Source: a virus
IMG/VR virus record: IMGVR_UViG_3300025853_010492
Location: 1 to 63,899 of that record
DNA: 63,899 nt
Reading direction: 5' to 3' (one strand)
Shown here: in pieces, positions 1 to 63,899 of the stretch
Layout of the letters: each line of letters opens with the position of its first letter
How positions within the stretch are numbered: position 1 is the stretch's first letter
Notes under the pieces: model-generated
The model's input: only the letters and a program-made list of their open reading frames with translations
What the model was told of the DNA's origin: nothing
Databases searched by the model: none
Position numbers and translations under genes: made by a program

Positions 1-154
1 AGACCTCATAGTTTGATCCCATGAGATCTGCCCACATACGGAAGTTATGTTGAATACTCTGCCATCCTGTCATCCAACAATGACCAATCCAATACTCCCA
101 CCAGTTCATCTTAGTTTTATTTGGATGGGTTCCTTTTATTGGTGTGCTAAACAT
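1..154 (-). CDS. Trp-rich hypothetical protein, 3' end cut by window edge
   Basis: An open frame starts at an ATG whose first base overlaps the TAA stop of the upstream gene (TAATG) and runs off the window, so only about 51 N-terminal residues are visible. An in-frame internal ATG at 109 is an alternative start. The visible part is rich in Trp and Met and has no motif I recognise. The stop-start overlap and continuous frame argue that it belongs to the same operon as the next genes. Confidence 0.5.
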   Translation of the reverse strand, partial: MFSTPIKGTHPNKTKMNWWEYWIGHCWMTGWQSIQHNFRMWADLMGSNYEV

Positions 155-453
155 TATTCTGTGAGTCCTATAGTTGGATCAACATCATCAAGAGAGGTAT
201 CAAATTCAACTTCTTCCCTGTAATCCCAGTTCCATGTTCTTTCAATAATTCCAACATCAATACCGAATCGGTATGCCCAGAACATAATACTCAACGTGCT
301 ACCACATCCAGATTTGATCTGTAGATATGGCCAACTGGCATAATCATTCCAACTTACAGAACCTTGGAAGAGTGCCCAGTTCTTCGTGTGTAAGATTTGA
401 GCATACCAATCGTGTCCATAATCTTCACGATGCTTAAGTGTGATTAGTTTCAT
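154..453 (-). CDS. Hypothetical protein, 99 aa, aromatic-rich
   Basis: A complete small frame with an ATG start that overlaps the preceding gene's stop by four bases (ATGA). It is soluble in appearance, unusually rich in Trp and Tyr, and has an acidic C-terminus. I do not recognise a family. Its place in a chain of overlapping small genes supports it being real and co-translated with the upstream membrane protein. Confidence 0.6.
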   Translation of the reverse strand: MKLITLKHREDYGHDWYAQILHTKNWALFQGSVSWNDYASWPYLQIKSGCGSTLSIMFWAYRFGIDVGIIERTWNWDYREEVEFDTSLDDVDPTIGLTE

Positions 454-848
454 TTTTGGATATCAAATGTAGGAACAGGAGCACCACCATTACTGGGAAT
501 CATATACACAGTGCGGTTAGAATCTTTCTCACCTTCAGTAATCCAAAGATACTGAAGATAAGCAGGATTATCCTTCAAACTCTCACCAATGATTTGGTTT
601 GCTTGTGCAACACCAGTAGCACGAATAACTTCTGCATCAGCAAGTTGCTTTGCAGAATCCTTTTTTGCTTGTGCTTCAAGCACTGCTACCTGGCGAGTAT
701 ATTCTGCCTTTTGAAGTTCTGCTTTACCTTGAAGTGATTGTGCCCACACATTATACAGCGGACCAACCACTGCATTGATTAAAATCAAAGACAAAAGAAT
801 AGAAGCACCAACAATAGTAAAGTTTCGAACAGTGTTGTCTTGAGTCAT
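450..848 (-). CDS. Prohibitin-like (SPFH/Band 7 C-terminal part) membrane protein, 132 aa
   Basis: The N-terminus carries one membrane segment at about residues 10-32. A charged Ala/Gln/Glu/Lys-rich coiled coil follows to about residue 75, then a tail with AQANQIIGESL and a YLQYLWI-like segment. This coiled coil plus tail matches the C-terminal half of SPFH/Band 7 (prohibitin, stomatin) proteins. The Band 7 domain itself is missing at this length, so the protein is a membrane-anchored remnant or miniature. In the host such proteins organise membrane protease complexes such as FtsH, which turns over D1; a link to the nearby psbA is only inference. Start and stop overlap both neighbours by four bases. 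Confidence 0.6.
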   Translation of the reverse strand: MTQDNTVRNFTIVGASILLSLILINAVVGPLYNVWAQSLQGKAELQKAEYTRQVAVLEAQAKKDSAKQLADAEVIRATGVAQANQIIGESLKDNPAYLQYLWITEGEKDSNRTVYMIPSNGGAPVPTFDIQK

Positions 849-967
849 TTTTCATTCTCCAAAGTGGATTTTAGTAGTTCATTCATAATGCGACGATCAC
901 GATAGTTTAGAATAATGTCCATCACACAATATCCGAAGGCAAATCCTGCCATAATAGTAGTAATCAT
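845..967 (-). CDS. Small hypothetical membrane protein, 40 aa
   Basis: A 40-residue frame begins at an ATG eight bases after a strong GGAGG ribosome-binding site and overlaps both neighbours by ATGA. The N-terminal half (ITTIMAGFAFGYCVMDIIL) is a likely membrane segment and the C-terminal half is charged. No family is recognised. The good ribosome site and the two coupled overlaps are the main evidence that it is translated. Confidence 0.55.
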   Translation of the reverse strand: MITTIMAGFAFGYCVMDIILNYRDRRIMNELLKSTLENEK

Positions 968-1362
968 TTTCCTCCTTTAGTTAAGATTTCATAGTTTTGT
1001 ACTATACCATTCTTAAAATGAATACGGCAATCTGGCCAGTCTTCCCAATCACCTTGCCAATTCTGTGGGTATATTACCACATATTTGGTGATATTCCATG
1101 GTCTTACTTTACCATGAGTTCCGTTTGGAATCCACCTAAAGTTTAAGAGTGCTAACTTATCATTATACCCGTCATCGCCTTCTTTGAGTTCCACAAAGTC
1201 AGCAGTAAGGGAGTAATCGATCAAATACAGTTGACCATCAGGAGAAATCCAGTATTGAGACATTGTGCCACCAATACCATCTTCAATATCTTTTGTTTGG
1301 CAGTTGCCAGAGAAGTGCTCACCAAGATAATAAGAGCTTCTCACATAGTCAAACATTCCCAT
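964..1362 (-). CDS. Conserved-looking phage hypothetical protein, 132 aa
   Basis: It begins MGMFDYVRSS, an N-terminus I associate with uncharacterised proteins of T4-like phages, and is rich in Trp, Tyr and Asp. Two Cys are visible (residues about 21 and 111), and there is no signal peptide or membrane segment. The start overlaps the preceding stop (TAATG). Function is unknown; a small beta-rich cytoplasmic protein is as far as the sequence allows. Confidence 0.65.
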   Translation of the reverse strand: MGMFDYVRSSYYLGEHFSGNCQTKDIEDGIGGTMSQYWISPDGQLYLIDYSLTADFVELKEGDDGYNDKLALLNFRWIPNGTHGKVRPWNITKYVVIYPQNWQGDWEDWPDCRIHFKNGIVQNYEILTKGGK

Positions 1363-1928
1363 TATGCTACTCCGTTGAGTTTGGACTGCTCATACAGGTC
1401 AATCATCTCTCCCAGTTGGTCGTCAGAGTATATAGCGAAGCGTTGAAAACGACGATAGAGTTGCCAATAACTTGTCTCCCATTGATGCTCACGCTCTTCA
1501 TCAGTCATTTGCTCCCAATCACCTTTGATCTTGGGTTCACTACCAAAGTTCTTTTCGTATTGAGCATTGATCTTTGCCCATTGAGCATCACGCTCTTTGA
1601 AGTCCTGGTATTTCTTCTCCAGGTCCTCATCCATGGTCAGTTCATACTCATTACATACCTTACGCTGCTCTTCTTCAAGCACCATGTCATTGAAGACAAG
1701 AGACATAGCACCACTACGAATAGAACTGGGGCACATACCCACACAGAGCATGAACTTCTCAAACAGTTTGAAATACTGTTTGGCATTGAGATCAGCAGCA
1801 GGTGCAGTGATCAGGTAATGCTCTTCAGGGATGAAGTCATCATCACCAATGGTAGAACCAAACCCACCACTATAGGAGTGAGTGTAAGTTGCATCAAACT
1901 TGAATTGAACTTCTGCGTTGTAAGTCAT
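1362..1928 (-). CDS. Hypothetical protein, 188 aa, charged helical C-terminal half
   Basis: This is the first gene of the small operon that runs toward coordinate 1. Residues 1-50 are Tyr/Phe-rich, and residues about 95-165 are strongly charged with a predicted helical, coiled-coil-like character. No catalytic motif is recognised. A promoter-like TATAAT lies 24 bases upstream of the ATG, behind a terminator, so the gene probably starts a transcription unit. Confidence 0.65.
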   Translation of the reverse strand: MTYNAEVQFKFDATYTHSYSGGFGSTIGDDDFIPEEHYLITAPAADLNAKQYFKLFEKFMLCVGMCPSSIRSGAMSLVFNDMVLEEEQRKVCNEYELTMDEDLEKKYQDFKERDAQWAKINAQYEKNFGSEPKIKGDWEQMTDEEREHQWETSYWQLYRRFQRFAIYSDDQLGEMIDLYEQSKLNGVA

Positions 1929-1951
1929 GATGTCTGATTGATTATAAAAGT

Positions 1952-1980
1952 ATTATACATTAAAAAAGCACCCAGTACAA
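1952..1980 (-). promoter_or_regulatory. Sigma70-type promoter, TTGTAC-17-TATAAT
   Basis: Read on the minus strand, TTGTAC is followed after exactly 17 bases by TATAAT, and the 1362-1928 gene starts 24 bases beyond. The -35 hexamer lies in the loop of the terminator hairpin at 1967-1988. A second TATAAT occurs just downstream (1941-1946) without a good -35. Confidence 0.55.
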
Positions 1981-1988
1981 GGGGTGCT
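1962..1988 (-). terminator. Intrinsic terminator after the 72-aa gene
   Basis: On the minus strand AGCACCC (1982-1988) pairs with GGGTGCT (1967-1973) around an eight-base loop, followed by a run of six T. It lies just past the stop of the 1996-2214 gene. Confidence 0.8.
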
Positions 1989-1995
1989 GTGACAG

Positions 1996-2214
1996 TCATT
2001 TAACTGTCTCTTGCCGTGTGTATTCAACATCATTCCAATGCCTTACCGCGTTGGCAACAATGGCAATATTAGTGAGAAGATAAGTACAAAATATAAAAGT
2101 CCGTAGCACAGCCACGTAATCTGCTTCTCTGTCATTGCTTCCTGCCTTTTCTCCAAGTGCTTTTGCCCAGATTCTCCATAAAAACTTTCTTCTATTTTTG
2201 TTTTTCTTGCCCAT
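1996..2214 (-). CDS. Small membrane protein, 72 aa, hypothetical
   Basis: The N-terminus is very basic (GKKNKNRRK), and one hydrophobic segment lies at about residues 38-57 (VLRTFIFCTYLLTNIAIVA). This suggests an inner-membrane protein with its positive end inside. It overlaps the end of the LOG-family gene by 23 bases and is closed by a clear terminator. No family is recognised. Confidence 0.55.
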   Translation of the reverse strand: MGKKNKNRRKFLWRIWAKALGEKAGSNDREADYVAVLRTFIFCTYLLTNIAIVANAVRHWNDVEYTRQETVK

Positions 2215-2758
2215 GGAGTAAACCTTGCAGTAAATGAGTCGCTTCTGAAAATCTATCTACATAATGAATTAACTTCATGTCTTTACTGGTGATAAAACCA
2301 TTATCAAGCATCTCTTCTTCAATCCAGTGCTTTAATGTTCTCCACATCCTACCAACACAAATGATTGGTTTTTGATTCATGTGACCAACTTGAACTAATT
2401 GATAGATCAATGCCATCTCAAGAAGAGTCCCAACTCCACCAGGAGTGACAACAAATGCATCACACTCTGCAAATGTTTTTAATCTGGAATAAAAAGTTTC
2501 ATGCTTTTCATATTCTTGAACGTAGGAATTGACTCCTTCTTCAAAAGGCAAATAAATTGCTTGTGCAATTGAGCAAAGGTGATCACCACCACATCCTTCC
2601 ATAGCACCTTTATTTGCCGCTTCCATTGTTCCAGGACCACCACCAGTAACTACAGTCCAACCATTTGCAGATATATTCTTAGCTAATTTTTCTACTGCCT
2701 TATAAAGATTAGAGTCTGGATTTGTTCTTGCCGATCCAAAAATTGCTACTTTTTTCAT
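2192..2758 (-). CDS. LOG-family nucleotide hydrolase (lysine-decarboxylase-like fold), 188 aa
   Basis: The Rossmann-like LOG fold is clear: an N-terminal VAIFGSAR strand-loop, GGGPGTMEAANKGA at residues 39-52, and the family signature PGGVGTLLE at 106-114. SRLK at about 91-94 occupies the place of the usual Arg-Lys pair. LOG proteins hydrolyse nucleoside 5'-monophosphates (cytokinin ribotides in plants) to base plus ribose phosphate; the older lysine-decarboxylase label is historical. Length fits the family. The phage role is unknown: nucleotide salvage or removal of a nucleotide signal are both possible. It is coupled to its upstream neighbour by ATGA. Confidence 0.88.
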   Translation of the reverse strand: MKKVAIFGSARTNPDSNLYKAVEKLAKNISANGWTVVTGGGPGTMEAANKGAMEGCGGDHLCSIAQAIYLPFEEGVNSYVQEYEKHETFYSRLKTFAECDAFVVTPGGVGTLLEMALIYQLVQVGHMNQKPIICVGRMWRTLKHWIEEEMLDNGFITSKDMKLIHYVDRFSEATHLLQGLLHGQEKQK

Positions 2759-2955
2759 TTCTTTTTAATAGACATAATTTCTAACTTTGGTTTCCAATGT
2801 CTCATTCCTTTACATTCTATACCTCTCCTAATATATGAAGCTACCGCACTTTGAGCAGATTCTATTTCAAAATAGACAGAAACTTCATCCTTACCATCAA
2901 GAACATAATCAACACAATAAAATCCCTGCTTTAAAGGATCGTTACGTCTTTCCAT
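2755..2955 (-). CDS. Hypothetical protein, 66 aa
   Basis: A short basic frame starts at an ATG directly after a terminator hairpin and overlaps the LOG gene by ATGA. It begins MERRNDPLKQG and ends in a Lys run. It is not hydrophobic and no family is recognised. The stop-start coupling suggests it is translated together with the LOG-family enzyme. Confidence 0.55.
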   Translation of the reverse strand: MERRNDPLKQGFYCVDYVLDGKDEVSVYFEIESAQSAVASYIRRGIECKGMRHWKPKLEIMSIKKK

Positions 2956-2981
2956 TAAAAAAGAGGGTCAAATGACCCTCT
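2956..2981 (-). terminator. Intrinsic terminator after the endonuclease gene
   Basis: On the minus strand an eight-base stem AGAGGGTC/GACCCTCT closes a four-base loop and is followed by six T directly before the next ATG. It ends the transcript of the 3008-3403 gene or works as an attenuator for the promoter just upstream. Confidence 0.8.
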
Positions 2982-2982
2982 A

Positions 2983-3011
2983 ATTATATCATGTATTCAG
3001 TTTTGAATCAA
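2983..3011 (-). promoter_or_regulatory. Candidate sigma70-type promoter, TTGATT-17-TATAAT
   Basis: On the minus strand TTGATT (overlapping the endonuclease stop codon) is 17 bases from TATAAT. A transcript from here would begin inside the terminator hairpin at 2956-2981, so either the hairpin attenuates it or one of the two elements is not used. Confidence 0.4.
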
Positions 3012-3403
3012 CCGATGGTTGGAGCAGTCAGAGCAACAGGAGTTGACTCAGCAACAAGATATTCAATTGCTCTACTAAATCTTGAAATATCATCCTGAAA
3101 TAATCCCAATCCTCTATTGCATTGATGACAAATATGACCTCTAAATTTATTTGTTAGATGATCATGATCAACAACCCAAATACTTGCATTTCCACCTGTA
3201 CCAACTAATTGAGTTTCATTTCTCAAACATATCGGACAAGTATGATTTTTGTTTGGATAACCGTATTTTTCTTTCAATAGTTTTCTCTGTTTTGATAAAA
3301 CTCTTGCACATTTTTTACATTCTGGTCTCAAATATTTTCCACCATTAGCAGGAGAAAAGTCAGAAGTTGGTAATTGTTTTTTACATTTACTACAAGTTTT
3401 CAT
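3008..3403 (-). CDS. Endonuclease VII-like putative homing endonuclease with a D1-like C-terminal tail
   Basis: An extra zinc knuckle (C4, C7, C29, C32) precedes the endonuclease VII core. That core has CPIC (C56, C59) and CHQC (C92, C95) around DHDH at 79-82 and Asn96, which are the metal-binding and catalytic positions of phage endonuclease VII. A freestanding enzyme of this class, F-CphI of cyanophage S-PM2, sits beside psbA and cuts psbA alleles, so a homing role is likely. The last 12 residues, TPVALTAPTIG preceded by Ser, match the last 12 of PsbA at 9 identical and 3 conservative positions, and both genes end GGT TGA. The psbA gene lies immediately upstream in the same orientation. Confidence 0.85.
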   Translation of the reverse strand: MKTCSKCKKQLPTSDFSPANGGKYLRPECKKCARVLSKQRKLLKEKYGYPNKNHTCPICLRNETQLVGTGGNASIWVVDHDHLTNKFRGHICHQCNRGLGLFQDDISRFSRAIEYLVAESTPVALTAPTIG

Positions 3404-3436
3404 TTTAAATATTCAATCATCTTCTGAAGAGTGCTG

Positions 3437-3445
3437 ATATTTATA
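3437..3445 (-). promoter_or_regulatory. Late-promoter-like box TATAAATAT before the endonuclease gene
   Basis: The T4-type late box TATAAATAT on the minus strand starts within the T-run of the psbA terminator and lies 33 bases before the endonuclease ATG. Another match, GATAAATAA, lies at 3484-3492 across the psbA stop codon. Confidence 0.4.
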
Positions 3446-3470
3446 AAAAAAGGATCCCGAAGGATCCTTT
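3444..3470 (-). terminator. Strong psbA terminator with a TTCG loop
   Basis: On the minus strand AAAGGATCC and GGATCCTTT form a perfect nine-base stem closed by TTCG, an exceptionally stable C(UUCG)G tetraloop, followed by a T-run. It sits 20 bases after the psbA stop codon. Confidence 0.92.
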
Positions 3471-3490
3471 GCACGACAATGATTTATTTA

Positions 3491-4573
3491 TCAACCAATG
3501 GAAGGAGCAGTCATTGCTACAGGAGTAGTAGATGCTGCTGCGAGATCCAGAGGAAAATTGTGGGCGTTGCGCTCGTGCATCACCTCCATGCCCAGACCAG
3601 CACGGTTCAGAACATCAGCCCAGGTGTTAATAACACGACCTTGACCATCAATGATGGACTGGTTGAAGTTGAATCCGTTCAGGTTGAATGCCATGGTGCT
3701 AACGCCCAGTGCAGTGAACCAGATACCGACAACAGGCCATGCTGCGAGGAAGAAGTGCAGCGAACGGGAGTTGTTGAAGGAAGCGTATTGGAAGATCAGG
3801 CGACCGAAGTAACCATGAGCAGCAACGATGTTGTAGGTCTCTTCTTCTTGACCGAACTTGTAGCCGTAGTTCTGGGACTCACTCTCAGTGGTCTCACGAA
3901 CCAGAGAAGAAGTAACCAGAGAACCGTGCATCGCACTGAACAGAGAACCACCAAAGACACCAGCAACACCCAGCATGTGGAAGGGGTGCATCAGGATGTT
4001 GTGCTCTGCTTGGAAGACAAGCATGTAGTTAAAGGTGCCACTGATACCCAGGGGCATAGCATCGGAGAAAGAACCTTGACCAAAAGGATAGACCAGGAAC
4101 ACTGCACTCGCAGCAGCAACTGGAGCAGAATATGCTACACAGATCCATGGACGCATACCCAGACGGTAAGAAAGTTCCCACTCACGTCCCATGTATGCAT
4201 AGATGCCGATCAGGAAGTGGAAGACTACCAGTTGGAAAGGACCGCCGTTATAGAGCCATTCATCAAGAGATGCTGCTTCCCAGATGGGATAGAAGTGGAG
4301 ACCAATAGCATTGGAGCTAGGGATAACAGCACCAGAGATGATGTTGTTACCATACATGAGCGAACCAGCAACGGGTTCACGGATGCCGTCGATGTCCACA
4401 GGGGGAGCACCAATAAAGGCAATGATGAAACAAGTAGTAGCGGCGAGCAGGCAAGGAATCATGAGGACTCCGAACCAACCAACATACAGACGATTGTCAG
4501 TGCTGGTTACCCAATTGCAAAACTGTTCCCAAGTATTCGATTGTTGTTGACGTGAAAGAGTAGATGAAGACAT
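3491..4573 (-). CDS. psbA: Photosystem II reaction-centre protein D1
   Basis: A full-length, intron-free 360-residue D1. The five-helix core, the D-E loop with [10 protein letters not shown], and [13 protein letters not shown] with the Mn-cluster ligands His332, Glu333, Asp342 and the processed Ala344 are all present. The 16-residue extension [16 protein letters not shown] follows and is cleaved by Ctp[11 protein letters not shown] places Gln at position 130, the D1:1 form. D1 turns over quickly in light and a phage copy replaces the host supply during infection, keeping PSII running. The gene has its own promoters upstream and a strong terminator, so it forms a single-gene unit. Confidence 0.98.
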
Positions 4574-4842
4574 TTTAATTAACTAGTAAGTAGATCCATC
4601 AGGGAAATGGTGGAGGTACTTATTTCCTAGACACCCTCAGTCTAGGATATGAGAGACGGATTGATATACCTGCCTAGTCTCGGTCAAGCGGCAGGTGTTA
4701 CAACGGTTAACAGAATGTTACATTCCTTAACGTGTTGATTTATTTAGTGTACTTCGATTTTCCGTATTTGTCAATCCTTTATTTGGATTGAATCGGTGTG
4801 TCCCGAAGACTCACGTATTATACATGGACCCCCCACAGAAGG
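4574..4842 (-). promoter_or_regulatory. psbA leader region with three hairpins
   Basis: This 269-base gap holds no gene. Besides two promoters it contains three inverted repeats in the putative psbA leader: 4625-4632/4640-4647 (8 bp, 7-base loop), 4668-4674/4690-4696 (7 bp, 15-base loop) and 4771-4777/4785-4791 (7 bp, 7-base loop). These could stabilise the mRNA or gate translation. They are seen in the sequence; their function is inferred. Confidence 0.5.
4746..4774 (-). promoter_or_regulatory. Second psbA promoter candidate, TTGACA-17-TACACT
   Basis: A consensus TTGACA on the minus strand is 17 bases from TACACT, about 170 bases upstream of the psbA ATG. The -35 partly overlaps the inverted repeat at 4771-4791. 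Confidence 0.5.
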
Positions 4843-4846
4843 TCAA
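4817..4846 (-). promoter_or_regulatory. Main psbA promoter candidate, TTGACC-18-TATAAT
   Basis: TTGACC and a perfect TATAAT are separated by 18 bases on the minus strand. The -35 overlaps the stop of the upstream tail gene. A transcript would start near 4810 and carry a leader of about 235 bases. Confidence 0.65.
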
Positions 4847-5694
4847 GGGGCAGAATTTTTATACAAGTGACCAGAGGGAAGAAGGGATGTCATTGACCAT
4901 TTATGTGCTAGATAACCCTCTGCTTTAACTGCCAATGCCTGATCATTACTATTAAAGATCATAAGTTCAGCAAACTGACCATCCAATTCTCTATTTTCTG
5001 CTCTGTTAACATGAATCAAAAACGTAGAGTTTGACATGTTAACTGCAGTAAAATATTCATCCGCAATATTAATTCTTTGTGTTCCATTCATGCGACCATA
5101 GATATCATTACCAGAGAAGTCACAAATAGTAGAGTGAATAGTGTCTCCAAGATAAGGTCCACCTGCCCAATTTCTAGTATTTCCTCCAGAAAGAGCAAGT
5201 CCCGAAGATCCCAAACCATCAGTTTCAAACGCAGCAATAAATTGTGAGATATTTCCTGCTCTTAAATGAATATCATTATTACTTCCGTCATTATCTAAAA
5301 TACTCCAAATAGAATCTCTTTCATTCCCTACACCATTAATATTCAAAGCACCCACAATAATAATATTACCATCTGTTATACCAAAATTAGTGTTTGATGC
5401 AGTCAATGCCCTATCAGTACCACTAACAAATGATCCATCAAAATCAATAGCATCAAGTCCATTCAATGTTGTAGTTGTTGGTGTATTAGTTCCAAAAATA
5501 GTAAAAGAATTACCAGATTTATCTGCTATTTCTGTTACAGTGGATCCAGATGTTGTAATAGTTGAAGAATCTGAAGCATCCCACCAAGCAACTAAAGAAG
5601 ACTCATCCGATGGTCCCCAAGGATTAAGTGTAGAGAATGCAGTAGATCTTCTTCCAGCAAAAAAAGAACTACTAAAAGAACTAAAAAATGGCAT
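4843..5694 (-). CDS. Lectin-like (LamG/concanavalin fold) tail protein, 283 aa
   Basis: After a Ser/Phe-rich N-terminus, AWWDASDSST begins a beta-rich domain with the pattern of concanavalin-A-like/LamG adhesion domains. It has repeated TITTSG-type strands, DFDGSF and IIVGALN, and near the C-terminus EGYLAHKW, a motif common at the end of phage-borne LamG-like domains. Its start overlaps the stop of the upstream fibre (TAATG), so it is probably co-translated with it and may act as its tip or receptor-binding partner. The ligand cannot be read from sequence. Confidence 0.65.
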   Translation of the reverse strand: MPFFSSFSSSFFAGRRSTAFSTLNPWGPSDESSLVAWWDASDSSTITTSGSTVTEIADKSGNSFTIFGTNTPTTTTLNGLDAIDFDGSFVSGTDRALTASNTNFGITDGNIIIVGALNINGVGNERDSIWSILDNDGSNNDIHLRAGNISQFIAAFETDGLGSSGLALSGGNTRNWAGGPYLGDTIHSTICDFSGNDIYGRMNGTQRINIADEYFTAVNMSNSTFLIHVNRAENRELDGQFAELMIFNSNDQALAVKAEGYLAHKWSMTSLLPSGHLYKNSAP

Positions 5695-7667
5695 TAGACT
5701 CCACCAAACGAAACACTTTGACCCATTACAACATATGTTCCACCATCATTCAGAATACTAAAGGAGACAACATCAATTCCAGATGCAGTTCCAGATGGTA
5801 TTGAATTGCCCTGCCACTTAATTGATTGCAATACACCACCTATTTGCAGTGATGTTGGCATAAATGCAGGATCATTTTGATTTACAACAATTGTGATTGT
5901 AGTTCCATACTCAGCACTAAGTGTAAGATTAGTGAGATTTGCTGTCCAATTTGCCGAAGGATTAGTGTGGTAAAAAATATGTCCAGTTGAACAATCATGA
6001 GATACCGTTCCCGTAGAACTATTCAAAGTATCAAATGCTTCTTGTGTTCCGCCACCAAACAGAGCACTAGAACTAAAGGTTACGATTCCACTAATATTAA
6101 CGTTAGTAAAATTAGAAGTACCGCTAGTATCAATTCCAATTACAGTTACATCTCCAGTTGTAACAAACCCTACAAGGTCACCAGCAGTTGTAAACCCTAC
6201 AAGATCTCCAGCAGTAGAGAATCCAACTAGATCTCCAGCAGTAGAGAATCCTACAAGGTCACCAGCAGTTGTAAACCCTACAAGATCTCCAGCGGTAGAG
6301 AATCCAACTAGATCTCCAGCAGTAGAGAATCCAACTAAATCTCCAGCGGTAGAGAACCCTACAAGGTCACCAGCAGTTGTAAACCCTACAAGATCTCCAG
6401 CAGTGGAGAACCCCACAAGATCTCCAGCGGTAGAGAATCCAACTAGATCTCCAGCAGTGGAGAAACCTACAAGATCTCCAGCAGTTGTAAATCCTACAAT
6501 AGATTCAGTTGTTGCATATCCAGAAAAACTTGGTGGTATGTATGTAAAAATACCAAAGTCACTATCATAAGATAAGGAACTTATTCCAGGAGATCCAACA
6601 TATACAGAGAGATCAGAATAACCAATTCCAGAACTTGATCCACCAGTAGCAGTAATAATAATACTACCAGTAGATTGACTTACATTAATTCCAGCACCTC
6701 CAGATACTGAAGTAACAACACCAGATAAAGTAGAACCATCACCAACAAATGATGCTGCAGTAATAATTCCAGTGGTGTTTATACTTCCATTAGTTCCAAC
6801 TCCAGCCCCACCAGAAGGGAGATTAGTTAATCCAGAACCATCACCAACAAAAGAAGTTGCAGTTACAACACCAACACTAATTCCTAAAGAAGAGGTATTA
6901 CCAAGTGCTAATACATTGTTTAATGTCTGAGTCTCAGTTGACAATCCAGTTGTCACTGTTGAGAAAACAAATCTTTGAATTGAATGATCATATTTTAAAT
7001 ACTTACCATCATATGCACTAGCATTAGTGGCAATACCAACAATGTCATCAAGGTATTGTAAGTTTACTTCACCACCACCACTTCCAACCATGGCAAGTTC
7101 TTGTTGGAGTTTACCAACAAGTTTTTGATAATGATCTTGAAGTTGAGAGAATGTTACAGGACTATCTGCACTAACTTTTTTTTGTGATCCTTTAGCAACT
7201 TTTTCAGACAGAATCTTATATCTAGAATCTAGTTCATCTAATCTAGTTTCAAGAAGTCTTAAATCTTTTGCTTTTTGTATCTCTAAAATAATATCTTCTT
7301 TTAAAGTTTCAATCTCACCAATATGATTCTTAATTACCCCTATAGCAACTCCTTCTACCTGGCGACCATATAACTCATTAAAAATATCATTTGCCTCATT
7401 TAATTTTGCTTCTTTTATAGATGCCTCTACAGATGAGAGATGCCTATTTTTTTCCCTAACTTCTACAATAATGTCTTCAACTAAATCTACATTTTGTTCT
7501 TCTTTTTTTTGATATTGTTCAAATTGATCTCGCCAATTAAAAACAGCATCAAAATTTTGAGTGTCCTCTTTTAAATGGACACCATTCTTTTTCATATCCT
7601 CATTTAATTCTTGGATTTTTTTGTCCAAATAATTTGAAGACCTATTAAAACGTTTAAAAGTGCCCAT
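5694..7667 (-). CDS. Tail-fibre-like protein with coiled-coil base and nonapeptide repeat shaft, 657 aa
   Basis: I start at the ATG at 7667 rather than an in-frame TTG one codon earlier. Residues 1 to about 190 are highly charged and heptad-like, suggesting a trimeric coiled coil. A Gly/Ser/Thr-rich stretch follows with GDGSGLTNLP-type motifs typical of phage fibre shafts. Then come 12 exact-register copies of a nine-residue unit G-F-[ST]-T-A-G-D-L-V plus a degenerate thirteenth, and a beta-rich C-terminal domain. This architecture suits a long trimeric fibre. A late-promoter box and short leader precede it, and the lectin-like gene is coupled downstream. Confidence 0.8.
   Translation of the reverse strand: MGTFKRFNRSSNYLDKKIQELNEDMKKNGVHLKEDTQNFDAVFNWRDQFEQYQKKEEQNVDLVEDIIVEVREKNRHLSSVEASIKEAKLNEANDIFNELYGRQVEGVAIGVIKNHIGEIETLKEDIILEIQKAKDLRLLETRLDELDSRYKILSEKVAKGSQKKVSADSPVTFSQLQDHYQKLVGKLQQELAMVGSGGGEVNLQYLDDIVGIATNASAYDGKYLKYDHSIQRFVFSTVTTGLSTETQTLNNVLALGNTSSLGISVGVVTATSFVGDGSGLTNLPSGGAGVGTNGSINTTGIITAASFVGDGSTLSGVVTSVSGGAGINVSQSTGSIIITATGGSSSGIGYSDLSVYVGSPGISSLSYDSDFGIFTYIPPSFSGYATTESIVGFTTAGDLVGFSTAGDLVGFSTAGDLVGFSTAGDLVGFTTAGDLVGFSTAGDLVGFSTAGDLVGFSTAGDLVGFTTAGDLVGFSTAGDLVGFSTAGDLVGFTTAGDLVGFVTTGDVTVIGIDTSGTSNFTNVNISGIVTFSSSALFGGGTQEAFDTLNSSTGTVSHDCSTGHIFYHTNPSANWTANLTNLTLSAEYGTTITIVVNQNDPAFMPTSLQIGGVLQSIKWQGNSIPSGTASGIDVVSFSILNDGGTYVVMGQSVSFGGV
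6171..6494 (-). repeat. Twelve tandem 27-bp repeats in the fibre gene
   Basis: The unit encodes GF[ST]TAGDLV. All twelve copies keep frame and length but differ at synonymous positions and at the Ser/Thr codon. A degenerate copy lies at about 6144-6170. Such arrays expand and contract by recombination, so fibre length may vary between isolates. Confidence 0.95.
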
Positions 7668-7682
7668 CAATATAAAAAATTC

Positions 7683-7701
7683 CTTTATATAGTATTTATT
7701 C
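7683..7701 (-). promoter_or_regulatory. Late promoter for the nonapeptide fibre
   Basis: The minus strand reads GAATAAATACTATATAAAG, containing the T4-type late box ATAAATA, 15 bases before the fibre ATG. The same 19-mer occurs at 42602-42620 before another fibre gene. Confidence 0.75.
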
Positions 7702-7744
7702 CATTTAAAAATCTTAGTCTAAATTAAAATTAAAGTCAATTTAT

Positions 7745-7753
7745 AATAAATAC
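7745..7753 (+). promoter_or_regulatory. Late promoter for the plus-strand exported-protein genes
   Basis: AATAAATAC on the plus strand lies 28 bases before the ATG at 7782. With the minus-strand box at 7683-7701 it makes a divergent late promoter pair in a gap of about 110 bases. Confidence 0.7.
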
Positions 7754-7781
7754 AAATACACAAATACCCTACAGAAAAGTA

Positions 7782-8276
7782 ATGAAAAGAATTTCTCTTC
7801 TACTTGGTGGAATGTTACTGATGGCGGCACCTGCACATGCCGATCTTACTAGCAAAATTTCTTCTTCAGTTCAACTGACAGTAGAAGGTCCAGCAGTTCA
7901 GTCTACAAGACTTGGTTCTTCTTACTCAGTATCTGGAGACAACATCGCAGTTACTACTCTTGGTGGTCTTACAGGCGGATCTGCTACGGCACCTGCAACT
8001 GTAAGTGCAGGTTCTTATGCAATCAATAATGACGGTCAGTCATTTAGTTTTGCTGAGAATACTTTTATTGGTGACACAGTAGTTACTACACAGACAGCAC
8101 TCTCTGCTGGTCAGATTGATACTCCAAATCTTTATGGAGAATCTACCACACAGGTTGGTGGAACTGCTGGAGCACTTGCTGGAACCATCGACACCGCAGG
8201 AGCAATCACTCTGACTGCTGGTGGTGCTGGTACTTCAGCAACAGGTCAATTCGTAACAGAACTGTCTGTAAGATAA
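7782..8276 (+). CDS. Exported phage protein A, 164 aa
   Basis: A classic signal peptide is seen: basic start MKRISLLLGG, hydrophobic core, and a likely cleavage after PAHA at about residue 20. The mature part is low in charge and rich in Ser, Thr, Gly, Ala and Val, with alternating hydrophobic residues that suggest beta structure. SSVQLTVEGPAVQ and YSVSGDNIAV segments resemble the next gene, suggesting an ancient duplication. Export to the periplasm or outer membrane is inferred from the signal peptide; function is unknown. The stop overlaps the next start (TAATG). Confidence 0.75.
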   Translation: MKRISLLLGGMLLMAAPAHADLTSKISSSVQLTVEGPAVQSTRLGSSYSVSGDNIAVTTLGGLTGGSATAPATVSAGSYAINNDGQSFSFAENTFIGDTVVTTQTALSAGQIDTPNLYGESTTQVGGTAGALAGTIDTAGAITLTAGGAGTSATGQFVTELSVR

Positions 8277-8692
8277 TGAAAAGGATATTTGTTATTCTGG
8301 CACTGCTTGGGTCTCCTGCTTATGCAGTGCCTGTGGTTCCTAACTTTAGTCAAGGAAGTATGACGAGCCACACAGAAACAAGGTCAAAAATAACAGAGAC
8401 CATCAATTCGATGGACTATAACACTGGGTATCAATATTCCGTATCTGGGACTGGTATCACTGCAAACGGTGCGTTGTCACCAACTACATCTACTTCTACA
8501 TCAACCATAGACGGAGTGAATTCTACATGGACAGGCATAGGAACCAAAGTAAACTTCACACAAACAACTCCAGGAGCAGCATTTCAGTTTGCAGAAACTT
8601 ACCGTGGTCCTGGTTTAAGCAATCAAACAATAATTCAAAGAGTCACAGAAGTAGAATCAATTACAGATACAACTTCCATATTCAGTCAATAA
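8276..8692 (+). CDS. Exported phage protein B, 138 aa, probable paralogue of A
   Basis: A second signal peptide (MKRIFVILALLGSPAYA) is followed by a Ser/Thr-rich beta-like region. The segment YQYSVSGTGI parallels YSVSGDNIAV of the preceding gene. The start is coupled to the previous stop. It contains no Cys after the signal peptide, so it is not a lipoprotein. It is likely secreted to the host periplasm or envelope, or is a virion component exported during infection; no family function is known to me. Confidence 0.7.
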   Translation: MKRIFVILALLGSPAYAVPVVPNFSQGSMTSHTETRSKITETINSMDYNTGYQYSVSGTGITANGALSPTTSTSTSTIDGVNSTWTGIGTKVNFTQTTPGAAFQFAETYRGPGLSNQTIIQRVTEVESITDTTSIFSQ

Positions 8693-9342
8693 TAGGAGTC
8701 ATCCTTCTTGGAACACTATCGCCACATAAAGCTTTGGCTGAAACTGTTGGTGGTGTTAGCGCCACCGCTGCTCCTGTTGCTAATAGTAGTGGTTCTGTTA
8801 CAAATCAAGCGATACAAGTATTACAAGGACCTTACATCACCAACACATACGGGAATGGAATCCAATGCCAAGGTCCCACTAGAAATTTCACCCCTTACGT
8901 AACTGGAAGCATCTCTGCTCAGAAACCTTGGGAACCTTATTATAATGATAATGTATATGATATGAGAGACTTTGATGAAGATGGAGCACCAGATAATCCT
9001 GGTGATGTGTTGTATCGTGTTCCTATCAGAACAGGACAAAAAGATAATTACAACCTTGGAGTTGGATTCTCTATTACTTGGTCTGAACCATTAGATAAAA
9101 AACTTCAGGCACAATGTAAAGAAGCAGCTGCTGCTAACATAGAAATGATGAAGCAACTCACTGCTAATAAGAGATTAGATTTTGAGATTGCAAGACTTAA
9201 AAACTGTGGGGAATTAATGAAGCAGGGTATTACTTTCCACCCTAAGAGTCCTTACTATAAAGTCTGTGCAGATGTTGTGGTTCAGAACGTAACTACAGTT
9301 CCTAAGCACGAACATCCACACATACATAAAATCAACCCCTAA
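8527..9342 (+). CDS. Exported phage protein C; start uncertain
   Basis: The only in-frame ATG is at 8527, deep inside the previous gene. The protein clearly begins near 8680: SIIGVILLGTLSPHKALA is a signal peptide core and cleavage site, preceded in frame only by ATT/ATA codons, with no ATG, GTG or TTG. The mature domain of about 210 residues has acidic DFDEDGAPDNPGD, three to five Cys and a His-rich end (PKHEHPHIHK) that could bind metal. Possible explanations are a rare ATT or ATA start (8680 or 8689), or a frameshift from the preceding gene. Its 3' end overlaps the opposing gene by 11 bases. Confidence 0.6.
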   Translation: MDRHRNQSKLHTNNSRSSISVCRNLPWSWFKQSNNNSKSHRSRINYRYNFHIQSIIGVILLGTLSPHKALAETVGGVSATAAPVANSSGSVTNQAIQVLQGPYITNTYGNGIQCQGPTRNFTPYVTGSISAQKPWEPYYNDNVYDMRDFDEDGAPDNPGDVLYRVPIRTGQKDNYNLGVGFSITWSEPLDKKLQAQCKEAAAANIEMMKQLTANKRLDFEIARLKNCGELMKQGITFHPKSPYYKVCADVVVQNVTTVPKHEHPHIHKINP

Positions 9343-10021
9343 GATGCTTTTGTTCCATTCTTCTTTCGAAGACTGACTTAACTACTTCTTTCTTACCACG
9401 CATCTTGGCAATCTTATTAACCAATTTTTTAACTATTGGTTTAACTGCTTTTAGGACTATATCTGCAATGGGTTTTGCGAATATCGCCGCACCAGCAGCA
9501 GTGGCGGCAATGACTGATGTTTGAATCACGATTCCTGGTTCTGGTAAGTATTCTTTATGCCAAGGTATATCAGGTTCGGAAGGAACTTCTATAATGTTCT
9601 TCTCACATTTCCTTAACTGAACATTATAAGTCTCATCGGGTAAACAATTTACTGTGTTTACTTCTGGTATTTTTGGAAGAGAAACCTGCTGTGGAGGATT
9701 TGGTTTCTCTGGTTTTTTATATGGAGGAAGTTTAGCAGGACGTGTTGGTATCACTTCCTCTGGAGTAAACTCTATTGGATTGAATGAAGGAACACCAGCA
9801 TCACAATAAGTCAGAACACCATTTGGGTCATCTGACTGAATAGTCTTAGATTTACTTTTGCTACTATGAGCTTCCACACATCCAGGAATATCAACTATTG
9901 GCAATCCAATGTTAGTAGTTACTGGAACTATTGGTGGTAAAGATTGTGATGGTTCAAATATCCAAGTAGAAACTTCTGGTATATCAAGCTTCCGAGTTTT
10001 AATCTCTGGAATGTTTGGCAT
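9332..10021 (-). CDS. Proline-rich membrane-associated protein, 229 aa
   Basis: Residues 1-160 are very rich in Pro with repeated Ile-Pro and Pro-Glu segments and three to four Cys, a likely extended, envelope-spanning region. One hydrophobic segment lies at about 165-190 (IVIQTSVIAATAAGAAIFA). The C-terminal 40 residues are strongly basic. This layout is compatible with a membrane-anchored protein that spans or tethers envelope layers, as spanins do, but no family match is recognised. It is convergent with and overlaps protein C. Confidence 0.65.
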   Translation of the reverse strand: MPNIPEIKTRKLDIPEVSTWIFEPSQSLPPIVPVTTNIGLPIVDIPGCVEAHSSKSKSKTIQSDDPNGVLTYCDAGVPSFNPIEFTPEEVIPTRPAKLPPYKKPEKPNPPQQVSLPKIPEVNTVNCLPDETYNVQLRKCEKNIIEVPSEPDIPWHKEYLPEPGIVIQTSVIAATAAGAAIFAKPIADIVLKAVKPIVKKLVNKIAKMRGKKEVVKSVFERRMEQKHLRG

Positions 10022-10152
10022 TAGTCGTGGTGAAATACTCCTTTAAAAATATTACCAATAGCACCAAAAAAATGATAGAAGATCACGTAGAGAAAAAATG
10101 TCTTCTCTGGATTTCTTTTGGTTTCTTTTTTCTTATAAGCGCCAACTGCCAT
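10021..10152 (-). CDS. Small basic membrane protein, 43 aa
   Basis: An ATG at 10152 opens a 43-codon frame whose TAA overlaps the next ATG (TAATG). A Lys-rich N-terminus is followed by one hydrophobic aromatic segment (FFLYVIFYHFFGAIGNIF). It could be a holin-like or adaptor peptide beside the Pro-rich membrane protein, but there is no family evidence. It is supported by coupling and composition only. Confidence 0.5.
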   Translation of the reverse strand: MAVGAYKKKETKRNPEKTFFLYVIFYHFFGAIGNIFKGVFHHD

Positions 10153-10160
10153 GGTTAAAA

Positions 10161-10204
10161 AAATAATATTCTTATATTATTTACCAAAAAAATAATATAA
10201 GAAT
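10161..10204 (-). terminator. AT-rich terminator with a perfect 15-bp stem
   Basis: The arms 10168-10182 and 10190-10204 are perfectly complementary around a seven-base loop, and the minus strand then runs into a T-rich tract. It follows the nuclease gene. A stem made almost only of A-T pairs is unusual but long. Confidence 0.75.
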
Positions 10205-10223
10205 TAATAATAGTTACTTTTTA

Positions 10224-10682
10224 TTAAATAAGGGTGCCATGAGTACGACGAATTTCTCTTAGTTCTTCAAAGTTCTTTTGCTTTGTTCCACCGTCATATG
10301 CCCAAGCATATCCTTCAGTAATCATTTGTTCGTTGAGGGACAATTCTGAGTCCCCAATGTATAACCAGCCCAAAAGACGACCATACTTGCCGACGCCACC
10401 AACAAGTTCAGTCCTAATAACAAGGTCATCGTCACCAGCCACAGCACCTTCCAGTTTCTCTTTGAGCCAGTTAGTAGCGTCATAACCAAGTGCCTTTTCT
10501 TCTTCATCTCTAGTGCGTTTCTCTGGAGTGTCAACTCCAGCAACTCTTACACGTTCTTTTTTGTACAAGTCAAATCCTAGGTCAATAGTAACATCAATAG
10601 TGTCACCATCAACCACTCTGTTGATCTCCACTACTCGGAAGTTGTAGCAACTCTTCCTGCTTGGTGGTGTCATTGCTCCCAT
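10224..10682 (-). CDS. Staphylococcal-nuclease-like (SNase) thermonuclease, 152 aa
   Basis: The full SNase active site is visible: DGDT with Asp25 and Asp27, then R46-VAGVDTPE with Asp51, Thr52 and Glu54, and Arg102 in GRLLGWL. These match Asp21, Arg35, Asp40, Thr41, Glu43 and Arg87 of the staphylococcal enzyme. It would be a calcium-dependent nuclease that could degrade host DNA or RNA. No signal peptide is present, so it acts inside the cell. Start is ATG 10682 or the in-frame ATG at 10673; both overlap the upstream small gene. Confidence 0.9.
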   Translation of the reverse strand: MGAMTPPSRKSCYNFRVVEINRVVDGDTIDVTIDLGFDLYKKERVRVAGVDTPEKRTRDEEEKALGYDATNWLKEKLEGAVAGDDDLVIRTELVGGVGKYGRLLGWLYIGDSELSLNEQMITEGYAWAYDGGTKQKNFEELREIRRTHGTLI

Positions 10683-10800
10683 CTTGCATCTCCATATATG
10701 CCATTCTTAATATATAGACAACACAATATAGTGTAAAAGCAAGTCCACAACAAAGAAGAATTATGACACTCCAAACTGGAGAATTAATATCGACTTCCAT
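10609..10800 (-). CDS. Small membrane protein, 63 aa
   Basis: The ATG overlaps the TAA of the upstream gene (TAATG). A hydrophobic segment at about residues 9-32 (WSVIILLCCGLAFTLYCVVY) is followed by a polar tail. It overlaps the SNase gene by 74 bases, which is long for this phage and lowers confidence. Membrane segment and coupling are the support; the function is unknown. Confidence 0.5.
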   Translation of the reverse strand: MEVDINSPVWSVIILLCCGLAFTLYCVVYILRMAYMEMQDGSNDTTKQEELLQLPSSGDQQSG

Positions 10801-11138
10801 TATCCTTTAGAAGAATCTTTCTCTTCTTTTTTAGCAACTACATTAGTAGTATTATTACCATTACCATTGCCATTACCATTGCCACCACTAGATTTGGATG
10901 GAGTCACTCCAAAAGTAGCTAAAGTCCCAGTAAAAACGCTGGCAATAAAAGTTGGATCAATTTTTTGTTGAGGAATTCCAGGAATAGAAACATAATTAAG
11001 AGTTAATATTGCACCCGTCCAACCCAATACAATTAGTCTAACTAAACTGGATATTCCTTCTTCATGCCAATTAAATTCATGATCATCATGCTCATCTTTC
11101 TTTTTCTTGGGAAGCATTGATCTTATGATTGACTTCAT
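10800..11138 (-). CDS. Two-pass membrane protein with Gly-Asn repeat tail, 112 aa; holin candidate
   Basis: A basic, His/Asp-rich N-terminus leads to two hydrophobic segments at about residues 31-50 and 62-80, then a GNGNGNGNGN run and a charged Lys/Glu tail. Small size, two membrane passes and a highly charged C-terminus are the general features of phage holins, and a lysozyme-like gene lies 1.5 kb away. That role is inference; T4-type holins have one pass and a periplasmic domain, so this would not be a T4 t homologue. Confidence 0.6.
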   Translation of the reverse strand: MKSIIRSMLPKKKKDEHDDHEFNWHEEGISSLVRLIVLGWTGAILTLNYVSIPGIPQQKIDPTFIASVFTGTLATFGVTPSKSSGGNGNGNGNGNNTTNVVAKKEEKDSSKG

Positions 11139-11143
11139 ATTAT

Positions 11144-11338
11144 TTATGGAATAAGAGAATCAACTGATATATTTGTAGAGTTCAGTTGATTATATTTAGT
11201 ACAGAGTACTTCACTAGATTCATGTTCCCATTTGTGATATAAACTTTTAAGATGTTTTGTATATTCAAAACCATCACATAATCTCATTTCATCAGCAACG
11301 ATGGTTTTAATTAAAACTTCTCTTGTTAGCTTAGTCAT
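11144..11338 (-). CDS. Hypothetical protein, 64 aa
   Basis: A short soluble frame with ATG start, separated by five bases from the membrane-protein gene downstream. It is helical in composition with Leu/Glu-rich segments and no known motif. A late box lies about 110 bases upstream. Confidence 0.5.
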   Translation of the reverse strand: MTKLTREVLIKTIVADEMRLCDGFEYTKHLKSLYHKWEHESSEVLCTKYNQLNSTNISVDSLIP

Positions 11339-11476
11339 ACTACTTTTTAAGATTCCAACAAAAAATTATTTTTAACATAATAAAAATTTTAATCTCAAGA
11401 TAATTTTTCTTGGGTTTCTAGTCCAAAAAAATTTTTTTGGACATGAAAATATTTATTAAGAAGTTTAAGTTAAGAA
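11339..11476 (-). promoter_or_regulatory. AT-rich gap with a late box and a 22-bp perfect palindrome
   Basis: On the minus strand AATAAATAT (11449-11457) is a late-promoter match. Seven bases further on is a perfect 22-base palindrome (11421-11442), GTCC plus A7/T7 plus GGAC. A second weaker hairpin pairs CTCAAGA with TCTTGGG at about 11392-11415. These may form the leader of the 11144-11338 transcript or end the transcript of the metallopeptidase-like gene. Confidence 0.5.
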
Positions 11477-12145
11477 TTATTTAATAAATCCTTCCTCACG
11501 TAACCACTTCTCAGTCAGTGGTGTTGGTTTGTAATCAGACCACATTGTACCAGTAGCACAAGACTTCAATGCCTTAGCAGTCATACCTTCAGTCTTACCT
11601 GCCCACATTGCTTCTGCTTCCCAGGGCACAGCAAACTTAGGATAAGTCTTTTCTGTGATCTCACGCCAGATCTTAGGAACATCTTCCTCTGGTTTGATGA
11701 TGGCAATCATACTATTTTTAATAGTGCCTGCCATACAATCTTGAGCAGCGTGCCATCCTTCATGACGCATAACAGTCATGAGAACACCAGGAAGACGCAT
11801 GTATGTCTTATTCAGAAAAAAGTTATTGCCAACTGTATGATAAACCCCACGATGCCCAACAGGAAAATATTTTTCGTCTGCTAGAAACACGTTAACTCCG
11901 ACCTGACTAAGGGAAACGAGCATATTGTTGAACTCATCAGCAACAAAATCGTAATCACTATTGGGATGAGCATTAGCAATATCATTGATACTGAAGACTT
12001 GTTGGACATCTTTGGTGCATTCTCGAAGCAACATACAACCCATAGAGTCCATACTATAGAATTCTTTAATTAGTTTTTCTTGACCCGCAAATGCAGGAGA
12101 AGATATAAGTGCCATTCCCATAAGGGAAAATAAAAATTTTTTCAT
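11477..12145 (-). CDS. Exported putative zinc metallopeptidase (HEGWH), 222 aa
   Basis: The signal peptide MKKFLFSLMGMALISSPAFA ends near residue 20. The mature protein has HEGWH at 128-132 within MRHEGWHAAQDC, the HExxH zinc-binding pattern, and Glu176 or Glu178 in WEAEAMWAGK as a possible third ligand about 45 residues on, as in gluzincins. Five to six Cys suggest disulfides in the periplasm. The role could be processing of host envelope proteins or cell-wall proteins. I know no characterised homologue, and HExxH can occur by chance, so activity is inferred. The gene is coupled by ATGA to the upstream membrane gene and lies two genes from the lysozyme-like gene. Confidence 0.6.
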   Translation of the reverse strand: MKKFLFSLMGMALISSPAFAGQEKLIKEFYSMDSMGCMLLRECTKDVQQVFSINDIANAHPNSDYDFVADEFNNMLVSLSQVGVNVFLADEKYFPVGHRGVYHTVGNNFFLNKTYMRLPGVLMTVMRHEGWHAAQDCMAGTIKNSMIAIIKPEEDVPKIWREITEKTYPKFAVPWEAEAMWAGKTEGMTAKALKSCATGTMWSDYKPTPLTEKWLREEGFIK

Positions 12146-12393
12146 AGGTTTGGAATATCAGGTCCAGTAGTAATAGGAATATCAGGTCCAGTAGTATCTG
12201 GTATATCTGGAGTTAAAGACTCTACAAGGGCAGGCAGTGCCTCTCTAACAGCGGTTGCAACCTCAGTAGTTACTTTTGCCCTTGCGTCTTCAATAAGAGT
12301 ATCTTTATTAAGATACAAATAAAAACTACTACCAACTACACTAAGCGATACCAAACCAGATAACAAAGCAATTGTGTTAATTAGACTTTGCAT
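12142..12393 (-). CDS. Small membrane protein with TGPDIP repeats, 83 aa
   Basis: One N-terminal membrane segment (residues about 6-27) is followed by an amphipathic Ala/Val/Glu-rich helix and a tail with three repeats of a DIPxTTGP-type motif. It is coupled to the metallopeptidase gene by ATGA and overlaps its upstream neighbour by 17 bases. The membrane anchor plus flexible Pro tail suits a holin, antiholin or spanin-like lysis accessory, but no family is recognised. Confidence 0.55.
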   Translation of the reverse strand: MQSLINTIALLSGLVSLSVVGSSFYLYLNKDTLIEDARAKVTTEVATAVREALPALVESLTPDIPDTTGPDIPITTGPDIPNL

Positions 12394-12601
12394 AATTTTC
12401 CTTATAGTATTTGAAAAGTCCTAAGGTAGAACTATTACCTTGAGAGACCCAATCATGAGCACATTCATAAATGGATCTGTTAGAGTATTTAGGTTCTTTA
12501 TTCTCATTTAATTGACCCCCAAACTCTTGAAGAAGAGATGAGATGATAAGTTCTCTCAGCTCTAGTTTTTCTTCACTATATCTCCAGTCTAGTTGTGTCA
12601 T
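12377..12601 (-). CDS. Hypothetical protein, 74 aa
   Basis: I choose the ATG at 12601 because it overlaps the stop of the lysozyme-like gene as ATGA; an ATG two codons earlier (12607) is possible. The protein is acidic and helical, with ELRELIISSLLQEFG near the N-terminus and many Asn and Tyr residues at the C-terminus. No motif is recognised. Coupling places it in the putative lysis group. Confidence 0.6.
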   Translation of the reverse strand: MTQLDWRYSEEKLELRELIISSLLQEFGGQLNENKEPKYSNRSIYECAHDWVSQGNSSTLGLFKYYKENYAKSN

Positions 12602-13245
12602 GACCATATCAATTTTTTAGTGTAATCATAAGCATATTGTTGACGATATCCTTTGATACCCCAACCCAACCAGTAGTAAGCACCAACCATATACTGACTG
12701 ACTGTTCTACCAGTTCCTTCAAACTCAGGCAGATACTTCTGGAAAGTATATTCGTTGATCATGTATGCTGTCTGACCCTCAAGCGAGGAAGGATCATAAC
12801 CATACTTCTTAGAGAACTTACCTAACCCCAGATAACGGTTCGTAGAGGTCCACTGAATGAGTCCGTAACCACCGCTATAGCAACGATCGTAAGGAACTCT
12901 AGCACCTCCCTCACAAATATCGGGAATGAAGTTACTTTCTGATTTAATGTTTCCCATGATCGTTGCCAATGCATTACGATCTGAGATTCTTGTTTTCTCT
13001 TGAAGTTTTTCAAGGACATATTTCTCATTATCGTTACATTCTGGACACTTCCAGGATTTTTTTTCTACTGCAATTTCCAAAACTTTATCTGGATTAACAA
13101 TTCCAACTCCTGGTTCAATAATAAGTGCAGGAGGATTTTTGATTTCGCTTATATTAGGATAAGCAGAAGCACATGCAGAGGAAATAATTCCTATTACAGG
13201 AAGTGCAAAAAATTTACGAAACATTAAATTAATAGAACTCGACAT
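12598..13245 (-). CDS. Exported tail-lysozyme-like muramidase, 215 aa
   Basis: From the ATG at 13245 (an upstream in-frame GTG at 13257 is less likely) the protein has a basic-hydrophobic leader FFALPVIGIISSACASA, a signal peptide or imperfect lipobox. A catalytic domain covers about 75-215. GNIKSESNFIPD with its Glu, followed by GGYGLIQWT, is the signature of phage tail lysozymes (Phage_lysozyme2 family), which cleave peptidoglycan. Length fits an endolysin with export signal, so it could enter the periplasm through Sec like SAR endolysins. Neighbouring small membrane proteins support a lysis role. Confidence 0.82.
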   Translation of the reverse strand: MSSSINLMFRKFFALPVIGIISSACASAYPNISEIKNPPALIIEPGVGIVNPDKVLEIAVEKKSWKCPECNDNEKYVLEKLQEKTRISDRNALATIMGNIKSESNFIPDICEGGARVPYDRCYSGGYGLIQWTSTNRYLGLGKFSKKYGYDPSSLEGQTAYMINEYTFQKYLPEFEGTGRTVSQYMVGAYYWLGWGIKGYRQQYAYDYTKKLIWS

Positions 13246-13300
13246 TCGTATCACCACAAAAGTGGGTACGACTCTTTGGTTGACTTATTTAGGCGAACTA

Positions 13301-13329
13301 ACTTTACCACAAAAAAGAGGGGTAGTCAA
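13301..13329 (-). promoter_or_regulatory. Sigma70-type promoter candidate, TTGACT-17-TAAAGT
   Basis: On the minus strand TTGACT lies in the loop of the terminator at 13316-13336 and is 17 bases from TAAAGT, a weaker -10. A transcript would start about 40-50 bases before the lysozyme-like gene. Confidence 0.45.
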
Positions 13330-13336
13330 CCCCTCT
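13311..13336 (-). terminator. Intrinsic terminator after the hli gene
   Basis: Minus-strand stem AGAGGGGT/ACCCCTCT (eight pairs, five-base loop) is followed by six T, 25 bases past the stop of the 39-residue hli gene. Confidence 0.88.
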
Positions 13337-13360
13337 TCTCCAGTCACCTATAAGTATTAC

Positions 13361-13480
13361 TTACCAAATGCCTGGAATCAATTGTCCTGTTGTAAGATAA
13401 GACCCAACTCCAGCAATGAATCCAATCATTGCAAAACGGGCATTAAGAATTTCTGCTTCAGGTGTAAATCCAAATTTCAT
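13361..13480 (-). CDS. hli: High-light-inducible protein, 39 aa
   Basis: This is a very short Hli with the core ILNARFAMIGFIAG, matching the chlorophyll-binding helix of Hlips (Glu, Asn and Arg of ExxNxRxAM), and ending YLTTGQLIPGIW, the usual Hlip C-terminus. A strong GGAGG lies nine bases before the ATG. Hlips bind chlorophyll and carotenoid in the thylakoid, quench excess energy and protect PSII assembly; a phage copy supports PsbA during infection. A terminator follows. Identification is firm despite the length. Confidence 0.93.
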   Translation of the reverse strand: MKFGFTPEAEILNARFAMIGFIAGVGSYLTTGQLIPGIW

Positions 13481-13481
13481 T

Positions 13482-13652
13482 TTATTTTCCTCCAGAGGTA
13501 AATTGAGTGTGTGGATTTTTAGTTTTGTTTGCTATGATTACTTTACTACCATCATGAGTGAATACTAGTTCATCCTCATGATCCCAACAAAGTTCTTCAT
13601 ATAGAGCATTTAAACGTGACATGTCCTCATAAAGTGCATTTGGATTAGGCAT
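13482..13652 (-). CDS. Hypothetical protein, 56 aa
   Basis: An ATG at 13652, eight bases inside the peroxiredoxin 3' end, opens a 56-codon frame that stops one base before the hli start codon. The protein is acidic in the middle (ELCWDHEDELVF) and polar at the C-terminus (TSGGK, overlapping the hli ribosome site GGAGG). No family is recognised. Its position between peroxiredoxin and hli suggests co-transcription with them. Confidence 0.6.
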   Translation of the reverse strand: MPNPNALYEDMSRLNALYEELCWDHEDELVFTHDGSKVIIANKTKNPHTQFTSGGK

Positions 13653-14169
13653 TTTGCTTCAACCAAGTAAGTACAGTATCAGGATTGCTCATTTCATAAG
13701 GGTCAATCGGACAATTTCCGATTTTCCCTGGTTCTTCAAACATAATTTCAATCTCACCATCGTTGACAATCATAGCATATCGCCAAGAGCGACTTCCAAA
13801 ACCTAGGTTCGATTTATCGACAAGCATACCCATAGAAGAAGTAAACTCGCCGCTACCATCAGGGATGGGCTTGACATTCTGAACTCCTTGCTGTTTGAAC
13901 CAAGCGTTCATAACAAAGGAATCATTTACAGAAATACAATAAACTTCATCAATGCCGAGTGCTTGGAACTCCTCATGGTTCTCATCATACCCAGGCAGTT
14001 GGTAGGTAGAGCAAGTAGGAGTAAATGCACCAGGGAGTGAGAATACAACTACACGCTTACCAGCAAACAGATCGTTGGTTGTGACATCTTGCCAACGGTA
14101 AGGGTTAGGTCCACCAATACTTTCATCGCGGACACGGGTGTGGAAGGTTACTTCAGGTACTCGGGTCAT
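13645..14169 (-). CDS. Peroxiredoxin, Prx5 type, 174 aa
   Basis: The thioredoxin-fold Prx core is clear. LPGAFTPTCS contains the peroxidatic Cys53 with the Pro and Thr of the PxxxTxxC motif, and SRSWRYAM holds the conserved Arg. DEVYCISVNDSFV and the C-terminal MSNPDTVLTWL complete a Prx5/AhpE-like enzyme that reduces hydrogen peroxide and organic peroxides. A second Cys (CPID, near 154) could resolve the disulfide. In the host it would relieve photo-oxidative stress. It lies between ferredoxin and Hli genes, a redox-protection group. Confidence 0.93.
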   Translation of the reverse strand: MTRVPEVTFHTRVRDESIGGPNPYRWQDVTTNDLFAGKRVVVFSLPGAFTPTCSTYQLPGYDENHEEFQALGIDEVYCISVNDSFVMNAWFKQQGVQNVKPIPDGSGEFTSSMGMLVDKSNLGFGSRSWRYAMIVNDGEIEIMFEEPGKIGNCPIDPYEMSNPDTVLTWLKQNA

Positions 14170-14196
14170 AATTTGTTTATATTAAAAAATTTATAT

Positions 14197-14490
14197 TCAG
14201 AAAAGTTCTTCTTCTTGTTCGGTTAGAATAACACAATCACTAGTAGGATAAGAGACGCAAGTCAGAACAAATCCTTGTTCAATTTGATCATCATCCAAAA
14301 AGGATTGGTCTCCTTGATCTACTGTGCCACTGACAAGTTTACCTGCACAGGAAGAGCAAGCACCAGCACGACAAGAGTAATTCATATCAACTCCTTGATC
14401 TTCTGCAGCATCAAGGATGTACTGATCATCTTCACATTGAATAACACTTTCGGTGCCATCAGGTGTACGAAGAGTAATATTAAAAGCCAT
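14197..14490 (-). CDS. petF: Plant-type [2Fe-2S] ferredoxin
   Basis: All four cluster ligands are present: Cys40, Cys45, Cys48 in [13 protein letters not shown] and Cys78 in VLTCVSYP. The acidic C-terminus (EQEEELF) is usual. The 97-residue length is that of photosynthetic ferredoxin. It accepts electrons from PSI and can donate them to ferredoxin-dependent enzymes, including heme oxygenase and PcyA, both encoded elsewhere in this window. It is coupled by TAATG to the small membrane gene upstream. Confidence 0.97.
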
Positions 14491-14576
14491 TAGTAAGTCT
14501 CAGAAATTTTTTCAATAGATGCTGCCAACAAAACAAAGAAGGCAACGGCAGTGATTGTAAACAAAAAAGAAACCAT
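14490..14576 (-). CDS. 28-aa single-pass membrane peptide
   Basis: An ATG at 14576 starts a 28-codon frame whose TAA overlaps the ferredoxin ATG (TAATG). It is almost entirely one membrane helix ([17 protein letters not shown]) with a short acidic tail. It resembles in size the tiny subunits of photosystems and cytochrome b6f, but I cannot align it with any of PsbI, PsbM, PsbN, PsbT, PetG, PetL, PetN or PsaM. Coupling to petF and the thylakoid-type context make it worth noting. Confidence 0.45.
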
Positions 14577-14585
14577 TGTCAAGCC

Positions 14586-14789
14586 TCAAAAGATACCGAA
14601 GAAGAACTTGCCATTGATCGCATAGGCAACGAATCCCATGATGAGACCCATCATCGCCCAACGACCATTATACATTTCCTTCTGTTGCCAGGGGGAAAAA
14701 AGACCCTTGCGGTTGTAGTTTTCAACAACCATTTGAGGTTCAACAGCCCACATGTTTTGTTGACCGCGCTCGTTAGTTGTTACAGTCAT
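14586..14789 (-). CDS. hli: High-light-inducible protein, 67 aa
   Basis: I place the start at ATG 14789; an upstream ATG at 14828 lies before the promoter -10 box and is excluded. The C-terminal half contains EMYNGRWAMMGLIMGFVAYA, the Hlip chlorophyll-binding helix with ExxNGRxAMxG. The N-terminal part is a Gln/Asn-rich stromal extension. The protein would photoprotect thylakoid pigment proteins. A near-consensus sigma70-type promoter lies 28-56 bases upstream, so it starts the hli-petF-peroxiredoxin-hli unit. Confidence 0.95.
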   Translation of the reverse strand: MTVTTNERGQQNMWAVEPQMVVENYNRKGLFSPWQQKEMYNGRWAMMGLIMGFVAYAINGKFFFGIF

Positions 14790-14816
14790 TGTAGTTTTGT
14801 AAAGATTTACAACACA

Positions 14817-14845
14817 ATTATATAGCAAAAATAAAAAGGGGTCAA
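14817..14845 (-). promoter_or_regulatory. Sigma70-type promoter, TTGACC-17-TATAAT
   Basis: TTGACC and a perfect TATAAT are 17 bases apart on the minus strand and the hli ATG is 28 bases past the -10. The -35 lies in the loop and 3' arm of the terminator at 14837-14851. Confidence 0.75.
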
Positions 14846-14851
14846 GCCCCT
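14832..14851 (-). terminator. Short intrinsic terminator carrying a -35 box
   Basis: Minus-strand AGGGG/CCCCT stem with five-base loop CTTGA, followed by a T-rich run. It follows the 14884-15045 gene. A further inverted repeat TGTCA/TGACA lies just upstream at about 14853-14870. Confidence 0.65.
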
Positions 14852-14883
14852 CTTGTCAATATATCCTGACAAACTAAGTATAA

Positions 14884-15045
14884 TTACTTACAATAGTCTG
14901 GATTTTTTTTCAAAAAGCTATGAACATATGAGTCCACATCTATATCCATTTTATAATGAGCATGAGTATGTGCTAGTTGCACCATTCCTAGAAATCCACA
15001 TATAAGCAGATTGATCAAAGTCAATGGATGAAAAAAATACTTCAT
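14884..15045 (-). CDS. Small membrane protein, 53 aa
   Basis: I start at ATG 15045, because the longer in-frame start at 15075 lies inside the terminator of the upstream gene. One hydrophobic segment (PLTLINLLICGFLGMVQLA) is followed by a His-rich stretch (HTHAHYK) and a polar C-terminus. No family is recognised. Confidence 0.5.
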   Translation of the reverse strand: MKYFFHPLTLINLLICGFLGMVQLAHTHAHYKMDIDVDSYVHSFLKKNPDYCK

Positions 15046-15048
15046 AGT

Positions 15049-15072
15049 AAAAAGGGGACTCAGAGAGTCCCC
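15049..15072 (-). terminator. Intrinsic terminator after the barrel-like gene
   Basis: Minus-strand stem AGTCCCC/GGGGACT reads out as 15066-15072 against 15054-15060 with loop CAGAG (plus strand) and a T5 run, 24 bases after the stop at 15096. Confidence 0.85.
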
Positions 15073-15095
15073 CATAGTTTTATCTAATCGTTAGA

Positions 15096-15461
15096 TCAGA
15101 AAGTGAACTTCAGACCAGCTTTGGTGCCATAACCGTTGTCTGCACCATTAGCACCAGTAGCGAAAGAAACTTCACCATAGACACTCAATGCTTCAGTCGC
15201 AGCAACGCTACCACCAACTTTACCAGAAAGAACGGTGTCGGTATCTGCACCATCAAGAGCGACAATGCTAGGACCAACTTGAGCGTAATATCCGAGAGCA
15301 CCAGTAGTGCCTTCGTAACCTACGTGAAGATCAGTTACCGTACCGCCGTAATCCGATCCAACGAAACCAGAATTGGCTTCGACATTAACGTAAGGACCTG
15401 CGAACGCAGCGCCAGCGGACATGGAGAGAGCAGCAGTTGCTGCGAAAACAGATTTAATCAT
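15096..15461 (-). CDS. Small exported outer-membrane-barrel-like protein, 121 aa
   Basis: A signal peptide MIKSVFAATAALSMSAGAAFA ending near residue 21 precedes a mature chain of alternating polar and hydrophobic residues (YVNVEANSGFVG, DLHVGYEG, ALGYYAQVGP, LSVYGEVSFA). The chain ends in AGLKFTF, and a C-terminal Phe is the sorting signal of outer-membrane beta barrels. At about 100 mature residues it would form an eight-strand barrel or an oligomer. The gene has its own elaborate promoter region and terminator. Its role may be in altering the host outer membrane during infection; function is not known. Confidence 0.7.
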   Translation of the reverse strand: MIKSVFAATAALSMSAGAAFAGPYVNVEANSGFVGSDYGGTVTDLHVGYEGTTGALGYYAQVGPSIVALDGADTDTVLSGKVGGSVAATEALSVYGEVSFATGANGADNGYGTKAGLKFTF

Positions 15462-15669
15462 TTTAGATACCTCTTTAAATTTACTTGCGGAATGGTTACC
15501 CGCAGATGGAGAGTCGGTTTATCCGACTGCTTGGATATTATAGCATAGAATGACGCGAGTAGTTGAGGCGTCCCTTCTATGAACTGTCACATGTGACAAT
15601 TGTTATAATTCGTAACACTAATTACGAATAACTTATTTATAATAGTTAATTTTTTTACTTTTGTCAAGC
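15462..15669 (-). promoter_or_regulatory. Dense control region of the barrel-like gene
   Basis: On the minus strand TTGACA (15662-15667) is 17 bases from TATTAT (15639-15644), a good early promoter. A late box TATAAATAA (15633-15641) overlaps the -10. Downstream, in the would-be leader, are: inverted repeat ATTCGTAA/TTACGAAT (15608-15629); a perfect 14-bp palindrome TGTCACATGTGACA (15585-15598), operator-like; a long imperfect hairpin with outer arms CATAGAA/TTCTATG (about 15544-15581); AGTCGG/CCGACT (15512-15528); and TGCGG/CCGCA (15486-15504). The leader would be about 170 bases. Confidence 0.65.
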
Positions 15670-16119
15670 TTACAGAATACCAAATGGTAAGTTGCTTAGT
15701 CCCTTAAGTGCAGAACCTCCTCCTGGAGTTGGTGGTCTCATAGGAATACTTGCTCTTTCTTTTTTCTCTGCTCGAAGTTCCAGTTCATAAATTCTTTCTT
15801 CCATAACCTCAATAGAAGCGTGGAGGTTTGTAAGATAATCAATCAACTCTTCCTTATTCTCAACAACCTCGCGAATATCTTCACGAAGTTCTCTTTCTTT
15901 TTTTTCAACTTCTAGATCATCTGGATTAATCTGACCACTTTTGGCCATGTAAAAATCAGCGATTGCTTTAGTATCATCCAGATCTATTCCTTCTAATTTG
16001 GGAGATACATCTTCTTGTTCAACTTCTTCAGCAGGTTCTTCTGCATATTTAATGCTATGAATAACCTCAGTAGTTCTAGGTTTTTCTTTTAGATCTTCTG
16101 TGTTATTATCTTCTGTCAT
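15670..16119 (-). CDS. Acidic coiled-coil protein, 149 aa, hypothetical
   Basis: Residues 1-60 are acidic and disordered in composition, and residues about 70-130 have heptad-like charged helices (VEKKERELREDIREVVENK). The C-terminus is Pro/Gly-rich (RPPTPGGGSALKGL). It may be a structural or scaffolding protein, but no homology is recognised. It is coupled to pcyA by ATGA. Confidence 0.6.
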   Translation of the reverse strand: MTEDNNTEDLKEKPRTTEVIHSIKYAEEPAEEVEQEDVSPKLEGIDLDDTKAIADFYMAKSGQINPDDLEVEKKERELREDIREVVENKEELIDYLTNLHASIEVMEERIYELELRAEKKERASIPMRPPTPGGGSALKGLSNLPFGIL

Positions 16120-16826
16120 AGTTCTGGATAGTCAAACAACATTTCTGCAATATATTTATCGGCAAACTCTTCACCAAAAATGCCCTTTAAAACTCCTTTA
16201 GTTTTATTATTTTGCCTCTGCTTCTCACAATAATACTTGTGTCCTTCATAGTTTTTTCTAATCTGATCTTCATCAGTTGTTGCTTCAGTGATGTTTGCAA
16301 TAGCACAATGATAATTTAAAAAGGTAAATGCGATAGAATTAAATTTATCATACTCATCTTCGTTAGGACTTACAAAAACACAATGCTCTGAGAATACATC
16401 TCCCCAGTCTGGCATCTTTTTGTCCTTCTCAAACTCTTTATCTTCCACAACATTAAGAATATCATACTGTGAAGGCAGAGACCTGTCTTCTCTAATTGAA
16501 CTGATGTCTACAATTGCCGCTCCAACATTTTTTGAAGACGCTACAATATCAGCACCAAAGATTGGAAGACTATATTCGTACCTCGGATACATATTTGTAT
16601 GTAGGATATCCAATCCAGATTTCATCTGTGCAATCTCTAGATGAATCTTTCTAAAATGGTGGGTCTCCCAAACAAAATTCTCAATATAAACAGCATCATC
16701 ATCGTCTGCTCTATCAATTTTTCTAAAGTCTTCAGGGATTCCAACTTCCCTTACTATAAAGTGTTCTCCCCATGCTCTCAAAATATTTTCTGACAGGGAT
16801 TGAATCATTGGATGTAAATCTCTCAT
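16116..16826 (-). CDS. pcyA: Phycocyanobilin:ferredoxin oxidoreductase
   Basis: The sequence tracks cyanobacterial PcyA over its whole length: HPMIQSL near the N-terminus, HFRKIHLEIA, GLDILHTNMYP, YSLPIFGADIVA, WGDVFSEHCVF and KYIAEMLFDYPEL at the end. The catalytic set Glu64 (HLE), His76 (ILH) and Asp93 (GAD) matches Glu76, His88 and Asp105 of the Synechocystis enzyme. PcyA reduces biliverdin to phycocyanobilin using four electrons from ferredoxin. The motif wording separates it from phage PebS, which has LPCFGMDLM here. The 236-residue length fits. Its substrate would come from the phage heme oxygenase about 42 kb away, and reductant could come from petF at 14.2-14.5 kb. Confidence 0.95.
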   Translation of the reverse strand: MRDLHPMIQSLSENILRAWGEHFIVREVGIPEDFRKIDRADDDDAVYIENFVWETHHFRKIHLEIAQMKSGLDILHTNMYPRYEYSLPIFGADIVASSKNVGAAIVDISSIREDRSLPSQYDILNVVEDKEFEKDKKMPDWGDVFSEHCVFVSPNEDEYDKFNSIAFTFLNYHCAIANITEATTDEDQIRKNYEGHKYYCEKQRQNNKTKGVLKGIFGEEFADKYIAEMLFDYPEL

Positions 16827-16833
16827 TTGTTCC

Positions 16834-17244
16834 TCATTTAAAAAGTTTATCTTTAGGGGTATTTAAAACGAATAATTCCATTGGTTGGTCTGCTAATCTT
16901 GGGCGACTTATTCCATCATCCCAAACATAACCTTTTAAAAACATTATCCAATTTATAGAATCATCAAAGTCTTTGTTATAAACAACACCATAAACAGTAT
17001 CGTCATGGTAGTCATCTACACATATAGTAACTTCGCCTCTAGTAGCATTTCTAAGATAATATTTTAGTTTGTTTCTTGCTTGAATACCATAATCTTTTTG
17101 TTCCTCATTATTTATTGATGGGGAACAAATTCCACTTAGGTATATGACCTTCTTAAGATAAACGCCCATACCCAAATCAATTATTCCCTCAAAAGAATAA
17201 CCATCAAATACATCAAGAACTCTACTTATTTGGTATTCATACAT
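16834..17244 (-). CDS. Catalytically dead SNase-fold protein, 136 aa
   Basis: The layout parallels the intact SNase at 10224-10682. ISRVLDVFDGYSFEGIIDLG aligns with INRVVDGDTIDVTIDLG, and KKVIYLSGICSP aligns with KKERVRVAGVDTPE. All catalytic positions are changed: DGDT to DGYS, the Arg to Ile, and Asp-Thr-Glu to Cys-Ser-Ser. The fold probably remains without nuclease activity, suggesting a binding or regulatory role. The gene lies seven bases upstream of pcyA and 10 bases downstream of the large glycosyltransferase. Relationship is by eye and should be tested by profile comparison. Confidence 0.6.
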   Translation of the reverse strand: MYEYQISRVLDVFDGYSFEGIIDLGMGVYLKKVIYLSGICSPSINNEEQKDYGIQARNKLKYYLRNATRGEVTICVDDYHDDTVYGVVYNKDFDDSINWIMFLKGYVWDDGISRPRLADQPMELFVLNTPKDKLFK

Positions 17245-17253
17245 ACAAATTAC

Positions 17254-20238
17254 TTAGTCCTCAAACATATATTTAACAACATTAACTGTCTCATTTGATA
17301 CAGACTTCATCCTATTTACAACTTCAGGATCAATAAGATCAGGATGATACCACCAATCCTCAAAAGGACTGTTGTCATTAGGAGATACATTGGCAACTAA
17401 CATTTCATATCCCATTAGTTTAAGATATTTCCTAGACTTGTCTCTATAAGATCCCGTCATATCAACATAATGATCATGTTCATATGTGATAATACCAAAC
17501 CTATACTTCTCAAATGGAATTGCCAACAAGCATTCAAAAGTAGTTTTAGATGGTTCAACATCTAGTTGAAGATAATCAAAATCAGTTCCTTTATCAAAGT
17601 TATCAAGCAACTTCATGTAATCAATAGTTGTTGCATCTTTACAAATGATCTGGTTCTTACGCTCTCTAGCAAACTGGTTACACAGATCAGAGAGAATCTC
17701 AATAGAAATACCATCCCAGTCATATTTTGTCTCAAGAAGAGCAGTATTGTTTTGATAGAAAGGTTGTTGAGCGCCAATCTCAAGATAAAGTCCATTCGTT
17801 TTACCTTGAGTTGCGGCAAGAATAAACATATCCTGGAATGCTTGAGAATGATTATTTTTAATCTTATCAGAACCAGGGAATTTGAATCTTAATTTATCAT
17901 GTTTGCGCTGTTGATATTTAATAACCTCATCTGGAATATGTCCTGATCCCATTCTCATTAGATTATTACCAACCATATCATAATGGCGATCATCCATCTC
18001 ATAGTTATTCTTCATGTCTTGAAGAAGAGATCTGGATTCATCTCCTTTACCCCACCACCATGCGGCAAGTTGCTTCTCAAAAAGAAGACCATACTTACCA
18101 GGATATTCCACATCAGTCTTCAATGGTTCGCAATCAAAGTCACAAAACTCAATTGCCCAATGAGCAAAGATATAACAATCTTGCCACCACTGACGCTTTT
18201 CAGCAAACTTAGCTAACAAATAGTATGCTTCTGGTCTTTTAGGATGAATGCAAAGTGCTTGTTGAAGAAGTCCCTTTGCTGTTTGATCTCTCGTCCCTTG
18301 CCTATCATAGGCATTGGAGGCATGGATAAGTGCTTCATAAGCAAGATCAAGATCGTCTGTTCGCTCAGCACACCTCAAAAAGAATGATAGTGCTGGAGCG
18401 TTATGCCTATGATGCTCATACCACATACCAAGGTTAAAATTCTTTGTTGGATTCTCAGTATCCAATGCATACTCTAAAAGTAATTGGTTAAGATTTGCTC
18501 CATTAACACTTGTCAATAATTGAGTTTTTACATCCTCAACATTAGTAACTTCTTCATTTTCACTACGAAGTTCTTCACTCATTTTAACTTCAAACATTGC
18601 TCCCATAAGTTCCTCAACTGTTCTAGTACTTCCATTATCTTTCCACCAATTTATAATATAATCGTGGGTATAATAATGATTTCTTTTTTGTCCATCCTTT
18701 ACATCCCCATCTCCACCTTCAAAAGTTGAAGTAAAAGATACGTCTTCAACAAACATTGGAATAGTATAAACTTTTCCAGCACTGGTGTAAAGAATGTTTT
18801 CGATGAGAGGTTGTATCTCAGCATCTTTTAGCTCAAGATGATATATATTATCTCGAATATAATTATCTATAATATATTTTGCATAGTCTCTTTTAACAAT
18901 ATATGCTGTCACAGACCAATCATCCCAAAGACGGTCTCTTATTTTTATATCTCCAAAATCTCCACGTATTGGAAGCATTTGAATACATCCCCAATCTTCG
19001 GGAAGAGCATCAACAAATTCCTTCCAAGTAAAATTCCAATAGTCTACAGTATCAAGACTCAAATCATCTTCGCAGAAGAATCCATATTCCTCATCAGTAT
19101 TTTCATACCAATGTTTGATTGCTTTTAAATGAGATACACAACAACCTTTTGTTCCATCATTAAGAGTATCTACATACTTACCAGTGACTATATCATCAGA
19201 TTCTGAGAATCTTTTTGATATTATTGGGATAATATTTTTTGCTCCATGCTTCTTTAAAGCATCTTCCAAATTATTTCTTCTATCAATACTTTCCTCAAGA
19301 CTCAAATAATATACCGAATTTAATTCCGATAATTTTTTGACTTCTTCTTTTCTAGTAGCAACATAATTTTGACCATCAATATTAATTACATCCCAATCAT
19401 ATATCCTCTCGATATATGGATTTTGAATATCAGAAAAAAGTTTTTCATTAAATTCAACATTCATTTTTGCTAAGAGATATTCTAGATTCCAACGATCCGA
19501 ATCAGAAGTTGTTGGATCAGAAATTCTTCTCTTTACATTCTCAATATTTGTTTCTGCTTCTTCACCATATCCTTCAAAATTCTCATATCTTTTACTATCT
19601 GGATGTGGTATATGAATAATATTATAGTTATGAACTAATTTTTTACATTCAAGACCCAATATAGTAAGTCTTTTTGTCATTTGATCATCTTCATAAGCAT
19701 AATACTTACCCATTCTCTCATCATATCCACCAACTTTCCAGAAGTTTTCTCTGCTAACAAAGCAAAGACCCGTAAGATATTTGAATAGGGGACTATATGT
19801 ATGAGAGTATTTCATCAACTCACCAACATCCATACCATGAAGGTTGACAACATATCCCTTTAAATCTTCATTCCAATGCTCATGATTACAGACGTAACTA
19901 TCTTGACCACATAAGAAGGAATTTTCATCAATCTTATAAAAATCAAAGAATGGAAAATATGGATTGATCATATAATCACAATCCAACTTAAGAATATAAT
20001 CTCCTGTAGCAATACTTGCGGCAAGATTTAATGGTTGAGGTTGATTAAAATACTTTTCATCATTAACTCTAACTATTTTTATTCTCTTATCAATTTTTGT
20101 AAGATGATTTATTGGTTCATCAGAACTCCAATCAACTATTATAAATTCTTTAATTTCATCAAATGCCAACCAAGAATTTAATGATATTCTTAATGCATCA
20201 TACCGATTTTTACATGCACAAATTACTGAAACATTCAT
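17254..20238 (-). CDS. Trifunctional GT2 - GT25 - FkbM-type methyltransferase fusion, 994 aa
   Basis: I start at ATG 20238, which overlaps the fucosyltransferase stop (ATGA). Residues 1 to about 240 are a GT2 domain (NVSVICACKNRYDAL, then KLDCDYMINP as the DxD region). Residues about 310-530 are a GT25 domain (YYLSLEESIDRR, KGCCVSHLKAIKHWYE, CEDDLS as DxD-like). About 570-760 is a helical TPR-like linker with ALSFFLRCAERTDDLDLA and EAYYLLAKFAE. About 780-990 is an FkbM-like methyltransferase (GLYLEIGAQQP, LQLDVEPSKTTFE). GT25 includes procollagen galactosyltransferase and LPS enzymes. The whole would add and cap sugars on one acceptor. Confidence 0.85.
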   Translation of the reverse strand: MNVSVICACKNRYDALRISLNSWLAFDEIKEFIIVDWSSDEPINHLTKIDKRIKIVRVNDEKYFNQPQPLNLAASIATGDYILKLDCDYMINPYFPFFDFYKIDENSFLCGQDSYVCNHEHWNEDLKGYVVNLHGMDVGELMKYSHTYSPLFKYLTGLCFVSRENFWKVGGYDERMGKYYAYEDDQMTKRLTILGLECKKLVHNYNIIHIPHPDSKRYENFEGYGEEAETNIENVKRRISDPTTSDSDRWNLEYLLAKMNVEFNEKLFSDIQNPYIERIYDWDVINIDGQNYVATRKEEVKKLSELNSVYYLSLEESIDRRNNLEDALKKHGAKNIIPIISKRFSESDDIVTGKYVDTLNDGTKGCCVSHLKAIKHWYENTDEEYGFFCEDDLSLDTVDYWNFTWKEFVDALPEDWGCIQMLPIRGDFGDIKIRDRLWDDWSVTAYIVKRDYAKYIIDNYIRDNIYHLELKDAEIQPLIENILYTSAGKVYTIPMFVEDVSFTSTFEGGDGDVKDGQKRNHYYTHDYIINWWKDNGSTRTVEELMGAMFEVKMSEELRSENEEVTNVEDVKTQLLTSVNGANLNQLLLEYALDTENPTKNFNLGMWYEHHRHNAPALSFFLRCAERTDDLDLAYEALIHASNAYDRQGTRDQTAKGLLQQALCIHPKRPEAYYLLAKFAEKRQWWQDCYIFAHWAIEFCDFDCEPLKTDVEYPGKYGLLFEKQLAAWWWGKGDESRSLLQDMKNNYEMDDRHYDMVGNNLMRMGSGHIPDEVIKYQQRKHDKLRFKFPGSDKIKNNHSQAFQDMFILAATQGKTNGLYLEIGAQQPFYQNNTALLETKYDWDGISIEILSDLCNQFARERKNQIICKDATTIDYMKLLDNFDKGTDFDYLQLDVEPSKTTFECLLAIPFEKYRFGIITYEHDHYVDMTGSYRDKSRKYLKLMGYEMLVANVSPNDNSPFEDWWYHPDLIDPEVVNRMKSVSNETVNVVKYMFED

Positions 20239-21071
20239 ATTGAAATCCAATGAGGTAATCTTAATCCGTTAGAGTCTACAAAAGAGGCGTATGGTTGGAA
20301 CCACTTCTTAGGGCAAATAGTTTTTTCACTTTTTGCCAACCAAGATCCCCACCAACTATAAGTACTATTAGCAATTATATGATAATTGCACATTGACATC
20401 AAGCACAAATCCAAATAAGTGTTTCCACTTCTCATAATATGAAATCTATCCTCACTAAAATAATCCTGATCCTCACACCAATCAGGATCGTCAGAGAATA
20501 CTAATGTTGGTATAGATAAATCAAAATGAGATAATGCATCATTATAATAATCTAATGTAAGATTATTTAAAAAATGCGAATTTAAATAATCAGTTCTTCT
20601 TATATGAAGTGCTATTATTTTTTTATTTTGAAATGTTTGTTCTAAATAAAATTTAGCAATGTTTTTGTATCTTTCCTTAAAAACAAATTGCTTTCTTATA
20701 TCTTTTTCAAAATCGATGAAATATTTATAGTTTTGAAAAAATCCTAAAATACTTTTATTATCATGATTAGTATTATAAAAGTTAGAATCAAAAGCGGTGT
20801 TTAAAAATCGACCATTCTGTTCTTCTGTTTGCAATACAATGCTATGACCACCAGAAACGATATCAGATGGTACACCATTGGGCAAAACAAACTCAGAATA
20901 ATAGTGAGAAAATACTTTTGCTGATATATTAAAGCACTTATACAATTCCAAATTATTTTTACATAAAGCAAAGTCTAAATTAAATTTTTTAGACATAGAA
21001 TACAACGCAGCATATTGGAACATTTGGTTTCCCAATCTTCCAATAAATCCAATATGAGGAAATGTAATCAT
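20235..21071 (-). CDS. Alpha-1,2-fucosyltransferase-like glycosyltransferase (GT11), 278 aa
   Basis: All GT11 hallmarks are seen in order: GFIGRLGNQMFQYA near residue 8-21, ALHIRRTDYLN mid-protein, LVFSDDPDWCED, and NSTYSWWGSWLA near the C-terminus. HxRRxDY binds GDP-fucose in this superfamily. It transfers fucose in alpha-1,2 linkage to a galactose-type acceptor. Length is typical. ATGA couplings on both sides tie it to the GT2 and the fusion protein, suggesting assembly of a short fucosylated glycan. Confidence 0.92.
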   Translation of the reverse strand: MITFPHIGFIGRLGNQMFQYAALYSMSKKFNLDFALCKNNLELYKCFNISAKVFSHYYSEFVLPNGVPSDIVSGGHSIVLQTEEQNGRFLNTAFDSNFYNTNHDNKSILGFFQNYKYFIDFEKDIRKQFVFKERYKNIAKFYLEQTFQNKKIIALHIRRTDYLNSHFLNNLTLDYYNDALSHFDLSIPTLVFSDDPDWCEDQDYFSEDRFHIMRSGNTYLDLCLMSMCNYHIIANSTYSWWGSWLAKSEKTICPKKWFQPYASFVDSNGLRLPHWISI

Positions 21072-21796
21072 AATGATATCAATCTACTAAAAAAATTACG
21101 TATTACTTCTATATTTGAATATCCACCATTCTCCATAAAATAATTTCCAGGTCTTATTCTGTGATGATGATACCAATCATCAACTATCTCATATTTATTG
21201 CCAGACGTTAACCAAAAATATGAGAATACTATTACATCTGCAGATGCATGATATGGAGTATTAACGAAGTATCTTTTTTGTGTTTTTAAATATTGTTCCC
21301 TATTAACAATAAAATTACCATTATTTAAAAACCACGATAACTTATGCATACTAGTTTCAATATATTTTTGAGTTACTTTTAAATCAAAAATTTTATCCTC
21401 ATAATTATATTGAACTATATTACCATCAGACATTATTAAAGTACTCTCGATATAACAAGTATCTTTTTTTGAATAGTCTAAGTTTTTAATTACATCAAAG
21501 ATACATTCATCAAACCAATTGTCACTATCAAAAAGATATACCCATTCAGAAGTACAATTTGCAACTGTTAGATACTTGTTTATAAAAGCTTTTTGATTTA
21601 TCTCAGATCTAAAAACCTTTACCTTATCTGTATTCAAAGAGTTTAGTATCTTACAAAGATTACCATACTCAGTTGGATTTGATCCGTCATCATGTATTAC
21701 TATTTCACTAATAAAATCACAATTGATTGAAGTTTTTATACAATCCCAAAGATATTTGGAACTATTGTATGTTGGTATTCCCAGAGATATACTCAT
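21068..21796 (-). CDS. Family 2 glycosyltransferase, 242 aa
   Basis: The N-terminus SISLGIPTYNSSKYLWDCI and the nucleotide-binding IVIHDDGSNP segment are GT-A/GT2 features. WVYLFDSDNWFDE contains the DxD metal site (DSDN). The chain has no membrane segment. The donor and acceptor are not predictable. It overlaps the upstream methyltransferase by 35 bases and is coupled to the fucosyltransferase by ATGA. Confidence 0.88.
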   Translation of the reverse strand: MSISLGIPTYNSSKYLWDCIKTSINCDFISEIVIHDDGSNPTEYGNLCKILNSLNTDKVKVFRSEINQKAFINKYLTVANCTSEWVYLFDSDNWFDECIFDVIKNLDYSKKDTCYIESTLIMSDGNIVQYNYEDKIFDLKVTQKYIETSMHKLSWFLNNGNFIVNREQYLKTQKRYFVNTPYHASADVIVFSYFWLTSGNKYEIVDDWYHHHRIRPGNYFMENGGYSNIEVIRNFFSRLISL

Positions 21797-22451
21797 TATT
21801 CACAAATATAGTGTTTATATGATCATGAAATATTTCTGTGTATCCACTATCAATGATAAAACTTCTCAAATTTTTACAGGAATTTACTAAAGATTTATTT
21901 TCTTGGAAGTATTCATGATCATCTATAAGTTCAACAATCATCATCTTTGGTTTCCACAGATCAAGTCTAAAAGATTTAAAAACATCCTCTTCTCTTCCTT
22001 CAACATCAACAACTAATAAATCAAAGTTTTTAGGAATATCTGCCATTTGCATATAACTATCAAGTCTAACCTGCATACATTCAGATTCAGTAAACTGAGG
22101 ATGTCCAAATATAGACATAGAGGAAACCATTGTTGCCTGGTCTTTATCCATAGTAGATACTATTCCAGAACAATATACTGGCAGACGACCAACCTTTGTT
22201 CCAATAGCATAATTAGATACCTTAATCTTTGAATTATTTGAATGCCTCTTAACACATTGCTCAAAGTGTTCTTTTACTGGTTCAATATAAAATCCTCTCC
22301 ATCCAGCATCAGCAAGACAAGAAGTATTAGATACAGATTCACCATCAAAAGCACCAACCTCTACAAAGATTCTATCAACGTTCTCACCAAAGTATTTTGT
22401 ATAAATTTTATCCAGATTTGGTATCTGACAAGTCAATGATAATGTGTACAT
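21762..22451 (-). CDS. FkbM-family methyltransferase, 229 aa
   Basis: RIFVEVGAFDGESVSNTSCL is the SAM-binding glycine loop of the FkbM class, GFYIEPV is motif II, and LLVVDVEGREEDVFKSF carries the FkbM signature (D-V-E-G-x-E). It probably methylates a sugar hydroxyl. It is one of several methyltransferases in the island, consistent with O-methyl capping of the glycan made by adjacent transferases. Confidence 0.88.
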   Translation of the reverse strand: MYTLSLTCQIPNLDKIYTKYFGENVDRIFVEVGAFDGESVSNTSCLADAGWRGFYIEPVKEHFEQCVKRHSNNSKIKVSNYAIGTKVGRLPVYCSGIVSTMDKDQATMVSSMSIFGHPQFTESECMQVRLDSYMQMADIPKNFDLLVVDVEGREEDVFKSFRLDLWKPKMMIVELIDDHEYFQENKSLVNSCKNLRSFIIDSGYTEIFHDHINTIFVNNEYISGNTNIQ

Positions 22452-22454
22452 AAT

Positions 22455-23060
22455 TTACATAAAAGCACCTTTTTTAACATACCAAATATGAACTGGTCCA
22501 TCAATACCAACCAACTCATCTTCATCATAAGTATCTCTTAAATGAGCAGTAATATTACCAAAAGAAGGATGATTCCAATCATGCCCCATGATATAACCAC
22601 CATCACGAACTTTCTTTTCCCAATACTTTAAATCATTTTCAAGATCAAAATGATTACCATCAATAAAAACAAAATCTAAACTTTCATTTCTAAATTTTTT
22701 CGCAGCATTTTGTGATGTCATACGAATAATTTTACCTCTTGGGTCAAATGGTTTGATTAATTGGACAACATGTGCATGTAATCCATCAAATCCACCAAAC
22801 TCAGTATCTACATTTACAACACCAGATAGATCCCAAGTTTCTTTTTTGTACGAATCAACTCCCCATAAAGTTTCTAGATTTGTTTCTTCCAATAAGAGTT
22901 GCATATTAGATCCAAAAGCAACTCCAATTTCTACACCTGTTTTAATTTCATCTTCTCTTTCATTAATAAAATCTTTTAACCATTGATGAGATTCGTCCCA
23001 ATAACCATGGAACCTTCTTAGATTTTGTATATCGATCTCACCAGTATACTTTGTAGCCAT
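22455..23060 (-). CDS. Class I SAM methyltransferase (Methyltransf_24-like), 201 aa
   Basis: GVEIGVAFGSNMQLLL is motif I, LWGVDSY motif II, and DFVFIDGNHFDLENDLKYW followed by RDGGYIMGHDW match the small-molecule/sugar methyltransferases of the Methyltransf_24 type, including the His-Asp pairs that may bind a divalent metal. It is distinct from the FkbM type on each side. Substrate is likely a sugar or sugar nucleotide. Confidence 0.85.
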   Translation of the reverse strand: MATKYTGEIDIQNLRRFHGYWDESHQWLKDFINEREDEIKTGVEIGVAFGSNMQLLLEETNLETLWGVDSYKKETWDLSGVVNVDTEFGGFDGLHAHVVQLIKPFDPRGKIIRMTSQNAAKKFRNESLDFVFIDGNHFDLENDLKYWEKKVRDGGYIMGHDWNHPSFGNITAHLRDTYDEDELVGIDGPVHIWYVKKGAFM

Positions 23061-23067
23061 TTAACAA

Positions 23068-23685
23068 TTACTCCTGTTTTACGTAAAATGCATCACCCCA
23101 ACCATGATCTTCCCACCAATCAGTTTCAATTCTCTCAAAAGAAAACTTAGATAAAAAATCATCAATATCTTCTATATATGCATTGTTCTCATAGATCTCA
23201 TCACTATTAACTTCACAATAAATGTAATCAATATATTGAAGGGTATTCTCTGCCCCCTTCAATACTTCAAGTTCATATCCCTGAACATCAATATTTAACA
23301 TATTATATTCTGTGAGATTGTAATCATCCAATCTATTAACTTCTACCTTTTCTGTTTTATCAAAAGTAACGTCTGGATATAATTGTAAATGTTTTTTTGG
23401 TTTTAATATAGAACTACTCTCACATTGATTACTACTTAAATACATATCAACAATTTTATTTGTACTTCCCAATGCGACTTGATGCCCTGTTATATTTGCA
23501 TTGTAGTTAGAAGCGTGAGACGCAACCTTATAAAAATTATCTAGAACTGGTTCAAATAGAACAATATTCTTGATTCCATTGTTAATATAAACTGGTATCT
23601 CTTCACCATGATGAGCACCTACGTGAATAACTCCTGTGATTTCCATTTTATAACTATTAAAAATTGTATTAAAATCTATTAACAT
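23068..23685 (-). CDS. FkbM-family methyltransferase, 205 aa
   Basis: Starts at ATG 23685 rather than the upstream TTG. GVIHVGAHHGEEIPVY is the SAM loop, NIVLFEPV motif II, and MLNIDVQGYELEVLKGAE is the exact FkbM signature (D-V-Q-G-x-E). It probably O-methylates a sugar. It shares family but little identity with the 21762-22451 protein, so the two likely have different targets. Confidence 0.9.
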   Translation of the reverse strand: MLIDFNTIFNSYKMEITGVIHVGAHHGEEIPVYINNGIKNIVLFEPVLDNFYKVASHASNYNANITGHQVALGSTNKIVDMYLSSNQCESSSILKPKKHLQLYPDVTFDKTEKVEVNRLDDYNLTEYNMLNIDVQGYELEVLKGAENTLQYIDYIYCEVNSDEIYENNAYIEDIDDFLSKFSFERIETDWWEDHGWGDAFYVKQE

Positions 23686-23687
23686 TA

Positions 23688-24425
23688 TCAAAAAATCCAG
23701 TCTGGATAAAGTACATGCTTTCCATAATTCCCATTATTAATTCTAATATATATCTCTGGTCTGTCTGGAACTATATTATAGTATTCCAGATTTTGTCTCA
23801 ACATAGTTTCTGGTTGATATTTTTCAAATTCTATATTGTATAGATTATTATAAACATTAGAATACTGATCCATAATATGAGATTTACCAAAAGCAAACTG
23901 ATCATTTATACCATTATCCCAATCTTCTCCAGCAGGAATACATAAGTCACTATCATACTTAGATAAATCAAAATATTCATCGTAAATATAATCGCTGTCC
24001 ATTCTCATTCTGACAACTTTATCAAAAACCATAGAGTTTTCATCTTCATATTTCATTTTTAATTCATTAGACTTGAAGATAGAATAATACATACTAATAG
24101 GACTAATTGTATAGTTATCAATAGGACTACATTTTGTCAAGATGTCAGTATAAATTTTTTTAAATTTTGGTTCCAATGAAATAAAATTCTCAACTAAAGC
24201 AGACTCATAATTAAAAGAATCTAAGAATCCAATACTATCTTCAGCAATCCTATCTAATTCTTTATACTCTGGTTGAAATACTTTACTTGTAAAGAATTCT
24301 TTGTTTTGAACTTTCCAAGTATGTATAAAGATTTTTATATTCTCATTAGGAATTATTTTTTCTATAGTTCTAAGAGCATTTTCTGGATACCTAATTAGTC
24401 CAGATAAACATATTGCAACATTCAT
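23688..24425 (-). CDS. Putative GT-A-like sugar transferase, 245 aa
   Basis: It starts with NVAICLSGLIRYPENALRTI and continues with IKIFIHTWKV. The second glycan operon has a protein of the same layout (61073-61804: KVALAFFGQPRF, TDVFCHTWW), so both belong to one uncharacterised family with a GT-A-like N-terminus. VVRMRMDSDYIYDEYFDLS gives a DSD metal-binding-like site. No close enzyme is recognised; a transferase role is inferred from fold cues and the operon. Confidence 0.6.
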   Translation of the reverse strand: MNVAICLSGLIRYPENALRTIEKIIPNENIKIFIHTWKVQNKEFFTSKVFQPEYKELDRIAEDSIGFLDSFNYESALVENFISLEPKFKKIYTDILTKCSPIDNYTISPISMYYSIFKSNELKMKYEDENSMVFDKVVRMRMDSDYIYDEYFDLSKYDSDLCIPAGEDWDNGINDQFAFGKSHIMDQYSNVYNNLYNIEFEKYQPETMLRQNLEYYNIVPDRPEIYIRINNGNYGKHVLYPDWIF

Positions 24426-24430
24426 ATTAT

Positions 24431-25441
24431 TTAAAATATAAAGTTTTGAACATAATTTTTATTAATCTTTAAAAGATAAGCAGCATTATCTTGGAATCCA
24501 AATGTGATCAGATAATCATCTCCATACTCACACATGCCAACAGCAAATTCAATCTCTGCTTCCATGAATGAAAATTGTCTAGAGACTTTTACAATATCCC
24601 AATTCTTATCCCAAACAATAAATCTATGTCTATAGATACCATCTTTACGATCTTGTTCACTTTTGGTTAAGTATGTCTCGTGACATAACGTAATATGACC
24701 ACCATCACCGAAAGGAAGAACCTGAGATCCTCCTCTTAGATCAATACAACCAATATCTCTCCAATCCTTTATAACTACACTCTCTGTAGTATTAGATTCA
24801 ATATCATATCTCACAACTTCTGTGCCATTAGTCCACTTAACAAAATGCCATGGCATATCAACAATAGGCATCCAGTTCTTTTCACAATAAGATTCCCTAT
24901 TACCTGGAGTTGGAATACGATATTGAGCAATCTCTTTTACATAATCAGGACCAATCTCAATCTCTGATAGTTCCATTCTACCAGTACCAATAGTATCTAG
25001 ATCTCTTCTAACACCACACATGAAGAGTCTTCCATCCCAACGGAAAATTCTAGAGTCTTCAAGACCTACAAAATCCCAAAGTTCTTTGTCGGGAAAATCT
25101 GATGTATCAATATGTCTTTGCCATACTGGATTCATATTAGAATCATACTCACACAAAATATTCTTTGTGCGAAGCTTCCAATCATTCTCTGGATGAATAT
25201 AAACTAGAGGACCCCAGGGATGCTCATACTTCTTAATCTCAGAATGATACAAGGTATAGTTAATATTCCTTAAATTTACTAAAAGCCTATCTCCATCCAA
25301 ATAAATTGAAGGATTTGTTAGAGAAGGTCCTTTAAGTATTGAAGAGTCTGTTACTAATGGATGAATACTTCCTCCACCATTCTCAATACAATCTTTCACA
25401 AAATTCATACTTTGATTAGCAACATGTAATGGTCTATTCAT
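24431..25441 (-). CDS. Five-blade beta-propeller glycosidase/phosphorylase-like protein (GH43/GH130-like), 336 aa
   Basis: Repeated blades are visible: PSLTNPSIYLDGDRLLV, GLEDSRIFRWDGRLFM, CEKNWMPIVDMPWHFV, RGGSQVLPFGDGGHITL and EIEFAVGMCEYGDDYLI. EDSR, EKNW and GGSQ motifs recall the GH130-like and related propeller proteins that act on mannosides or occur next to glycosyltransferases. Catalytic identity is uncertain and it may be a carbohydrate-binding module. It is the first gene of the island behind a consensus promoter. Confidence 0.65.
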   Translation of the reverse strand: MNRPLHVANQSMNFVKDCIENGGGSIHPLVTDSSILKGPSLTNPSIYLDGDRLLVNLRNINYTLYHSEIKKYEHPWGPLVYIHPENDWKLRTKNILCEYDSNMNPVWQRHIDTSDFPDKELWDFVGLEDSRIFRWDGRLFMCGVRRDLDTIGTGRMELSEIEIGPDYVKEIAQYRIPTPGNRESYCEKNWMPIVDMPWHFVKWTNGTEVVRYDIESNTTESVVIKDWRDIGCIDLRGGSQVLPFGDGGHITLCHETYLTKSEQDRKDGIYRHRFIVWDKNWDIVKVSRQFSFMEAEIEFAVGMCEYGDDYLITFGFQDNAAYLLKINKNYVQNFIF

Positions 25442-25468
25442 ATTAATTCAATGATTCATAAAGTATCT

Positions 25469-25490
25469 ATAAGAGTTTAAAAGCTCTTAT
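25469..25490. other. Leader hairpin before the glycan island
   Basis: ATAAGAG/CTCTTAT forms a seven-base stem with an eight-base loop between the promoter at 25514-25542 and the first gene of the island. The T-rich side lies on the plus strand, so it is not a minus-strand terminator. Confidence 0.4.
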
Positions 25491-25513
25491 TTTTTATTAA
25501 CCTTAGCAAAGGT

Positions 25514-25542
25514 ATTGTATCTATATTTGACCACCATGTCAA
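25514..25542 (-). promoter_or_regulatory. Sigma70-type promoter of the glycan island, TTGACA-17-TACAAT
   Basis: A consensus TTGACA is 17 bases from TACAAT on the minus strand, 73 bases before the ATG at 25441. The -35 forms part of a small dyad (TTGAC/GTCAA). This suggests early expression of the nine-gene glycan island, unlike the late-box fibre genes next door. Confidence 0.75.
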
Positions 25543-25551
25543 GATTGACTT

Positions 25552-26178
25552 TTAGGTTTTCATGATGTATGCTAGTGCATAATAAGGAGGTCTATTCTCA
25601 TGAGCATTGCCACTACCAGCATTTCCAACACTAACAGACACTGGATGACTATGAGAACCTGCAGAATTAACTGATACACTTACTGGATGAGTATGAGCAC
25701 CTGCAGGTGAAGTAGTTCTAGCTTGAGTGCCTTGGTTAACTGCATTACCAGCACCATCTTTTGGAGCATTTTGTGAGGCAGTTCCTGTGTATGCGTGAGA
25801 GTGAGTACCTGCAGGTCCTGTAGACCCACTTGCTGGGTGAGAGTGAGATCCAGCAGATCCACTAGAACCAGATCCTGGATGATTATGTACAGGTAGTTGT
25901 GCTGTTGTTAGTGTTACAGTATCAGAACCACCAGTAGCAGCTACAGCATATCCATTACCTGCACCAACAACAAACCTGTCCCTAAGATCTGGTGTACTAT
26001 TAAGACCATCACATAAAACCCATCCAGTAGGTATCGATGCTGTTGAACCAGACCATAAAATAATACCTCCACTAGGAACTGATCCTCCTGGTCCTGCACC
26101 AGTATCCATGCTGGTGCATGTCATTACTCCTGTTAGATTTAAATTTTCACCTGTTATGTCCGCCGCTAAAATAGGCAT
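25552..26178 (-). CDS. Tail collar-domain protein with five HxH motifs (short-tail-fibre-like), 208 aa
   Basis: Residues about 38-90 form a Phage Tail Collar domain: GGIILWSGSTASIPTGWVLC, then DLRDRFVVGAG. The C-terminal region repeats His-x-His motifs: HNH, HSH, HSH, HTH and HSH. In T4 gp12 and similar fibres such motifs bind a metal ion along the trimer axis and make a needle-like tip. It ends ENRPPYYALAYIMKT, the common end of this family. Its start overlaps the stop of the giant fibre (ATGA), so the two are probably made together and this could be the tip or an independent short fibre. Confidence 0.9.
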   Translation of the reverse strand: MPILAADITGENLNLTGVMTCTSMDTGAGPGGSVPSGGIILWSGSTASIPTGWVLCDGLNSTPDLRDRFVVGAGNGYAVAATGGSDTVTLTTAQLPVHNHPGSGSSGSAGSHSHPASGSTGPAGTHSHAYTGTASQNAPKDGAGNAVNQGTQARTTSPAGAHTHPVSVSVNSAGSHSHPVSVSVGNAGSGNAHENRPPYYALAYIMKT

Positions 26179-29100
26179 CAGTCTACCTCCGATAACATGA
26201 ACTTAAACTTTTTACCATTTCTTCTATTAATTAGGAACAAATCATTCTCTCCTTCTTGAATTGTATATTCACCCCATGTTCCATCAACATCATTTGTAGA
26301 ACCCTCATTACTAAGATTAATATCATTTGTATAAATGTTTGCCCAGCGAAGAGTGGTTGAACCAAGATCTCTTGTATTATTTGTATTTGGAACAATATTT
26401 CCAGCAATTGTTAGAACACTTCCAGTAAAGGTAAGATTTGCTTCTGCATTAACTGTTCCAGCAGAACCAGTAGCAGTTATGACTCTATTGTCTACATTAT
26501 TTGAAATTGTTGTTGTATTTGCAGAACCCTGAGTGCCTTGAGTTGCTTGGGTTCCTTGATTACCTTGGAGTCCTTGTGTACCTTGGCGTCCTTGAAGACC
26601 TTGAGTTCCCTGGCGTCCTTGGCGTCCTTGGTTTCCTTGGAGACCTTGAGTACCTTGGGTTGCCTGTGTACCTTGATTACCTTGTGTACCTTGGTTACTT
26701 AAACCTTGCGTACCTTGGCGTCCTTGTGTACCTTGGCGTCCCTGAAGACCTTGAGTTCCCTGGCGTCCTTGGCGTCCTTGGTTTCCTTGGAGACCCTGGT
26801 TACCTTGGCGTCCTTGGTTACCTTGGCGTCCTTGGTTACCTTGTGTACCTTGGTTACTTAAACCTTGCGTACCTTGGCGTCCTTGGTTACCCTGGTTACC
26901 TTGGCGTCCTTGGTTACCTTGTGTACCTTGGTTACTTAAACCTTGCGTACCTTGGCGTCCTTGGTTTCCTTGGAGACCCTGGTTACCTTGGCGTCCTTGG
27001 CGACCTTGATTACCCTGAAGACCTTGGTTACCTTGGCGTCCTTGGTTACCTTGATTACCTTGGTTACCTTGACGACCCTGACGACCTTGGTTTCCTTGGA
27101 GACCCTGATTACCTTGACGACCTTGATTACCTTGTGTACCTTGTCTTCCTTGTACACCCTGAACACCAGATCTTGTAAATGCTAGCGTTACTTCTTCACT
27201 TACTGATGGTGAAGTACCTGCAAGATAATTGACTGGGATGGTATAATAAGTACCATTATCAGTTATATTTCCATCAACTTCAAAAATAACAACAGTATTA
27301 TCTGAAGATAGAGCTGAGATTATGTAAATATAACCTCTATTCAATCCTCCAGTTAGTGTTGTATCATCCCAACTTGCGATCCATCCCGATTGATTATTGC
27401 TTAAAGCATCAATATCATTAACTGTAATAGAAGTTACAGAAGATGCTGTTGCATTATTGAATCTAATTTGACCAGAAGATGGTGCTCCAGTTCCTCCATA
27501 TGCATAAGGAACTCCACCACGGTTACCAATGTTGCCCTGGTTACCTTGGTTACCCTGATTACCCTGATTACCTTGGTTACCTTGGCGTCCTTGGTTACCC
27601 TGAAGACCCTGGTTTCCTTGGCGTCCTTGATTACCTTGATTACCTTGGTTACCCTGATTACCTTGATTACCTTGGTTACCTTGGCGTCCTTGGTTACCTT
27701 GGAGTCCCTGATTACCTTGATTACCTTGGTTACCCTGATTACCCTGGTTACCTTGATTACCTTGGTTACCTTGATTACCTTGGTTACCTTGGAGACCCTG
27801 AACACCAGATCTTGTGAATGCTAAAGTAATTTCTTGGTTTACGGAAGGATTTGTCCCACTGAGCGGATTAACTGGAATGGTATAATAAGAACCATTATTT
27901 GAAATATTTCCATCAACTTCAAAAATGTTTACTGTGGTTTGTGAAGATAGGGCTGAGATTATGTAAATATAACCTCTGTTCAATCCTCCAGTTAATGTTG
28001 TATCATCCCAACTTGCAATCCAGTTTGATTGATCATTACTTAATTGATCAATATCATGAACTTGAATTGCAGTGATGCTAGCAAAGGTTCCGTTGTTATA
28101 TCTTACTTGTCCAGATGAAGGAACTCCTGTTCCTCCCCAACGATAAGGAACTCCACCACGGTTACCGATATTACCTTGGTTACCCTGATTACCCTGGTTA
28201 CCTTGATTACCTTGATTACCCTGGTTGCCCTGAAGTCCCTGATTACCTTGATTGCCTTGGTTACCCTGGTTACCCTGGAGACCTTGGTTTCCTTGGTTGC
28301 CTTGGTTACCCTGGTTGCCTTGGTTACCCTGGTTGCCTTGGTTACCTTGGAGTCCCTGATTACCTTGATTACCCTGATTACCTTGGTTACCCTGATTACC
28401 TTGGTTGCCTTGGTTACCTTGGAGTCCCTGAGTACCTGCTCTATTGAAGTTAAATACTAACTTCTCAGTATTTGCAGGTCTAGATCCAGACACATATGAT
28501 ACTGGGATTCTATAGAAACCAGAAGCAACTTGAACTGCACCCGTGACATTGAATACATTTACATTATTATCTGCACTATCCGCAGATGTTATTACAAGAT
28601 TACCTCTAGTAAGACCAGTGTTTAATGTAGTATCATCCCAAGTGTTGTACCACCCAGTTTGATTGTTGCCAAGAACATCTAAGTTATCAATATAAATGAA
28701 GCTCACTGAGCTCATTGTTGCATTGTTATATCTTACATTTCCATTTCCAGGATCTGCGTTAGTAGTGGTTGTAGAGAAGTTATAAGGAACTCCACCACGG
28801 TTACCGTAGTTACCTTGGTTACCCTGCAATCCTTGATTACCTTGGTTACCCTGATTACCCTGGTTACCCTGGTTACCTTGGTTACCCTGCAATCCTTGAT
28901 TACCTTGGTTACCCTGATTACCCTGGTTACCCTGGTTACCTTGGTTACCCTGCAATCCTTGATTACCTTGGTTACCCTGATTACCCTGGTTACCCTGGTT
29001 ACCCTGGTTTCCTTGGTTGCCCTGGTTACCTTGCAGTCCTTGGTTACCTTGGTTGCCTTGATTACCTTGAACACCCTGGACACCAGATCTTGTAAATGCT

Positions 29101-32100
29101 ATGGTAAGTTCTGTTCCGTTTGAGGGAACAGAACCACTAATAGGATTGACTGGAATAGTGTAATATGATCCATTATTTGTTGCACTACCATCAACTTCAA
29201 AAATATTGACAGTATTTTGTGCGGAGTTTGCAGAGATAAGGTAGATATAACCTCTGTTCAATCCACCAGTTAATGCTGTATCATCCCAACTTGCAATCCA
29301 GTTTGACTGGTCATTACTTAAAGCATCAATATCATTGATTCTAAGTTCAGTAATACTGGAGAATGTTCCACTATTATATGTAACTGTACCTGATCCAGGA
29401 GCTCCTCCACCAGATCCTTGGAAGTCATAAGGAACTCCACCACGGTTACCAATGTTACCCTGGAGACCTTGAACACCCTGGTTACCAACTGGTTGGATAA
29501 CAGCAAAGACCTTATCACCATCAGAGAATGTTCCAGTCTGTGCAATCTTTGTACATGAATAACTTCTCCATCCACCATTATCTGTTCTAGCACTTTCAAT
29601 GGAGAAGATAACATAATCTAAGTTATTAACTTCTCTTTGAACAGTAACAATAGATCTAGGAATGTTATCAGAATAATCTAGAGAAGCAAGAATACCTTCA
29701 ACATCACTCAAGTTAATATCAGTTTCACTAATTCTGAATGTTGTGAAGTTTGCAGTTACAGCGGCATTAAATCCAAGATGTCCTGTTCCTGGATCAGAGT
29801 TTGCAGTAGAAGTAGTGTATTCAAATGTAGATCCGAGAGATCTTGCAGCAGCGATACCCTGTAAACCTTGTAGACCTTGATTACCTTGGTTACCCTGATT
29901 ACCTTGATTACCTTGGTTGCCCTGATTACCTTGGTTACCTTGATTACCTTGGAGTCCTTGATTACCTTGGTTGCCTTGATTACCCTGATTACCCTGATTA
30001 CCTTGGTTGCCTTGGTTACCCTGCAATCCTTGGTTACCCTGGTTACCCTGGTTACCCTGATTACCTTGATTACCTTGGTTGCCCTGATTACCTTGGTTAC
30101 CTTGATTACCTTGGAGTCCTTGATTACCTTGGTTGCCTTGATTACCCTGGTTACCTTGAAGTCCCTGTACGCCAGTTTTTGTAAAGAAGACTGTTACTTC
30201 TTGACCATTTGATGGTAAATTACCACTCAAGTATGTGACTGGTACTCTATAATATGAAGTATTGTTCTCAACAGTATTGTTTACATAGAATACTGCGGTA
30301 ACATTTGTTGAACTGTCTGCCGATGTAATATAGATATAACCACGATTTAAACCAGCATTAACTACTGTATCATCCCAAGTATTGTACCAACCAGTTTGAT
30401 TTACTCCAAACTCATCAGTGTCATCAAAATACATGTTTGTGACACTACCAATAGTACCAGAGTTGAATCTAAGTCTTCCTTGACCACCAGATCCAGCAGC
30501 AGTGTTAGTATCGAATAGGTAAGGGATGCCACCACGGTCTCCAAGCATACCTTGGTTACCCTGATTACCTTGATTTCCTTGGTTACCTTGGTTACCTTGC
30601 AATCCCTGGTTACCCTGGTTGCCTTGATTACCCTGATTACCTTGGTTGCCTTGGTTGCCTTGGAGTCCTTGATTTCCTTGGTTACCTTGATTACCTTGGT
30701 TACCTTGATTACCTTGGTTGCCCTGGTTGCCTTGGCGTCCTTGGTTACCTTGTAGACCCTGGTTACCCTGATTACCCTGGTTACCCTGGTTACCTTGAGT
30801 ACCTTGAGGTCCAGCAACAGAAATACTTACAATTAGTTCAGTATTATTACTGATAGTTGTGGTTGTTGATATAACATTAGTAATTGAAATAGTGTGCCAT
30901 CCACCAGCACCAGAAGCATTTTGAGTAACTCCTGTAATTTCATATACATTGTATGCTGTTAAATCATTAGCAAGACCAATTCTGATGAATCCTCTCTTGT
31001 TTACCGATCCATATTCAGTAATTGTTTGTAGGAATGTGTCAAGATTTACATTATCACTGTTTGTATTATCAATATAAACTGCTGTTGCACTAGCAATATT
31101 TGCATTATTAAATCTTAAATTACCACTTCCAGGATCACTTGCAGTGGTTGAATTATTATAGAAATAATTGTAACTATTTTCAGAATCTCTACCTTTAATA
31201 CCCTGGTTTCCTTGAAGACCTTGATTACCTTGGAGACCTTGAGCACCTGCAGGAGTAAAGTTAATTGATAACTGTTCATTATTTCCTGGTAAAGTACCAG
31301 AAATGTAGGTAACAGGTATTCTATAATATCCAGTTTGAGCAATAACATCTCCACTAACTGCAAAAGCATTTACTGTAGTTTGGTTGGAGTCAGAAGAAGT
31401 TATATACAAATAACCTCTAACCAATCCAGTATTTGTTACAGTATCATCCCATGTGTTATACCATGCCGTCTGATTGTTACCTAGATCATCTAAGTTATCA
31501 ATATAAAATTCAGTAACAGATGCAATATTGCTATTGTTATATCTTACGACACCATTTCCAGGATCTGCATTAGTAGTGGTTGTAGAGAAGATATATGGAT
31601 TTCCTCCACGACTACCAGTATTACCCTGAAGACCCTGATTACCTTGATTGCCCTGGTTACCCTGGTTACCTTGACGACCTTGATTGCCTTGGAGTCCTTG
31701 ATTGCCTTGAACACCTTGCTGTCCACTCTTAGTAAAGACAACACTCAAATCTTGCCCATTTGATGGTAAAGAACCAGTAAGGTTATTTACAGGTACGCTG
31801 TAGTATGTTCCATTATTAACTACTGGACCATCAACAAAGAATACTGCTGTTACATTTGATGTACTATCAGCACTACTAATATAAATGTAACCTCTATTAA
31901 GTCCATTATTTACTATTGTATCATCAAAAGTATCGTACCAACCAGTTTGATCAACACCAAATGAATCTGTATCATCAAAATAAAGAGTGCTTACGTTTGC
32001 AATATTGGAATCATTGAATCTAATAACACCTTGTCCACCTGTTCCTGCAGTTGTAGTAGTATCAAAGGAATACCTAACACCACCACGGTCTCCAAGCATA

Positions 32101-35100
32101 CCCTGGTTACCCTGGTTACCCTGATTACCTTGGTTACCCTGATTACCTTGGTTGCCTTGATTACCCTGGTTGCCTTGATTACCTTGAAGACCTTGATTAC
32201 CTTGGTTACCTTGATTTCCTTGGTTACCTTGATTGCCTTGAAGTCCTTGATTGCCTTGAAGTCCCTGATTACCTTGATTACCCTGGTTACCTTGGTTGCC
32301 TTGGTTGCCCTGGTTACCTTGATTGCCTTGGAGACCTTGGTTACCTTGATTACCTTGATTACCTTGGTTGCCTTGCAATCCTTGTAATCCTTGCAATCCT
32401 TGTAGACCTTGATTACCCTGATTACCCTGGTTGCCCTGATTACCCTGGTTGCCCTGGTTACCTTGATTACCTTGATTACCCTGGTTGCCTTGAAGTCCCT
32501 GATTACCTTGGTTACCCTGATTACCCTGGTTGCCCTGGTTACCTTGATTACCTTGATTACCCTGGTTACCTTGAACACCCTGAACACCTGTCTTTGTAAA
32601 GAATACCGTTACTGCTTGACCATTTGTGGGGAGATTACCACTTAGATAAGTAACTGGTACTCTATAATATGAAGTATTGTTCTCAACAGTATTGTTTACA
32701 TAGAATACCGCAGTAACATTAGTTGCAGAGTCTGCGGAAGTAATGTAAATATATCCTCTATTGAGTCCCGCATTAACTACCGTATCGTCCCAAGTGTCAT
32801 ACCAACCAGTCTGATCAACACCGAATTCATCAGTGTCATCAAAATACATGTTTGTAACATTGGCAATTGTTCCATTATTAAATCTAAGTCTTCCTTGACC
32901 ACCAGATCCCGCTGTAATAGTTGTGTCAAATAAGTAAGGAACACCACCACGGTCTCCAAGCATACCCTGATTACCCTGGTTGCCCTGGTTACCTTGATTA
33001 CCTTGGTTTCCTTGATTGCCTTGGAGACCTTGATTTCCTTGGTTACCCTGGTTACCCTGGTTACCTTGATTACCTTGGTTTCCTTGATTGCCTTGGAGAC
33101 CTTGATTTCCTTGGTTACCCTGGTTACCTTGGTTACCTTGATTGCCTTGGAGACCTTGGTTACCCTGATTACCTTGGTTACCTTGTAGACCTTGGAGACC
33201 TTGTAGACCTTGGAGACCTTGCAATCCTTGATTACCTTGGTTGCCTTGGTTACCCTGATTACCTTGGTTGCCTTGGTTACCCTGATTACCTTGGAGTCCC
33301 TGGTTACCCTGATTACCCTGATTACCTTGGAGTCCCTGGTTACCCTGATTACCCTGGTTGCCCTGGTTACCTTGATTACCTTGGAGTCCTTGATTACCTT
33401 GGTTACCTTGATTACCTTGATTGCCTTGGTTACCCTGATTACCTTGGAGACCCTGAATACCTGTCTTTGTAAAGAAGACTGTAAGTTCTTGATTGTTTGT
33501 AGGTAGATTTCCACTTACAAAAGTAACAGGGATGGTATAATAAGTACCATTATCAGTAACAACATCATCTACATAGAAGATTGCTGTAGTATTACTGGAA
33601 CTATCTGCAGACGTAATATATACATATCCGCGATTTGAACCAGAATTGACTTGAGTATCATCCCAAGTATCATACCAACCAGTTTGATCAACAGCAAATG
33701 AATCTGTATCATCAAAATAAAGTTCAGTTACACTACCAATTGTTCCACTATTGAATCTAATTCTTCCTTGACCACCAGATCCTGCGGTAGTAGTTGTGTC
33801 AAATAAGTAAGGAATGCCACCACGGTCTCCAAGCATACCTTGGTTACCCTGATTACCCTGGTTACCTTGATTACCTTGGTTACCTTGATTGCCTTGGAGA
33901 CCTTGGTTACCCTGGTTACCTTGATTACCTTGGTTACCCTGGTTACCTTGATTGCCTTGGAGACCTTGGTTACCCTGGTTACCTTGATTACCTTGGTTAC
34001 CCTGGTTACCTTGATTGCCCTGAAGTCCCTGGTTGCCTTGATTGCCCTGGTTACCTTGATTACCCTGATTACCTTGATTACCCTGGTTACCTTGGTTACC
34101 TTGATTACCTTGGAGTCCCTGATTACCTTGGTTACCTTGAGTACCTTGAATACCAGCAAGACCAAAACTTAAGAATATTGCTTCATTATTAGAGAATCCA
34201 GTACCAGCACTAACATTTGAAGTTAAATCTAATGTACTCCATCCATTAGCACCAGCAGACTCTAAAATAACTCCACCAAGTCTAAAAATATAGAAGTTAT
34301 TTGCATTTGTTTGAGACTGAATCTTAACAAATCCCTTATTTCCAGGAGATCCATATTGATCAACGAATGAATAGAAGTCACTTAAATCTGATCCATTTTC
34401 ATCTCTATGATCAAGGTATATTTCTGTACTATTCTCAATTGTACTATTATCAAATCTTATAAATCCTTGTCCAGGATCTGCGGCTGTAGTGCTTGTTGAA
34501 TAGAAGTATTCAAAAGTATCTCCAGAACTTACACCATCTGGACCTTGAAGACCTTGTAAACCTTGAACACCTTGGACACCAGATCTTGTAAAGTTAAATA
34601 CTAACTTTTCAGAGTTGGTTGGTAAAGATCCAGATACATATGCAACAGGAACTCTGTAATAACCAGTCTCTGCTGTAACTGCTCCTACAACATTAAAGAT
34701 ATTTACATTAGTATCTGCACTATCTGCAGATGTTATTACAAGATTACCACGACTTAAACCTGCATTTAGTTGAGTATCATCCCAAACATCATACCAAGCG
34801 GTCTGATCATTACCTAGGTCATCTAAGTTATCAATATAAATTTCGGTTACAGAACCAATGGTTGCATTATTATATCTAAAATTACCATTACCAGGATCTC
34901 CATTCTGTGTAGTTGTAGAGAAGATATAAGGAACCCCACCACGGTTGCCGTAGTTACCCTGTAGACCTTGATTGCCTTGATTACCCTGGTTACCTTGATT
35001 ACCTTGGTTGCCCTGGTTACCTTGGTTACCCTGCAATCCTTGATTACCTTGGTTACCCTGGTTACCTTGATTACCTTGGTTGCCCTGGTTACCTTGGTTA

Positions 35101-38100
35101 CCCTGCAATCCTTGATTACCTTGGTTACCCTGGTTACCTTGGTTACCCTGGAGACCTTGCAGACCTTGGAGACCTTGGAGACCTTGGTTGCCCTGGTTTC
35201 CTTGATTACCTTGATTACCCTGGTTACCTTGATTACCCTGGTTACCTTGGAGACCTTGGTTGCCCTGGTTACCTTGATTACCTTGGTTACCTTGGAGTCC
35301 TTGGAGACCTTGGTTACCTTGAACACCTTGAGGTCCTATAAACGAGAAGCTAATGAATACTGTATCGTTATTAGAGAAGTTTCCAGAAGATGCATAGAAT
35401 TGGGTAATGTCAAATGAGAACCATCCAGTAGCACCACCAGTTTGTAATTGAGTATTACCAACAACAAACAAATGATATTGGGATGCATCAACAGGATCTA
35501 CAATCTTAACAAGAGCTTGTCTCTCTAGAATTCCATAGTTCTCAATATCTGCAAGGAAGTCTGACAGATCAGTTCCACCACTATCAGTGTTGGCAATGTA
35601 CAACTCAGTTGCACTAGACTGAGTTGAGAAATTATCAAATCTTAATCTTCCAGATCCAGGATTTGCTGCACCTGTTGAAGAACTGAATGTATAAACATAA
35701 GTAGTTTCAGCATTTCTACCACTAAGACCTTGGTTACCTTGTAAACCTTGTGTACCTGTTTTAGTGAAGAATACTGTTAATTCTTGTCCATTAGAAGGAA
35801 GAGATCCAGTTAAATAGTTTACTGGAATACTATAATAAGAACCATTATCAGATACAGAACCATCTACTTCAAAGATAATACTTGTGTTTGTAGAAGAATC
35901 TGAGGTAGTAATATAAATGTATCCACGATTCTCTCCAACATTAACTTGAGTATCGTCCCAAGTATCATACCAAGCGGTTTGATCTATTCCAAATAGATCT
36001 GTATCATCAAAATAAAGTGTAGTTGCGTTTGCAATAGCTGGACTATCAAATCTTAATACCCCTTGACCACCAGAACCTGCTGCGGTAGTAGTATCAAACT
36101 CATAAGGAATACCACCACGGTCTCCAAGCATACCCTGCAGACCTTGGTTTCCTTGAAGTCCCTGATTACCTTGATTACCCTGGTTACCTTGATTACCTTG
36201 GTTGCCCTGGTTACCTTGGTTACCCTGCAATCCTTGATTACCTTGGTTACCCTGGTTGCCTTGGTTACCTTGAAGACCTTGGAGACCTTGGAGACCCTGT
36301 AATCCTTGGTTGCCCTGGTTACCCTGGTTACCCTGGTTTCCTTGGTTGCCTTGATTACCCTGGTTACCCTGGTTACCTTGTAGACCTTGAATACCTGTCT
36401 TTGTAAAGAAGATGGTTATATCTTGTGCATTAGAAGGAATATTACCACTCAAATAAGTAACAGGTATTTCCTGATAATCAGTTTGGTCTGTTATTGCCCC
36501 AGTTACTTCAAATATTGCACTAACATTAGTTGCAGAATCTGCTGAGGTAATATAAATGTATCCCCTACCTTCTCCAGCAATAACTTGAGTATCATCCCAA
36601 TTTGCAACCCAAGCAGAGTGATCTACTCCAAAGATATCATTATCATCAACATATATTTGAGTTACACTACCAATGGTACTATTATTAAATCTAAAATCTC
36701 CATCACCTGAAGATCCAGATCCAGTAGCAGTATTAAATCTATAAGGAATACCACCACGGTCTCCAAGCATACCCTGGTTACCTTGTAAACCTTGATTACC
36801 CTGGTTTCCTTGGTTGCCTTGATTACCCTGGTTGCCCTGGTTACCTTGGTTGCCTTGATTACCCTGTAGACCTTGGAGACCTTGGAGACCTTGTAAACCT
36901 TGATTACCCTGGTTGCCCTGATTACCTTGGTTACCTTGATTACCTTGGTTACCCTGATTACCTTGGTTGCCTTGAAGTCCCTGGTTACCTTGGTTACCTT
37001 GGTTACCCTGATTACCTTGGTTGCCTTGGTTGCCCTGGTTACCTTGGACACCCTGAGTTCCACTCTTAGTGAATAGTACCGTTACTTCTTGACCATTTGA
37101 AGGAATATCACCACTTACATAAGTTACAGGAACAGTCCAATAAGTAGTGTTATCTATTACAGCATCATCAACATAGAATATAGAAGTTACATTACCACCA
37201 GAATCTGCCGAGGTTACATAGAGGTATCCACGATTTAGTCCAGCATTTAACTGAGTATCGTCAAATGTATCGTACCAACCAGTTTGATCAGATCCAAAAG
37301 AATCTGTATCATCAAAATATAATTCTGTAATATTTGCTGCGGTAGCATTGTTATACCTTAATGATCCTTGTCCACCCGTACCTGCTGTGGTAGTAGAATC
37401 AAAGTCATAACGAATACCACCACGGTCTCCAAGCATACCCTGGTTACCTTGGTTACCCTGATTACCTTGATTGCCCTGGTTACCCTGGTTACCCTGATTA
37501 CCTTGGTTGCCTTGGTTACCTTGAAGACCTTGGAGACCTTGGAGACCCTGGTTGCCTTGATTACCTTGGTTGCCTTGATTACCTTGATTACCTTGGTTGC
37601 CCTGGTTTCCTTGTAAACCTTGAATACCAGTTCTACTATGGAACAGTGTTAAAATGTCACCATTAGAAGGTAATGTACCAGTTACATACTCTACTGAAAT
37701 TTTATAGTATCCAGATGCAACTTGATTAACACCATTAATTCTAAAAATGTTTACTGTAGTTCCAGATAAAATATCCGCAGAGATAAAGTATAAGTATCCT
37801 CTATCTGGATTCTCAGTATCATCCCAAACATCATACCAAGCAGTCTGATTATTACCAAGATCATCTAAGTTATCAATATAAATTTGAGTAACTGAGTTTA
37901 TTGCCGAGTTGTTATATGCAACATTACCATTTCCAGGATCTTGATCTGTTGTACTCTGAACCCATTCATAACGAATACCTCCTCTATCACCAATACCACC
38001 CTGAAGACCTTGAAGTCCTTGGTTACCTTGGTTACCTTGGAGACCCTGGTTACCTTGGTTGCCTTGACGACCTTGGTTACCCTGGAGACCTTGAGCACCT

Positions 38101-40415
38101 ACACCCTGTAATCCCTGGTTACCTTGTAGACCCTGTAAACCTTGTAGACCCTGTACACCTTGAGAACCTACACCTTGAAGTCCCTGGTTACCTTGATTGC
38201 CCTGATTGCCCTGATTACCTTGGTTGCCCTGGTTACCCTGATTACCTTGTAGACCTTGTAAACCTTGGTTGCCCTGATTTCCTTGGTTACCTTGGTTACC
38301 TTGGTTACCCTGGTTGCCCTGGTTACCTTGATTGCCCTGATTACCTTGACGACCTTGTGTTCCTTGGACACCTTGAATAGATACGTCAGTAATCGTTGCT
38401 TTCTTTAAGCTAGAATCACTAATATCATATAAAAGAAGTAGATCTGACTGTTGAATATCTCCAGTTAATTGTGGTTTTTGGAATATAAGATTTGGAGATA
38501 CATTAGTAAGATAAGAATTTGTAACTCCTGTACCAAGAGTTGTTTCTTCTAATACAGTATTTCCATTAATTTTATAAACTTTTCCACTTGGAACGTTTAC
38601 ATTTTCTGTAATGTAAATAGATGCTGTTCCAGATTGCCAAACAATATCTTTTCTAATTGATGTTGAACCGATACCAATACCAGCACCATCTAGGAGAGCA
38701 TTATCTCCTACCGATTTTGCAATTCCAATCTTGAAGTCTGGAATATCCAGAGTACCAGTACTAATTGTGATTGTTTCACCATCAACAACTAGGTTGCCTT
38801 TAATTCTAACAATACCTGTGTTATCACCAACACCTGCTGGGTCAAGGGTAATTGTTGATGGACCAGTGATAGAATCACTATTTACAATAATTGCTTGTCC
38901 AAGTGCTCCAGTCTTAAATGATGTACCAGTAACAATACCAGCAACATAAAGATTACTGTTGGCATCAAATCTTAGATCATCAGAACCTTGTGGGAGATTA
39001 GATGCATTTTTGAAGATTACCTGATATGGATCACCTTCTACTGGACCAGCAACACCCTGAAGACCTTGGTTGCCCTGAAGACCTTGCAGACCTTGATTGC
39101 CTTGAAGACCCTGAAGACCTTGTAAACCCTGTAAACCTTGTAGACCTTGGTTGCCTTGAAGACCTTGATTACCCTGATTACCTTGGTTGCCCTGGTTACC
39201 TTGAAGACCCTGAAGACCTTGCAGACCTTGAGCACCTTGTAAAGCAGCACTCAAAATTGTATCTTTCTTTAATAAACCATCAGTCTGATCATAGAAGAGA
39301 ATAAAATCCTCTGGTTGTGCCTGAGTTTGTACCCTATCATTAATAAATCCAGGATTTGCAGATCTAAGATTTGAATTTGTAATTCCTAATCCAAGCGTAG
39401 TTGCATTTAATACTTCATTTTCAGCAACATAGTATGCTCCATCTGGTTCATGAACACCAAAGTTCACACTAGATTGCCAAGCATCAATACTGAATTTGTA
39501 TTTTATTGATTTTCTTACTGATGTAGAACCAATACCAATAACAGATCCGTCAAGATTAGATTCTAATGTCTCATTAGCATTAAAGATAATAGAATCTGTT
39601 CCAAGAACAACATCATTATCGAAGAATGTAATTTGACTACTACTAAATCCAATCGGAGTTCCTTTGATTTGAAGGTCACCCTCAATGAATACAACACCAT
39701 CTTGGAATGGTACAATACTAATTGATGCTGGACCTAAAATTTTATCACCAGTAAGTGCTAATGAACTATTTGTATCAAATCCAGTATAGAATGCATCTGC
39801 AGTTAGAATACCAGAAATAATATTATCAAAAGATGGAGATGATCCTTGGGTAACAACACCCTTTGGTCCCTTGTACCTATAAGCAACAAGGTAAACATTT
39901 CCAGAGTTTACTCCAGAAGGGACTACAGTTCCATTGAAGTTAAGTACACCTGCAGCATAATCAAAGAACCAAGTATCATTTGATCCAGCACCAGCTGCAG
40001 ATAGCTGCACACCACCAGAAGCAGGATCACCTCTATAAACTTTAACAATGTAATCTGGACCAAAGCTAGGATCAATCCAATCACCCAGAAGTGTTGAACT
40101 GTTATTATTATACGTTGCTCTACATAAAAATGCTCTATTACCACTAACAGTGGGGTCTGCCGTTAATCTTAAAGCACTTGCTGTTCCATATACCTGTACA
40201 ATAGAACTAGTTGCTGAAGGTGGAGTTCCTGGAATATCTCCACTCTCTGACCAAATAAGATCAGAACGAATTACCAGTGGCGAAGGAATAGCTTCCGCAA
40301 ATGGTGCTTTTTTGGTGCCTGATAAAGTAGAGTCCTCAGCTATACCAGTTTTGGATGCGGTATAACCTATCTTCTTTAATAGAAAATCTAGCTTTTGTTC
40401 TTGAGATGCTGCCAC
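26178..40415 (-). CDS. Giant collagen-like tail fibre, 4745 aa
   Basis: Starts at GTG 40415 behind AGGGGA. Residues 1 to about 390 are a fibre base whose first 45 residues are closely similar to the 54934-55563 protein. Then collagen-like Gly-x-Gln tracts (x = Asn, Leu, Arg, Thr or Val; third position always Gln) alternate with 18 globular modules of about 100 residues. Fourteen modules begin G[DNS]RGG and contain a WDDT-like core; four have a different start (NPGSGRLRF-type) and a YG centre. The last 75 residues end NRRNGKKFKFMLSEVD, typical of cyanophage fibre ends. Mass is about half a megadalton per chain, presumably trimeric. It is coupled to the collar-domain protein. Confidence 0.93.
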   Translation of the reverse strand: MAASQEQKLDFLLKKIGYTASKTGIAEDSTLSGTKKAPFAEAIPSPLVIRSDLIWSESGDIPGTPPSATSSIVQVYGTASALRLTADPTVSGNRAFLCRATYNNNSSTLLGDWIDPSFGPDYIVKVYRGDPASGGVQLSAAGAGSNDTWFFDYAAGVLNFNGTVVPSGVNSGNVYLVAYRYKGPKGVVTQGSSPSFDNIISGILTADAFYTGFDTNSSLALTGDKILGPASISIVPFQDGVVFIEGDLQIKGTPIGFSSSQITFFDNDVVLGTDSIIFNANETLESNLDGSVIGIGSTSVRKSIKYKFSIDAWQSSVNFGVHEPDGAYYVAENEVLNATTLGLGITNSNLRSANPGFINDRVQTQAQPEDFILFYDQTDGLLKKDTILSAALQGAQGLQGLQGLQGNQGNQGNQGNQGLQGNQGLQGLQGLQGLQGLQGNQGLQGLQGNQGLQGVAGPVEGDPYQVIFKNASNLPQGSDDLRFDANSNLYVAGIVTGTSFKTGALGQAIIVNSDSITGPSTITLDPAGVGDNTGIVRIKGNLVVDGETITISTGTLDIPDFKIGIAKSVGDNALLDGAGIGIGSTSIRKDIVWQSGTASIYITENVNVPSGKVYKINGNTVLEETTLGTGVTNSYLTNVSPNLIFQKPQLTGDIQQSDLLLLYDISDSSLKKATITDVSIQGVQGTQGRQGNQGNQGNQGNQGNQGNQGNQGNQGNQGLQGLQGNQGNQGNQGNQGNQGNQGNQGLQGVGSQGVQGLQGLQGLQGNQGLQGVGAQGLQGNQGRQGNQGNQGLQGNQGNQGLQGLQGGIGDRGGIRYEWVQSTTDQDPGNGNVAYNNSAINSVTQIYIDNLDDLGNNQTAWYDVWDDTENPDRGYLYFISADILSGTTVNIFRINGVNQVASGYYKISVEYVTGTLPSNGDILTLFHSRTGIQGLQGNQGNQGNQGNQGNQGNQGNQGLQGLQGLQGNQGNQGNQGNQGNQGNQGNQGNQGNQGMLGDRGGIRYDFDSTTTAGTGGQGSLRYNNATAANITELYFDDTDSFGSDQTGWYDTFDDTQLNAGLNRGYLYVTSADSGGNVTSIFYVDDAVIDNTTYWTVPVTYVSGDIPSNGQEVTVLFTKSGTQGVQGNQGNQGNQGNQGNQGNQGNQGLQGNQGNQGNQGNQGNQGNQGNQGNQGLQGLQGLQGLQGNQGNQGNQGNQGNQGNQGNQGNQGLQGNQGMLGDRGGIPYRFNTATGSGSSGDGDFRFNNSTIGSVTQIYVDDNDIFGVDHSAWVANWDDTQVIAGEGRGYIYITSADSATNVSAIFEVTGAITDQTDYQEIPVTYLSGNIPSNAQDITIFFTKTGIQGLQGNQGNQGNQGNQGNQGNQGNQGNQGLQGLQGLQGLQGNQGNQGNQGNQGLQGNQGNQGNQGNQGNQGNQGNQGLQGNQGLQGMLGDRGGIPYEFDTTTAAGSGGQGVLRFDSPAIANATTLYFDDTDLFGIDQTAWYDTWDDTQVNVGENRGYIYITTSDSSTNTSIIFEVDGSVSDNGSYYSIPVNYLTGSLPSNGQELTVFFTKTGTQGLQGNQGLSGRNAETTYVYTFSSSTGAANPGSGRLRFDNFSTQSSATELYIANTDSGGTDLSDFLADIENYGILERQALVKIVDPVDASQYHLFVVGNTQLQTGGATGWFSFDITQFYASSGNFSNNDTVFISFSFIGPQGVQGNQGLQGLQGNQGNQGNQGNQGLQGNQGNQGNQGNQGNQGNQGNQGLQGLQGLQGLQGNQGNQGNQGNQGLQGNQGNQGNQGNQGNQGNQGNQGLQGNQGNQGNQGNQGNQGNQGNQGLQGNYGNRGGVPYIFSTTTQNGDPGNGNFRYNNATIGSVTEIYIDNLDDLGNDQTAWYDVWDDTQLNAGLSRGNLVITSADSADTNVNIFNVVGAVTAETGYYRVPVAYVSGSLPTNSEKLVFNFTRSGVQGVQGLQGLQGPDGVSSGDTFEYFYSTSTTAADPGQGFIRFDNSTIENSTEIYLDHRDENGSDLSDFYSFVDQYGSPGNKGFVKIQSQTNANNFYIFRLGGVILESAGANGWSTLDLTSNVSAGTGFSNNEAIFLSFGLAGIQGTQGNQGNQGLQGNQGNQGNQGNQGNQGNQGNQGNQGNQGLQGNQGNQGNQGNQGNQGNQGLQGNQGNQGNQGNQGNQGNQGLQGNQGNQGNQGNQGNQGNQGMLGDRGGIPYLFDTTTTAGSGGQGRIRFNSGTIGSVTELYFDDTDSFAVDQTGWYDTWDDTQVNSGSNRGYVYITSADSSSNTTAIFYVDDVVTDNGTYYTIPVTFVSGNLPTNNQELTVFFTKTGIQGLQGNQGNQGNQGNQGNQGNQGLQGNQGNQGNQGNQGNQGLQGNQGNQGNQGLQGNQGNQGNQGNQGNQGNQGNQGLQGLQGLQGLQGLQGNQGNQGNQGLQGNQGNQGNQGNQGNQGLQGNQGNQGNQGNQGNQGNQGNQGLQGNQGNQGNQGNQGNQGNQGMLGDRGGVPYLFDTTITAGSGGQGRLRFNNGTIANVTNMYFDDTDEFGVDQTGWYDTWDDTVVNAGLNRGYIYITSADSATNVTAVFYVNNTVENNTSYYRVPVTYLSGNLPTNGQAVTVFFTKTGVQGVQGNQGNQGNQGNQGNQGNQGNQGNQGLQGNQGNQGNQGNQGNQGNQGNQGNQGNQGLQGLQGLQGLQGNQGNQGNQGNQGLQGNQGNQGNQGNQGNQGNQGNQGLQGNQGLQGNQGNQGNQGNQGNQGLQGNQGNQGNQGNQGNQGNQGNQGNQGNQGMLGDRGGVRYSFDTTTTAGTGGQGVIRFNDSNIANVSTLYFDDTDSFGVDQTGWYDTFDDTIVNNGLNRGYIYISSADSTSNVTAVFFVDGPVVNNGTYYSVPVNNLTGSLPSNGQDLSVVFTKSGQQGVQGNQGLQGNQGRQGNQGNQGNQGNQGLQGNTGSRGGNPYIFSTTTTNADPGNGVVRYNNSNIASVTEFYIDNLDDLGNNQTAWYNTWDDTVTNTGLVRGYLYITSSDSNQTTVNAFAVSGDVIAQTGYYRIPVTYISGTLPGNNEQLSINFTPAGAQGLQGNQGLQGNQGIKGRDSENSYNYFYNNSTTASDPGSGNLRFNNANIASATAVYIDNTNSDNVNLDTFLQTITEYGSVNKRGFIRIGLANDLTAYNVYEITGVTQNASGAGGWHTISITNVISTTTTISNNTELIVSISVAGPQGTQGNQGNQGNQGNQGLQGNQGRQGNQGNQGNQGNQGNQGNQGNQGLQGNQGNQGNQGNQGNQGNQGLQGNQGNQGNQGNQGNQGMLGDRGGIPYLFDTNTAAGSGGQGRLRFNSGTIGSVTNMYFDDTDEFGVNQTGWYNTWDDTVVNAGLNRGYIYITSADSSTNVTAVFYVNNTVENNTSYYRVPVTYLSGNLPSNGQEVTVFFTKTGVQGLQGNQGNQGNQGNQGLQGNQGNQGNQGNQGNQGNQGNQGNQGNQGLQGNQGNQGNQGNQGNQGNQGNQGLQGNQGNQGNQGNQGNQGNQGNQGNQGLQGLQGIAAARSLGSTFEYTTSTANSDPGTGHLGFNAAVTANFTTFRISETDINLSDVEGILASLDYSDNIPRSIVTVQREVNNLDYVIFSIESARTDNGGWRSYSCTKIAQTGTFSDGDKVFAVIQPVGNQGVQGLQGNIGNRGGVPYDFQGSGGGAPGSGTVTYNSGTFSSITELRINDIDALSNDQSNWIASWDDTALTGGLNRGYIYLISANSAQNTVNIFEVDGSATNNGSYYTIPVNPISGSVPSNGTELTIAFTRSGVQGVQGNQGNQGNQGLQGNQGNQGNQGNQGNQGNQGNQGNQGLQGNQGNQGNQGNQGNQGNQGLQGNQGNQGNQGNQGNQGNQGLQGNQGNYGNRGGVPYNFSTTTTNADPGNGNVRYNNATMSSVSFIYIDNLDVLGNNQTGWYNTWDDTTLNTGLTRGNLVITSADSADNNVNVFNVTGAVQVASGFYRIPVSYVSGSRPANTEKLVFNFNRAGTQGLQGNQGNQGNQGNQGNQGNQGNQGLQGNQGNQGNQGNQGNQGNQGNQGLQGNQGNQGNQGNQGLQGNQGNQGNQGNQGNQGNQGNIGNRGGVPYRWGGTGVPSSGQVRYNNGTFASITAIQVHDIDQLSNDQSNWIASWDDTTLTGGLNRGYIYIISALSSQTTVNIFEVDGNISNNGSYYTIPVNPLSGTNPSVNQEITLAFTRSGVQGLQGNQGNQGNQGNQGNQGNQGNQGNQGNQGLQGNQGRQGNQGNQGNQGNQGNQGNQGRQGNQGLQGNQGRQGNQGNQGNQGNQGNQGNIGNRGGVPYAYGGTGAPSSGQIRFNNATASSVTSITVNDIDALSNNQSGWIASWDDTTLTGGLNRGYIYIISALSSDNTVVIFEVDGNITDNGTYYTIPVNYLAGTSPSVSEEVTLAFTRSGVQGVQGRQGTQGNQGRQGNQGLQGNQGRQGRQGNQGNQGNQGRQGNQGLQGNQGRQGRQGNQGLQGNQGRQGTQGLSNQGTQGNQGRQGNQGNQGRQGTQGLSNQGTQGNQGRQGNQGRQGNQGLQGNQGRQGRQGTQGLQGRQGTQGRQGTQGLSNQGTQGNQGTQATQGTQGLQGNQGRQGRQGTQGLQGRQGTQGLQGNQGTQATQGTQGSANTTTISNNVDNRVITATGSAGTVNAEANLTFTGSVLTIAGNIVPNTNNTRDLGSTTLRWANIYTNDINLSNEGSTNDVDGTWGEYTIQEGENDLFLINRRNGKKFKFMLSEVD
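26526..39244 (-). repeat. Interrupted 9-bp-periodic collagen-like repeat tracts
   Basis: About twenty tracts encoding (Gly-x-Gln)n are separated by the globular modules. Major tracts lie near 26.53-27.16, 27.53-27.80, 28.16-28.44, 28.80-29.08, 29.86-30.18, 30.54-30.81, 32.10-32.59, 32.97-33.47, 33.83-34.16, 34.94-35.33, 36.13-36.40, 36.77-37.06, 37.43-37.62, 38.00-38.37 and 39.05-39.24 kb. Codons vary (GGT/GGC/GGA, AAC/AAT, CAA/CAG), breaking up exact DNA repeats. The 3' tract uses Arg and Thr far more than the others. Confidence 0.95.
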
Positions 40416-40435
40416 AGATCTTACTTCCCCTTACC

Positions 40436-42547
40436 TTATGTAGACGTGAATGACATGGCAGTAATTGACTGCCCAGAGTTCAATCTCCAACGAATCAAAA
40501 TGCGATTGTTTGAGTCATTAGATGAAGATTCTGTACCAAATACACATGTAAATGTTCCGCCAGAACCATTCATTGCACCACCCGAAGAACATCCTGGTTC
40601 TGCTGATGTTGGTACACCAGCACCTCTATATGCTTGGAACATGTCTGCCCAACCATTAGTACCAGATAAAGATGAAGTCCATGTAGAATTGTCGGGCATA
40701 CATACCCAACATCCTGCATACGATCCACTAACTGCTATTCTAAATTCAGATACCTGAGATCTTATAAATTGCAATTGGAAATATTGTGCTCCAGTTCTAC
40801 CAGAAGAATAATCTGGTCCTACTGGTAACCAAGATCCACTAGAATAATCTGTTTGATCATGCCTCAAAGCACCTCCTCTAACAATAGATTCATATGCTGC
40901 TGCAGTAGTAGAAGCACTAAATGATGTGTAAACTGGTGTGGGATTATCTGCACTAGATCCAGCGTTCACTCTAACAGCATTTCCAGAACCAGTTCCTAAA
41001 CTATTAACTGCAATGTTATCTTCATCAATAATATTAGTCCTTGCAGTTGTTCCCATCATATTGACTGCAGGAGTTATAGTTGCTCTTACTGTATCTGACC
41101 CATAAGGAGTTGTTGCAGTGTAGGTAGAGAATCTAGTAGCATCAGTATTAACTGTTTGATGAAGATCTCTAGGTGTTTGAGAAACTAAACATGTTACGCC
41201 AGTACCTACACCATAATTCTGAACTGGTGGATTAACACCTCCATCAAAATTAGTATAACTTTTACTTCCACCATTTTGAAATCCAGTAGTTTGACCACTA
41301 GATGTCAGAAAGGTATTCTGAGTGTACATATCACCCGTAGCATTCTCACAAGTTATTACATAAGTAAATGCATTGCTAGAATCTTGTGTGTAATGTGGTA
41401 CACCAGAAGAATAATTCAAAGTTGGTGAAGGTGGTGTTACTGGAGTAGTAACACTTAAAACAGGTGCAGTGACTGTACTTCCATCCTCATACCAATATGC
41501 CTGCTGGGTAGTATATGCAAACTGTTGAATGAATGCTTTATTAAATCCATCAGGACATGGAGCATTAATCAATCTGGCATCATAAACTTCATAAAATTCA
41601 GAGTTAATCCCTGGATTTCTTGATGAGAAGAATGCATCTTTATTGTTTGCAATTTGCAAGGAACCATAGATGCCATCATTAGATCCAATGGATAAATCTG
41701 TAGTACCAACTCCAACAGCATTTACAAATCCAGTAACTGTTCCAGCATCTCCTGGACCATATTCTGTAATATAATTTGAAGTAACGGTATTATCAGTATT
41801 TCTACTATATTGTGTACCTGCTGATGGCGTCAAATCACCATCAGTATTGTTAGTAGGATTAAATCCTGAACACAATCTTCCAACACCAGTCAACCCAGTC
41901 AAAGAGAATGGTTCATTTAAAATAGTTGCTGGTGGTTTTGGAACCAATTTCCCTAGAATAAAATTAATTTCATTCACAGAGTCTTTGGTATAATCTCCAG
42001 TCTCAATTCCAACTGCTCCAGGTAAGAAACCAGCAGATGGGGTTCCAATAACTTGATCACCAAAAAATTCCGATGCAGTTACAAATCCAGTAACTCTAAC
42101 ATCACCATCTACGGTTAATTTCTTATCTGCATCTGGATTGGTTAAACCAATACCAACACTCTTTGTTTGAGGAACGAATACAAAATCTTCATTAGAAGCA
42201 AATGATGTAACAACGCCTGTTGTTGCAGTTACAAATCCAATAAATTGTGGTGCAGTTCCTTGAGGATCTGATAATTTATCGGTAATTAGATTTTTTAATT
42301 TTGATCCATCACCATAATATTCGGTTGCAGTAACTACTCCAACTACTTCAAGATCATTAGATACAACAATATCTGAGGCGGTTAGGACCCCAGATATTGT
42401 CGCATCTCCTTGTACAGATAACTCCGCTGATGCATAGGTTGTGCCAATTCCGACCCGTCCAGTTACTTCAAGTACTGTTGAGTCGTCGGTATAAGAAGCT
42501 ATACCTATTCTAAGATTTTTCTTGCGTTCGCTTAAAAATTTTGACAT
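40436..42547 (-). CDS. Tail-fibre/virion protein, 703 aa, paralogue of the 672-aa protein
   Basis: The N-terminus (SKFLSERKKNLRIGIASYTD) is a fibre-base module shared with proteins at 53478-53990 and 55582-57600. A repetitive VTGRVGIGTT, SGVLTASD, YYGDGSKL shaft follows. The C-terminal 450 residues match the 55582-57600 protein closely (FILGKLVPKPPAT, CSGF, IPHYT-type, GTTARTN, GNAVRVNAGS, GTNGWADMFQAYRG). This is a duplicated fibre. The C-terminal domain is probably the host-binding or oligomerisation part. A late promoter and leader hairpin precede it. Confidence 0.85.
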   Translation of the reverse strand: MSKFLSERKKNLRIGIASYTDDSTVLEVTGRVGIGTTYASAELSVQGDATISGVLTASDIVVSNDLEVVGVVTATEYYGDGSKLKNLITDKLSDPQGTAPQFIGFVTATTGVVTSFASNEDFVFVPQTKSVGIGLTNPDADKKLTVDGDVRVTGFVTASEFFGDQVIGTPSAGFLPGAVGIETGDYTKDSVNEINFILGKLVPKPPATILNEPFSLTGLTGVGRLCSGFNPTNNTDGDLTPSAGTQYSRNTDNTVTSNYITEYGPGDAGTVTGFVNAVGVGTTDLSIGSNDGIYGSLQIANNKDAFFSSRNPGINSEFYEVYDARLINAPCPDGFNKAFIQQFAYTTQQAYWYEDGSTVTAPVLSVTTPVTPPSPTLNYSSGVPHYTQDSSNAFTYVITCENATGDMYTQNTFLTSSGQTTGFQNGGSKSYTNFDGGVNPPVQNYGVGTGVTCLVSQTPRDLHQTVNTDATRFSTYTATTPYGSDTVRATITPAVNMMGTTARTNIIDEDNIAVNSLGTGSGNAVRVNAGSSADNPTPVYTSFSASTTAAAYESIVRGGALRHDQTDYSSGSWLPVGPDYSSGRTGAQYFQLQFIRSQVSEFRIAVSGSYAGCWVCMPDNSTWTSSLSGTNGWADMFQAYRGAGVPTSAEPGCSSGGAMNGSGGTFTCVFGTESSSNDSNNRILIRWRLNSGQSITAMSFTST

Positions 42548-42583
42548 TTATCAACCTGATGCATGAGTGGTATATACCGTAGA

Positions 42584-42601
42584 TTCTGTTATATAACAGA
42601 A
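42584..42601. repeat. 18-bp perfect palindrome in the fibre leader
   Basis: TTCTGTTATATAACAGAA immediately follows the late promoter box (on the minus strand) and would fold at the 5' end of the fibre mRNA. Confidence 0.8.
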
Positions 42602-42620
42602 CTTTATATAGTATTTATTC
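42602..42620 (-). promoter_or_regulatory. Late promoter of the 703-aa fibre
   Basis: The minus strand reads GAATAAATACTATATAAAG, identical over 19 bases to the box at 7683-7701. It overlaps the stop of the coiled-coil gene. Confidence 0.78.
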
Positions 42621-42927
42621 AATTAAAAGTTTCTTCATCTCCATATTCTCCAGCATCTTCAATAATTTCTTCTTCTTGAACTTTTGCTTTTTTGCTGGAT
42701 CTTCTAGAACTTCTTGCTGCCTTTTCTTGCTGCTGTTTTGATAATTCAGTTAAGTCTTGAACCGTATTTTTTAAAGATTCTACTAATGAATTTAAAGTTG
42801 CTACCTTAGCTTCAAGAGAGATATTCTCATTAAAAAGTTTAAATGTTTTTTGTTGATATACAGTTATCAACGTTTTATAGTCGTCTTCAGAGATATATGA
42901 AAATTCATCTCCCTTTTGCCTAGCCAT
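42619..42927 (-). CDS. Coiled-coil protein, 102 aa; possible fibre accessory
   Basis: A helical N-terminus (residues 10-70, heptad-like, FKLFNENISLEAKVATLN) is followed by a Ser/Lys/Arg-rich linker (KAARSSRRSSKKAK) and an acidic tail. It sits between two virion genes with its own late box. Small coiled-coil proteins here may act as fibre chaperones or connectors; I recognise no family. Confidence 0.6.
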   Translation of the reverse strand: MARQKGDEFSYISEDDYKTLITVYQQKTFKLFNENISLEAKVATLNSLVESLKNTVQDLTELSKQQQEKAARSSRRSSKKAKVQEEEIIEDAGEYGDEETFN

Positions 42928-42961
42928 AAAAAAATAGGTGTAGTATATACACCTATTTATT
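42928..42961 (-). terminator. Terminator overlapping a late promoter box
   Basis: Stem 42933-42942/42948-42957 (ten pairs, five-base loop) is followed on the minus strand by T7 directly before the ATG at 42927. The late box AATAAATAG at 42953-42961 overlaps the 5' arm, so termination and initiation share the same bases. Confidence 0.7.
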
Positions 42962-42987
42962 ATTGATTTAATTGTATTATTTTTAAA

Positions 42988-43329
42988 TCAGTTGAGTGTT
43001 TCTAGAACAGATACAATCAATTTTAGATCTGTATTTGTACTTCCTTTTACCATAAGTGTATCGCCTTGTTCCATAACCAACTTACCTGCAAGCAGGTTAG
43101 CGGAATCATTACCAGGAATTGGGAACTGATTAAACAGTTCTGTTGTCACTGCAATACCTGCTTTTGTTCTTCTGTGGGATACGCTAATGTCTTGACTAGA
43201 CGCTCCGATATTTGATGCTTGTGCCAGGAGGAGAACCCCCGTGTATCCCACGGGAGCTGTATAGATTCCTACTGGAGACTGAGATACAACGTTCGTAATC
43301 GTTTTGAATACGTTAAGGGCTAGTGCCAT
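42988..43329 (-). CDS. Probable virion protein, 113 aa
   Basis: A beta-rich small protein (SQSPVGIYTAPVGYTGVLLL, ISVSHRRTKAG, KLVMEQGDTLMVKG) of a type seen in T4-like cyanophages next to large structural genes, with the look of a jelly-roll or fibre-attachment domain. It starts three bases after the stop of the giant repeat protein and is followed by a terminator. No function is known. Confidence 0.65.
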   Translation of the reverse strand: MALALNVFKTITNVVSQSPVGIYTAPVGYTGVLLLAQASNIGASSQDISVSHRRTKAGIAVTTELFNQFPIPGNDSANLLAGKLVMEQGDTLMVKGSTNTDLKLIVSVLETLN

Positions 43330-43332
43330 GGA

Positions 43333-46300
43333 TTACTCTCCTCCGAGTGCGAGAATGAATGGGGTTAGGGTGGAGAACAACGACTTAGAATATGACGTTC
43401 CAGAGATTGTTCCTGTGTTTTGGTTAATAATCAGTCCATCACCGATCTTGAAGTTACCTGACTGGTCAGTACTGGTGAAGACCACCAGACCACCATTCAG
43501 ATTCACGGTTTCATTTTCTGGGATTGTAACTCCTCCATTTTGTGGTAATGCTGTCTTGACATTGATTCCAGAACCAATGTATTCAAATGCGTGTGATGAA
43601 GCAAGAACTCTGGACTGCTTATAGAAGTAAACATCCATTCCAACTCCAACATCATATGGAACCTGGGTGTCAAATGTGACGGTAGAGATTCCAGTTACCT
43701 TATCGGGTAATGTTGCCTTCGATACTGTGAAGTATGAAGGATAGATAGAAGGAACAATTCTTGCCTGGACACCACCAGCTCCTTGTGGAGCAGCGATGCT
43801 TACTGCAGGAGGAACAACGAATCCTCTACCACTGGATACAACCTCAACAGAGATGACTGAACCGTTTTCAACGGTTGCAATCGCCTGCGCGGGAACACCC
43901 CACTCAGTTGTTGGATCCGCAATTGTTACCTCAGGAGTCTCGGTATAACCGCTACCACCGTTGGTAACTTGGATCTTATCAAGTTGATAATATAACTTAT
44001 CAAAGACTGCTACCTGACCGTCAAATGGTCTCTGGGCATTGATTTGAACAGTACCACCAGAACCTGGAGTATAGTAGTGAGCGAATGGTCCCTTACCAAC
44101 GTTAGCGGTAAAGAATGTAGACGCTGCAGAGATTCTAACTGGTGATGGTTCACCCTTCAGGATCGCGTCAGTAGCAATTCCGATCAGGTTATCAATTGTA
44201 TCCTGAACATTCTGACATGCCTCAGGAGTATTGTTTGAACCGTATGCTGCGTCATCAAGGAGATCGAAGTTCTTATTGTTGAGTTGGTTATTGATTGCCA
44301 ACTGCATGTAGTCTGCAGATGCGCGGAACGCAGTTACAGTTTCAACTTCTTCACCAAGTAGACCCTTAGCAAGTGGTTCACCTTCTTCATCGAAGTAGTA
44401 ATTAACCGCAGCGATTGTATTCGCGTTAGTTGAATTTTCTAGGTCATCGCGAACAGATGTTACAAAGTATCCGATATCTCTTCTGCACTTATTCTCTTGA
44501 TCAAGGAACGATCCTGGATTATCTACGTAGTTGTCTAGAGTTGTAAGAGTACCAATTCCAATAGACTCGGTAATGATTCCGATTCTGTTAGAGATGAAGT
44601 CTTGTACATCTTGACATGCATCAGGATTACCCGATCTTGTATAAACAACTGTGTAACCACCAGATCCGTAAACTTCAGGTCCGAATGTTAGTGTTAGATC
44701 CTTCGCGTAGAGTTGGTTAGATACTGCCTTCGCCATTAGATCGCCAGCAGCGATAAATGCCGTTACAGATTCTGTCTTCTCTGCGTTTAGACCAGGAGTA
44801 ATTGGTCTTCCGTTTCCATCGAAGTATTGTCTTGCGAAGTCCTTGGAGTAAGTGTTACCACCAACGAATACGTCAGTTGCAACAGCATCAACAAGGTATC
44901 CAATATCTCTTGCACACTTGTAACCACCTGGGGAAGAAGTAGTTCCGAGTCCGACCAGATCACCTGCGGTTGTTCCGAATCCAACAGTTTGTCCAAACTC
45001 ACCGAGGTTGAGTGTGAAGTAACCTTCAGTAACTCCGATTGTTCCATCGTACAGGTCAGAGGTGTTACCAGCTCCGATGACTGTTGTGATGATTCCAACC
45101 AAGTTATCAATGTTACCTTGGACATCCTGACAGGTATTTTCGTTACCAGAAGCAGTGTAGGTAACGATTCCAACGCCACCATAGTTTGCAGGACCAGTTG
45201 ATAATGTCAGATCCTTACGATAGAGTTGGTTAGTGATAGCATCCTTCATGAACTCACCAGAGTATCTGAATGCTGTCAGTGAAGGTACTTCTTCACCTTC
45301 TAGACCACCTCTGATCTTGGTTCCGTCTGCGTAGTAATACTGCTCAGAGAATCCTCTGGAGTAGATATTACCGCCACTGAATACGTCAGTTGCAACTGCG
45401 TCGATGAGGAATCCAAGGTCTCTTGCACACTTGTAACCACCTGGGTTCTCAGTGCTTCCGATTCCACTTGCTCTATCAAAGATACCAGTGTTGTATGTGA
45501 GACCCGAGAGCGAAGCAGTTGTTCCAGCGCCAAGTGCGACTGTTACAATGCCAACCAGAGTATCAACGTTATCCTGAACATCCTGACATGCGAGAGCGTT
45601 ACCAGAGATGAATACGGTATGTGCAACTCCAGGTCCACCATAAGTAGCAGGACCAGAAGAGATTCCAACATCCTTTCTATAGAGTTGGTTAGTGAGAGCA
45701 TCCTTCATGAACTCACCAGCACCGCCAAGACCAACAACAGTTGGAGCAACTTCTCCACCGTCGATGTAAACTGCTCCAGACTCATTGAAGTATTGGAGAG
45801 TAAACTCTTGAGAGTACTTGTTACCAGCGATGAATACGTCAGTTGAGACCGCATCAACGAAGAATCCAATGTCTCTTGCACACTTATAACCACCTGGGGT
45901 TGTAGCGCCAGCAGAGACGCTCTGATCAAAGATACCGCCAGTGATAGTTGGAAGACCAGTGGTATTTCCTGCAGCAACAGTTGCTGTAACAATGCCAGTC
46001 AATGTATCAACTTGGTCTTGAATGTCAAGACATGCGGTAGGATCAGTGTTAGTTACATCAGATCCAACTCCGAAGTATGTTCCACCTGCGGAGACGGTAA
46101 GATCAGAGTATGCTGCACCAACCAAGTTGTTGGTAAGTGCGTTCTTCATGTACTTAGCTGCTGCTTGGAAGACGAAGATTGACTCATCTTCTTCACCAAC
46201 TAATCCACCAGTGATTGGGTTACCAGCACCATCAAAGTATTGGAGAGTAAACTCTGTAGCATACTTGTTAGCACCAATAAGTACGTCAAGGGAGATAGCA

Positions 46301-49300
46301 TCGATGAAGAATCCTGTGTCTCTCTTACACTTATCTTCGACTGCACTGAAGTTGAATGCATTGAAGTTTGGATTGTTTACAGCATCTGTAAATGCAAGTC
46401 CAACAATTACATCCTTATTCAGTTGGATCATTCTGTATGCATCATAGAATCTAGATCTTGCATTTTCTTCCAGATCACCTGGGAAGAAGAATGTATCATA
46501 TGCATCATATCCTTGAGCGATAGAACCGATAGATCTATCAATTACTTCCTGTCTGTTCTGTTGAATCAGGCGGTAAGAATCGAAGTATCTATACTGCTCA
46601 TCATCTCTTTCATCAAATCCCTTATTAACAACTGGGAGTGAAGTTGTTGTTCCAAGTCCGACAGCGACAGTTGCGATGCCTACAAGGTTCTCAATGAAGT
46701 TTTGTACATCTGCACAAGAATCAGGATTTCTGTTGTCTCCAGTTACCCAATCAGGCGAGAGTGTCAAATCTTGAGCATTAAGTTGGTTGGTAACTGCTGC
46801 TCTTGAGAGATCTCCGAATGCAGTGAATGCAGTTACAGATTCAGATTCTTCACCAAGGAGTCCGTTGGTGATTGGGTTACCTGCTCCATCGAAGTAGGAG
46901 AGGGCGAATCCAACAATGTTCTTGTTACCACCAGTGTAAAGGTCTCCAGCAACCGCGTCAGCAAGGTAACCAAGGTCTCTAGCACACTTGAATCCACCTG
47001 GGGATGAAGTTGTTCCGATACCTGCCTGATTGAAGTAACCTTCATTCAGAGTTGGTAATCCAGTTGTAGCACCTGCACCGATCGCGACTGTAACAATACC
47101 AACGATAGTGTCGATATTATCCTGAACATCTTGACATGCATTTGCATTTCCAGAAGGAAGAACTGCTTCTGAAGTACCACCACCAACGTAGGTAGCAGGA
47201 CCAGAGGAGATTCCAACATCCTTACGGTTGAGTTGGTTAGTAACTGCCTTCTTAGCGAGATCTGCAACAAAGTCAAATGCAACGATAGAAGGAGCTTCTT
47301 CACCAAGTAAACCATTTGTAGTTGGGTTACCAGCACCATCGAAGTAGAACAGTGTGAAGTCTCTGGAGTAGCTGTTGCCACCTGTGAATACGTCGATCGC
47401 GAGCGCGTCAACAAGGTATCCAACGTCTCTAGCACACTTAACACCACCTGGAGTTGTATTACCAAATCCAGCAGTATTTTGAATAGTTAACTTAGTGAAT
47501 GGATCAGTGTTGATAAGGAAGTTACCCTTAGTTTCAGCAGGAAGTGAAGTGGTTGTTCCAAGTCCAACTGCAACGGTTGCAATACCTACAAGGTTCTCAA
47601 TTGCTGCCTGTACATCAGTACAAGCCTCAGCATTACCTGAGAGGAGAACAGGAATATTACCGCCAGGACCATTAAATGCTGCCTTACCAGAGGAGATTCC
47701 AACATCCTTAGCATTCAGTTGGTTGGTAATTGCCTGCTTCATGTATCCAGAGGCAGATTCGAAGGCAATCAGTGATTGTGCTTCTTCGCCTACAAGACCA
47801 TTGGAGATTGGGTTACCAGCACCATCGAAGTAAAGGAGTGAGAAGTCTCTAGTATATGTGTTACCACCTGCGTGAATATCAGTTGAGACTGCATCAACAA
47901 GGAATCCGAGGTCTCTAGCACACTTGAATCCACCTGGGGATGAAGTTGTTCCGATACCTGCGGTTACATCATAGTAACCAGAGTTGATTGATGTTGGAGC
48001 ATCTGCAAATGTTGCGGTTGTTCCAAGTCCAACTACAGCAGTAACGATTCCAACCAGGGTATCAACGTTATCCTGAACATCTTGACAGGAGTTGATATTT
48101 CCAGAAGGAAGAACAGGGATGTCTCCACCTGCGCCACCATAAGTAGCAGCACCAGAAGAGATTCCAACATCCTTTCTATAGAGTTGGTTGGTCAATGCCT
48201 TCTTAATAAGTCCACCAGCAGCGATAAATGCACTGTTCGAAGGAGCTTCTTCGCCAGCAAGTCCACTTGTAATCCATCCACGATATGCTGGTTCGTAAGA
48301 CTTGACTGAATCAGTAGTTGCTCTTACAAATGTGTGAGCGGACTGAGGAAGATGCTTAACAGCACCTGCATCTGCACTTACGAATTGATGTGTTGTTTGT
48401 GGCTCGTGACGGATAGCGTTACCCTCTGCGTAAACAAAGGTGTGAACAGATCCAGCAGCGATTCCTGCATCACCAACATTAATTGTAAATGTTCCTGTCT
48501 GCTTCTTAAGTCCATTAGCAGTTGCACTTACGAAGGTGTGAGCACCAGTGTAAGAAGATGCGCCAATGTTGATCTTAAATGTATTTGGAGTTACTTCAGA
48601 GATTTCTAACCAACGACCAGATGCATAATCATATCCAGCGCGAGGATATGCTTTAGATACTGTATTATCATCAAGTACACATGTGAAGGTCAAAGAAGCA
48701 TCGTCAAGTTTGATATAATCTCCTTTAGTGAATCCATGAGATGCAACTGTAAGTACTACATCACCAGATGCAGCATCATATGTTGCGTTAGTTACTGTGT
48801 GGGTAGACATTCCAACAGCAGTAATTGATGTAGATACTCCAGAGATTGGATCAGTTGAACGTGGATATGAATGCTGAGTAGCATTACCATCTTGGTCGCA
48901 AGTAAAGACGAATGAATTATCCTCAAGGATAACTCCACGTCCAACTCCAAGACCATGCTGACCAACAGTAACTGTTAAATCACCAGTCGCTGCATTATAA
49001 TCAGCAGCAGTTGGAGTAAAGTACTTGTTAGGACCAGAAGCACCAACGTTAACTGTTAAAGTATCCGAAGTTACTGAAGTAATCTTAACTGATCTACCTG
49101 CAAATGGATCAATTCCAGGACGTGGATAAGTCTTCTGTGCTTGGAATCCATCCATTGCACAACTAAATGTGAAGGAATTATCCTCGATGATAACACCCTC
49201 TCCAACACTCAGTGAGTGCTCACCAACAGTAACTGTAAAGTCACCTGTTGCTGGATCATAAGTAGCAGCAGTTGGGTTGAATGACCAGTCAGTACCAGAA

Positions 49301-52300
49301 GCACCAACATTAACTGTGAATGAAGTTGCGCTTGTTCCAGTGATTGTTAATCCATTGGTGTAAGCTAATTGACCAATGGTTGGCAGAGAGTGCTCTGTCT
49401 TATTACCATCCATTGCACAAGTGAAGGTGAATCCTTCCTTGTCAAGATAGATAACATCATTGGTTTGGAGTGGGTGACCAGCTCCGATGATTGCAGTGAA
49501 GTCTCCAGTTGCTGGATCATAAGTAGCATCGGTTGGTTTCCAACCTGCAGCAGCCTTGAACTGGTTACGTAAGAATCCTGCAGCGTATGCATTACCACCA
49601 GTGAACAGGTCAGTGGAGATTGCATCAACAAGGAATCTAATGTCTCTACCACAAGTAAATCCACCTGGGGAGAATGTGCTGATTCCTAAAGATTGATTAA
49701 ACTCTCCAAGATCAAGAGCACCTGTAGTAGTTGGAAGTTGACCTGTTGTTCCAAGACCTACAGCAACAGTGACGATACCGACCAAGGAATCGATGTTATC
49801 TTGTACATCTAGACATGCATTTTCATTACCAGATCTTAGTACAGGAATGTTTGTTGAACCAACACCAAAGTATGCAGTACCAGAAGAGATTCCAACATCC
49901 TTATTAAAGAGTTGGTTGGTGATTGCATCCTTCATGTACTCACCAGCAGCTTCAAACGCTACGATTGATGGACCTTCCTCACCGAGGAGACCATTAATGA
50001 TTGGAGCAGCGTTATCGAAGTATTGGAGTGCAAATCCATCAGAGTAGTAGTTACCTGCGGTAAAGAGGTCAATCGAGATAGCATCGATAAAGAATCCAGT
50101 ATCTCTAGCACACTTGAATCCACCTGGGGATGAAGTTGTTCCGAATCCAACAACTGGAGTACCAGCATCAGAAGCAACAAAGTATCCTTGGTTAATGGTT
50201 GCGGTTACATCACCAGCGGTTGCAGTAGTTCCGAGACCAACAACAGAAGTAACAATTCCTACGAGAGTGTCGATTGTATCCTGAACATCTTGACATGCAT
50301 CAGCATTACCAGATTGGTATACAGTATATGCAATACCAGGACCATTGTAAACAGCAGGACCAGAGGAGATTCCAAGGTTCTTTGTATACAGTTGGTTGGT
50401 GATCGCATCCTTCATGAACTCACCAGCGCCGATGAATCCATACAGTGACTGAAGCTCTTCTTCATAGAGACCTTCACCAATTGGTTGACCAGTTCCGTCA
50501 TCAAAATACTCAAGGATAAACTCTCTAGAGTAAACGTTACCTCCAGTGAATACGTCAGTTGAGACAGAATCGATAAAGTATCCAATGTCTCTTGCACACT
50601 TGAATCCACCAGGGGTGCTGGTAGTTCCAATTCCTGCTTGAGCAAAGTAACCTACGTTTCTTGTTGCTGCAAACGAACCTGTTTGCTCATTAGCAATTGC
50701 CTCAGTAATGATTAATACCAGAGTTGCAATTGTGTCTTGAACATCTTGACATGCAGCAGAGTCGCTATTTGAAGAAGCGCCAGGTGCTGTAGTGATTCCA
50801 GCATCAGTATATGAGAGGTTATTTGTGATTGCCTCATACATCTTATCACGCGCTTGATTGAAGGCGTAGATAGATTGTACTTCCTCACCATCAATACCAT
50901 TTGTAATCAGCTGATTATTTGCGAAGTATTGAAGTGTGAAGTCTTGTGAGTATGAGTTACCACCAGTTAAAACGTCGAGTGATACTGCATCAACGAAGTA
51001 TCCAAGGTCTCTCTTACACTTAGTCTCAGTTGAGAGAATTGCAGGATACTGGTTTCTTGTTGCAAGCCAAGCAGCGTTAACAATATCAGTCTTATTCTTT
51101 TGAATCAGACGATATGAATCATAATATCTGGATCTTGCATTAGTTACATCGTCACCAGGGAATACCCAATCAGTTGGATATTGATCATAGTTAACAACAA
51201 TGTTACCAATTGATCTATCAATCAGTTCTCTTCTATTTGTCTGGATCAGACGATAGGAGTCAAAGAATCTTGATCTTGCGTTGGTGTACTCATCACCTGG
51301 GAATGCAAATGTCTTACCGACACCAGCACTGACGTGATAATCAAGTGCAATTGCTGCCAGGGACTTATCAACAATTTCCTGTCTGTTCTGCTGAATCAGA
51401 CGATATGAATCATAGAATCTTGATCTACCTGTTGTCTGGTCATCACCAGGGAAGTAGAAGTCTGGGTGATCAATAGCAATAGCACCGAGAGACTTATCAA
51501 TGATCTCCTGCTTGTTCTGTTGAATCAGACGATAAGAATCAGCGAATCTTGAACGTGCATTGGTTTCAAGATCTCCTGGGAAGTAGAACTGATCATAGTT
51601 TAATGCTACAGAAGCAAGAGACTTATCAACGATTTCTTGCTTGTTCTGCTGGATTAAACGATAAGAATCATAGAATCTTGATCTTGATGTGGTCTCAGTA
51701 TCTCCTGGGAAGAGGAAATAATCGAACATATCATACTTGAAGGAGATTCCTGCAAGTGCCTTATCAACAATTTCCTGCTTGTTATCGAGAATCAAACGAT
51801 ATGAATCAAAGAATCTTGATCTTTCGTTTGTTTCTGGATCATCTGGGAAGAAGAAGTCTGGGTGATACAGAGAAATAGTAGCAAGAGACTTATCAATAAG
51901 TTCGTCTCTATTAGCATTAACAAGATTATATGAATCTTTAAATCTATTTCTGCTAGAATCTGGGAAGTAGAAGTCAGGATTCTCTAATGAGATAGAAGCA
52001 AGTGATCTATCAATGATTTCCTGCTTGTTCTGTTGGATCAGACGATAAGAATCAAAGAATCTTGATCTTGCATTTGTCTGAAGATCATTAGGGAAGTAGA
52101 AGTCTGGATGATTTACAGAGATCTCAGCAAGTGATCTATCAACAATTTCCTGCTTGTTCTGTTGAATCAGACGATATGAATCGTAGAATCTTGAGGAAGC
52201 ATTAGTTTGTGCTTCACCTGGGAAGTAGAAATCAGGGTGCTTGAATGCAATAGAAGCAAGAGACTTATCAAGAATCTCAGTTCTATTTGCTTCAATCGAC

Positions 52301-53424
52301 TCACTAGCATCTACATATCTACCAGGAGCAACTGTTCTTGTCTCAAAAATGTATCCATAGTTACCAGTTGGATACTCAAGTTGAGTAGCTCCACCATCAG
52401 AATCACATGTGAATCCAAGACCAGCGATGGTAACTCCCATACCAACGCTTAACTTATGCTCTCTATCGAGAACAAATGTACCAATACCTGTTCTAAAGTC
52501 GTACTTAGCATCAACGACATTCATTACAGGAGCGTTTGCATCAACTTTAATCTTAAAGACAGATGCATCAACTCCAGCTGCAGTGGTTACAATACCAGTA
52601 TACTTGAGAGGTCCAACGCCATCAGCGACAAGACCGAAGTTACCGAATGATGAGTTAGAGTTGGTAAGGTCGCAAGCACCACCTGACTGACAAAGGATTG
52701 CGGTATCTGAACAGATGGTGAACATGGACACCAACTGAGCGAATGCTTCGTTGAAGATCTTAGCGCCTAAACCACCTGGGTTAATCTGGGTATAGGAGTC
52801 AAGAACCATGGACTTAATAGGTCCAATAGCATATTCACCATCAATATTCAGACCAATTGTGCCTGGAATAAAGTTGGTGCAGTTTTGAATATATGGCGAC
52901 TGATCAATATAAGGAACAACTTCTGGGTTAAATGTAACAATAGCACCATTAGACTTTTGCTCAGGTCCAATGAATGACATTTCTGCAATGTAGCATCCAT
53001 TGTCTAACCAGAACAAGTCTCCTTGATTTTTTGGAGTAACCGTAACTTCACGAAGTGAGTCTCCAACGACTGATACGTTATCGGGAAGTACGATTGGGTT
53101 ATCTTCTAGATAAACTCCAGCACTAATTTTAATAACTGTTCCTGGGACAGACTCTGCGACGGCAGCTTTAATGGTTCTTTTTGCGTCTCCGAGTTTCTTA
53201 CCTGTGTTGTTGTCGTTACCATCTTGCGTTACATATAGGACATTTATTACCGTTGCTCCAGCACCGACTCTAACGATGTCCGTTCCAATGCCAGGACGTT
53301 CTCTAGCAATGTAAATCTCGCCATCATTAGTGTTGATGGCGATTTCACCTAATGGAAGGTCAGAAACTGACGGTATTTTGTTTGGTACAGAAGATCTTTT
53401 AAATCTAATCTTAGGATTTGCCAT
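43333..53424 (-). CDS. Giant repeat virion protein, 3363 aa
   Basis: The N-terminus PKIRFKRSSVPNKIPS leads into a right-handed beta-helix-like domain (DGNDNNTGKK, AKRTIKAAV, GTVIKISAGVYLED, VSVVGDSLRE), as in pectate-lyase-like tailspikes. Next are about ten copies of a 40-residue unit (RSRFYDSYRLIQQNKQEIVD, then HPDFYFPGD), with two more later. About 12 copies of a roughly 120-residue unit follow (GGFKCARDIGYFIDSVSTDV, then GEE, AGEFMKDAITNQLY, GISSG, ACQDVQDNIDTLVGIVT). Five Ig-like or beta repeats lie around the middle (TFTCAMDG). The C-terminus has VTIADPTTEWG and GDGLIINQNTGTISG. It is a very long structural adhesin or fibre; paired Cys in the long units may cross-link chains. Confidence 0.85.
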   Translation of the reverse strand: MANPKIRFKRSSVPNKIPSVSDLPLGEIAINTNDGEIYIARERPGIGTDIVRVGAGATVINVLYVTQDGNDNNTGKKLGDAKRTIKAAVAESVPGTVIKISAGVYLEDNPIVLPDNVSVVGDSLREVTVTPKNQGDLFWLDNGCYIAEMSFIGPEQKSNGAIVTFNPEVVPYIDQSPYIQNCTNFIPGTIGLNIDGEYAIGPIKSMVLDSYTQINPGGLGAKIFNEAFAQLVSMFTICSDTAILCQSGGACDLTNSNSSFGNFGLVADGVGPLKYTGIVTTAAGVDASVFKIKVDANAPVMNVVDAKYDFRTGIGTFVLDREHKLSVGMGVTIAGLGFTCDSDGGATQLEYPTGNYGYIFETRTVAPGRYVDASESIEANRTEILDKSLASIAFKHPDFYFPGEAQTNASSRFYDSYRLIQQNKQEIVDRSLAEISVNHPDFYFPNDLQTNARSRFFDSYRLIQQNKQEIIDRSLASISLENPDFYFPDSSRNRFKDSYNLVNANRDELIDKSLATISLYHPDFFFPDDPETNERSRFFDSYRLILDNKQEIVDKALAGISFKYDMFDYFLFPGDTETTSRSRFYDSYRLIQQNKQEIVDKSLASVALNYDQFYFPGDLETNARSRFADSYRLIQQNKQEIIDKSLGAIAIDHPDFYFPGDDQTTGRSRFYDSYRLIQQNRQEIVDKSLAAIALDYHVSAGVGKTFAFPGDEYTNARSRFFDSYRLIQTNRRELIDRSIGNIVVNYDQYPTDWVFPGDDVTNARSRYYDSYRLIQKNKTDIVNAAWLATRNQYPAILSTETKCKRDLGYFVDAVSLDVLTGGNSYSQDFTLQYFANNQLITNGIDGEEVQSIYAFNQARDKMYEAITNNLSYTDAGITTAPGASSNSDSAACQDVQDTIATLVLIITEAIANEQTGSFAATRNVGYFAQAGIGTTSTPGGFKCARDIGYFIDSVSTDVFTGGNVYSREFILEYFDDGTGQPIGEGLYEEELQSLYGFIGAGEFMKDAITNQLYTKNLGISSGPAVYNGPGIAYTVYQSGNADACQDVQDTIDTLVGIVTSVVGLGTTATAGDVTATINQGYFVASDAGTPVVGFGTTSSPGGFKCARDTGFFIDAISIDLFTAGNYYSDGFALQYFDNAAPIINGLLGEEGPSIVAFEAAGEYMKDAITNQLFNKDVGISSGTAYFGVGSTNIPVLRSGNENACLDVQDNIDSLVGIVTVAVGLGTTGQLPTTTGALDLGEFNQSLGISTFSPGGFTCGRDIRFLVDAISTDLFTGGNAYAAGFLRNQFKAAAGWKPTDATYDPATGDFTAIIGAGHPLQTNDVIYLDKEGFTFTCAMDGNKTEHSLPTIGQLAYTNGLTITGTSATSFTVNVGASGTDWSFNPTAATYDPATGDFTVTVGEHSLSVGEGVIIEDNSFTFSCAMDGFQAQKTYPRPGIDPFAGRSVKITSVTSDTLTVNVGASGPNKYFTPTAADYNAATGDLTVTVGQHGLGVGRGVILEDNSFVFTCDQDGNATQHSYPRSTDPISGVSTSITAVGMSTHTVTNATYDAASGDVVLTVASHGFTKGDYIKLDDASLTFTCVLDDNTVSKAYPRAGYDYASGRWLEISEVTPNTFKINIGASSYTGAHTFVSATANGLKKQTGTFTINVGDAGIAAGSVHTFVYAEGNAIRHEPQTTHQFVSADAGAVKHLPQSAHTFVRATTDSVKSYEPAYRGWITSGLAGEEAPSNSAFIAAGGLIKKALTNQLYRKDVGISSGAATYGGAGGDIPVLPSGNINSCQDVQDNVDTLVGIVTAVVGLGTTATFADAPTSINSGYYDVTAGIGTTSSPGGFKCARDLGFLVDAVSTDIHAGGNTYTRDFSLLYFDGAGNPISNGLVGEEAQSLIAFESASGYMKQAITNQLNAKDVGISSGKAAFNGPGGNIPVLLSGNAEACTDVQAAIENLVGIATVAVGLGTTTSLPAETKGNFLINTDPFTKLTIQNTAGFGNTTPGGVKCARDVGYLVDALAIDVFTGGNSYSRDFTLFYFDGAGNPTTNGLLGEEAPSIVAFDFVADLAKKAVTNQLNRKDVGISSGPATYVGGGTSEAVLPSGNANACQDVQDNIDTIVGIVTVAIGAGATTGLPTLNEGYFNQAGIGTTSSPGGFKCARDLGYLADAVAGDLYTGGNKNIVGFALSYFDGAGNPITNGLLGEESESVTAFTAFGDLSRAAVTNQLNAQDLTLSPDWVTGDNRNPDSCADVQNFIENLVGIATVAVGLGTTTSLPVVNKGFDERDDEQYRYFDSYRLIQQNRQEVIDRSIGSIAQGYDAYDTFFFPGDLEENARSRFYDAYRMIQLNKDVIVGLAFTDAVNNPNFNAFNFSAVEDKCKRDTGFFIDAISLDVLIGANKYATEFTLQYFDGAGNPITGGLVGEEDESIFVFQAAAKYMKNALTNNLVGAAYSDLTVSAGGTYFGVGSDVTNTDPTACLDIQDQVDTLTGIVTATVAAGNTTGLPTITGGIFDQSVSAGATTPGGYKCARDIGFFVDAVSTDVFIAGNKYSQEFTLQYFNESGAVYIDGGEVAPTVVGLGGAGEFMKDALTNQLYRKDVGISSGPATYGGPGVAHTVFISGNALACQDVQDNVDTLVGIVTVALGAGTTASLSGLTYNTGIFDRASGIGSTENPGGYKCARDLGFLIDAVATDVFSGGNIYSRGFSEQYYYADGTKIRGGLEGEEVPSLTAFRYSGEFMKDAITNQLYRKDLTLSTGPANYGGVGIVTYTASGNENTCQDVQGNIDNLVGIITTVIGAGNTSDLYDGTIGVTEGYFTLNLGEFGQTVGFGTTAGDLVGLGTTSSPGGYKCARDIGYLVDAVATDVFVGGNTYSKDFARQYFDGNGRPITPGLNAEKTESVTAFIAAGDLMAKAVSNQLYAKDLTLTFGPEVYGSGGYTVVYTRSGNPDACQDVQDFISNRIGIITESIGIGTLTTLDNYVDNPGSFLDQENKCRRDIGYFVTSVRDDLENSTNANTIAAVNYYFDEEGEPLAKGLLGEEVETVTAFRASADYMQLAINNQLNNKNFDLLDDAAYGSNNTPEACQNVQDTIDNLIGIATDAILKGEPSPVRISAASTFFTANVGKGPFAHYYTPGSGGTVQINAQRPFDGQVAVFDKLYYQLDKIQVTNGGSGYTETPEVTIADPTTEWGVPAQAIATVENGSVISVEVVSSGRGFVVPPAVSIAAPQGAGGVQARIVPSIYPSYFTVSKATLPDKVTGISTVTFDTQVPYDVGVGMDVYFYKQSRVLASSHAFEYIGSGINVKTALPQNGGVTIPENETVNLNGGLVVFTSTDQSGNFKIGDGLIINQNTGTISGTSYSKSLFSTLTPFILALGGE

Positions 53425-53457
53425 TAACCCAATTGCAGAAAGTTGTTTTTGTTAATT

Positions 53458-53466
53458 TTATTTATA
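53458..53466 (-). promoter_or_regulatory. Late box TATAAATAA before the 3363-aa gene
   Basis: Minus-strand TATAAATAA, 33 bases before the ATG at 53424. Confidence 0.65.
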
Positions 53467-53477
53467 ATAAAGACGAC

Positions 53478-53990
53478 TCAAGCGCCATATACGCCACAAT
53501 CTAGTGTGATATTTGTTAGCAGTCTCTCTTCATTTACACAATCAATAACTTGAGACTTTCCAGCACAGTCATTAATCCAAAGAGCACCTGCTTCAATAGC
53601 AGCGTATGCTTCAGGAATAACACTGTTGCCGTCTAGCTCCGCACGCTGAACGAACTTCATTCTGTCATCATCATTATCATAATACATTACTGCTTTCTCT
53701 GATGCATTGGTAGCAGTATCAAAGTAGTTCAGAACAACACCAACATCATTACCTAAATCTTGAGATGGTGGAACTAACTCACCAGTTTCGGGATCATCTA
53801 CAAGACCAAGCTCAATCAGAGGGTCTCTAAGTGTAAAGGTCTCAGAATCTACTAGGAATCTACCACCATCAATTAAGAGGTCTCCTGTAATATTAGCATT
53901 ACCAATAACTGTCAAAACTGTTTCATTATCGGTATAATCTTCTATACCGATAGTCAATTCCCTCTGAGTTGGGCTTAAATATTTTGCCAT
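53478..53990 (-). CDS. Virion protein with shared fibre-base module, 170 aa
   Basis: The first 35 residues (AKYLSPTQRELTIGIEDYTD) are the same base module as in the 703- and 672-aa fibres. The rest is a short beta-rich domain (NANITGDLLIDGG, RDPLIELGLVDDPETG, CDGVYGA-like end). It may be a plug or connector that uses the same docking site as the longer fibres. A late box lies upstream at 54018-54026. Confidence 0.75.
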   Translation of the reverse strand: MAKYLSPTQRELTIGIEDYTDNETVLTVIGNANITGDLLIDGGRFLVDSETFTLRDPLIELGLVDDPETGELVPPSQDLGNDVGVVLNYFDTATNASEKAVMYYDNDDDRMKFVQRAELDGNSVIPEAYAAIEAGALWINDCAGKSQVIDCVNEERLLTNITLDCGVYGA

Positions 53991-54017
53991 TGTTGGAATC
54001 TTACGGGTTTTGTATTA

Positions 54018-54026
54018 TTATTTATC
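54018..54026 (-). promoter_or_regulatory. Late box GATAAATAA before the 170-aa virion gene
   Basis: Minus-strand GATAAATAA, 27 bases before the ATG at 53990. Confidence 0.6.
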
Positions 54027-54043
54027 GAAAGTATATTTCTAAA

Positions 54044-54559
54044 TCAATATTCTCCACCGTCAAAGTCGATTCTATTATCAAGATCAACATCAAGTTGATC
54101 AAGAAGCTCATCTGGAAGACCAGGCTCAATAGGATCTGTGACAGATGCTCTAAGAACTTCATCTGGATTCTTAACAGTATACTTGCCAGTAGATGCATCG
54201 TATATAATAATGTAGTTATTTTGCTCATTAGTAGAATCAACATCAGAAAGATTTCTGAATTGTGGAGAGACTACATTACTGAAGTAATCAATAACCTCTT
54301 GTGGCAATCCAGGTTGATTTGGTTCAGATATAACTGCAGAAGATAATACTTGGTCTGGGTTAACAGACTTATATGTCGCTGTTGCAGAGTCATACATTAA
54401 TACATACTGATCACTCTGATTTGACAAATCAACGTCTTGAAGATCTGCTAATTTTCTAGCCATAATTATTCCTGATCTTGTTGTGACATTGTACTTTCTT
54501 GTGGTCTTTGCTCCTACCGTTACTCCATAACTAATTGATCCTAGGATTCTATTACTCAT
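54044..54559 (-). CDS. Virion protein with an internal duplication, 171 aa
   Basis: Two halves repeat one another: LADLQDVDLSNQSDQYVLMY, TATYKSVNPDQVL, PNQPGLPQEVID against FRNLSDVDSTNEQNNYIIIY, TGKYTVKNPDEVL, PIEPGLPDELLD. The start at 54559 is supported by ATGA overlap and GGAGG upstream; an in-frame ATG at 54463 would give the duplicated part alone. It ends in FDGGEY, like the FDGGSY end of the 54934-55563 protein. Probably a small trimeric shaft or connector. Confidence 0.7.
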   Translation of the reverse strand: MSNRILGSISYGVTVGAKTTRKYNVTTRSGIIMARKLADLQDVDLSNQSDQYVLMYDSATATYKSVNPDQVLSSAVISEPNQPGLPQEVIDYFSNVVSPQFRNLSDVDSTNEQNNYIIIYDASTGKYTVKNPDEVLRASVTDPIEPGLPDELLDQLDVDLDNRIDFDGGEY

Positions 54560-54897
54560 CTGGTCGTGTCCTCCACAATTACAGTTCCAGTGATAACCCT
54601 AACAACAAAATCTAATTCAGTATTTTCAATAAAAATATCAAATTGATTTCTACCAGAAGGTAGAGTAGAAGTCATTGTTCTCCCCATAGATATATTAACT
54701 TCAGAGTCTGCAGTAGTAATTCCAACCTTAAATGGATACTCTTTGGGAGAAGATGGATGTTTTTTTAATATTGCTATTGCATTAGAATATAAGAGGTTCA
54801 ATGGACCTCCATCATCGCCTGTTAAAAAGAAGGAAGATTCAAAATCAGTTCCTTTTTCTATGACTAGATTAACTATGGAAGCCGAACCTGCTGTCAT
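54556..54897 (-). CDS. Virion protein, 113 aa
   Basis: A beta-rich protein (VNLVIEKGTDFESSFFLTGDD, NSAIAILKKHP-like centre, FDIFIENTELDFVVRVITG) of a kind often seen as the N-terminal domain of phage baseplate upper proteins. It is coupled to the next gene by ATGA. Baseplate or fibre-attachment role is inferred from position. Confidence 0.65.
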   Translation of the reverse strand: MTAGSASIVNLVIEKGTDFESSFFLTGDDGGPLNLLYSNAIAILKKHPSSPKEYPFKVGITTADSEVNISMGRTMTSTLPSGRNQFDIFIENTELDFVVRVITGTVIVEDTTR

Positions 54898-54920
54898 TGT
54901 ACTATGATTAGATTTTTGAA

Positions 54921-54929
54921 CTATTTATC
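54921..54929 (-). promoter_or_regulatory. Late box GATAAATAG before the 113-aa virion gene
   Basis: Minus-strand GATAAATAG, 23 bases before the ATG at 54897. Confidence 0.55.
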
Positions 54930-54933
54930 GAAT

Positions 54934-55563
54934 TCAGTAGCTTCCACCATCAAAATCTGTTAACGCTCCGATACCACCAACATATCTCCATCCTTTTATG
55001 TAAACATCAGACCCACCAGATATTAATCCAGGAACATTATCACCTGAGAAATTTAAAACACCAGAAGAATAGTCAAAGAACCATTCATCATTACTTCCAC
55101 TACCACCTGCAGAAAGTTTAATGCCCCCAGCATTTGGGTCTCCAGCATAAACCTCTACGATATAATCTGGTCCGTATTGTGTGTCTATCCAATTAATAAC
55201 ATTGATAGAACTATTATCACCATATACAGATCTTGCAATAAAACTTCTTCTACCACCAACCGTATTATCTTCTGTCATTCTAAATGCATTTGTCTGCCCA
55301 TAAACTTCTATCAATTTGTATGATGGATATCTCCAATCGTCAGGAATGATAATTAAGTCTGTTGTTGGAGGAGTAACTGGTATTAATCCAGACTCAAACC
55401 ACAATCCATTATTTGATATGATTAAAGGTGATGGAAGTGCCTCAGCAAATGGTGCCTTCTTTGTTCCTGAAATACTAGAATCTTCAGCAATTCCTGTCTT
55501 TGATGAGGAATAACCTAACTTTTTTAAAAGGTAGTCAACCTTTTGTTGGATTGAAATTGCCAT
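54934..55563 (-). CDS. Virion protein, 209 aa; short form of the giant fibre base
   Basis: The first 45 residues (QQKVDYLLKKLGYSSSKTGI, SGTKKAPFAEALPSPLI) are nearly the same as the first 45 of the 4745-aa collagen-like fibre, and the rest continues similarly (YIVEVYAGDPNAGGIKLSA, WFFDYSSGVLNFSGDNVP against WFFDYAAGVLNFNGTVVP). It therefore looks like the base domain of the giant fibre without the shaft. It could occupy the same attachment site or be the ancestor from which the giant fibre grew. Confidence 0.8.
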   Translation of the reverse strand: MAISIQQKVDYLLKKLGYSSSKTGIAEDSSISGTKKAPFAEALPSPLIISNNGLWFESGLIPVTPPTTDLIIIPDDWRYPSYKLIEVYGQTNAFRMTEDNTVGGRRSFIARSVYGDNSSINVINWIDTQYGPDYIVEVYAGDPNAGGIKLSAGGSGSNDEWFFDYSSGVLNFSGDNVPGLISGGSDVYIKGWRYVGGIGALTDFDGGSY

Positions 55564-55581
55564 TTCTTTTAGATCTTAGTA

Positions 55582-57600
55582 TTAGGTATTTCTAAATGAC
55601 AAAGTGTTGATCTGATTTCCAGAATTCAATTTAAATCTAACTAGAATTCTATTGTTAGCATCATTTGACGATGACTCAGTTCCAAATACTGCAGTAAAGG
55701 TTCCTGTAGATCCTGTCATATTACCAGCAAATGCTGCTCCAGGAAGAGCAGTTGTTGGAATACCAGAACCACGGTATGCTTGGAACATATCTGCCCAACC
55801 ATTAGTACCAGATAAAGATGAAGTCCATGCAGGATTATCAGGCATACAAATCCAACATCCTGTATAAGAACCATTAACTACAATTTCAAACTCAGAGACA
55901 TTAGATCTTATAAACTGCATTTGAAAATATTGTGATCCTGTTCTACCTACAGAGTAATCTGGTCCAACTGGAAGATGACCTGTGGAATAATTTGTTTGGT
56001 CATGCTTCAAGTCTCCACCAACAACAACAGCTTCGTAGGTTGGCATAGTATTAGAAGCAACCCAAGTGGTATAAACAGGAGTTGGATTATCCCCAGCAGA
56101 TCCAGCATTTACTCTAACTGCATTTCCAGATCCAGTTCCCAAAGTTTGAACTAAAATATTATCTTCATCAATCACATTTGTTCTAGCAGTTGTACCCATA
56201 ATATTTACAATTTGTGGTATAGTCGCACGTACAACATCAGATCCATAAGGAGTTGATGCAGTATAGTTTGAAAACTTTTGGTTATCTGCAGTTACTCTAA
56301 TATGAAGATCTCTAGGTGTCTGTGAAACTGTACAAGTAACTCCAACACCAACTCCAAAATTTCTTACTGGTGGATTAACTCCATTAGTAAAATCTGTATA
56401 AGATTTATTACCACCATTCTGGAATCCTGTAGTTTGTCCAGAAGAAGTTAAGAATGTATTGTTAGAATACATATCACCAGTTGCATTCTGGCAAATGATC
56501 TCATAAAAGAATGCATTGTTAGATGCTTGTGTATAATGAGGAATTCCAGAAGAATAATTAAATGTTGGTGAAGGTGGAGTTATTGGAGTTGTTGAGATTA
56601 GGACTGGTGCAGATACTGCACTCGGATCTTCATAGTACAAATATTTTTCAGACTCATAGATATTTGTATCTACCTGATGTTGAATATATGCCATATTAAA
56701 GCCATTGGGTGAATTGGCATTTAATATTCTAGAATCATAAACCTCATAAAAATCCGATGCAATACCAGTATTTCTAGATGAGAAGAATGCATCTTTATCA
56801 TTTAAGATTTCTAATGCACCATAAACTCCATCATCACTAGTAGCATCGTTAGTAATACTATTGTCTGGATTGATGACATCGTTACTTGTCATCATTCTTT
56901 GCCCCTCAACACTGAAGTTGATCATTGCATTTACATTGCCTTGATCTCCAGGACCATACTCAGTTAACCAAGTAGAGGTAACTGAGTTGCTGGTATTTCT
57001 TGGGTATTGTGTTCCAGCAGAAGGAGAAAAAACACCAACAGTATTATTTGTAAACGCAAATCCAGAACAAAGTCTTGCAACTCCAAGTCCAACCAGATCC
57101 AAAGGTGCATTTAAAACTGTTGCTGGTGGTTTTGGAACTAGTTTACCAAGAATAAAGTTTATATCATTGATAGAATTTTTGGTAAAATCGTCAATCTCAA
57201 TTTCAACTGCTCCAGGTTTAAATCCACCATCAGGTTCTCCAAACCTCAATGGACCATAGTATTCTCCAGCAGAAACAAAATTGTTAACATCTACATAGTC
57301 CCTAAAAATTGTAGGACCATTTACATCTAAATCTCTTTCTGGAGATGCTGTGGTATTACCAATAGATACCTTTCCCCTAAAGCTACTAACTCCAGAGACA
57401 ACAGTATCATTTGATTTGAGAGTAGTATCAACATTTAAAACTCCAGAAACTAAACCATCTCCCTGAACGTGGAAGTCTGACTTAGCTTCTGAAGTTTTTA
57501 TACCGACATTACCAGTTACCTGAAGAGCAGTTTCATTGTCAGTATATGAGGCAACACCTACTCTTAGTTTTCTGTTTAGTTGACTTAAGTATTTTGCCAT
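55582..57600 (-). CDS. Tail-fibre/virion protein, 672 aa
   Basis: Same architecture as the 703-aa fibre: base module (AKYLSQLNRKLRVGVASYTD), short shaft (VTGNVGIKTS, SGVLNVDTT), and a long C-terminal domain matching its partner through GTTARTN, GNAVRVNAGS, GTNGWADMFQAYRG and ILVRFKLNSG. The two copies lie 15 kb apart and differ mainly in the shaft. Receptor binding is the likely role of the C-terminal domain. Confidence 0.85.
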   Translation of the reverse strand: MAKYLSQLNRKLRVGVASYTDNETALQVTGNVGIKTSEAKSDFHVQGDGLVSGVLNVDTTLKSNDTVVSGVSSFRGKVSIGNTTASPERDLDVNGPTIFRDYVDVNNFVSAGEYYGPLRFGEPDGGFKPGAVEIEIDDFTKNSINDINFILGKLVPKPPATVLNAPLDLVGLGVARLCSGFAFTNNTVGVFSPSAGTQYPRNTSNSVTSTWLTEYGPGDQGNVNAMINFSVEGQRMMTSNDVINPDNSITNDATSDDGVYGALEILNDKDAFFSSRNTGIASDFYEVYDSRILNANSPNGFNMAYIQHQVDTNIYESEKYLYYEDPSAVSAPVLISTTPITPPSPTFNYSSGIPHYTQASNNAFFYEIICQNATGDMYSNNTFLTSSGQTTGFQNGGNKSYTDFTNGVNPPVRNFGVGVGVTCTVSQTPRDLHIRVTADNQKFSNYTASTPYGSDVVRATIPQIVNIMGTTARTNVIDEDNILVQTLGTGSGNAVRVNAGSAGDNPTPVYTTWVASNTMPTYEAVVVGGDLKHDQTNYSTGHLPVGPDYSVGRTGSQYFQMQFIRSNVSEFEIVVNGSYTGCWICMPDNPAWTSSLSGTNGWADMFQAYRGSGIPTTALPGAAFAGNMTGSTGTFTAVFGTESSSNDANNRILVRFKLNSGNQINTLSFRNT

Positions 57601-57645
57601 TGAATCAAAGTTATGGGTTACTTCATGACAAAATTGATCGTATAT

Positions 57646-57654
57646 TTATTTATG
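57646..57654 (-). promoter_or_regulatory. Late box CATAAATAA before the 672-aa fibre
   Basis: Minus-strand CATAAATAA overlaps the end of cpeT and lies 45 bases before the fibre ATG. Confidence 0.6.
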
Positions 57655-58177
57655 TCTTACTCTGCTTGTCAAATTCAAACATTCCATGTTCAGATCCCCA
57701 AACCATTTTTTTAGTCTCTGGATCATAACCTCTATCAATGACTTTATACTTAGTTTTTGTTAATGCAGACATAGTAAATAAGAAAGACTTTTTACCATTT
57801 CTCTCTACAATACAATCACATCCCATAATTCTACCAACATACTGATTGTTTTCTTTTATAAAAATACAATCACAATTTTCATTTAATTCTAATTGATCCT
57901 CAGTAATTTGATCTAGATTTTTAAATTCAAGATGTTTTTTTCCATCTTTTACTTTATAACTTGAAACAATAATTCTATCGTTTACTTCTTTAAAGTCTAA
58001 AACAAATTGCCTATAAGGAGGTTCTCCTCTAACAGTATATTTTTGTTCTCCATAAATCATACCATTATCTAAGAGAACATGACGTAAACTAATTTGGGAG
58101 TATTGAGATGGATAAGAGAATGCTTGCCTTCTATTATTAAAAGATCCAAGTAACCATTCTTTAAACTCTTCAATCAT
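57650..58177 (-). CDS. cpeT: CpeT/CpcT-family phycobiliprotein lyase
   Basis: The family pattern is present: RQAFSYPSQYSQISLRHV near the N-terminus (CpcT/CpeT binding region), GEPPYRQFVLDF, NCDCIFIKEN with GRIMGCDC, and the diagnostic end DRGYDPETKKMVWGSEHGMF. CpeT/CpcT proteins bind bilin and attach it to a Cys of a phycobiliprotein beta subunit; phage CpeT-like proteins bind bilins and may act as chaperones. At 175 residues it is slightly shorter than host forms. The ATG overlaps the ho1 stop (ATGA), so it is made together with heme oxygenase. Confidence 0.92.
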   Translation of the reverse strand: MIEEFKEWLLGSFNNRRQAFSYPSQYSQISLRHVLLDNGMIYGEQKYTVRGEPPYRQFVLDFKEVNDRIIVSSYKVKDGKKHLEFKNLDQITEDQLELNENCDCIFIKENNQYVGRIMGCDCIVERNGKKSFLFTMSALTKTKYKVIDRGYDPETKKMVWGSEHGMFEFDKQSKT

Positions 58178-58869
58178 TCGGTACTTCCTCTCCTTGTACG
58201 ACGTGTTAATGTAGAAAATAAAACTTTACCTATGGCAGAAATCAAATTACCTTCAATTTCATTAAACACATTCATATTTAATTTGAATGCATAATTTGCC
58301 TCTTCAATTATATCATCAATTTCATGTTGGTCAAAGGGCAATTCATCTAACACATTTCTATAATTAGTTTTAAATTCTTTCTCGTCTGGAATGTCAGTAA
58401 AAAGATAAAAGTTCATTCCTGCATCATCAACCTTCAATGCAGTTTGAGCAATACTTTTTAAGAGTTGTCCTCCAGACAAATCTCCAATATACCTAGTGTA
58501 ATGATGTGCAATTAAAAGATCCTGATTAGACTTAGAGACTTCTTTAATTCTTGCAACATATTCTTTACAAGACTTTGTTTGTGTAATTAAATCTCTCCAA
58601 TCAATACCAAGATAATATTGCAAGTCTTTTTCTAAAGACTTTTTGCGGAACAATTCAGGATAATAAATGTTACGCAAAATGGTATCACTTTTATGATTCT
58701 CAAACTCCTCTTCCATTGCAGAGTATATAAAATATAAATCTGAGAGAAGTCTAATATAAGATTTTTTTTCAACAACCCCTTTTAAAAAGCAGGTAATAAA
58801 TCCTGTGTTCTCTGCCATAGTATGGGACTTTTTAGTTCCCTCTCTAATTTGTTTAGATAGATCTGTCAT
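58174..58869 (-). CDS. ho1: Heme oxygenase
   Basis: Heme oxygenase hallmarks: proximal His16 in GTKKSHTMAE, and the distal-helix sequence HHYTRYIGDLSGGQLL with the Gly-rich DLSGG that bends over the heme. At 231 residues it matches cyanobacterial HO1. It opens heme to biliverdin IXalpha with ferredoxin as reductant, supplying PcyA. It is coupled by ATGA both to cpeT downstream and to the GT25 gene upstream, so it is part of the glycan operon transcript. Confidence 0.97.
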   Translation of the reverse strand: MTDLSKQIREGTKKSHTMAENTGFITCFLKGVVEKKSYIRLLSDLYFIYSAMEEEFENHKSDTILRNIYYPELFRKKSLEKDLQYYLGIDWRDLITQTKSCKEYVARIKEVSKSNQDLLIAHHYTRYIGDLSGGQLLKSIAQTALKVDDAGMNFYLFTDIPDEKEFKTNYRNVLDELPFDQHEIDDIIEEANYAFKLNMNVFNEIEGNLISAIGKVLFSTLTRRTRRGSTE

Positions 58870-59669
58870 TTATTTGCTCCAGGTTCAGAAACTTTTCCAA
58901 GGTAAGGATTGTAATCAGTAATTACATTAATATCAACTCTTGCTCCAGCAGTTTTCCAGAAATTCAAAATACCTTCATAAGAATTTTTATGGAATTTATC
59001 TATATGATCTGGATGGATTGATGATCCCAATTGTAATGTATACAAAAGTATAGGAGCAGCGTAGGTTGCCCCAGAATTATAAATCAAATCATCAGCAACA
59101 GGACGAGGTTTAACACCATTATCAAGTTTATATTTATCACCCCTCACATGATTCCTAATAATTTTTTCTGCATGGTGTCTAGTGATTACATAACATGCTG
59201 TAGAAAAATCATTCACAAACCGATTATGAATAGGAACTACAATATCCCCCGTGCAAATAATAGCAAGTTGCAAAACATCCCAAGCATAAGGAGCCCTAGC
59301 TACAAAATCTTGCCAGGTAAAATTCCAGTAAGATACAGTTTCTAGACTACAATCATCTTCCATGATAACAGCATATGGAGAATCAGAAGTTTCATACCAA
59401 TGCTTGATCGCCTTAATATGTGATGTCACACATCCAATCTCTCCAGAAGACATCATATCTGGATATTTTCCTTTGATAATATCACTAAGATCGTCATTCC
59501 TACCATCATAAGCAGATATACGATTATAGTTTTGTATACCCCAATATTTAAATTGGTCCTCCATGTACTGTCGTCTTTCAGTATCACTATCCATGTTTAT
59601 ATAATAGACAGGACCAAATCCACTAAGCTTATATTGTGCTTTGTTTTTATCTTCTGGAAAATTAAGCAT
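58866..59669 (-). CDS. GT25-family glycosyltransferase, 267 aa
   Basis: Start at ATG 59669 (an upstream TTG is less likely). PVYYINMDSDTERRQYMEDQ is the GT25 N-terminal strand with the usual Arg-Arg, SSGEIGCVTSHIKAIKHWYE the central motif, and MEDDCSLE the acidic metal site. It is a close paralogue of the middle domain of the 994-aa fusion (CCVSHLKAIKHWYE, SYWNFTW against DYWNFTW). GT25 enzymes add galactose or related sugars, including on collagen and LPS. Confidence 0.92.
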   Translation of the reverse strand: MLNFPEDKNKAQYKLSGFGPVYYINMDSDTERRQYMEDQFKYWGIQNYNRISAYDGRNDDLSDIIKGKYPDMMSSGEIGCVTSHIKAIKHWYETSDSPYAVIMEDDCSLETVSYWNFTWQDFVARAPYAWDVLQLAIICTGDIVVPIHNRFVNDFSTACYVITRHHAEKIIRNHVRGDKYKLDNGVKPRPVADDLIYNSGATYAAPILLYTLQLGSSIHPDHIDKFHKNSYEGILNFWKTAGARVDINVITDYNPYLGKVSEPGANK

Positions 59670-60612
59670 GGCGTTCAATTACTTTTTCAATACTTGGAAT
59701 ATAATGGTTGCGAAGAACTTCTTTCCATTCAAAGTTCTTTGAATATTCAATAATTTCTTCTCTATGATTTACTGAATATTCTCTATTTTTTATAATAGCA
59801 TCTTCAACATATTCAAGATCTTCTATTTTACTTTCTGGAATTACTGTAATAAATTCTTTATCTAAATCAAGATTTGCTTTGCCCCATTCACAAACAACTA
59901 CTCCTAATCCAGCAGCAAGAGCTTCCATACAAACAAGTGGATGTGCTTCCCCATCCGAAAGAAGTACTAAATTACCATAGTCAGTCAGATCATTATAAAG
60001 AGTTTCTTTTGACCATTCACCAAGATAGTTTTTAGAAGTATTAAATCTTTGGTCTGCTAAATTTCCAGCAAACCAAAGACTATCAATACTTTGGAACATA
60101 TGCTGACGCTTACGATAATCAATTTTAGCAAGATAGATACTTCTGTCTGCATATTCTGGAGTATCTGTTACACGGAATCTTTCCCTATTAACGCCATTAG
60201 GAGTTACATAAGTATTTTCCTTAGGAATATTAAACATCACATTATAAACACTTTGAATTCCAGGAGATAGGCAAAAAACATTTGGTTTAATTCTTTGGAA
60301 TTCATTCGCAACATTTACGTATCCACCAAACATTTCTTTGCGTTCCAAATATCCAAAATGACTAGTGATTGCATTTGGATATTGAATATATGGAACAATA
60401 GGAATGAATTCATCATAATGGACATGAACAAAATCTGGAACAAAAGCATTTATTCCATTAATAATTTGTCTAAAGTCTTTTGTATTGATAATTTGAACTT
60501 CATGTCCTAGTTCTTCTAGAGCATTTTTTGTGTCCCATACTAGAATTTCAACTGCTCCCCAACCTGTTGGGGGAATAGGCATAATTCCAGGACCTACTAA
60601 TGTAATTTTCAT
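59662..60612 (-). CDS. GT4-type (GT-B) glycosyltransferase, 316 aa
   Basis: KITLVGPGIMPIPPTGWGAV and ALEELGHEVQIINT are the N-terminal features of GT4, and LSDGEAHPLVCMEALAAGLG carries the Glu-x7-Glu-type donor-binding motif (E..P....EA.A.G). It is shorter than typical GT4 proteins, with a small first domain. It transfers a sugar from a nucleotide sugar. Overlaps of four to eight bases tie it to both neighbours. Confidence 0.88.
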   Translation of the reverse strand: MKITLVGPGIMPIPPTGWGAVEILVWDTKNALEELGHEVQIINTKDFRQIINGINAFVPDFVHVHYDEFIPIVPYIQYPNAITSHFGYLERKEMFGGYVNVANEFQRIKPNVFCLSPGIQSVYNVMFNIPKENTYVTPNGVNRERFRVTDTPEYADRSIYLAKIDYRKRQHMFQSIDSLWFAGNLADQRFNTSKNYLGEWSKETLYNDLTDYGNLVLLSDGEAHPLVCMEALAAGLGVVVCEWGKANLDLDKEFITVIPESKIEDLEYVEDAIIKNREYSVNHREEIIEYSKNFEWKEVLRNHYIPSIEKVIERHA

Positions 60613-61076
60613 TTTAATTTATCGGGGTAATCTGTACAAATTCCATAACAACTAGTAACACGAAGGTTATCCCAACTCATGTTATTCCATTCTGGCATCA
60701 CAATAACAGTATTGTTAGTATATCTCTTTCCTGGATAAGCCCATATTTGATGTTTGCTTGTTAGTGTATAATCATCTTCTTGATGCCAAAAATAATTATA
60801 TCCAGAAGTGAGAGAACTCATATGGTGCAAAGTATCTAGGTCTTTGCAATGTATCCATAAATTATCTTGCCTTGCTGCCAACCAAAACAAAGTAACTAAA
60901 TGATCTGGTTCATCATGTCCCAACCAATAAGTGTCCGTTTGTCTATGATATCTAAGATCAATTTCAACATCATATCCTTTACTAATACACTCATCAACTT
61001 GAGAGGGAAGATTTTCTAACCTGGGGTCAGGACCATTTGTGTTCGCTCGATGAGCAATAATTCTTTTCTGTTTCAT
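60609..61076 (-). CDS. Glycerophosphodiester phosphodiesterase-like (GDPD) protein, 155 aa
   Basis: The GDPD active-site order is kept: His9-Arg10 in IIAHRAN, Glu21-Asn22 in RLENLPSQ, Glu38 and Asp40 in YDVEIDLR, and His54-Asp55 in LGHDEP. These residues bind a divalent metal and cut phosphodiesters. At 155 residues it is much shorter than the usual 230-300, so the barrel is incomplete or rearranged. It may act on a phosphodiester-linked sugar or on a host surface polymer such as glycerophosphate. Confidence 0.8.
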   Translation of the reverse strand: MKQKRIIAHRANTNGPDPRLENLPSQVDECISKGYDVEIDLRYHRQTDTYWLGHDEPDHLVTLFWLAARQDNLWIHCKDLDTLHHMSSLTSGYNYFWHQEDDYTLTSKHQIWAYPGKRYTNNTVIVMPEWNNMSWDNLRVTSCYGICTDYPDKLK

Positions 61077-61804
61077 AGTTTTTGTCTAACACATGCGGCG
61101 TCCATCGTGCATGGGGCAAGATCAGAAAGATTAAACCTTCTCAAGAATGACCCCATCTTAAATGCTTCTGGAGATGGTTCCCAAATACCTTGATAAACAT
61201 GTTCAATGTCATCAAATGCATTTTTTGACCACTCAAGATACCTAGATCCAAAAAATTGGATTGTGTCTGGAAATCTGGGATGATGTCCAGGCAAATAAAA
61301 CTTACTAGAATCGCATTGATTTAAATCAGGAAATCTAATTAGAGAAGTATCATATCTAGCCAACACAATAAAATCATATTCGGTTCCAGTCTGTTTGGTA
61401 TGTTCTTCAACCAAATTAGATACCTTTTGAATAGAACGTAACTGTGACATTACATTACTGTAATTTTTTTCATTCCAATGATTTCCTTGTGGATGCTTCC
61501 CTGTGAATTTAGCATCTATAAAAGATTTTGCTTTGGGGGGAAGAACAAAAGTTTCTGGAGCATCATACTCAAGAACAACTGGTTTATAATTTCTATCAAT
61601 TACATCCAAAGCATCTTTTGGAATTGGGCATCTACTAATCTTTGACCAACTAGAATAATCATATTCTCCTCCGTCTTCTGTCCACCAAGTGTGACAAAAA
61701 ACATCAGTATCGTATCTGTTTAAAATTGTCTGTTTATATGTGTTGATCACTTTAGGAGTATCAACAAATCTAGGTTGTCCAAAAAACGCTAATGCTACTT
61801 TCAT
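61073..61804 (-). CDS. Putative GT-A-like sugar transferase, 243 aa
   Basis: Layout matches the 23688-24425 protein: KVALAFFGQPRFVDTPKVI and DTDVFCHTWWTEDGG at the N-terminus. DFIVLARYDTSLIRFPDL resembles VVRMRMDSDYIYDEY of the partner (RxDxD/RYDT-type site). Two copies in two glycan operons suggest a common step. Family name is not known to me. Confidence 0.6.
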   Translation of the reverse strand: MKVALAFFGQPRFVDTPKVINTYKQTILNRYDTDVFCHTWWTEDGGEYDYSSWSKISRCPIPKDALDVIDRNYKPVVLEYDAPETFVLPPKAKSFIDAKFTGKHPQGNHWNEKNYSNVMSQLRSIQKVSNLVEEHTKQTGTEYDFIVLARYDTSLIRFPDLNQCDSSKFYLPGHHPRFPDTIQFFGSRYLEWSKNAFDDIEHVYQGIWEPSPEAFKMGSFLRRFNLSDLAPCTMDAACVRQKL

Positions 61805-62403
61805 TTACTGTACCCAAATGCCATAAAGTCTTCTTTAGTGTGATTATACACTATTTCTTTTAATTCGTCAGTGTAATATGTTTCAAAAGAATCATGTTTA
61901 GTATCATTCGTTTTTGGGAACGATACTGAATCAAAAGAAAGATTTGTTTTTTTAACAAACAGATCTTCCCATTCTTCTTGTATATTTTCAAACTTTAATA
62001 TATTAACCTCAACATCACCTCTATTTTTAATAAAATCAATTTGCCTTAAAGGAGATTGTTCTGTCCAATAATTTCTGGGTGGTCTAGGGTCTCCATCAGT
62101 ATGAGTGGGCCAATCGTGGAACTCTCCACTTTTTACCCACTCTTCAAAATTATTATACTTCATAATAAACTTATGATTATGTCTCCTATGCTGAGACCAC
62201 CATGAAACAAACCTATCATAAGGATTTCTAACTATCATAAAGTATTGATAATCCTTATAATCTGGGATAGATTTTACATAATATTCAACGGTATCGTGCC
62301 AATAACTAAAATCAAATCCCTTAGGAGACAACAAAACATTTAATGTTGTAGTACATGCTCTAGGATTTCCAATAAAAATTATTTTTTGTTGTCTATTAAT
62401 CAT
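61801..62403 (-). CDS. Sulfotransferase-family protein, 200 aa
   Basis: KIIFIGNPRACTTTLNVLL is the 5'-phosphosulfate loop (usually PRSGTT; here PRACTT), and MIVRNPYDRFVSWWSQHRR is the 3'-phosphate motif (R-x-P-x-x-R-x-x-S-x-x). The fold is the PAPS-dependent sulfotransferase of carbohydrate type, so it would sulfate a sugar hydroxyl. A PAPS supply must come from the host. Confidence 0.88.
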   Translation of the reverse strand: MINRQQKIIFIGNPRACTTTLNVLLSPKGFDFSYWHDTVEYYVKSIPDYKDYQYFMIVRNPYDRFVSWWSQHRRHNHKFIMKYNNFEEWVKSGEFHDWPTHTDGDPRPPRNYWTEQSPLRQIDFIKNRGDVEVNILKFENIQEEWEDLFVKKTNLSFDSVSFPKTNDTKHDSFETYYTDELKEIVYNHTKEDFMAFGYSK

Positions 62404-63777
62404 TCAAATATCCCCATCATAATGTTCAAGGAAGTAATTCAAATCTTCTGGAGTACCAATACCCCACATACCAGACTTATCGATTTCTTTGATTCGAATC
62501 TTCTTGCCATCATCAATCGCTTCATTAAATACTGGGCAAACGTAATATTCATTATTAACACGAATATCCTTTTCAATCATCTGCTCAGCATACTTAACAT
62601 AATCAGAACCCTTCTTCCAATAATAGATACCAACTGTAGCGTGCTCAGAAATAGGTTTCTTCTCAGCAACCTCTGCAACGTATCCATCCTCTCCCAGTTT
62701 AGCATAAGACCACTTAGGATGGGTTGCGGGGAAAGTAACAATTCCACCATCAACCTCACCATTTTGGAATGCATATAGAGTCTCGTTAGAGTCCCATTCA
62801 ACAAACTGGTCAGAGTTTGCCATTACTAGCGGTTCATCTTTGTTGATGAATTCTTTCGCAAGTAGAGTGGTACAAGCTGCGCCTTCGGTGATACCATCGA
62901 CTTGTACAATGTTACAACCAGGAGCAATGAGAGGTAACAGGTAATTAAGGTTATACTTGTCATAATGTTCTTTTTGTACAATAAATGTATAGTTTGCTTT
63001 GATGTTCAGGTTCTCCACAACAACCTGAATCATTGGTTTACCTTTAACTTCAATCAAGGGTTTGGGGAAGGTGTATCCCTGACTAGCAAACCTGCTGCCA
63101 GCACCTGCCATAGGAATCAGAACATTCATAGTCTTGCTCTCCCATGCAACTTTTTTCTTTGTTCCATTAAGAATTTTTTTAATGCGATCGATCTTACTCT
63201 GATTAAGATCTTTACGATCTTCTACAGGAACAAGATGGCACTTACTATCTAAAGCACCCTGGCGACCAATATGACTATCTTCAATAATAACAGTATCATT
63301 TGGAAGAGCACCAAGTGCAGTCATACACTTCCAATACATTGCTGGAAATGGTTTGTTACGAACAACGTCTTCATTAGAGACGTACATGTCAACAAATTCA
63401 AGAAGTCCCAAACGCAGAAGAATAATCTTGACAGTATTACGAATACTGTTAGAAGCAACAGCAATTTTATAACCAGCATCTACAAGTTGCTGGAAATAAC
63501 CCATAAGTTGATAATCTTTAGCGACACAATCGTTAAAAATTTTGAGGGTTGCTTCTTGCTTGTCTCTCCAGATTTTATCATATTGATCTACTGGGAGACC
63601 TTTATTTTTTGTTAGTAGTTCTAGTTTTGCTTTTGTAGGAAGACCATCATAGATGCTGACATGCTCTTCTCTACTAATTGCGTATTCTGGACCAAGTGCC
63701 TGGTTTAGTGCATCGTAATGATAATCTTTACTATCAATTAGTACACCATCTAAATCAAAAATAACAAGTTTCGTCAT
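62404..63777 (-). CDS. Fusion of HAD phosphatase and sugar-nucleotidyltransferase, 457 aa
   Basis: Residues 1 to about 205 are a HAD enzyme of the phosphoglucomutase-like type (DLDGVLIDS with Asp8/Asp10, VASNSIRNT, RNKPFPAMYW with Lys, IIEDSHIGRQGA). From about 217 a GT-A nucleotidyltransferase begins (NVLIPMAGAGSRFASQG, TFPKPLIEVKGKP, MANSDQFVEWD). The first part would move or remove a phosphate on a sugar, and the second would make NDP-sugar from sugar-1-phosphate. A joined chain suggests channelling of activated sugar into the downstream transferases. Confidence 0.92.
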   Translation of the reverse strand: MTKLVIFDLDGVLIDSKDYHYDALNQALGPEYAISREEHVSIYDGLPTKAKLELLTKNKGLPVDQYDKIWRDKQEATLKIFNDCVAKDYQLMGYFQQLVDAGYKIAVASNSIRNTVKIILLRLGLLEFVDMYVSNEDVVRNKPFPAMYWKCMTALGALPNDTVIIEDSHIGRQGALDSKCHLVPVEDRKDLNQSKIDRIKKILNGTKKKVAWESKTMNVLIPMAGAGSRFASQGYTFPKPLIEVKGKPMIQVVVENLNIKANYTFIVQKEHYDKYNLNYLLPLIAPGCNIVQVDGITEGAACTTLLAKEFINKDEPLVMANSDQFVEWDSNETLYAFQNGEVDGGIVTFPATHPKWSYAKLGEDGYVAEVAEKKPISEHATVGIYYWKKGSDYVKYAEQMIEKDIRVNNEYYVCPVFNEAIDDGKKIRIKEIDKSGMWGIGTPEDLNYFLEHYDGDI

Positions 63778-63899
63778 CTTACGTTTTTCCTATCTCTCCA
63801 AAGTAAATATTTCCAATTGTTTTTTGTAATTGGAAGTTCATGTCTTTTCTGTGCATTGAATCCAAGAATACATTCTGGATTTATCTCTGCACCCATCTC
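63774..63899 (-). CDS. C-terminal part of an upstream gene of the glycan operon
   Basis: The last 41 codons and TGA of a gene that begins outside the window; its stop overlaps the next ATG (ATGA). The visible part (PECILGFNAQKRHELPITKN) is not enough to name a family, but continuity with the operon suggests a sugar-related enzyme. Confidence 0.6.
   Translation of the reverse strand, partial: EMGAEINPECILGFNAQKRHELPITKNNWKYLLWRDRKNVR

Follow-up and report, generated by a model that had tools for sequence, protein, structure and literature searches.

The window analysed here is a stretch of 63,899 bases, the whole of a linear IMG/VR record that is probably a genome fragment, and it carries a very large gene in which glycine-rich repeats alternate with small globular domains (beads). 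The locus raises the question of what such a protein is, on which part of the virus particle it would sit and whether its repeats would form collagen-type helices. A first-pass annotation, made from the letters, had read the gene as coding for a huge phage fibre of collagen-like tracts and beads. This reading is upheld by the Pfam collagen family, by a bead homologue in phage DSL-LC01, by a C-terminal tip of the gp28 type and by sister genes ending in Peptidase_S74, whereas the notions that the composition is special to this gene and that the two bead types are independent are not.

We consider it probable that the gene product is a fibre on the virion of a T4-like marine cyanophage, most likely homotrimeric, with a docked N-terminal end, collagen-type helices, beads and a distal exchangeable tip. 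Within a large family of viral collagen-like fibres that has been little studied it stands at an extreme, surprising for its size, its number of beads and its near-absence of proline and charge.

Source virus and gene neighbourhood

The part of the window between approximately 1.5 and 15.5 kb gives matches to phages of Synechococcus and Prochlorococcus, psbA being among the genes matched, with 377 of 408 records at 80-90%, and the source appears to be a virus of marine cyanobacteria, a marine-type cyanophage. The T4-type genes gp23 and gp20 are absent within the 63.9-kb record itself and present in a linear sister record of 116,740 bp (G001), which holds the sister fibre gene L021 with an N-domain about 80-81% identical to that of the window. 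The baseplate family PF09215 was found in one (G010) of five records and the baseplate family PF04965 in none of the five. The interval from psbA to the fibre cluster (15096-25441, minus strand) gives PHROG matches to glycosyltransferase, methyltransferase and ferredoxin oxidoreductase.

The features of the fibre gene and of its cluster are listed in Table 1. The 208 aa gene behind the fibre gene is, by inference, a possible accessory or tip protein. The second giant gene of the cluster has its best match in phrog_4527 (short tail fiber protein) and also matches phrog_5342 (tail fiber protein), with lesser matches to the head-and-packaging families phrog_701 and phrog_18802. Judged by eye, its C-terminal end resembles those of some N-domain reading frames of other contigs (L098, L102).

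Table 1. Features of the fibre gene and its cluster, in window positions
Feature	Position	Strand	Remarks
208 aa gene, directly downstream of fibre gene	25552..26178	-	tail-fibre/collar profiles; phrog_8469 tail fiber, E 3.2e-31
Beaded collagen-like fibre gene, whole	26178..40415	-	4745 codons, GTG start, sole stop at end
C-terminal tip (residues 4630-4745, 116 residues)	26181..26528	-	phrog_892 tail fiber, E 2.8e-20
Last Gly-x-Gln tract, more Arg and Thr at X	26529..27164	-	
Bead A14	27165..27536	-	
Bead A13	27804..28175	-	
Bead A12	28434..28814	-	
97%-alike array, 63-bp units, mainly A11-A12 tract	28799..29009	-	
Bead A11	29082..29459	-	
Bead B4	29484..29858	-	
Bead A10	30171..30551	-	
Bead B3	30810..31202	-	
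Bead A9	31245..31625	-	
Bead A8	31722..32102	-	
Bead A7	32586..32966	-	
Bead A6	33459..33839	-	
Bead B2	34152..34544	-	
Bead A5	34578..34958	-	modelled
Bead B1	35334..35729	-	
Bead A4	35754..36134	-	
Bead A3	36393..36773	-	
Bead A2	37059..37439	-	
Bead A1	37626..38000	-	
Gly-x-Gln tract ahead of bead A1 (residues 682-805)	38001..38372	-	
N-terminal repeat 2 (residues 454-681)	38373..39056	-	phrog_6002 virion structural protein, head and packaging, E 7.6e-10
First Gly-x-Gln tract (residues 394-453)	39057..39236	-	
N-terminal repeat 1 (residues 184-393)	39237..39866	-	34% identical to repeat 2
N-domain (residues 1-183); conserved, with a proposed role in virion docking	39867..40415	-	phrog_9417 (unknown function), E 2.4e-43
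703 aa partner gene, immediately upstream of fibre gene	40436..42547	-	phrog_8578, unknown function
Second giant gene, 3363 aa, same cluster	43333-53424	-	PHROG profiles
113 aa gene, same cluster	54556-54897	-	phrog_3304 'L-shaped tail fiber protein assembly', E 6.1e-16
N-domain paralogue, 209 aa, no collagen	54934..55563	-	54% identical to N-domain
Partner paralogue, 672 aa	55582..57600	-	58% identical to 703 aa partner; phrog_8578

The probable fibre gene and its protein

The protein of 4745 aa has a calculated mass of 495.0 kDa. The first-pass annotation, which had described a gene of 4745 codons at 26178-40415 for a protein of about half a megadalton, was correct in its coordinates; the gene lies on the minus strand. 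In the alignment with the paralogue at 54934-55563 the two starts coincide to the residue, GTG here and ATG there. From the N- to the C-terminus the order is N-domain, N-terminal repeat 1, tract, N-terminal repeat 2, tract, 18 beads with tracts, and tip, of which the N-domain, the two N-terminal repeats and the tip are additions to the earlier description.

The collagen family PF01391 matches the protein in 33 stretches (E 5.9e-245), a match that depends on the spacing of glycine, and no T4 fibre family is among its Pfam matches. The tail-fibre names that PHROG gives to the whole protein were not used as identity, since they are probably largely tract-driven; bead A5 alone matches no PHROG. 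The NCBIfam 'equivalogs' Lcl and SclB and the 'exception' model SclA were set aside as well, their matches appearing to follow tract composition. Automatic naming would yield collagen-like adhesin Lcl or Scl, which is an annotation trap for phage collagens. Megablast of the fibre gene against the phage collection gave no match, a result that low-complexity filtering makes uninformative for the tracts. Judged by title and the opening of the abstract, none of the open-access papers listed for collagen in phages deals with this gene or with a Gly-Asn-Gln collagen.

C-terminal tip and sister genes

The tip is homologous to the C-terminal ~98 residues of P-SCSP1u gp28 (PDB 8i4m; sequence 8i4m_e, residues 981-1078 of 1079, E 5.1e-28) and was found in 45 cyanophage records. 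It matches no Pfam family and is thus not Peptidase_S74.

Three related genes of other contigs end differently. L021 and L022 have an N-domain about 80% identical to that of the window and 4420 residues from stop to stop, and L033 has one of 68% identity and 3896 residues from stop to stop; the number of beads differs as well, from 18 in the window to 15 in L021 and L022 and 9 in L033. The last bead of L022 is 98% identical to A14, and the rest of its beads reach 45-93% against the window bead most like them. All three genes are without the window tip and have an unrelated C-terminal end instead, which in L022 and L033 is Peptidase_S74 (PF13884; E 5.8e-13 and 6.1e-16, over the cut-off), that of L022 also matching 6f45, the distal subunit of a long tail fibre (E 6.4e-5). 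As these sister genes combine the same N-domain and beads with unrelated C-terminal ends, the tip is an exchangeable cassette. In trimeric fibres S74 acts as an intramolecular chaperone, and its presence in the sister genes therefore supports a trimer for the family.

N-domain and partner gene

The N-domain and the partner gene before it occur as a pair, twice in the window (703 + 4745 aa and 672 + 209 aa). The partner gene stands directly before the N-domain, at a distance of 10-34 bp, in 38 of 40 metagenomic loci, the contig end cutting the partner position in the other two (L081, L092). These 40 loci are not independent, many being near-identical, and 39 of them yield 22 distinct N-domain sequences. 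What follows the N-domain varies: 12 of the 39 reading frames go on as Gly-x-Gln collagen and 14 as other sequence (228-2425 residues), while the remaining 13 are short, of 208-209 aa. Because it stays the same whereas all that lies distal to it differs, the N-domain is read as the virion end.

Among isolated phages the N-domain was found in 54 records and the partner in 52. The hosts of phages with the pair are Caulobacter, Brevundimonas, Agrobacterium, Sinorhizobium and Salicola, the N-domain occurring also in two partial Shewanella phage records, and the relatives of the partner belong to jumbo phages, mostly of alphaproteobacteria. No isolated cyanophage in the phage isolate collection, from which near kin of the window are possibly absent, has either of the two. 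In CcrPW two partner/N-domain pairs follow each other. CcrPW gp095 (L009, 9684-11999) and a protein of Atu_ph07 (L129, 14983-17121; gp325 by count) each join an N-domain to a partner domain in a single chain, and each is followed by another N-domain gene; two docking pairs thus share one chain there.

Searched by sequence against the PDB, the N-domain gives only weak matches to T-cell-receptor V-domains (best E 0.12). Its model has a pLDDT of 75, with residues 61-183 better, and nothing stands out when this fold is compared with the PDB (best Foldseek E 0.059, Z 5.4), the top rows being mostly phage neck, tail and fibre-root chains.

Tail or head

Attachment of the fibre to the tail or neck is the reading that we favour with some assurance. 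The same protein could be anchored on the capsid as a head filament or whisker catching hosts or surfaces, which we hold to be unlikely. The docking pair corresponds to phiCbK gp074/gp073, which lie in the head-gene module, and gp074 stands two genes before gp76 (with gp075 between), the candidate of the phiCbK authors for the ~200 nm head filament (PMC3556154). The whiskers of Atu_ph07 were described as primarily capsid-associated (PMC6102473); its two N-domain proteins, gp324 and gp325 by count between gp312 and gp327, lie inside the CDS 284-329 cluster, which is rich in virion proteins (PMC6102473). The head-and-packaging match of N-terminal repeat 2 to phrog_6002 points in the same direction.

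Several observations speak against a capsid anchor. Tail-fibre profiles (phrog_8469) match the downstream 208 aa gene, and the 3363-aa neighbour scores best against a short tail fiber family, although head-and-packaging families are listed for it too. In G001 the fibre gene lies about 75 kb away from gp23, and the window tip is a tail-fibre tip in P-SCSP1u. CcrSC gp134, the positional counterpart of phiCbK gp76, shows no similarity, and in a later paper Atu_ph07 bears its hair-like fibres on the tail sheath as well as on the head (PMC11242549).

A more elaborate proposal, of a capsid- or neck-anchored collagen whisker longer than half a micrometre that is docked by the two-gene unit common to phiCbK and Atu_ph07, with helices free of proline and charge, a polar residue (Gln, Ser or Thr) at almost all Y positions and trimerising beads that recur regularly, is doubtful to us; if true, it would constitute a second, independently tuned route to a stable collagen rod.

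Gly-x-y tracts

The tracts comprise 1818 residues in 606 triplets, i.e. 38% of the fibre protein. Position X is occupied by Asn (65.2%), Leu (19.3%), Arg (4.6%), Val (3.0%), Thr (3.0%) and Pro (0.7%), and position Y by Gln (93.6%), Arg (2.1%), Leu (1.2%) and Lys (0.2%). This composition agrees with the earlier statement that every third residue is Gly and that Y is almost always Gln, with Asn or Leu at X and essentially no Pro or Lys. Gly-x-Gln triplets in runs of at least five number 557, and none occurred in 1000 shuffles of the protein. Between beads the tracts measure 9 to 213 residues, a range that leaves out single chance triplets inside beads, and as many as 57 Gly-x-y triplets follow one another unbroken.

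The codons of the tracts are mixed. In 577 triplets Gly is encoded by GGT (411), GGA (86) and GGC (80), Gln by CAA (382) and CAG (195) and Asn by AAC (230) and AAT (155). Of 26 rows of tandem arrays, 25 are only 68-89% alike in DNA, the one that departs from this being the 97%-alike array of 63-bp units at 28799-29009. Mixed synonymous codons and arrays of this low likeness indicate that the pattern is kept as protein and does not stem from one recent DNA expansion.

Tracts were compared among 37 bead-bearing reading frames with at least 20 triplets each, which remained of 94 after removal of near-copies. The kinds of tract found in these relatives are G-N/L-Q, G-A/V-Q, G-T/S-S, G-A-T and G-P-T. 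Pro makes up less than 5% of X and Y in 28 of the 37, charged residues less than 5% in 31, and position Y is led by Gln in 18 reading frames, by Ser in 10 and by Thr in 9. Gln reaches at least 90% at Y in five, four of which have Asn or Leu at X. A tract free of proline and charge and polar at Y is, as far as these sequences indicate, a habit of the bead family of which the window gene is an extreme case, and the earlier implication that the lack of both is peculiar to this gene does not hold. As a polar Y is common to the family, networks of Gln and Asn side chains would be at most one form of the 'polar Y' pattern. X and Y positions rich in imino acids, which are usual for collagen and not strictly defining, are not found here (Pro 0.7% at X); in published viral collagens Pro takes 22% of X and Gln 13% of Y (PMC3368898, Table 4). 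A Gly-x-Gln tract lacking proline and charge may make a weak helix.

Beads

The 18 beads follow the order AAAABABAAAABABAAAA, and the earlier count of 14 modules of type A and four of type B was exact. Their size had been put at about 100 residues; measured from Gly to Gly, each has 124-132. The two types are not independent, as the A and B profiles align with a probability of 98.7 (hhalign, E 2.5e-16, 115 columns); by this profile homology they are diverged versions of a single bead domain.

A model of bead A5, built from 68 aligned beads, reached a pLDDT of 91.4 and a pTM of 0.86 and consists of beta strands and one short helix. Its fold has no confident match in the PDB (best Foldseek E 0.31, best Z 5.3), nor did the sequence of one bead find anything of note there (best E 0.35). 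Against BFVD the same fold gave 42 matches at E<=1e-3, and 25 of the 42 are named 'Collagen triple helix repeat', which marks the bead as a standing companion of viral collagen tracts. Those with this name include proteins of Klosneuvirus, Indivirus, Marseillevirus LCMAC102 and cyanophage S-CAM7. A scan for the A profile across bacterial and archaeal genomes yielded 46 pattern matches with no relative among them.

Proposed working of the fibre

In the proposed fibre, three chains would dock through their N-domains, together with the 703-residue partner, on the particle. The Gly-x-Gln tracts would zip into collagen-type triple helices that serve as spacers between the beads. The beads would be small beta domains interrupting the helices, and probably trimeric knots at which each helix begins and regains its register; since the bead has no confident PDB match, its trimeric state is a guess. 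A pure Gly-Asn-Gln helix would have no register of its own, and a trimeric bead every 9-213 residues would set the register and stop slipping; this proposal predicts that long tracts without beads misfold. The beads may also bind surface sugars, and the tip would be the distal exchangeable end, held at a distance and touching the host. With a rise of 2.9 A (0.29 nm) per residue (PMC3368898), the 1818 tract residues would give a calculated length of about 0.5 micrometre (0.53) from the tracts alone. The earlier suggestion that bead spacing sets the length and flexibility of the fibre is plausible.

Tracts that form no intermolecular triple helix, being disordered or packed in polyglycine-II-like bundles within a flexible beaded chain, are improbable in our judgement. 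Such bundles with Gly at every third residue are found in the snow flea antifreeze protein and in the S16 tail-fibre adhesin, and the richness in Asn and Gln, the 0.7% of Pro at X and the scarcity of charged pairs would suit them. The longest runs of unbroken triplets, however, lack the turns that a bundle needs, and Gly has been kept at every third residue despite the drift of synonymous codons. The bead relative set between canonical GPT collagen tracts in DSL-LC01 and the S74 chaperone of the sister genes likewise argue for the triple helix.

Integrity of the reading frame

Seven near-identical IMG/VR contigs reach across the fibre gene, and in six of them (L013-L018) the frame is intact, with more than 4700 codons. 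In a letter-by-letter comparison of L013, L014 and L016-L018 no amino-acid change was found except in one tract, where L013, L014, L017 and L018 have one 63-bp unit fewer than the window and L016. This difference is possibly a true length variation, a fast switch of fibre length, or possibly a collapse by the assembler. The seventh contig (L019) has a single-base difference, and a stop in bead A4 ends its frame. In L020, a close kin, the fibre frame is split into two frames. The broken frames of L019 and L020 could be true fibre loss or sequence error. The near-identical contigs are probably a single genotype and not independent evolutionary evidence. Eight contig-end fragments (L023-L030) carry beads 100% identical to A12-A14 and hence belong to the window's own gene type.

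That repeat expansion or misassembly produced a fused or inflated frame that is not expressed whole is very improbable: the 63-bp difference, the stop in L019 and the split in L020 would fit such an artefact, but six of the seven near-identical contigs are intact, the divergent relatives L021, L022 and L033 also hold frames of several thousand residues, and the tract DNA has diverged and is no simple array.

Comparison with known systems

The 37 bead-bearing reading frames, together with the fold predicted in giant viruses, indicate a large family of viral bead-plus-collagen fibres. Its helices would do without the residues credited with stabilising collagen, which bears on stability in the absence of proline and charge and on designed collagens. 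The N-domain and its partner are a candidate docking unit for the long filaments of both cyanophages and jumbo phages; the fibres of varied length with swapped tips form a natural series in which one can ask how reach and tip set the host contact of cyanophages.

The same pairing of partner and N-domain as in the window is present in phiCbK gp073-gp074 and in CcrPW gp094-gp096, the window N-domain being 37% identical to phiCbK gp074 and the partner 35% to gp073. Neither phiCbK gp074 nor CcrPW gp094-gp096 contains a run of six Gly-x-y triplets. For the gp75-gp76 part of the phiCbK array, the small neighbours and the 3363-aa giant of the window have no significant similarity to the counterparts tested (best E 0.024). 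The phiCbK table of virion proteins does not list gp73 and gp74 (PMC3556154), which counts against the virion-fibre reading. The calculated length of the window tracts exceeds the ~200 nm of the phiCbK head filament (PMC3556154).

P-SCSP1u gp28, which shares the tip, is a podovirus fibre of 1079 aa to which the window N-domain has no match. The N-terminal ends of gp28 are resolved in the tail dock and its distal parts are unresolved and presumed to meet the host (PMC10575957); the word 'collagen' is absent from the main text of that paper. With the S74-tipped fibres (PF13884; 6f45) the sister genes share the C-terminal end, whereas the window gene has another tip.

Relatives of the beads occur in several viral proteins. 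Phage DSL-LC01 has a bead 49.6% identical to A5 and flanked by canonical GPT collagen tracts; unlike the window protein, it has one bead and other termini. The putative tail fibre of Pelagibacter phage HTVC010P contains bead homologues (43.7%) followed by a short Gly-X-Y stretch, and differs in its size of 448 aa and in having no long tract. Collagen proteins of uncultured Caudovirales and giant viruses in BFVD, considered here as a match list, have the same bead by predicted fold.

In overall plan the protein is like EPclA and EPclB of an E. coli prophage, phage fibres with an N-domain, Gly-X-Y tracts and a C-domain (PMC3368898). EPclA is a trimeric dumbbell of ~50 nm, and in EPclB two tracts flank a repeat domain (PMC3368898). 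The Pfam fibre ends of the EPcl proteins were not found in the window protein, which is about ten times larger than EPclA (roughly 430 aa) and has 18 beads. Its tracts differ from those of the EPcl proteins in Pro at X (0.7% against 48%), in Gln at Y (94% against 14.5%) and in their near-absence of charge (PMC3368898).
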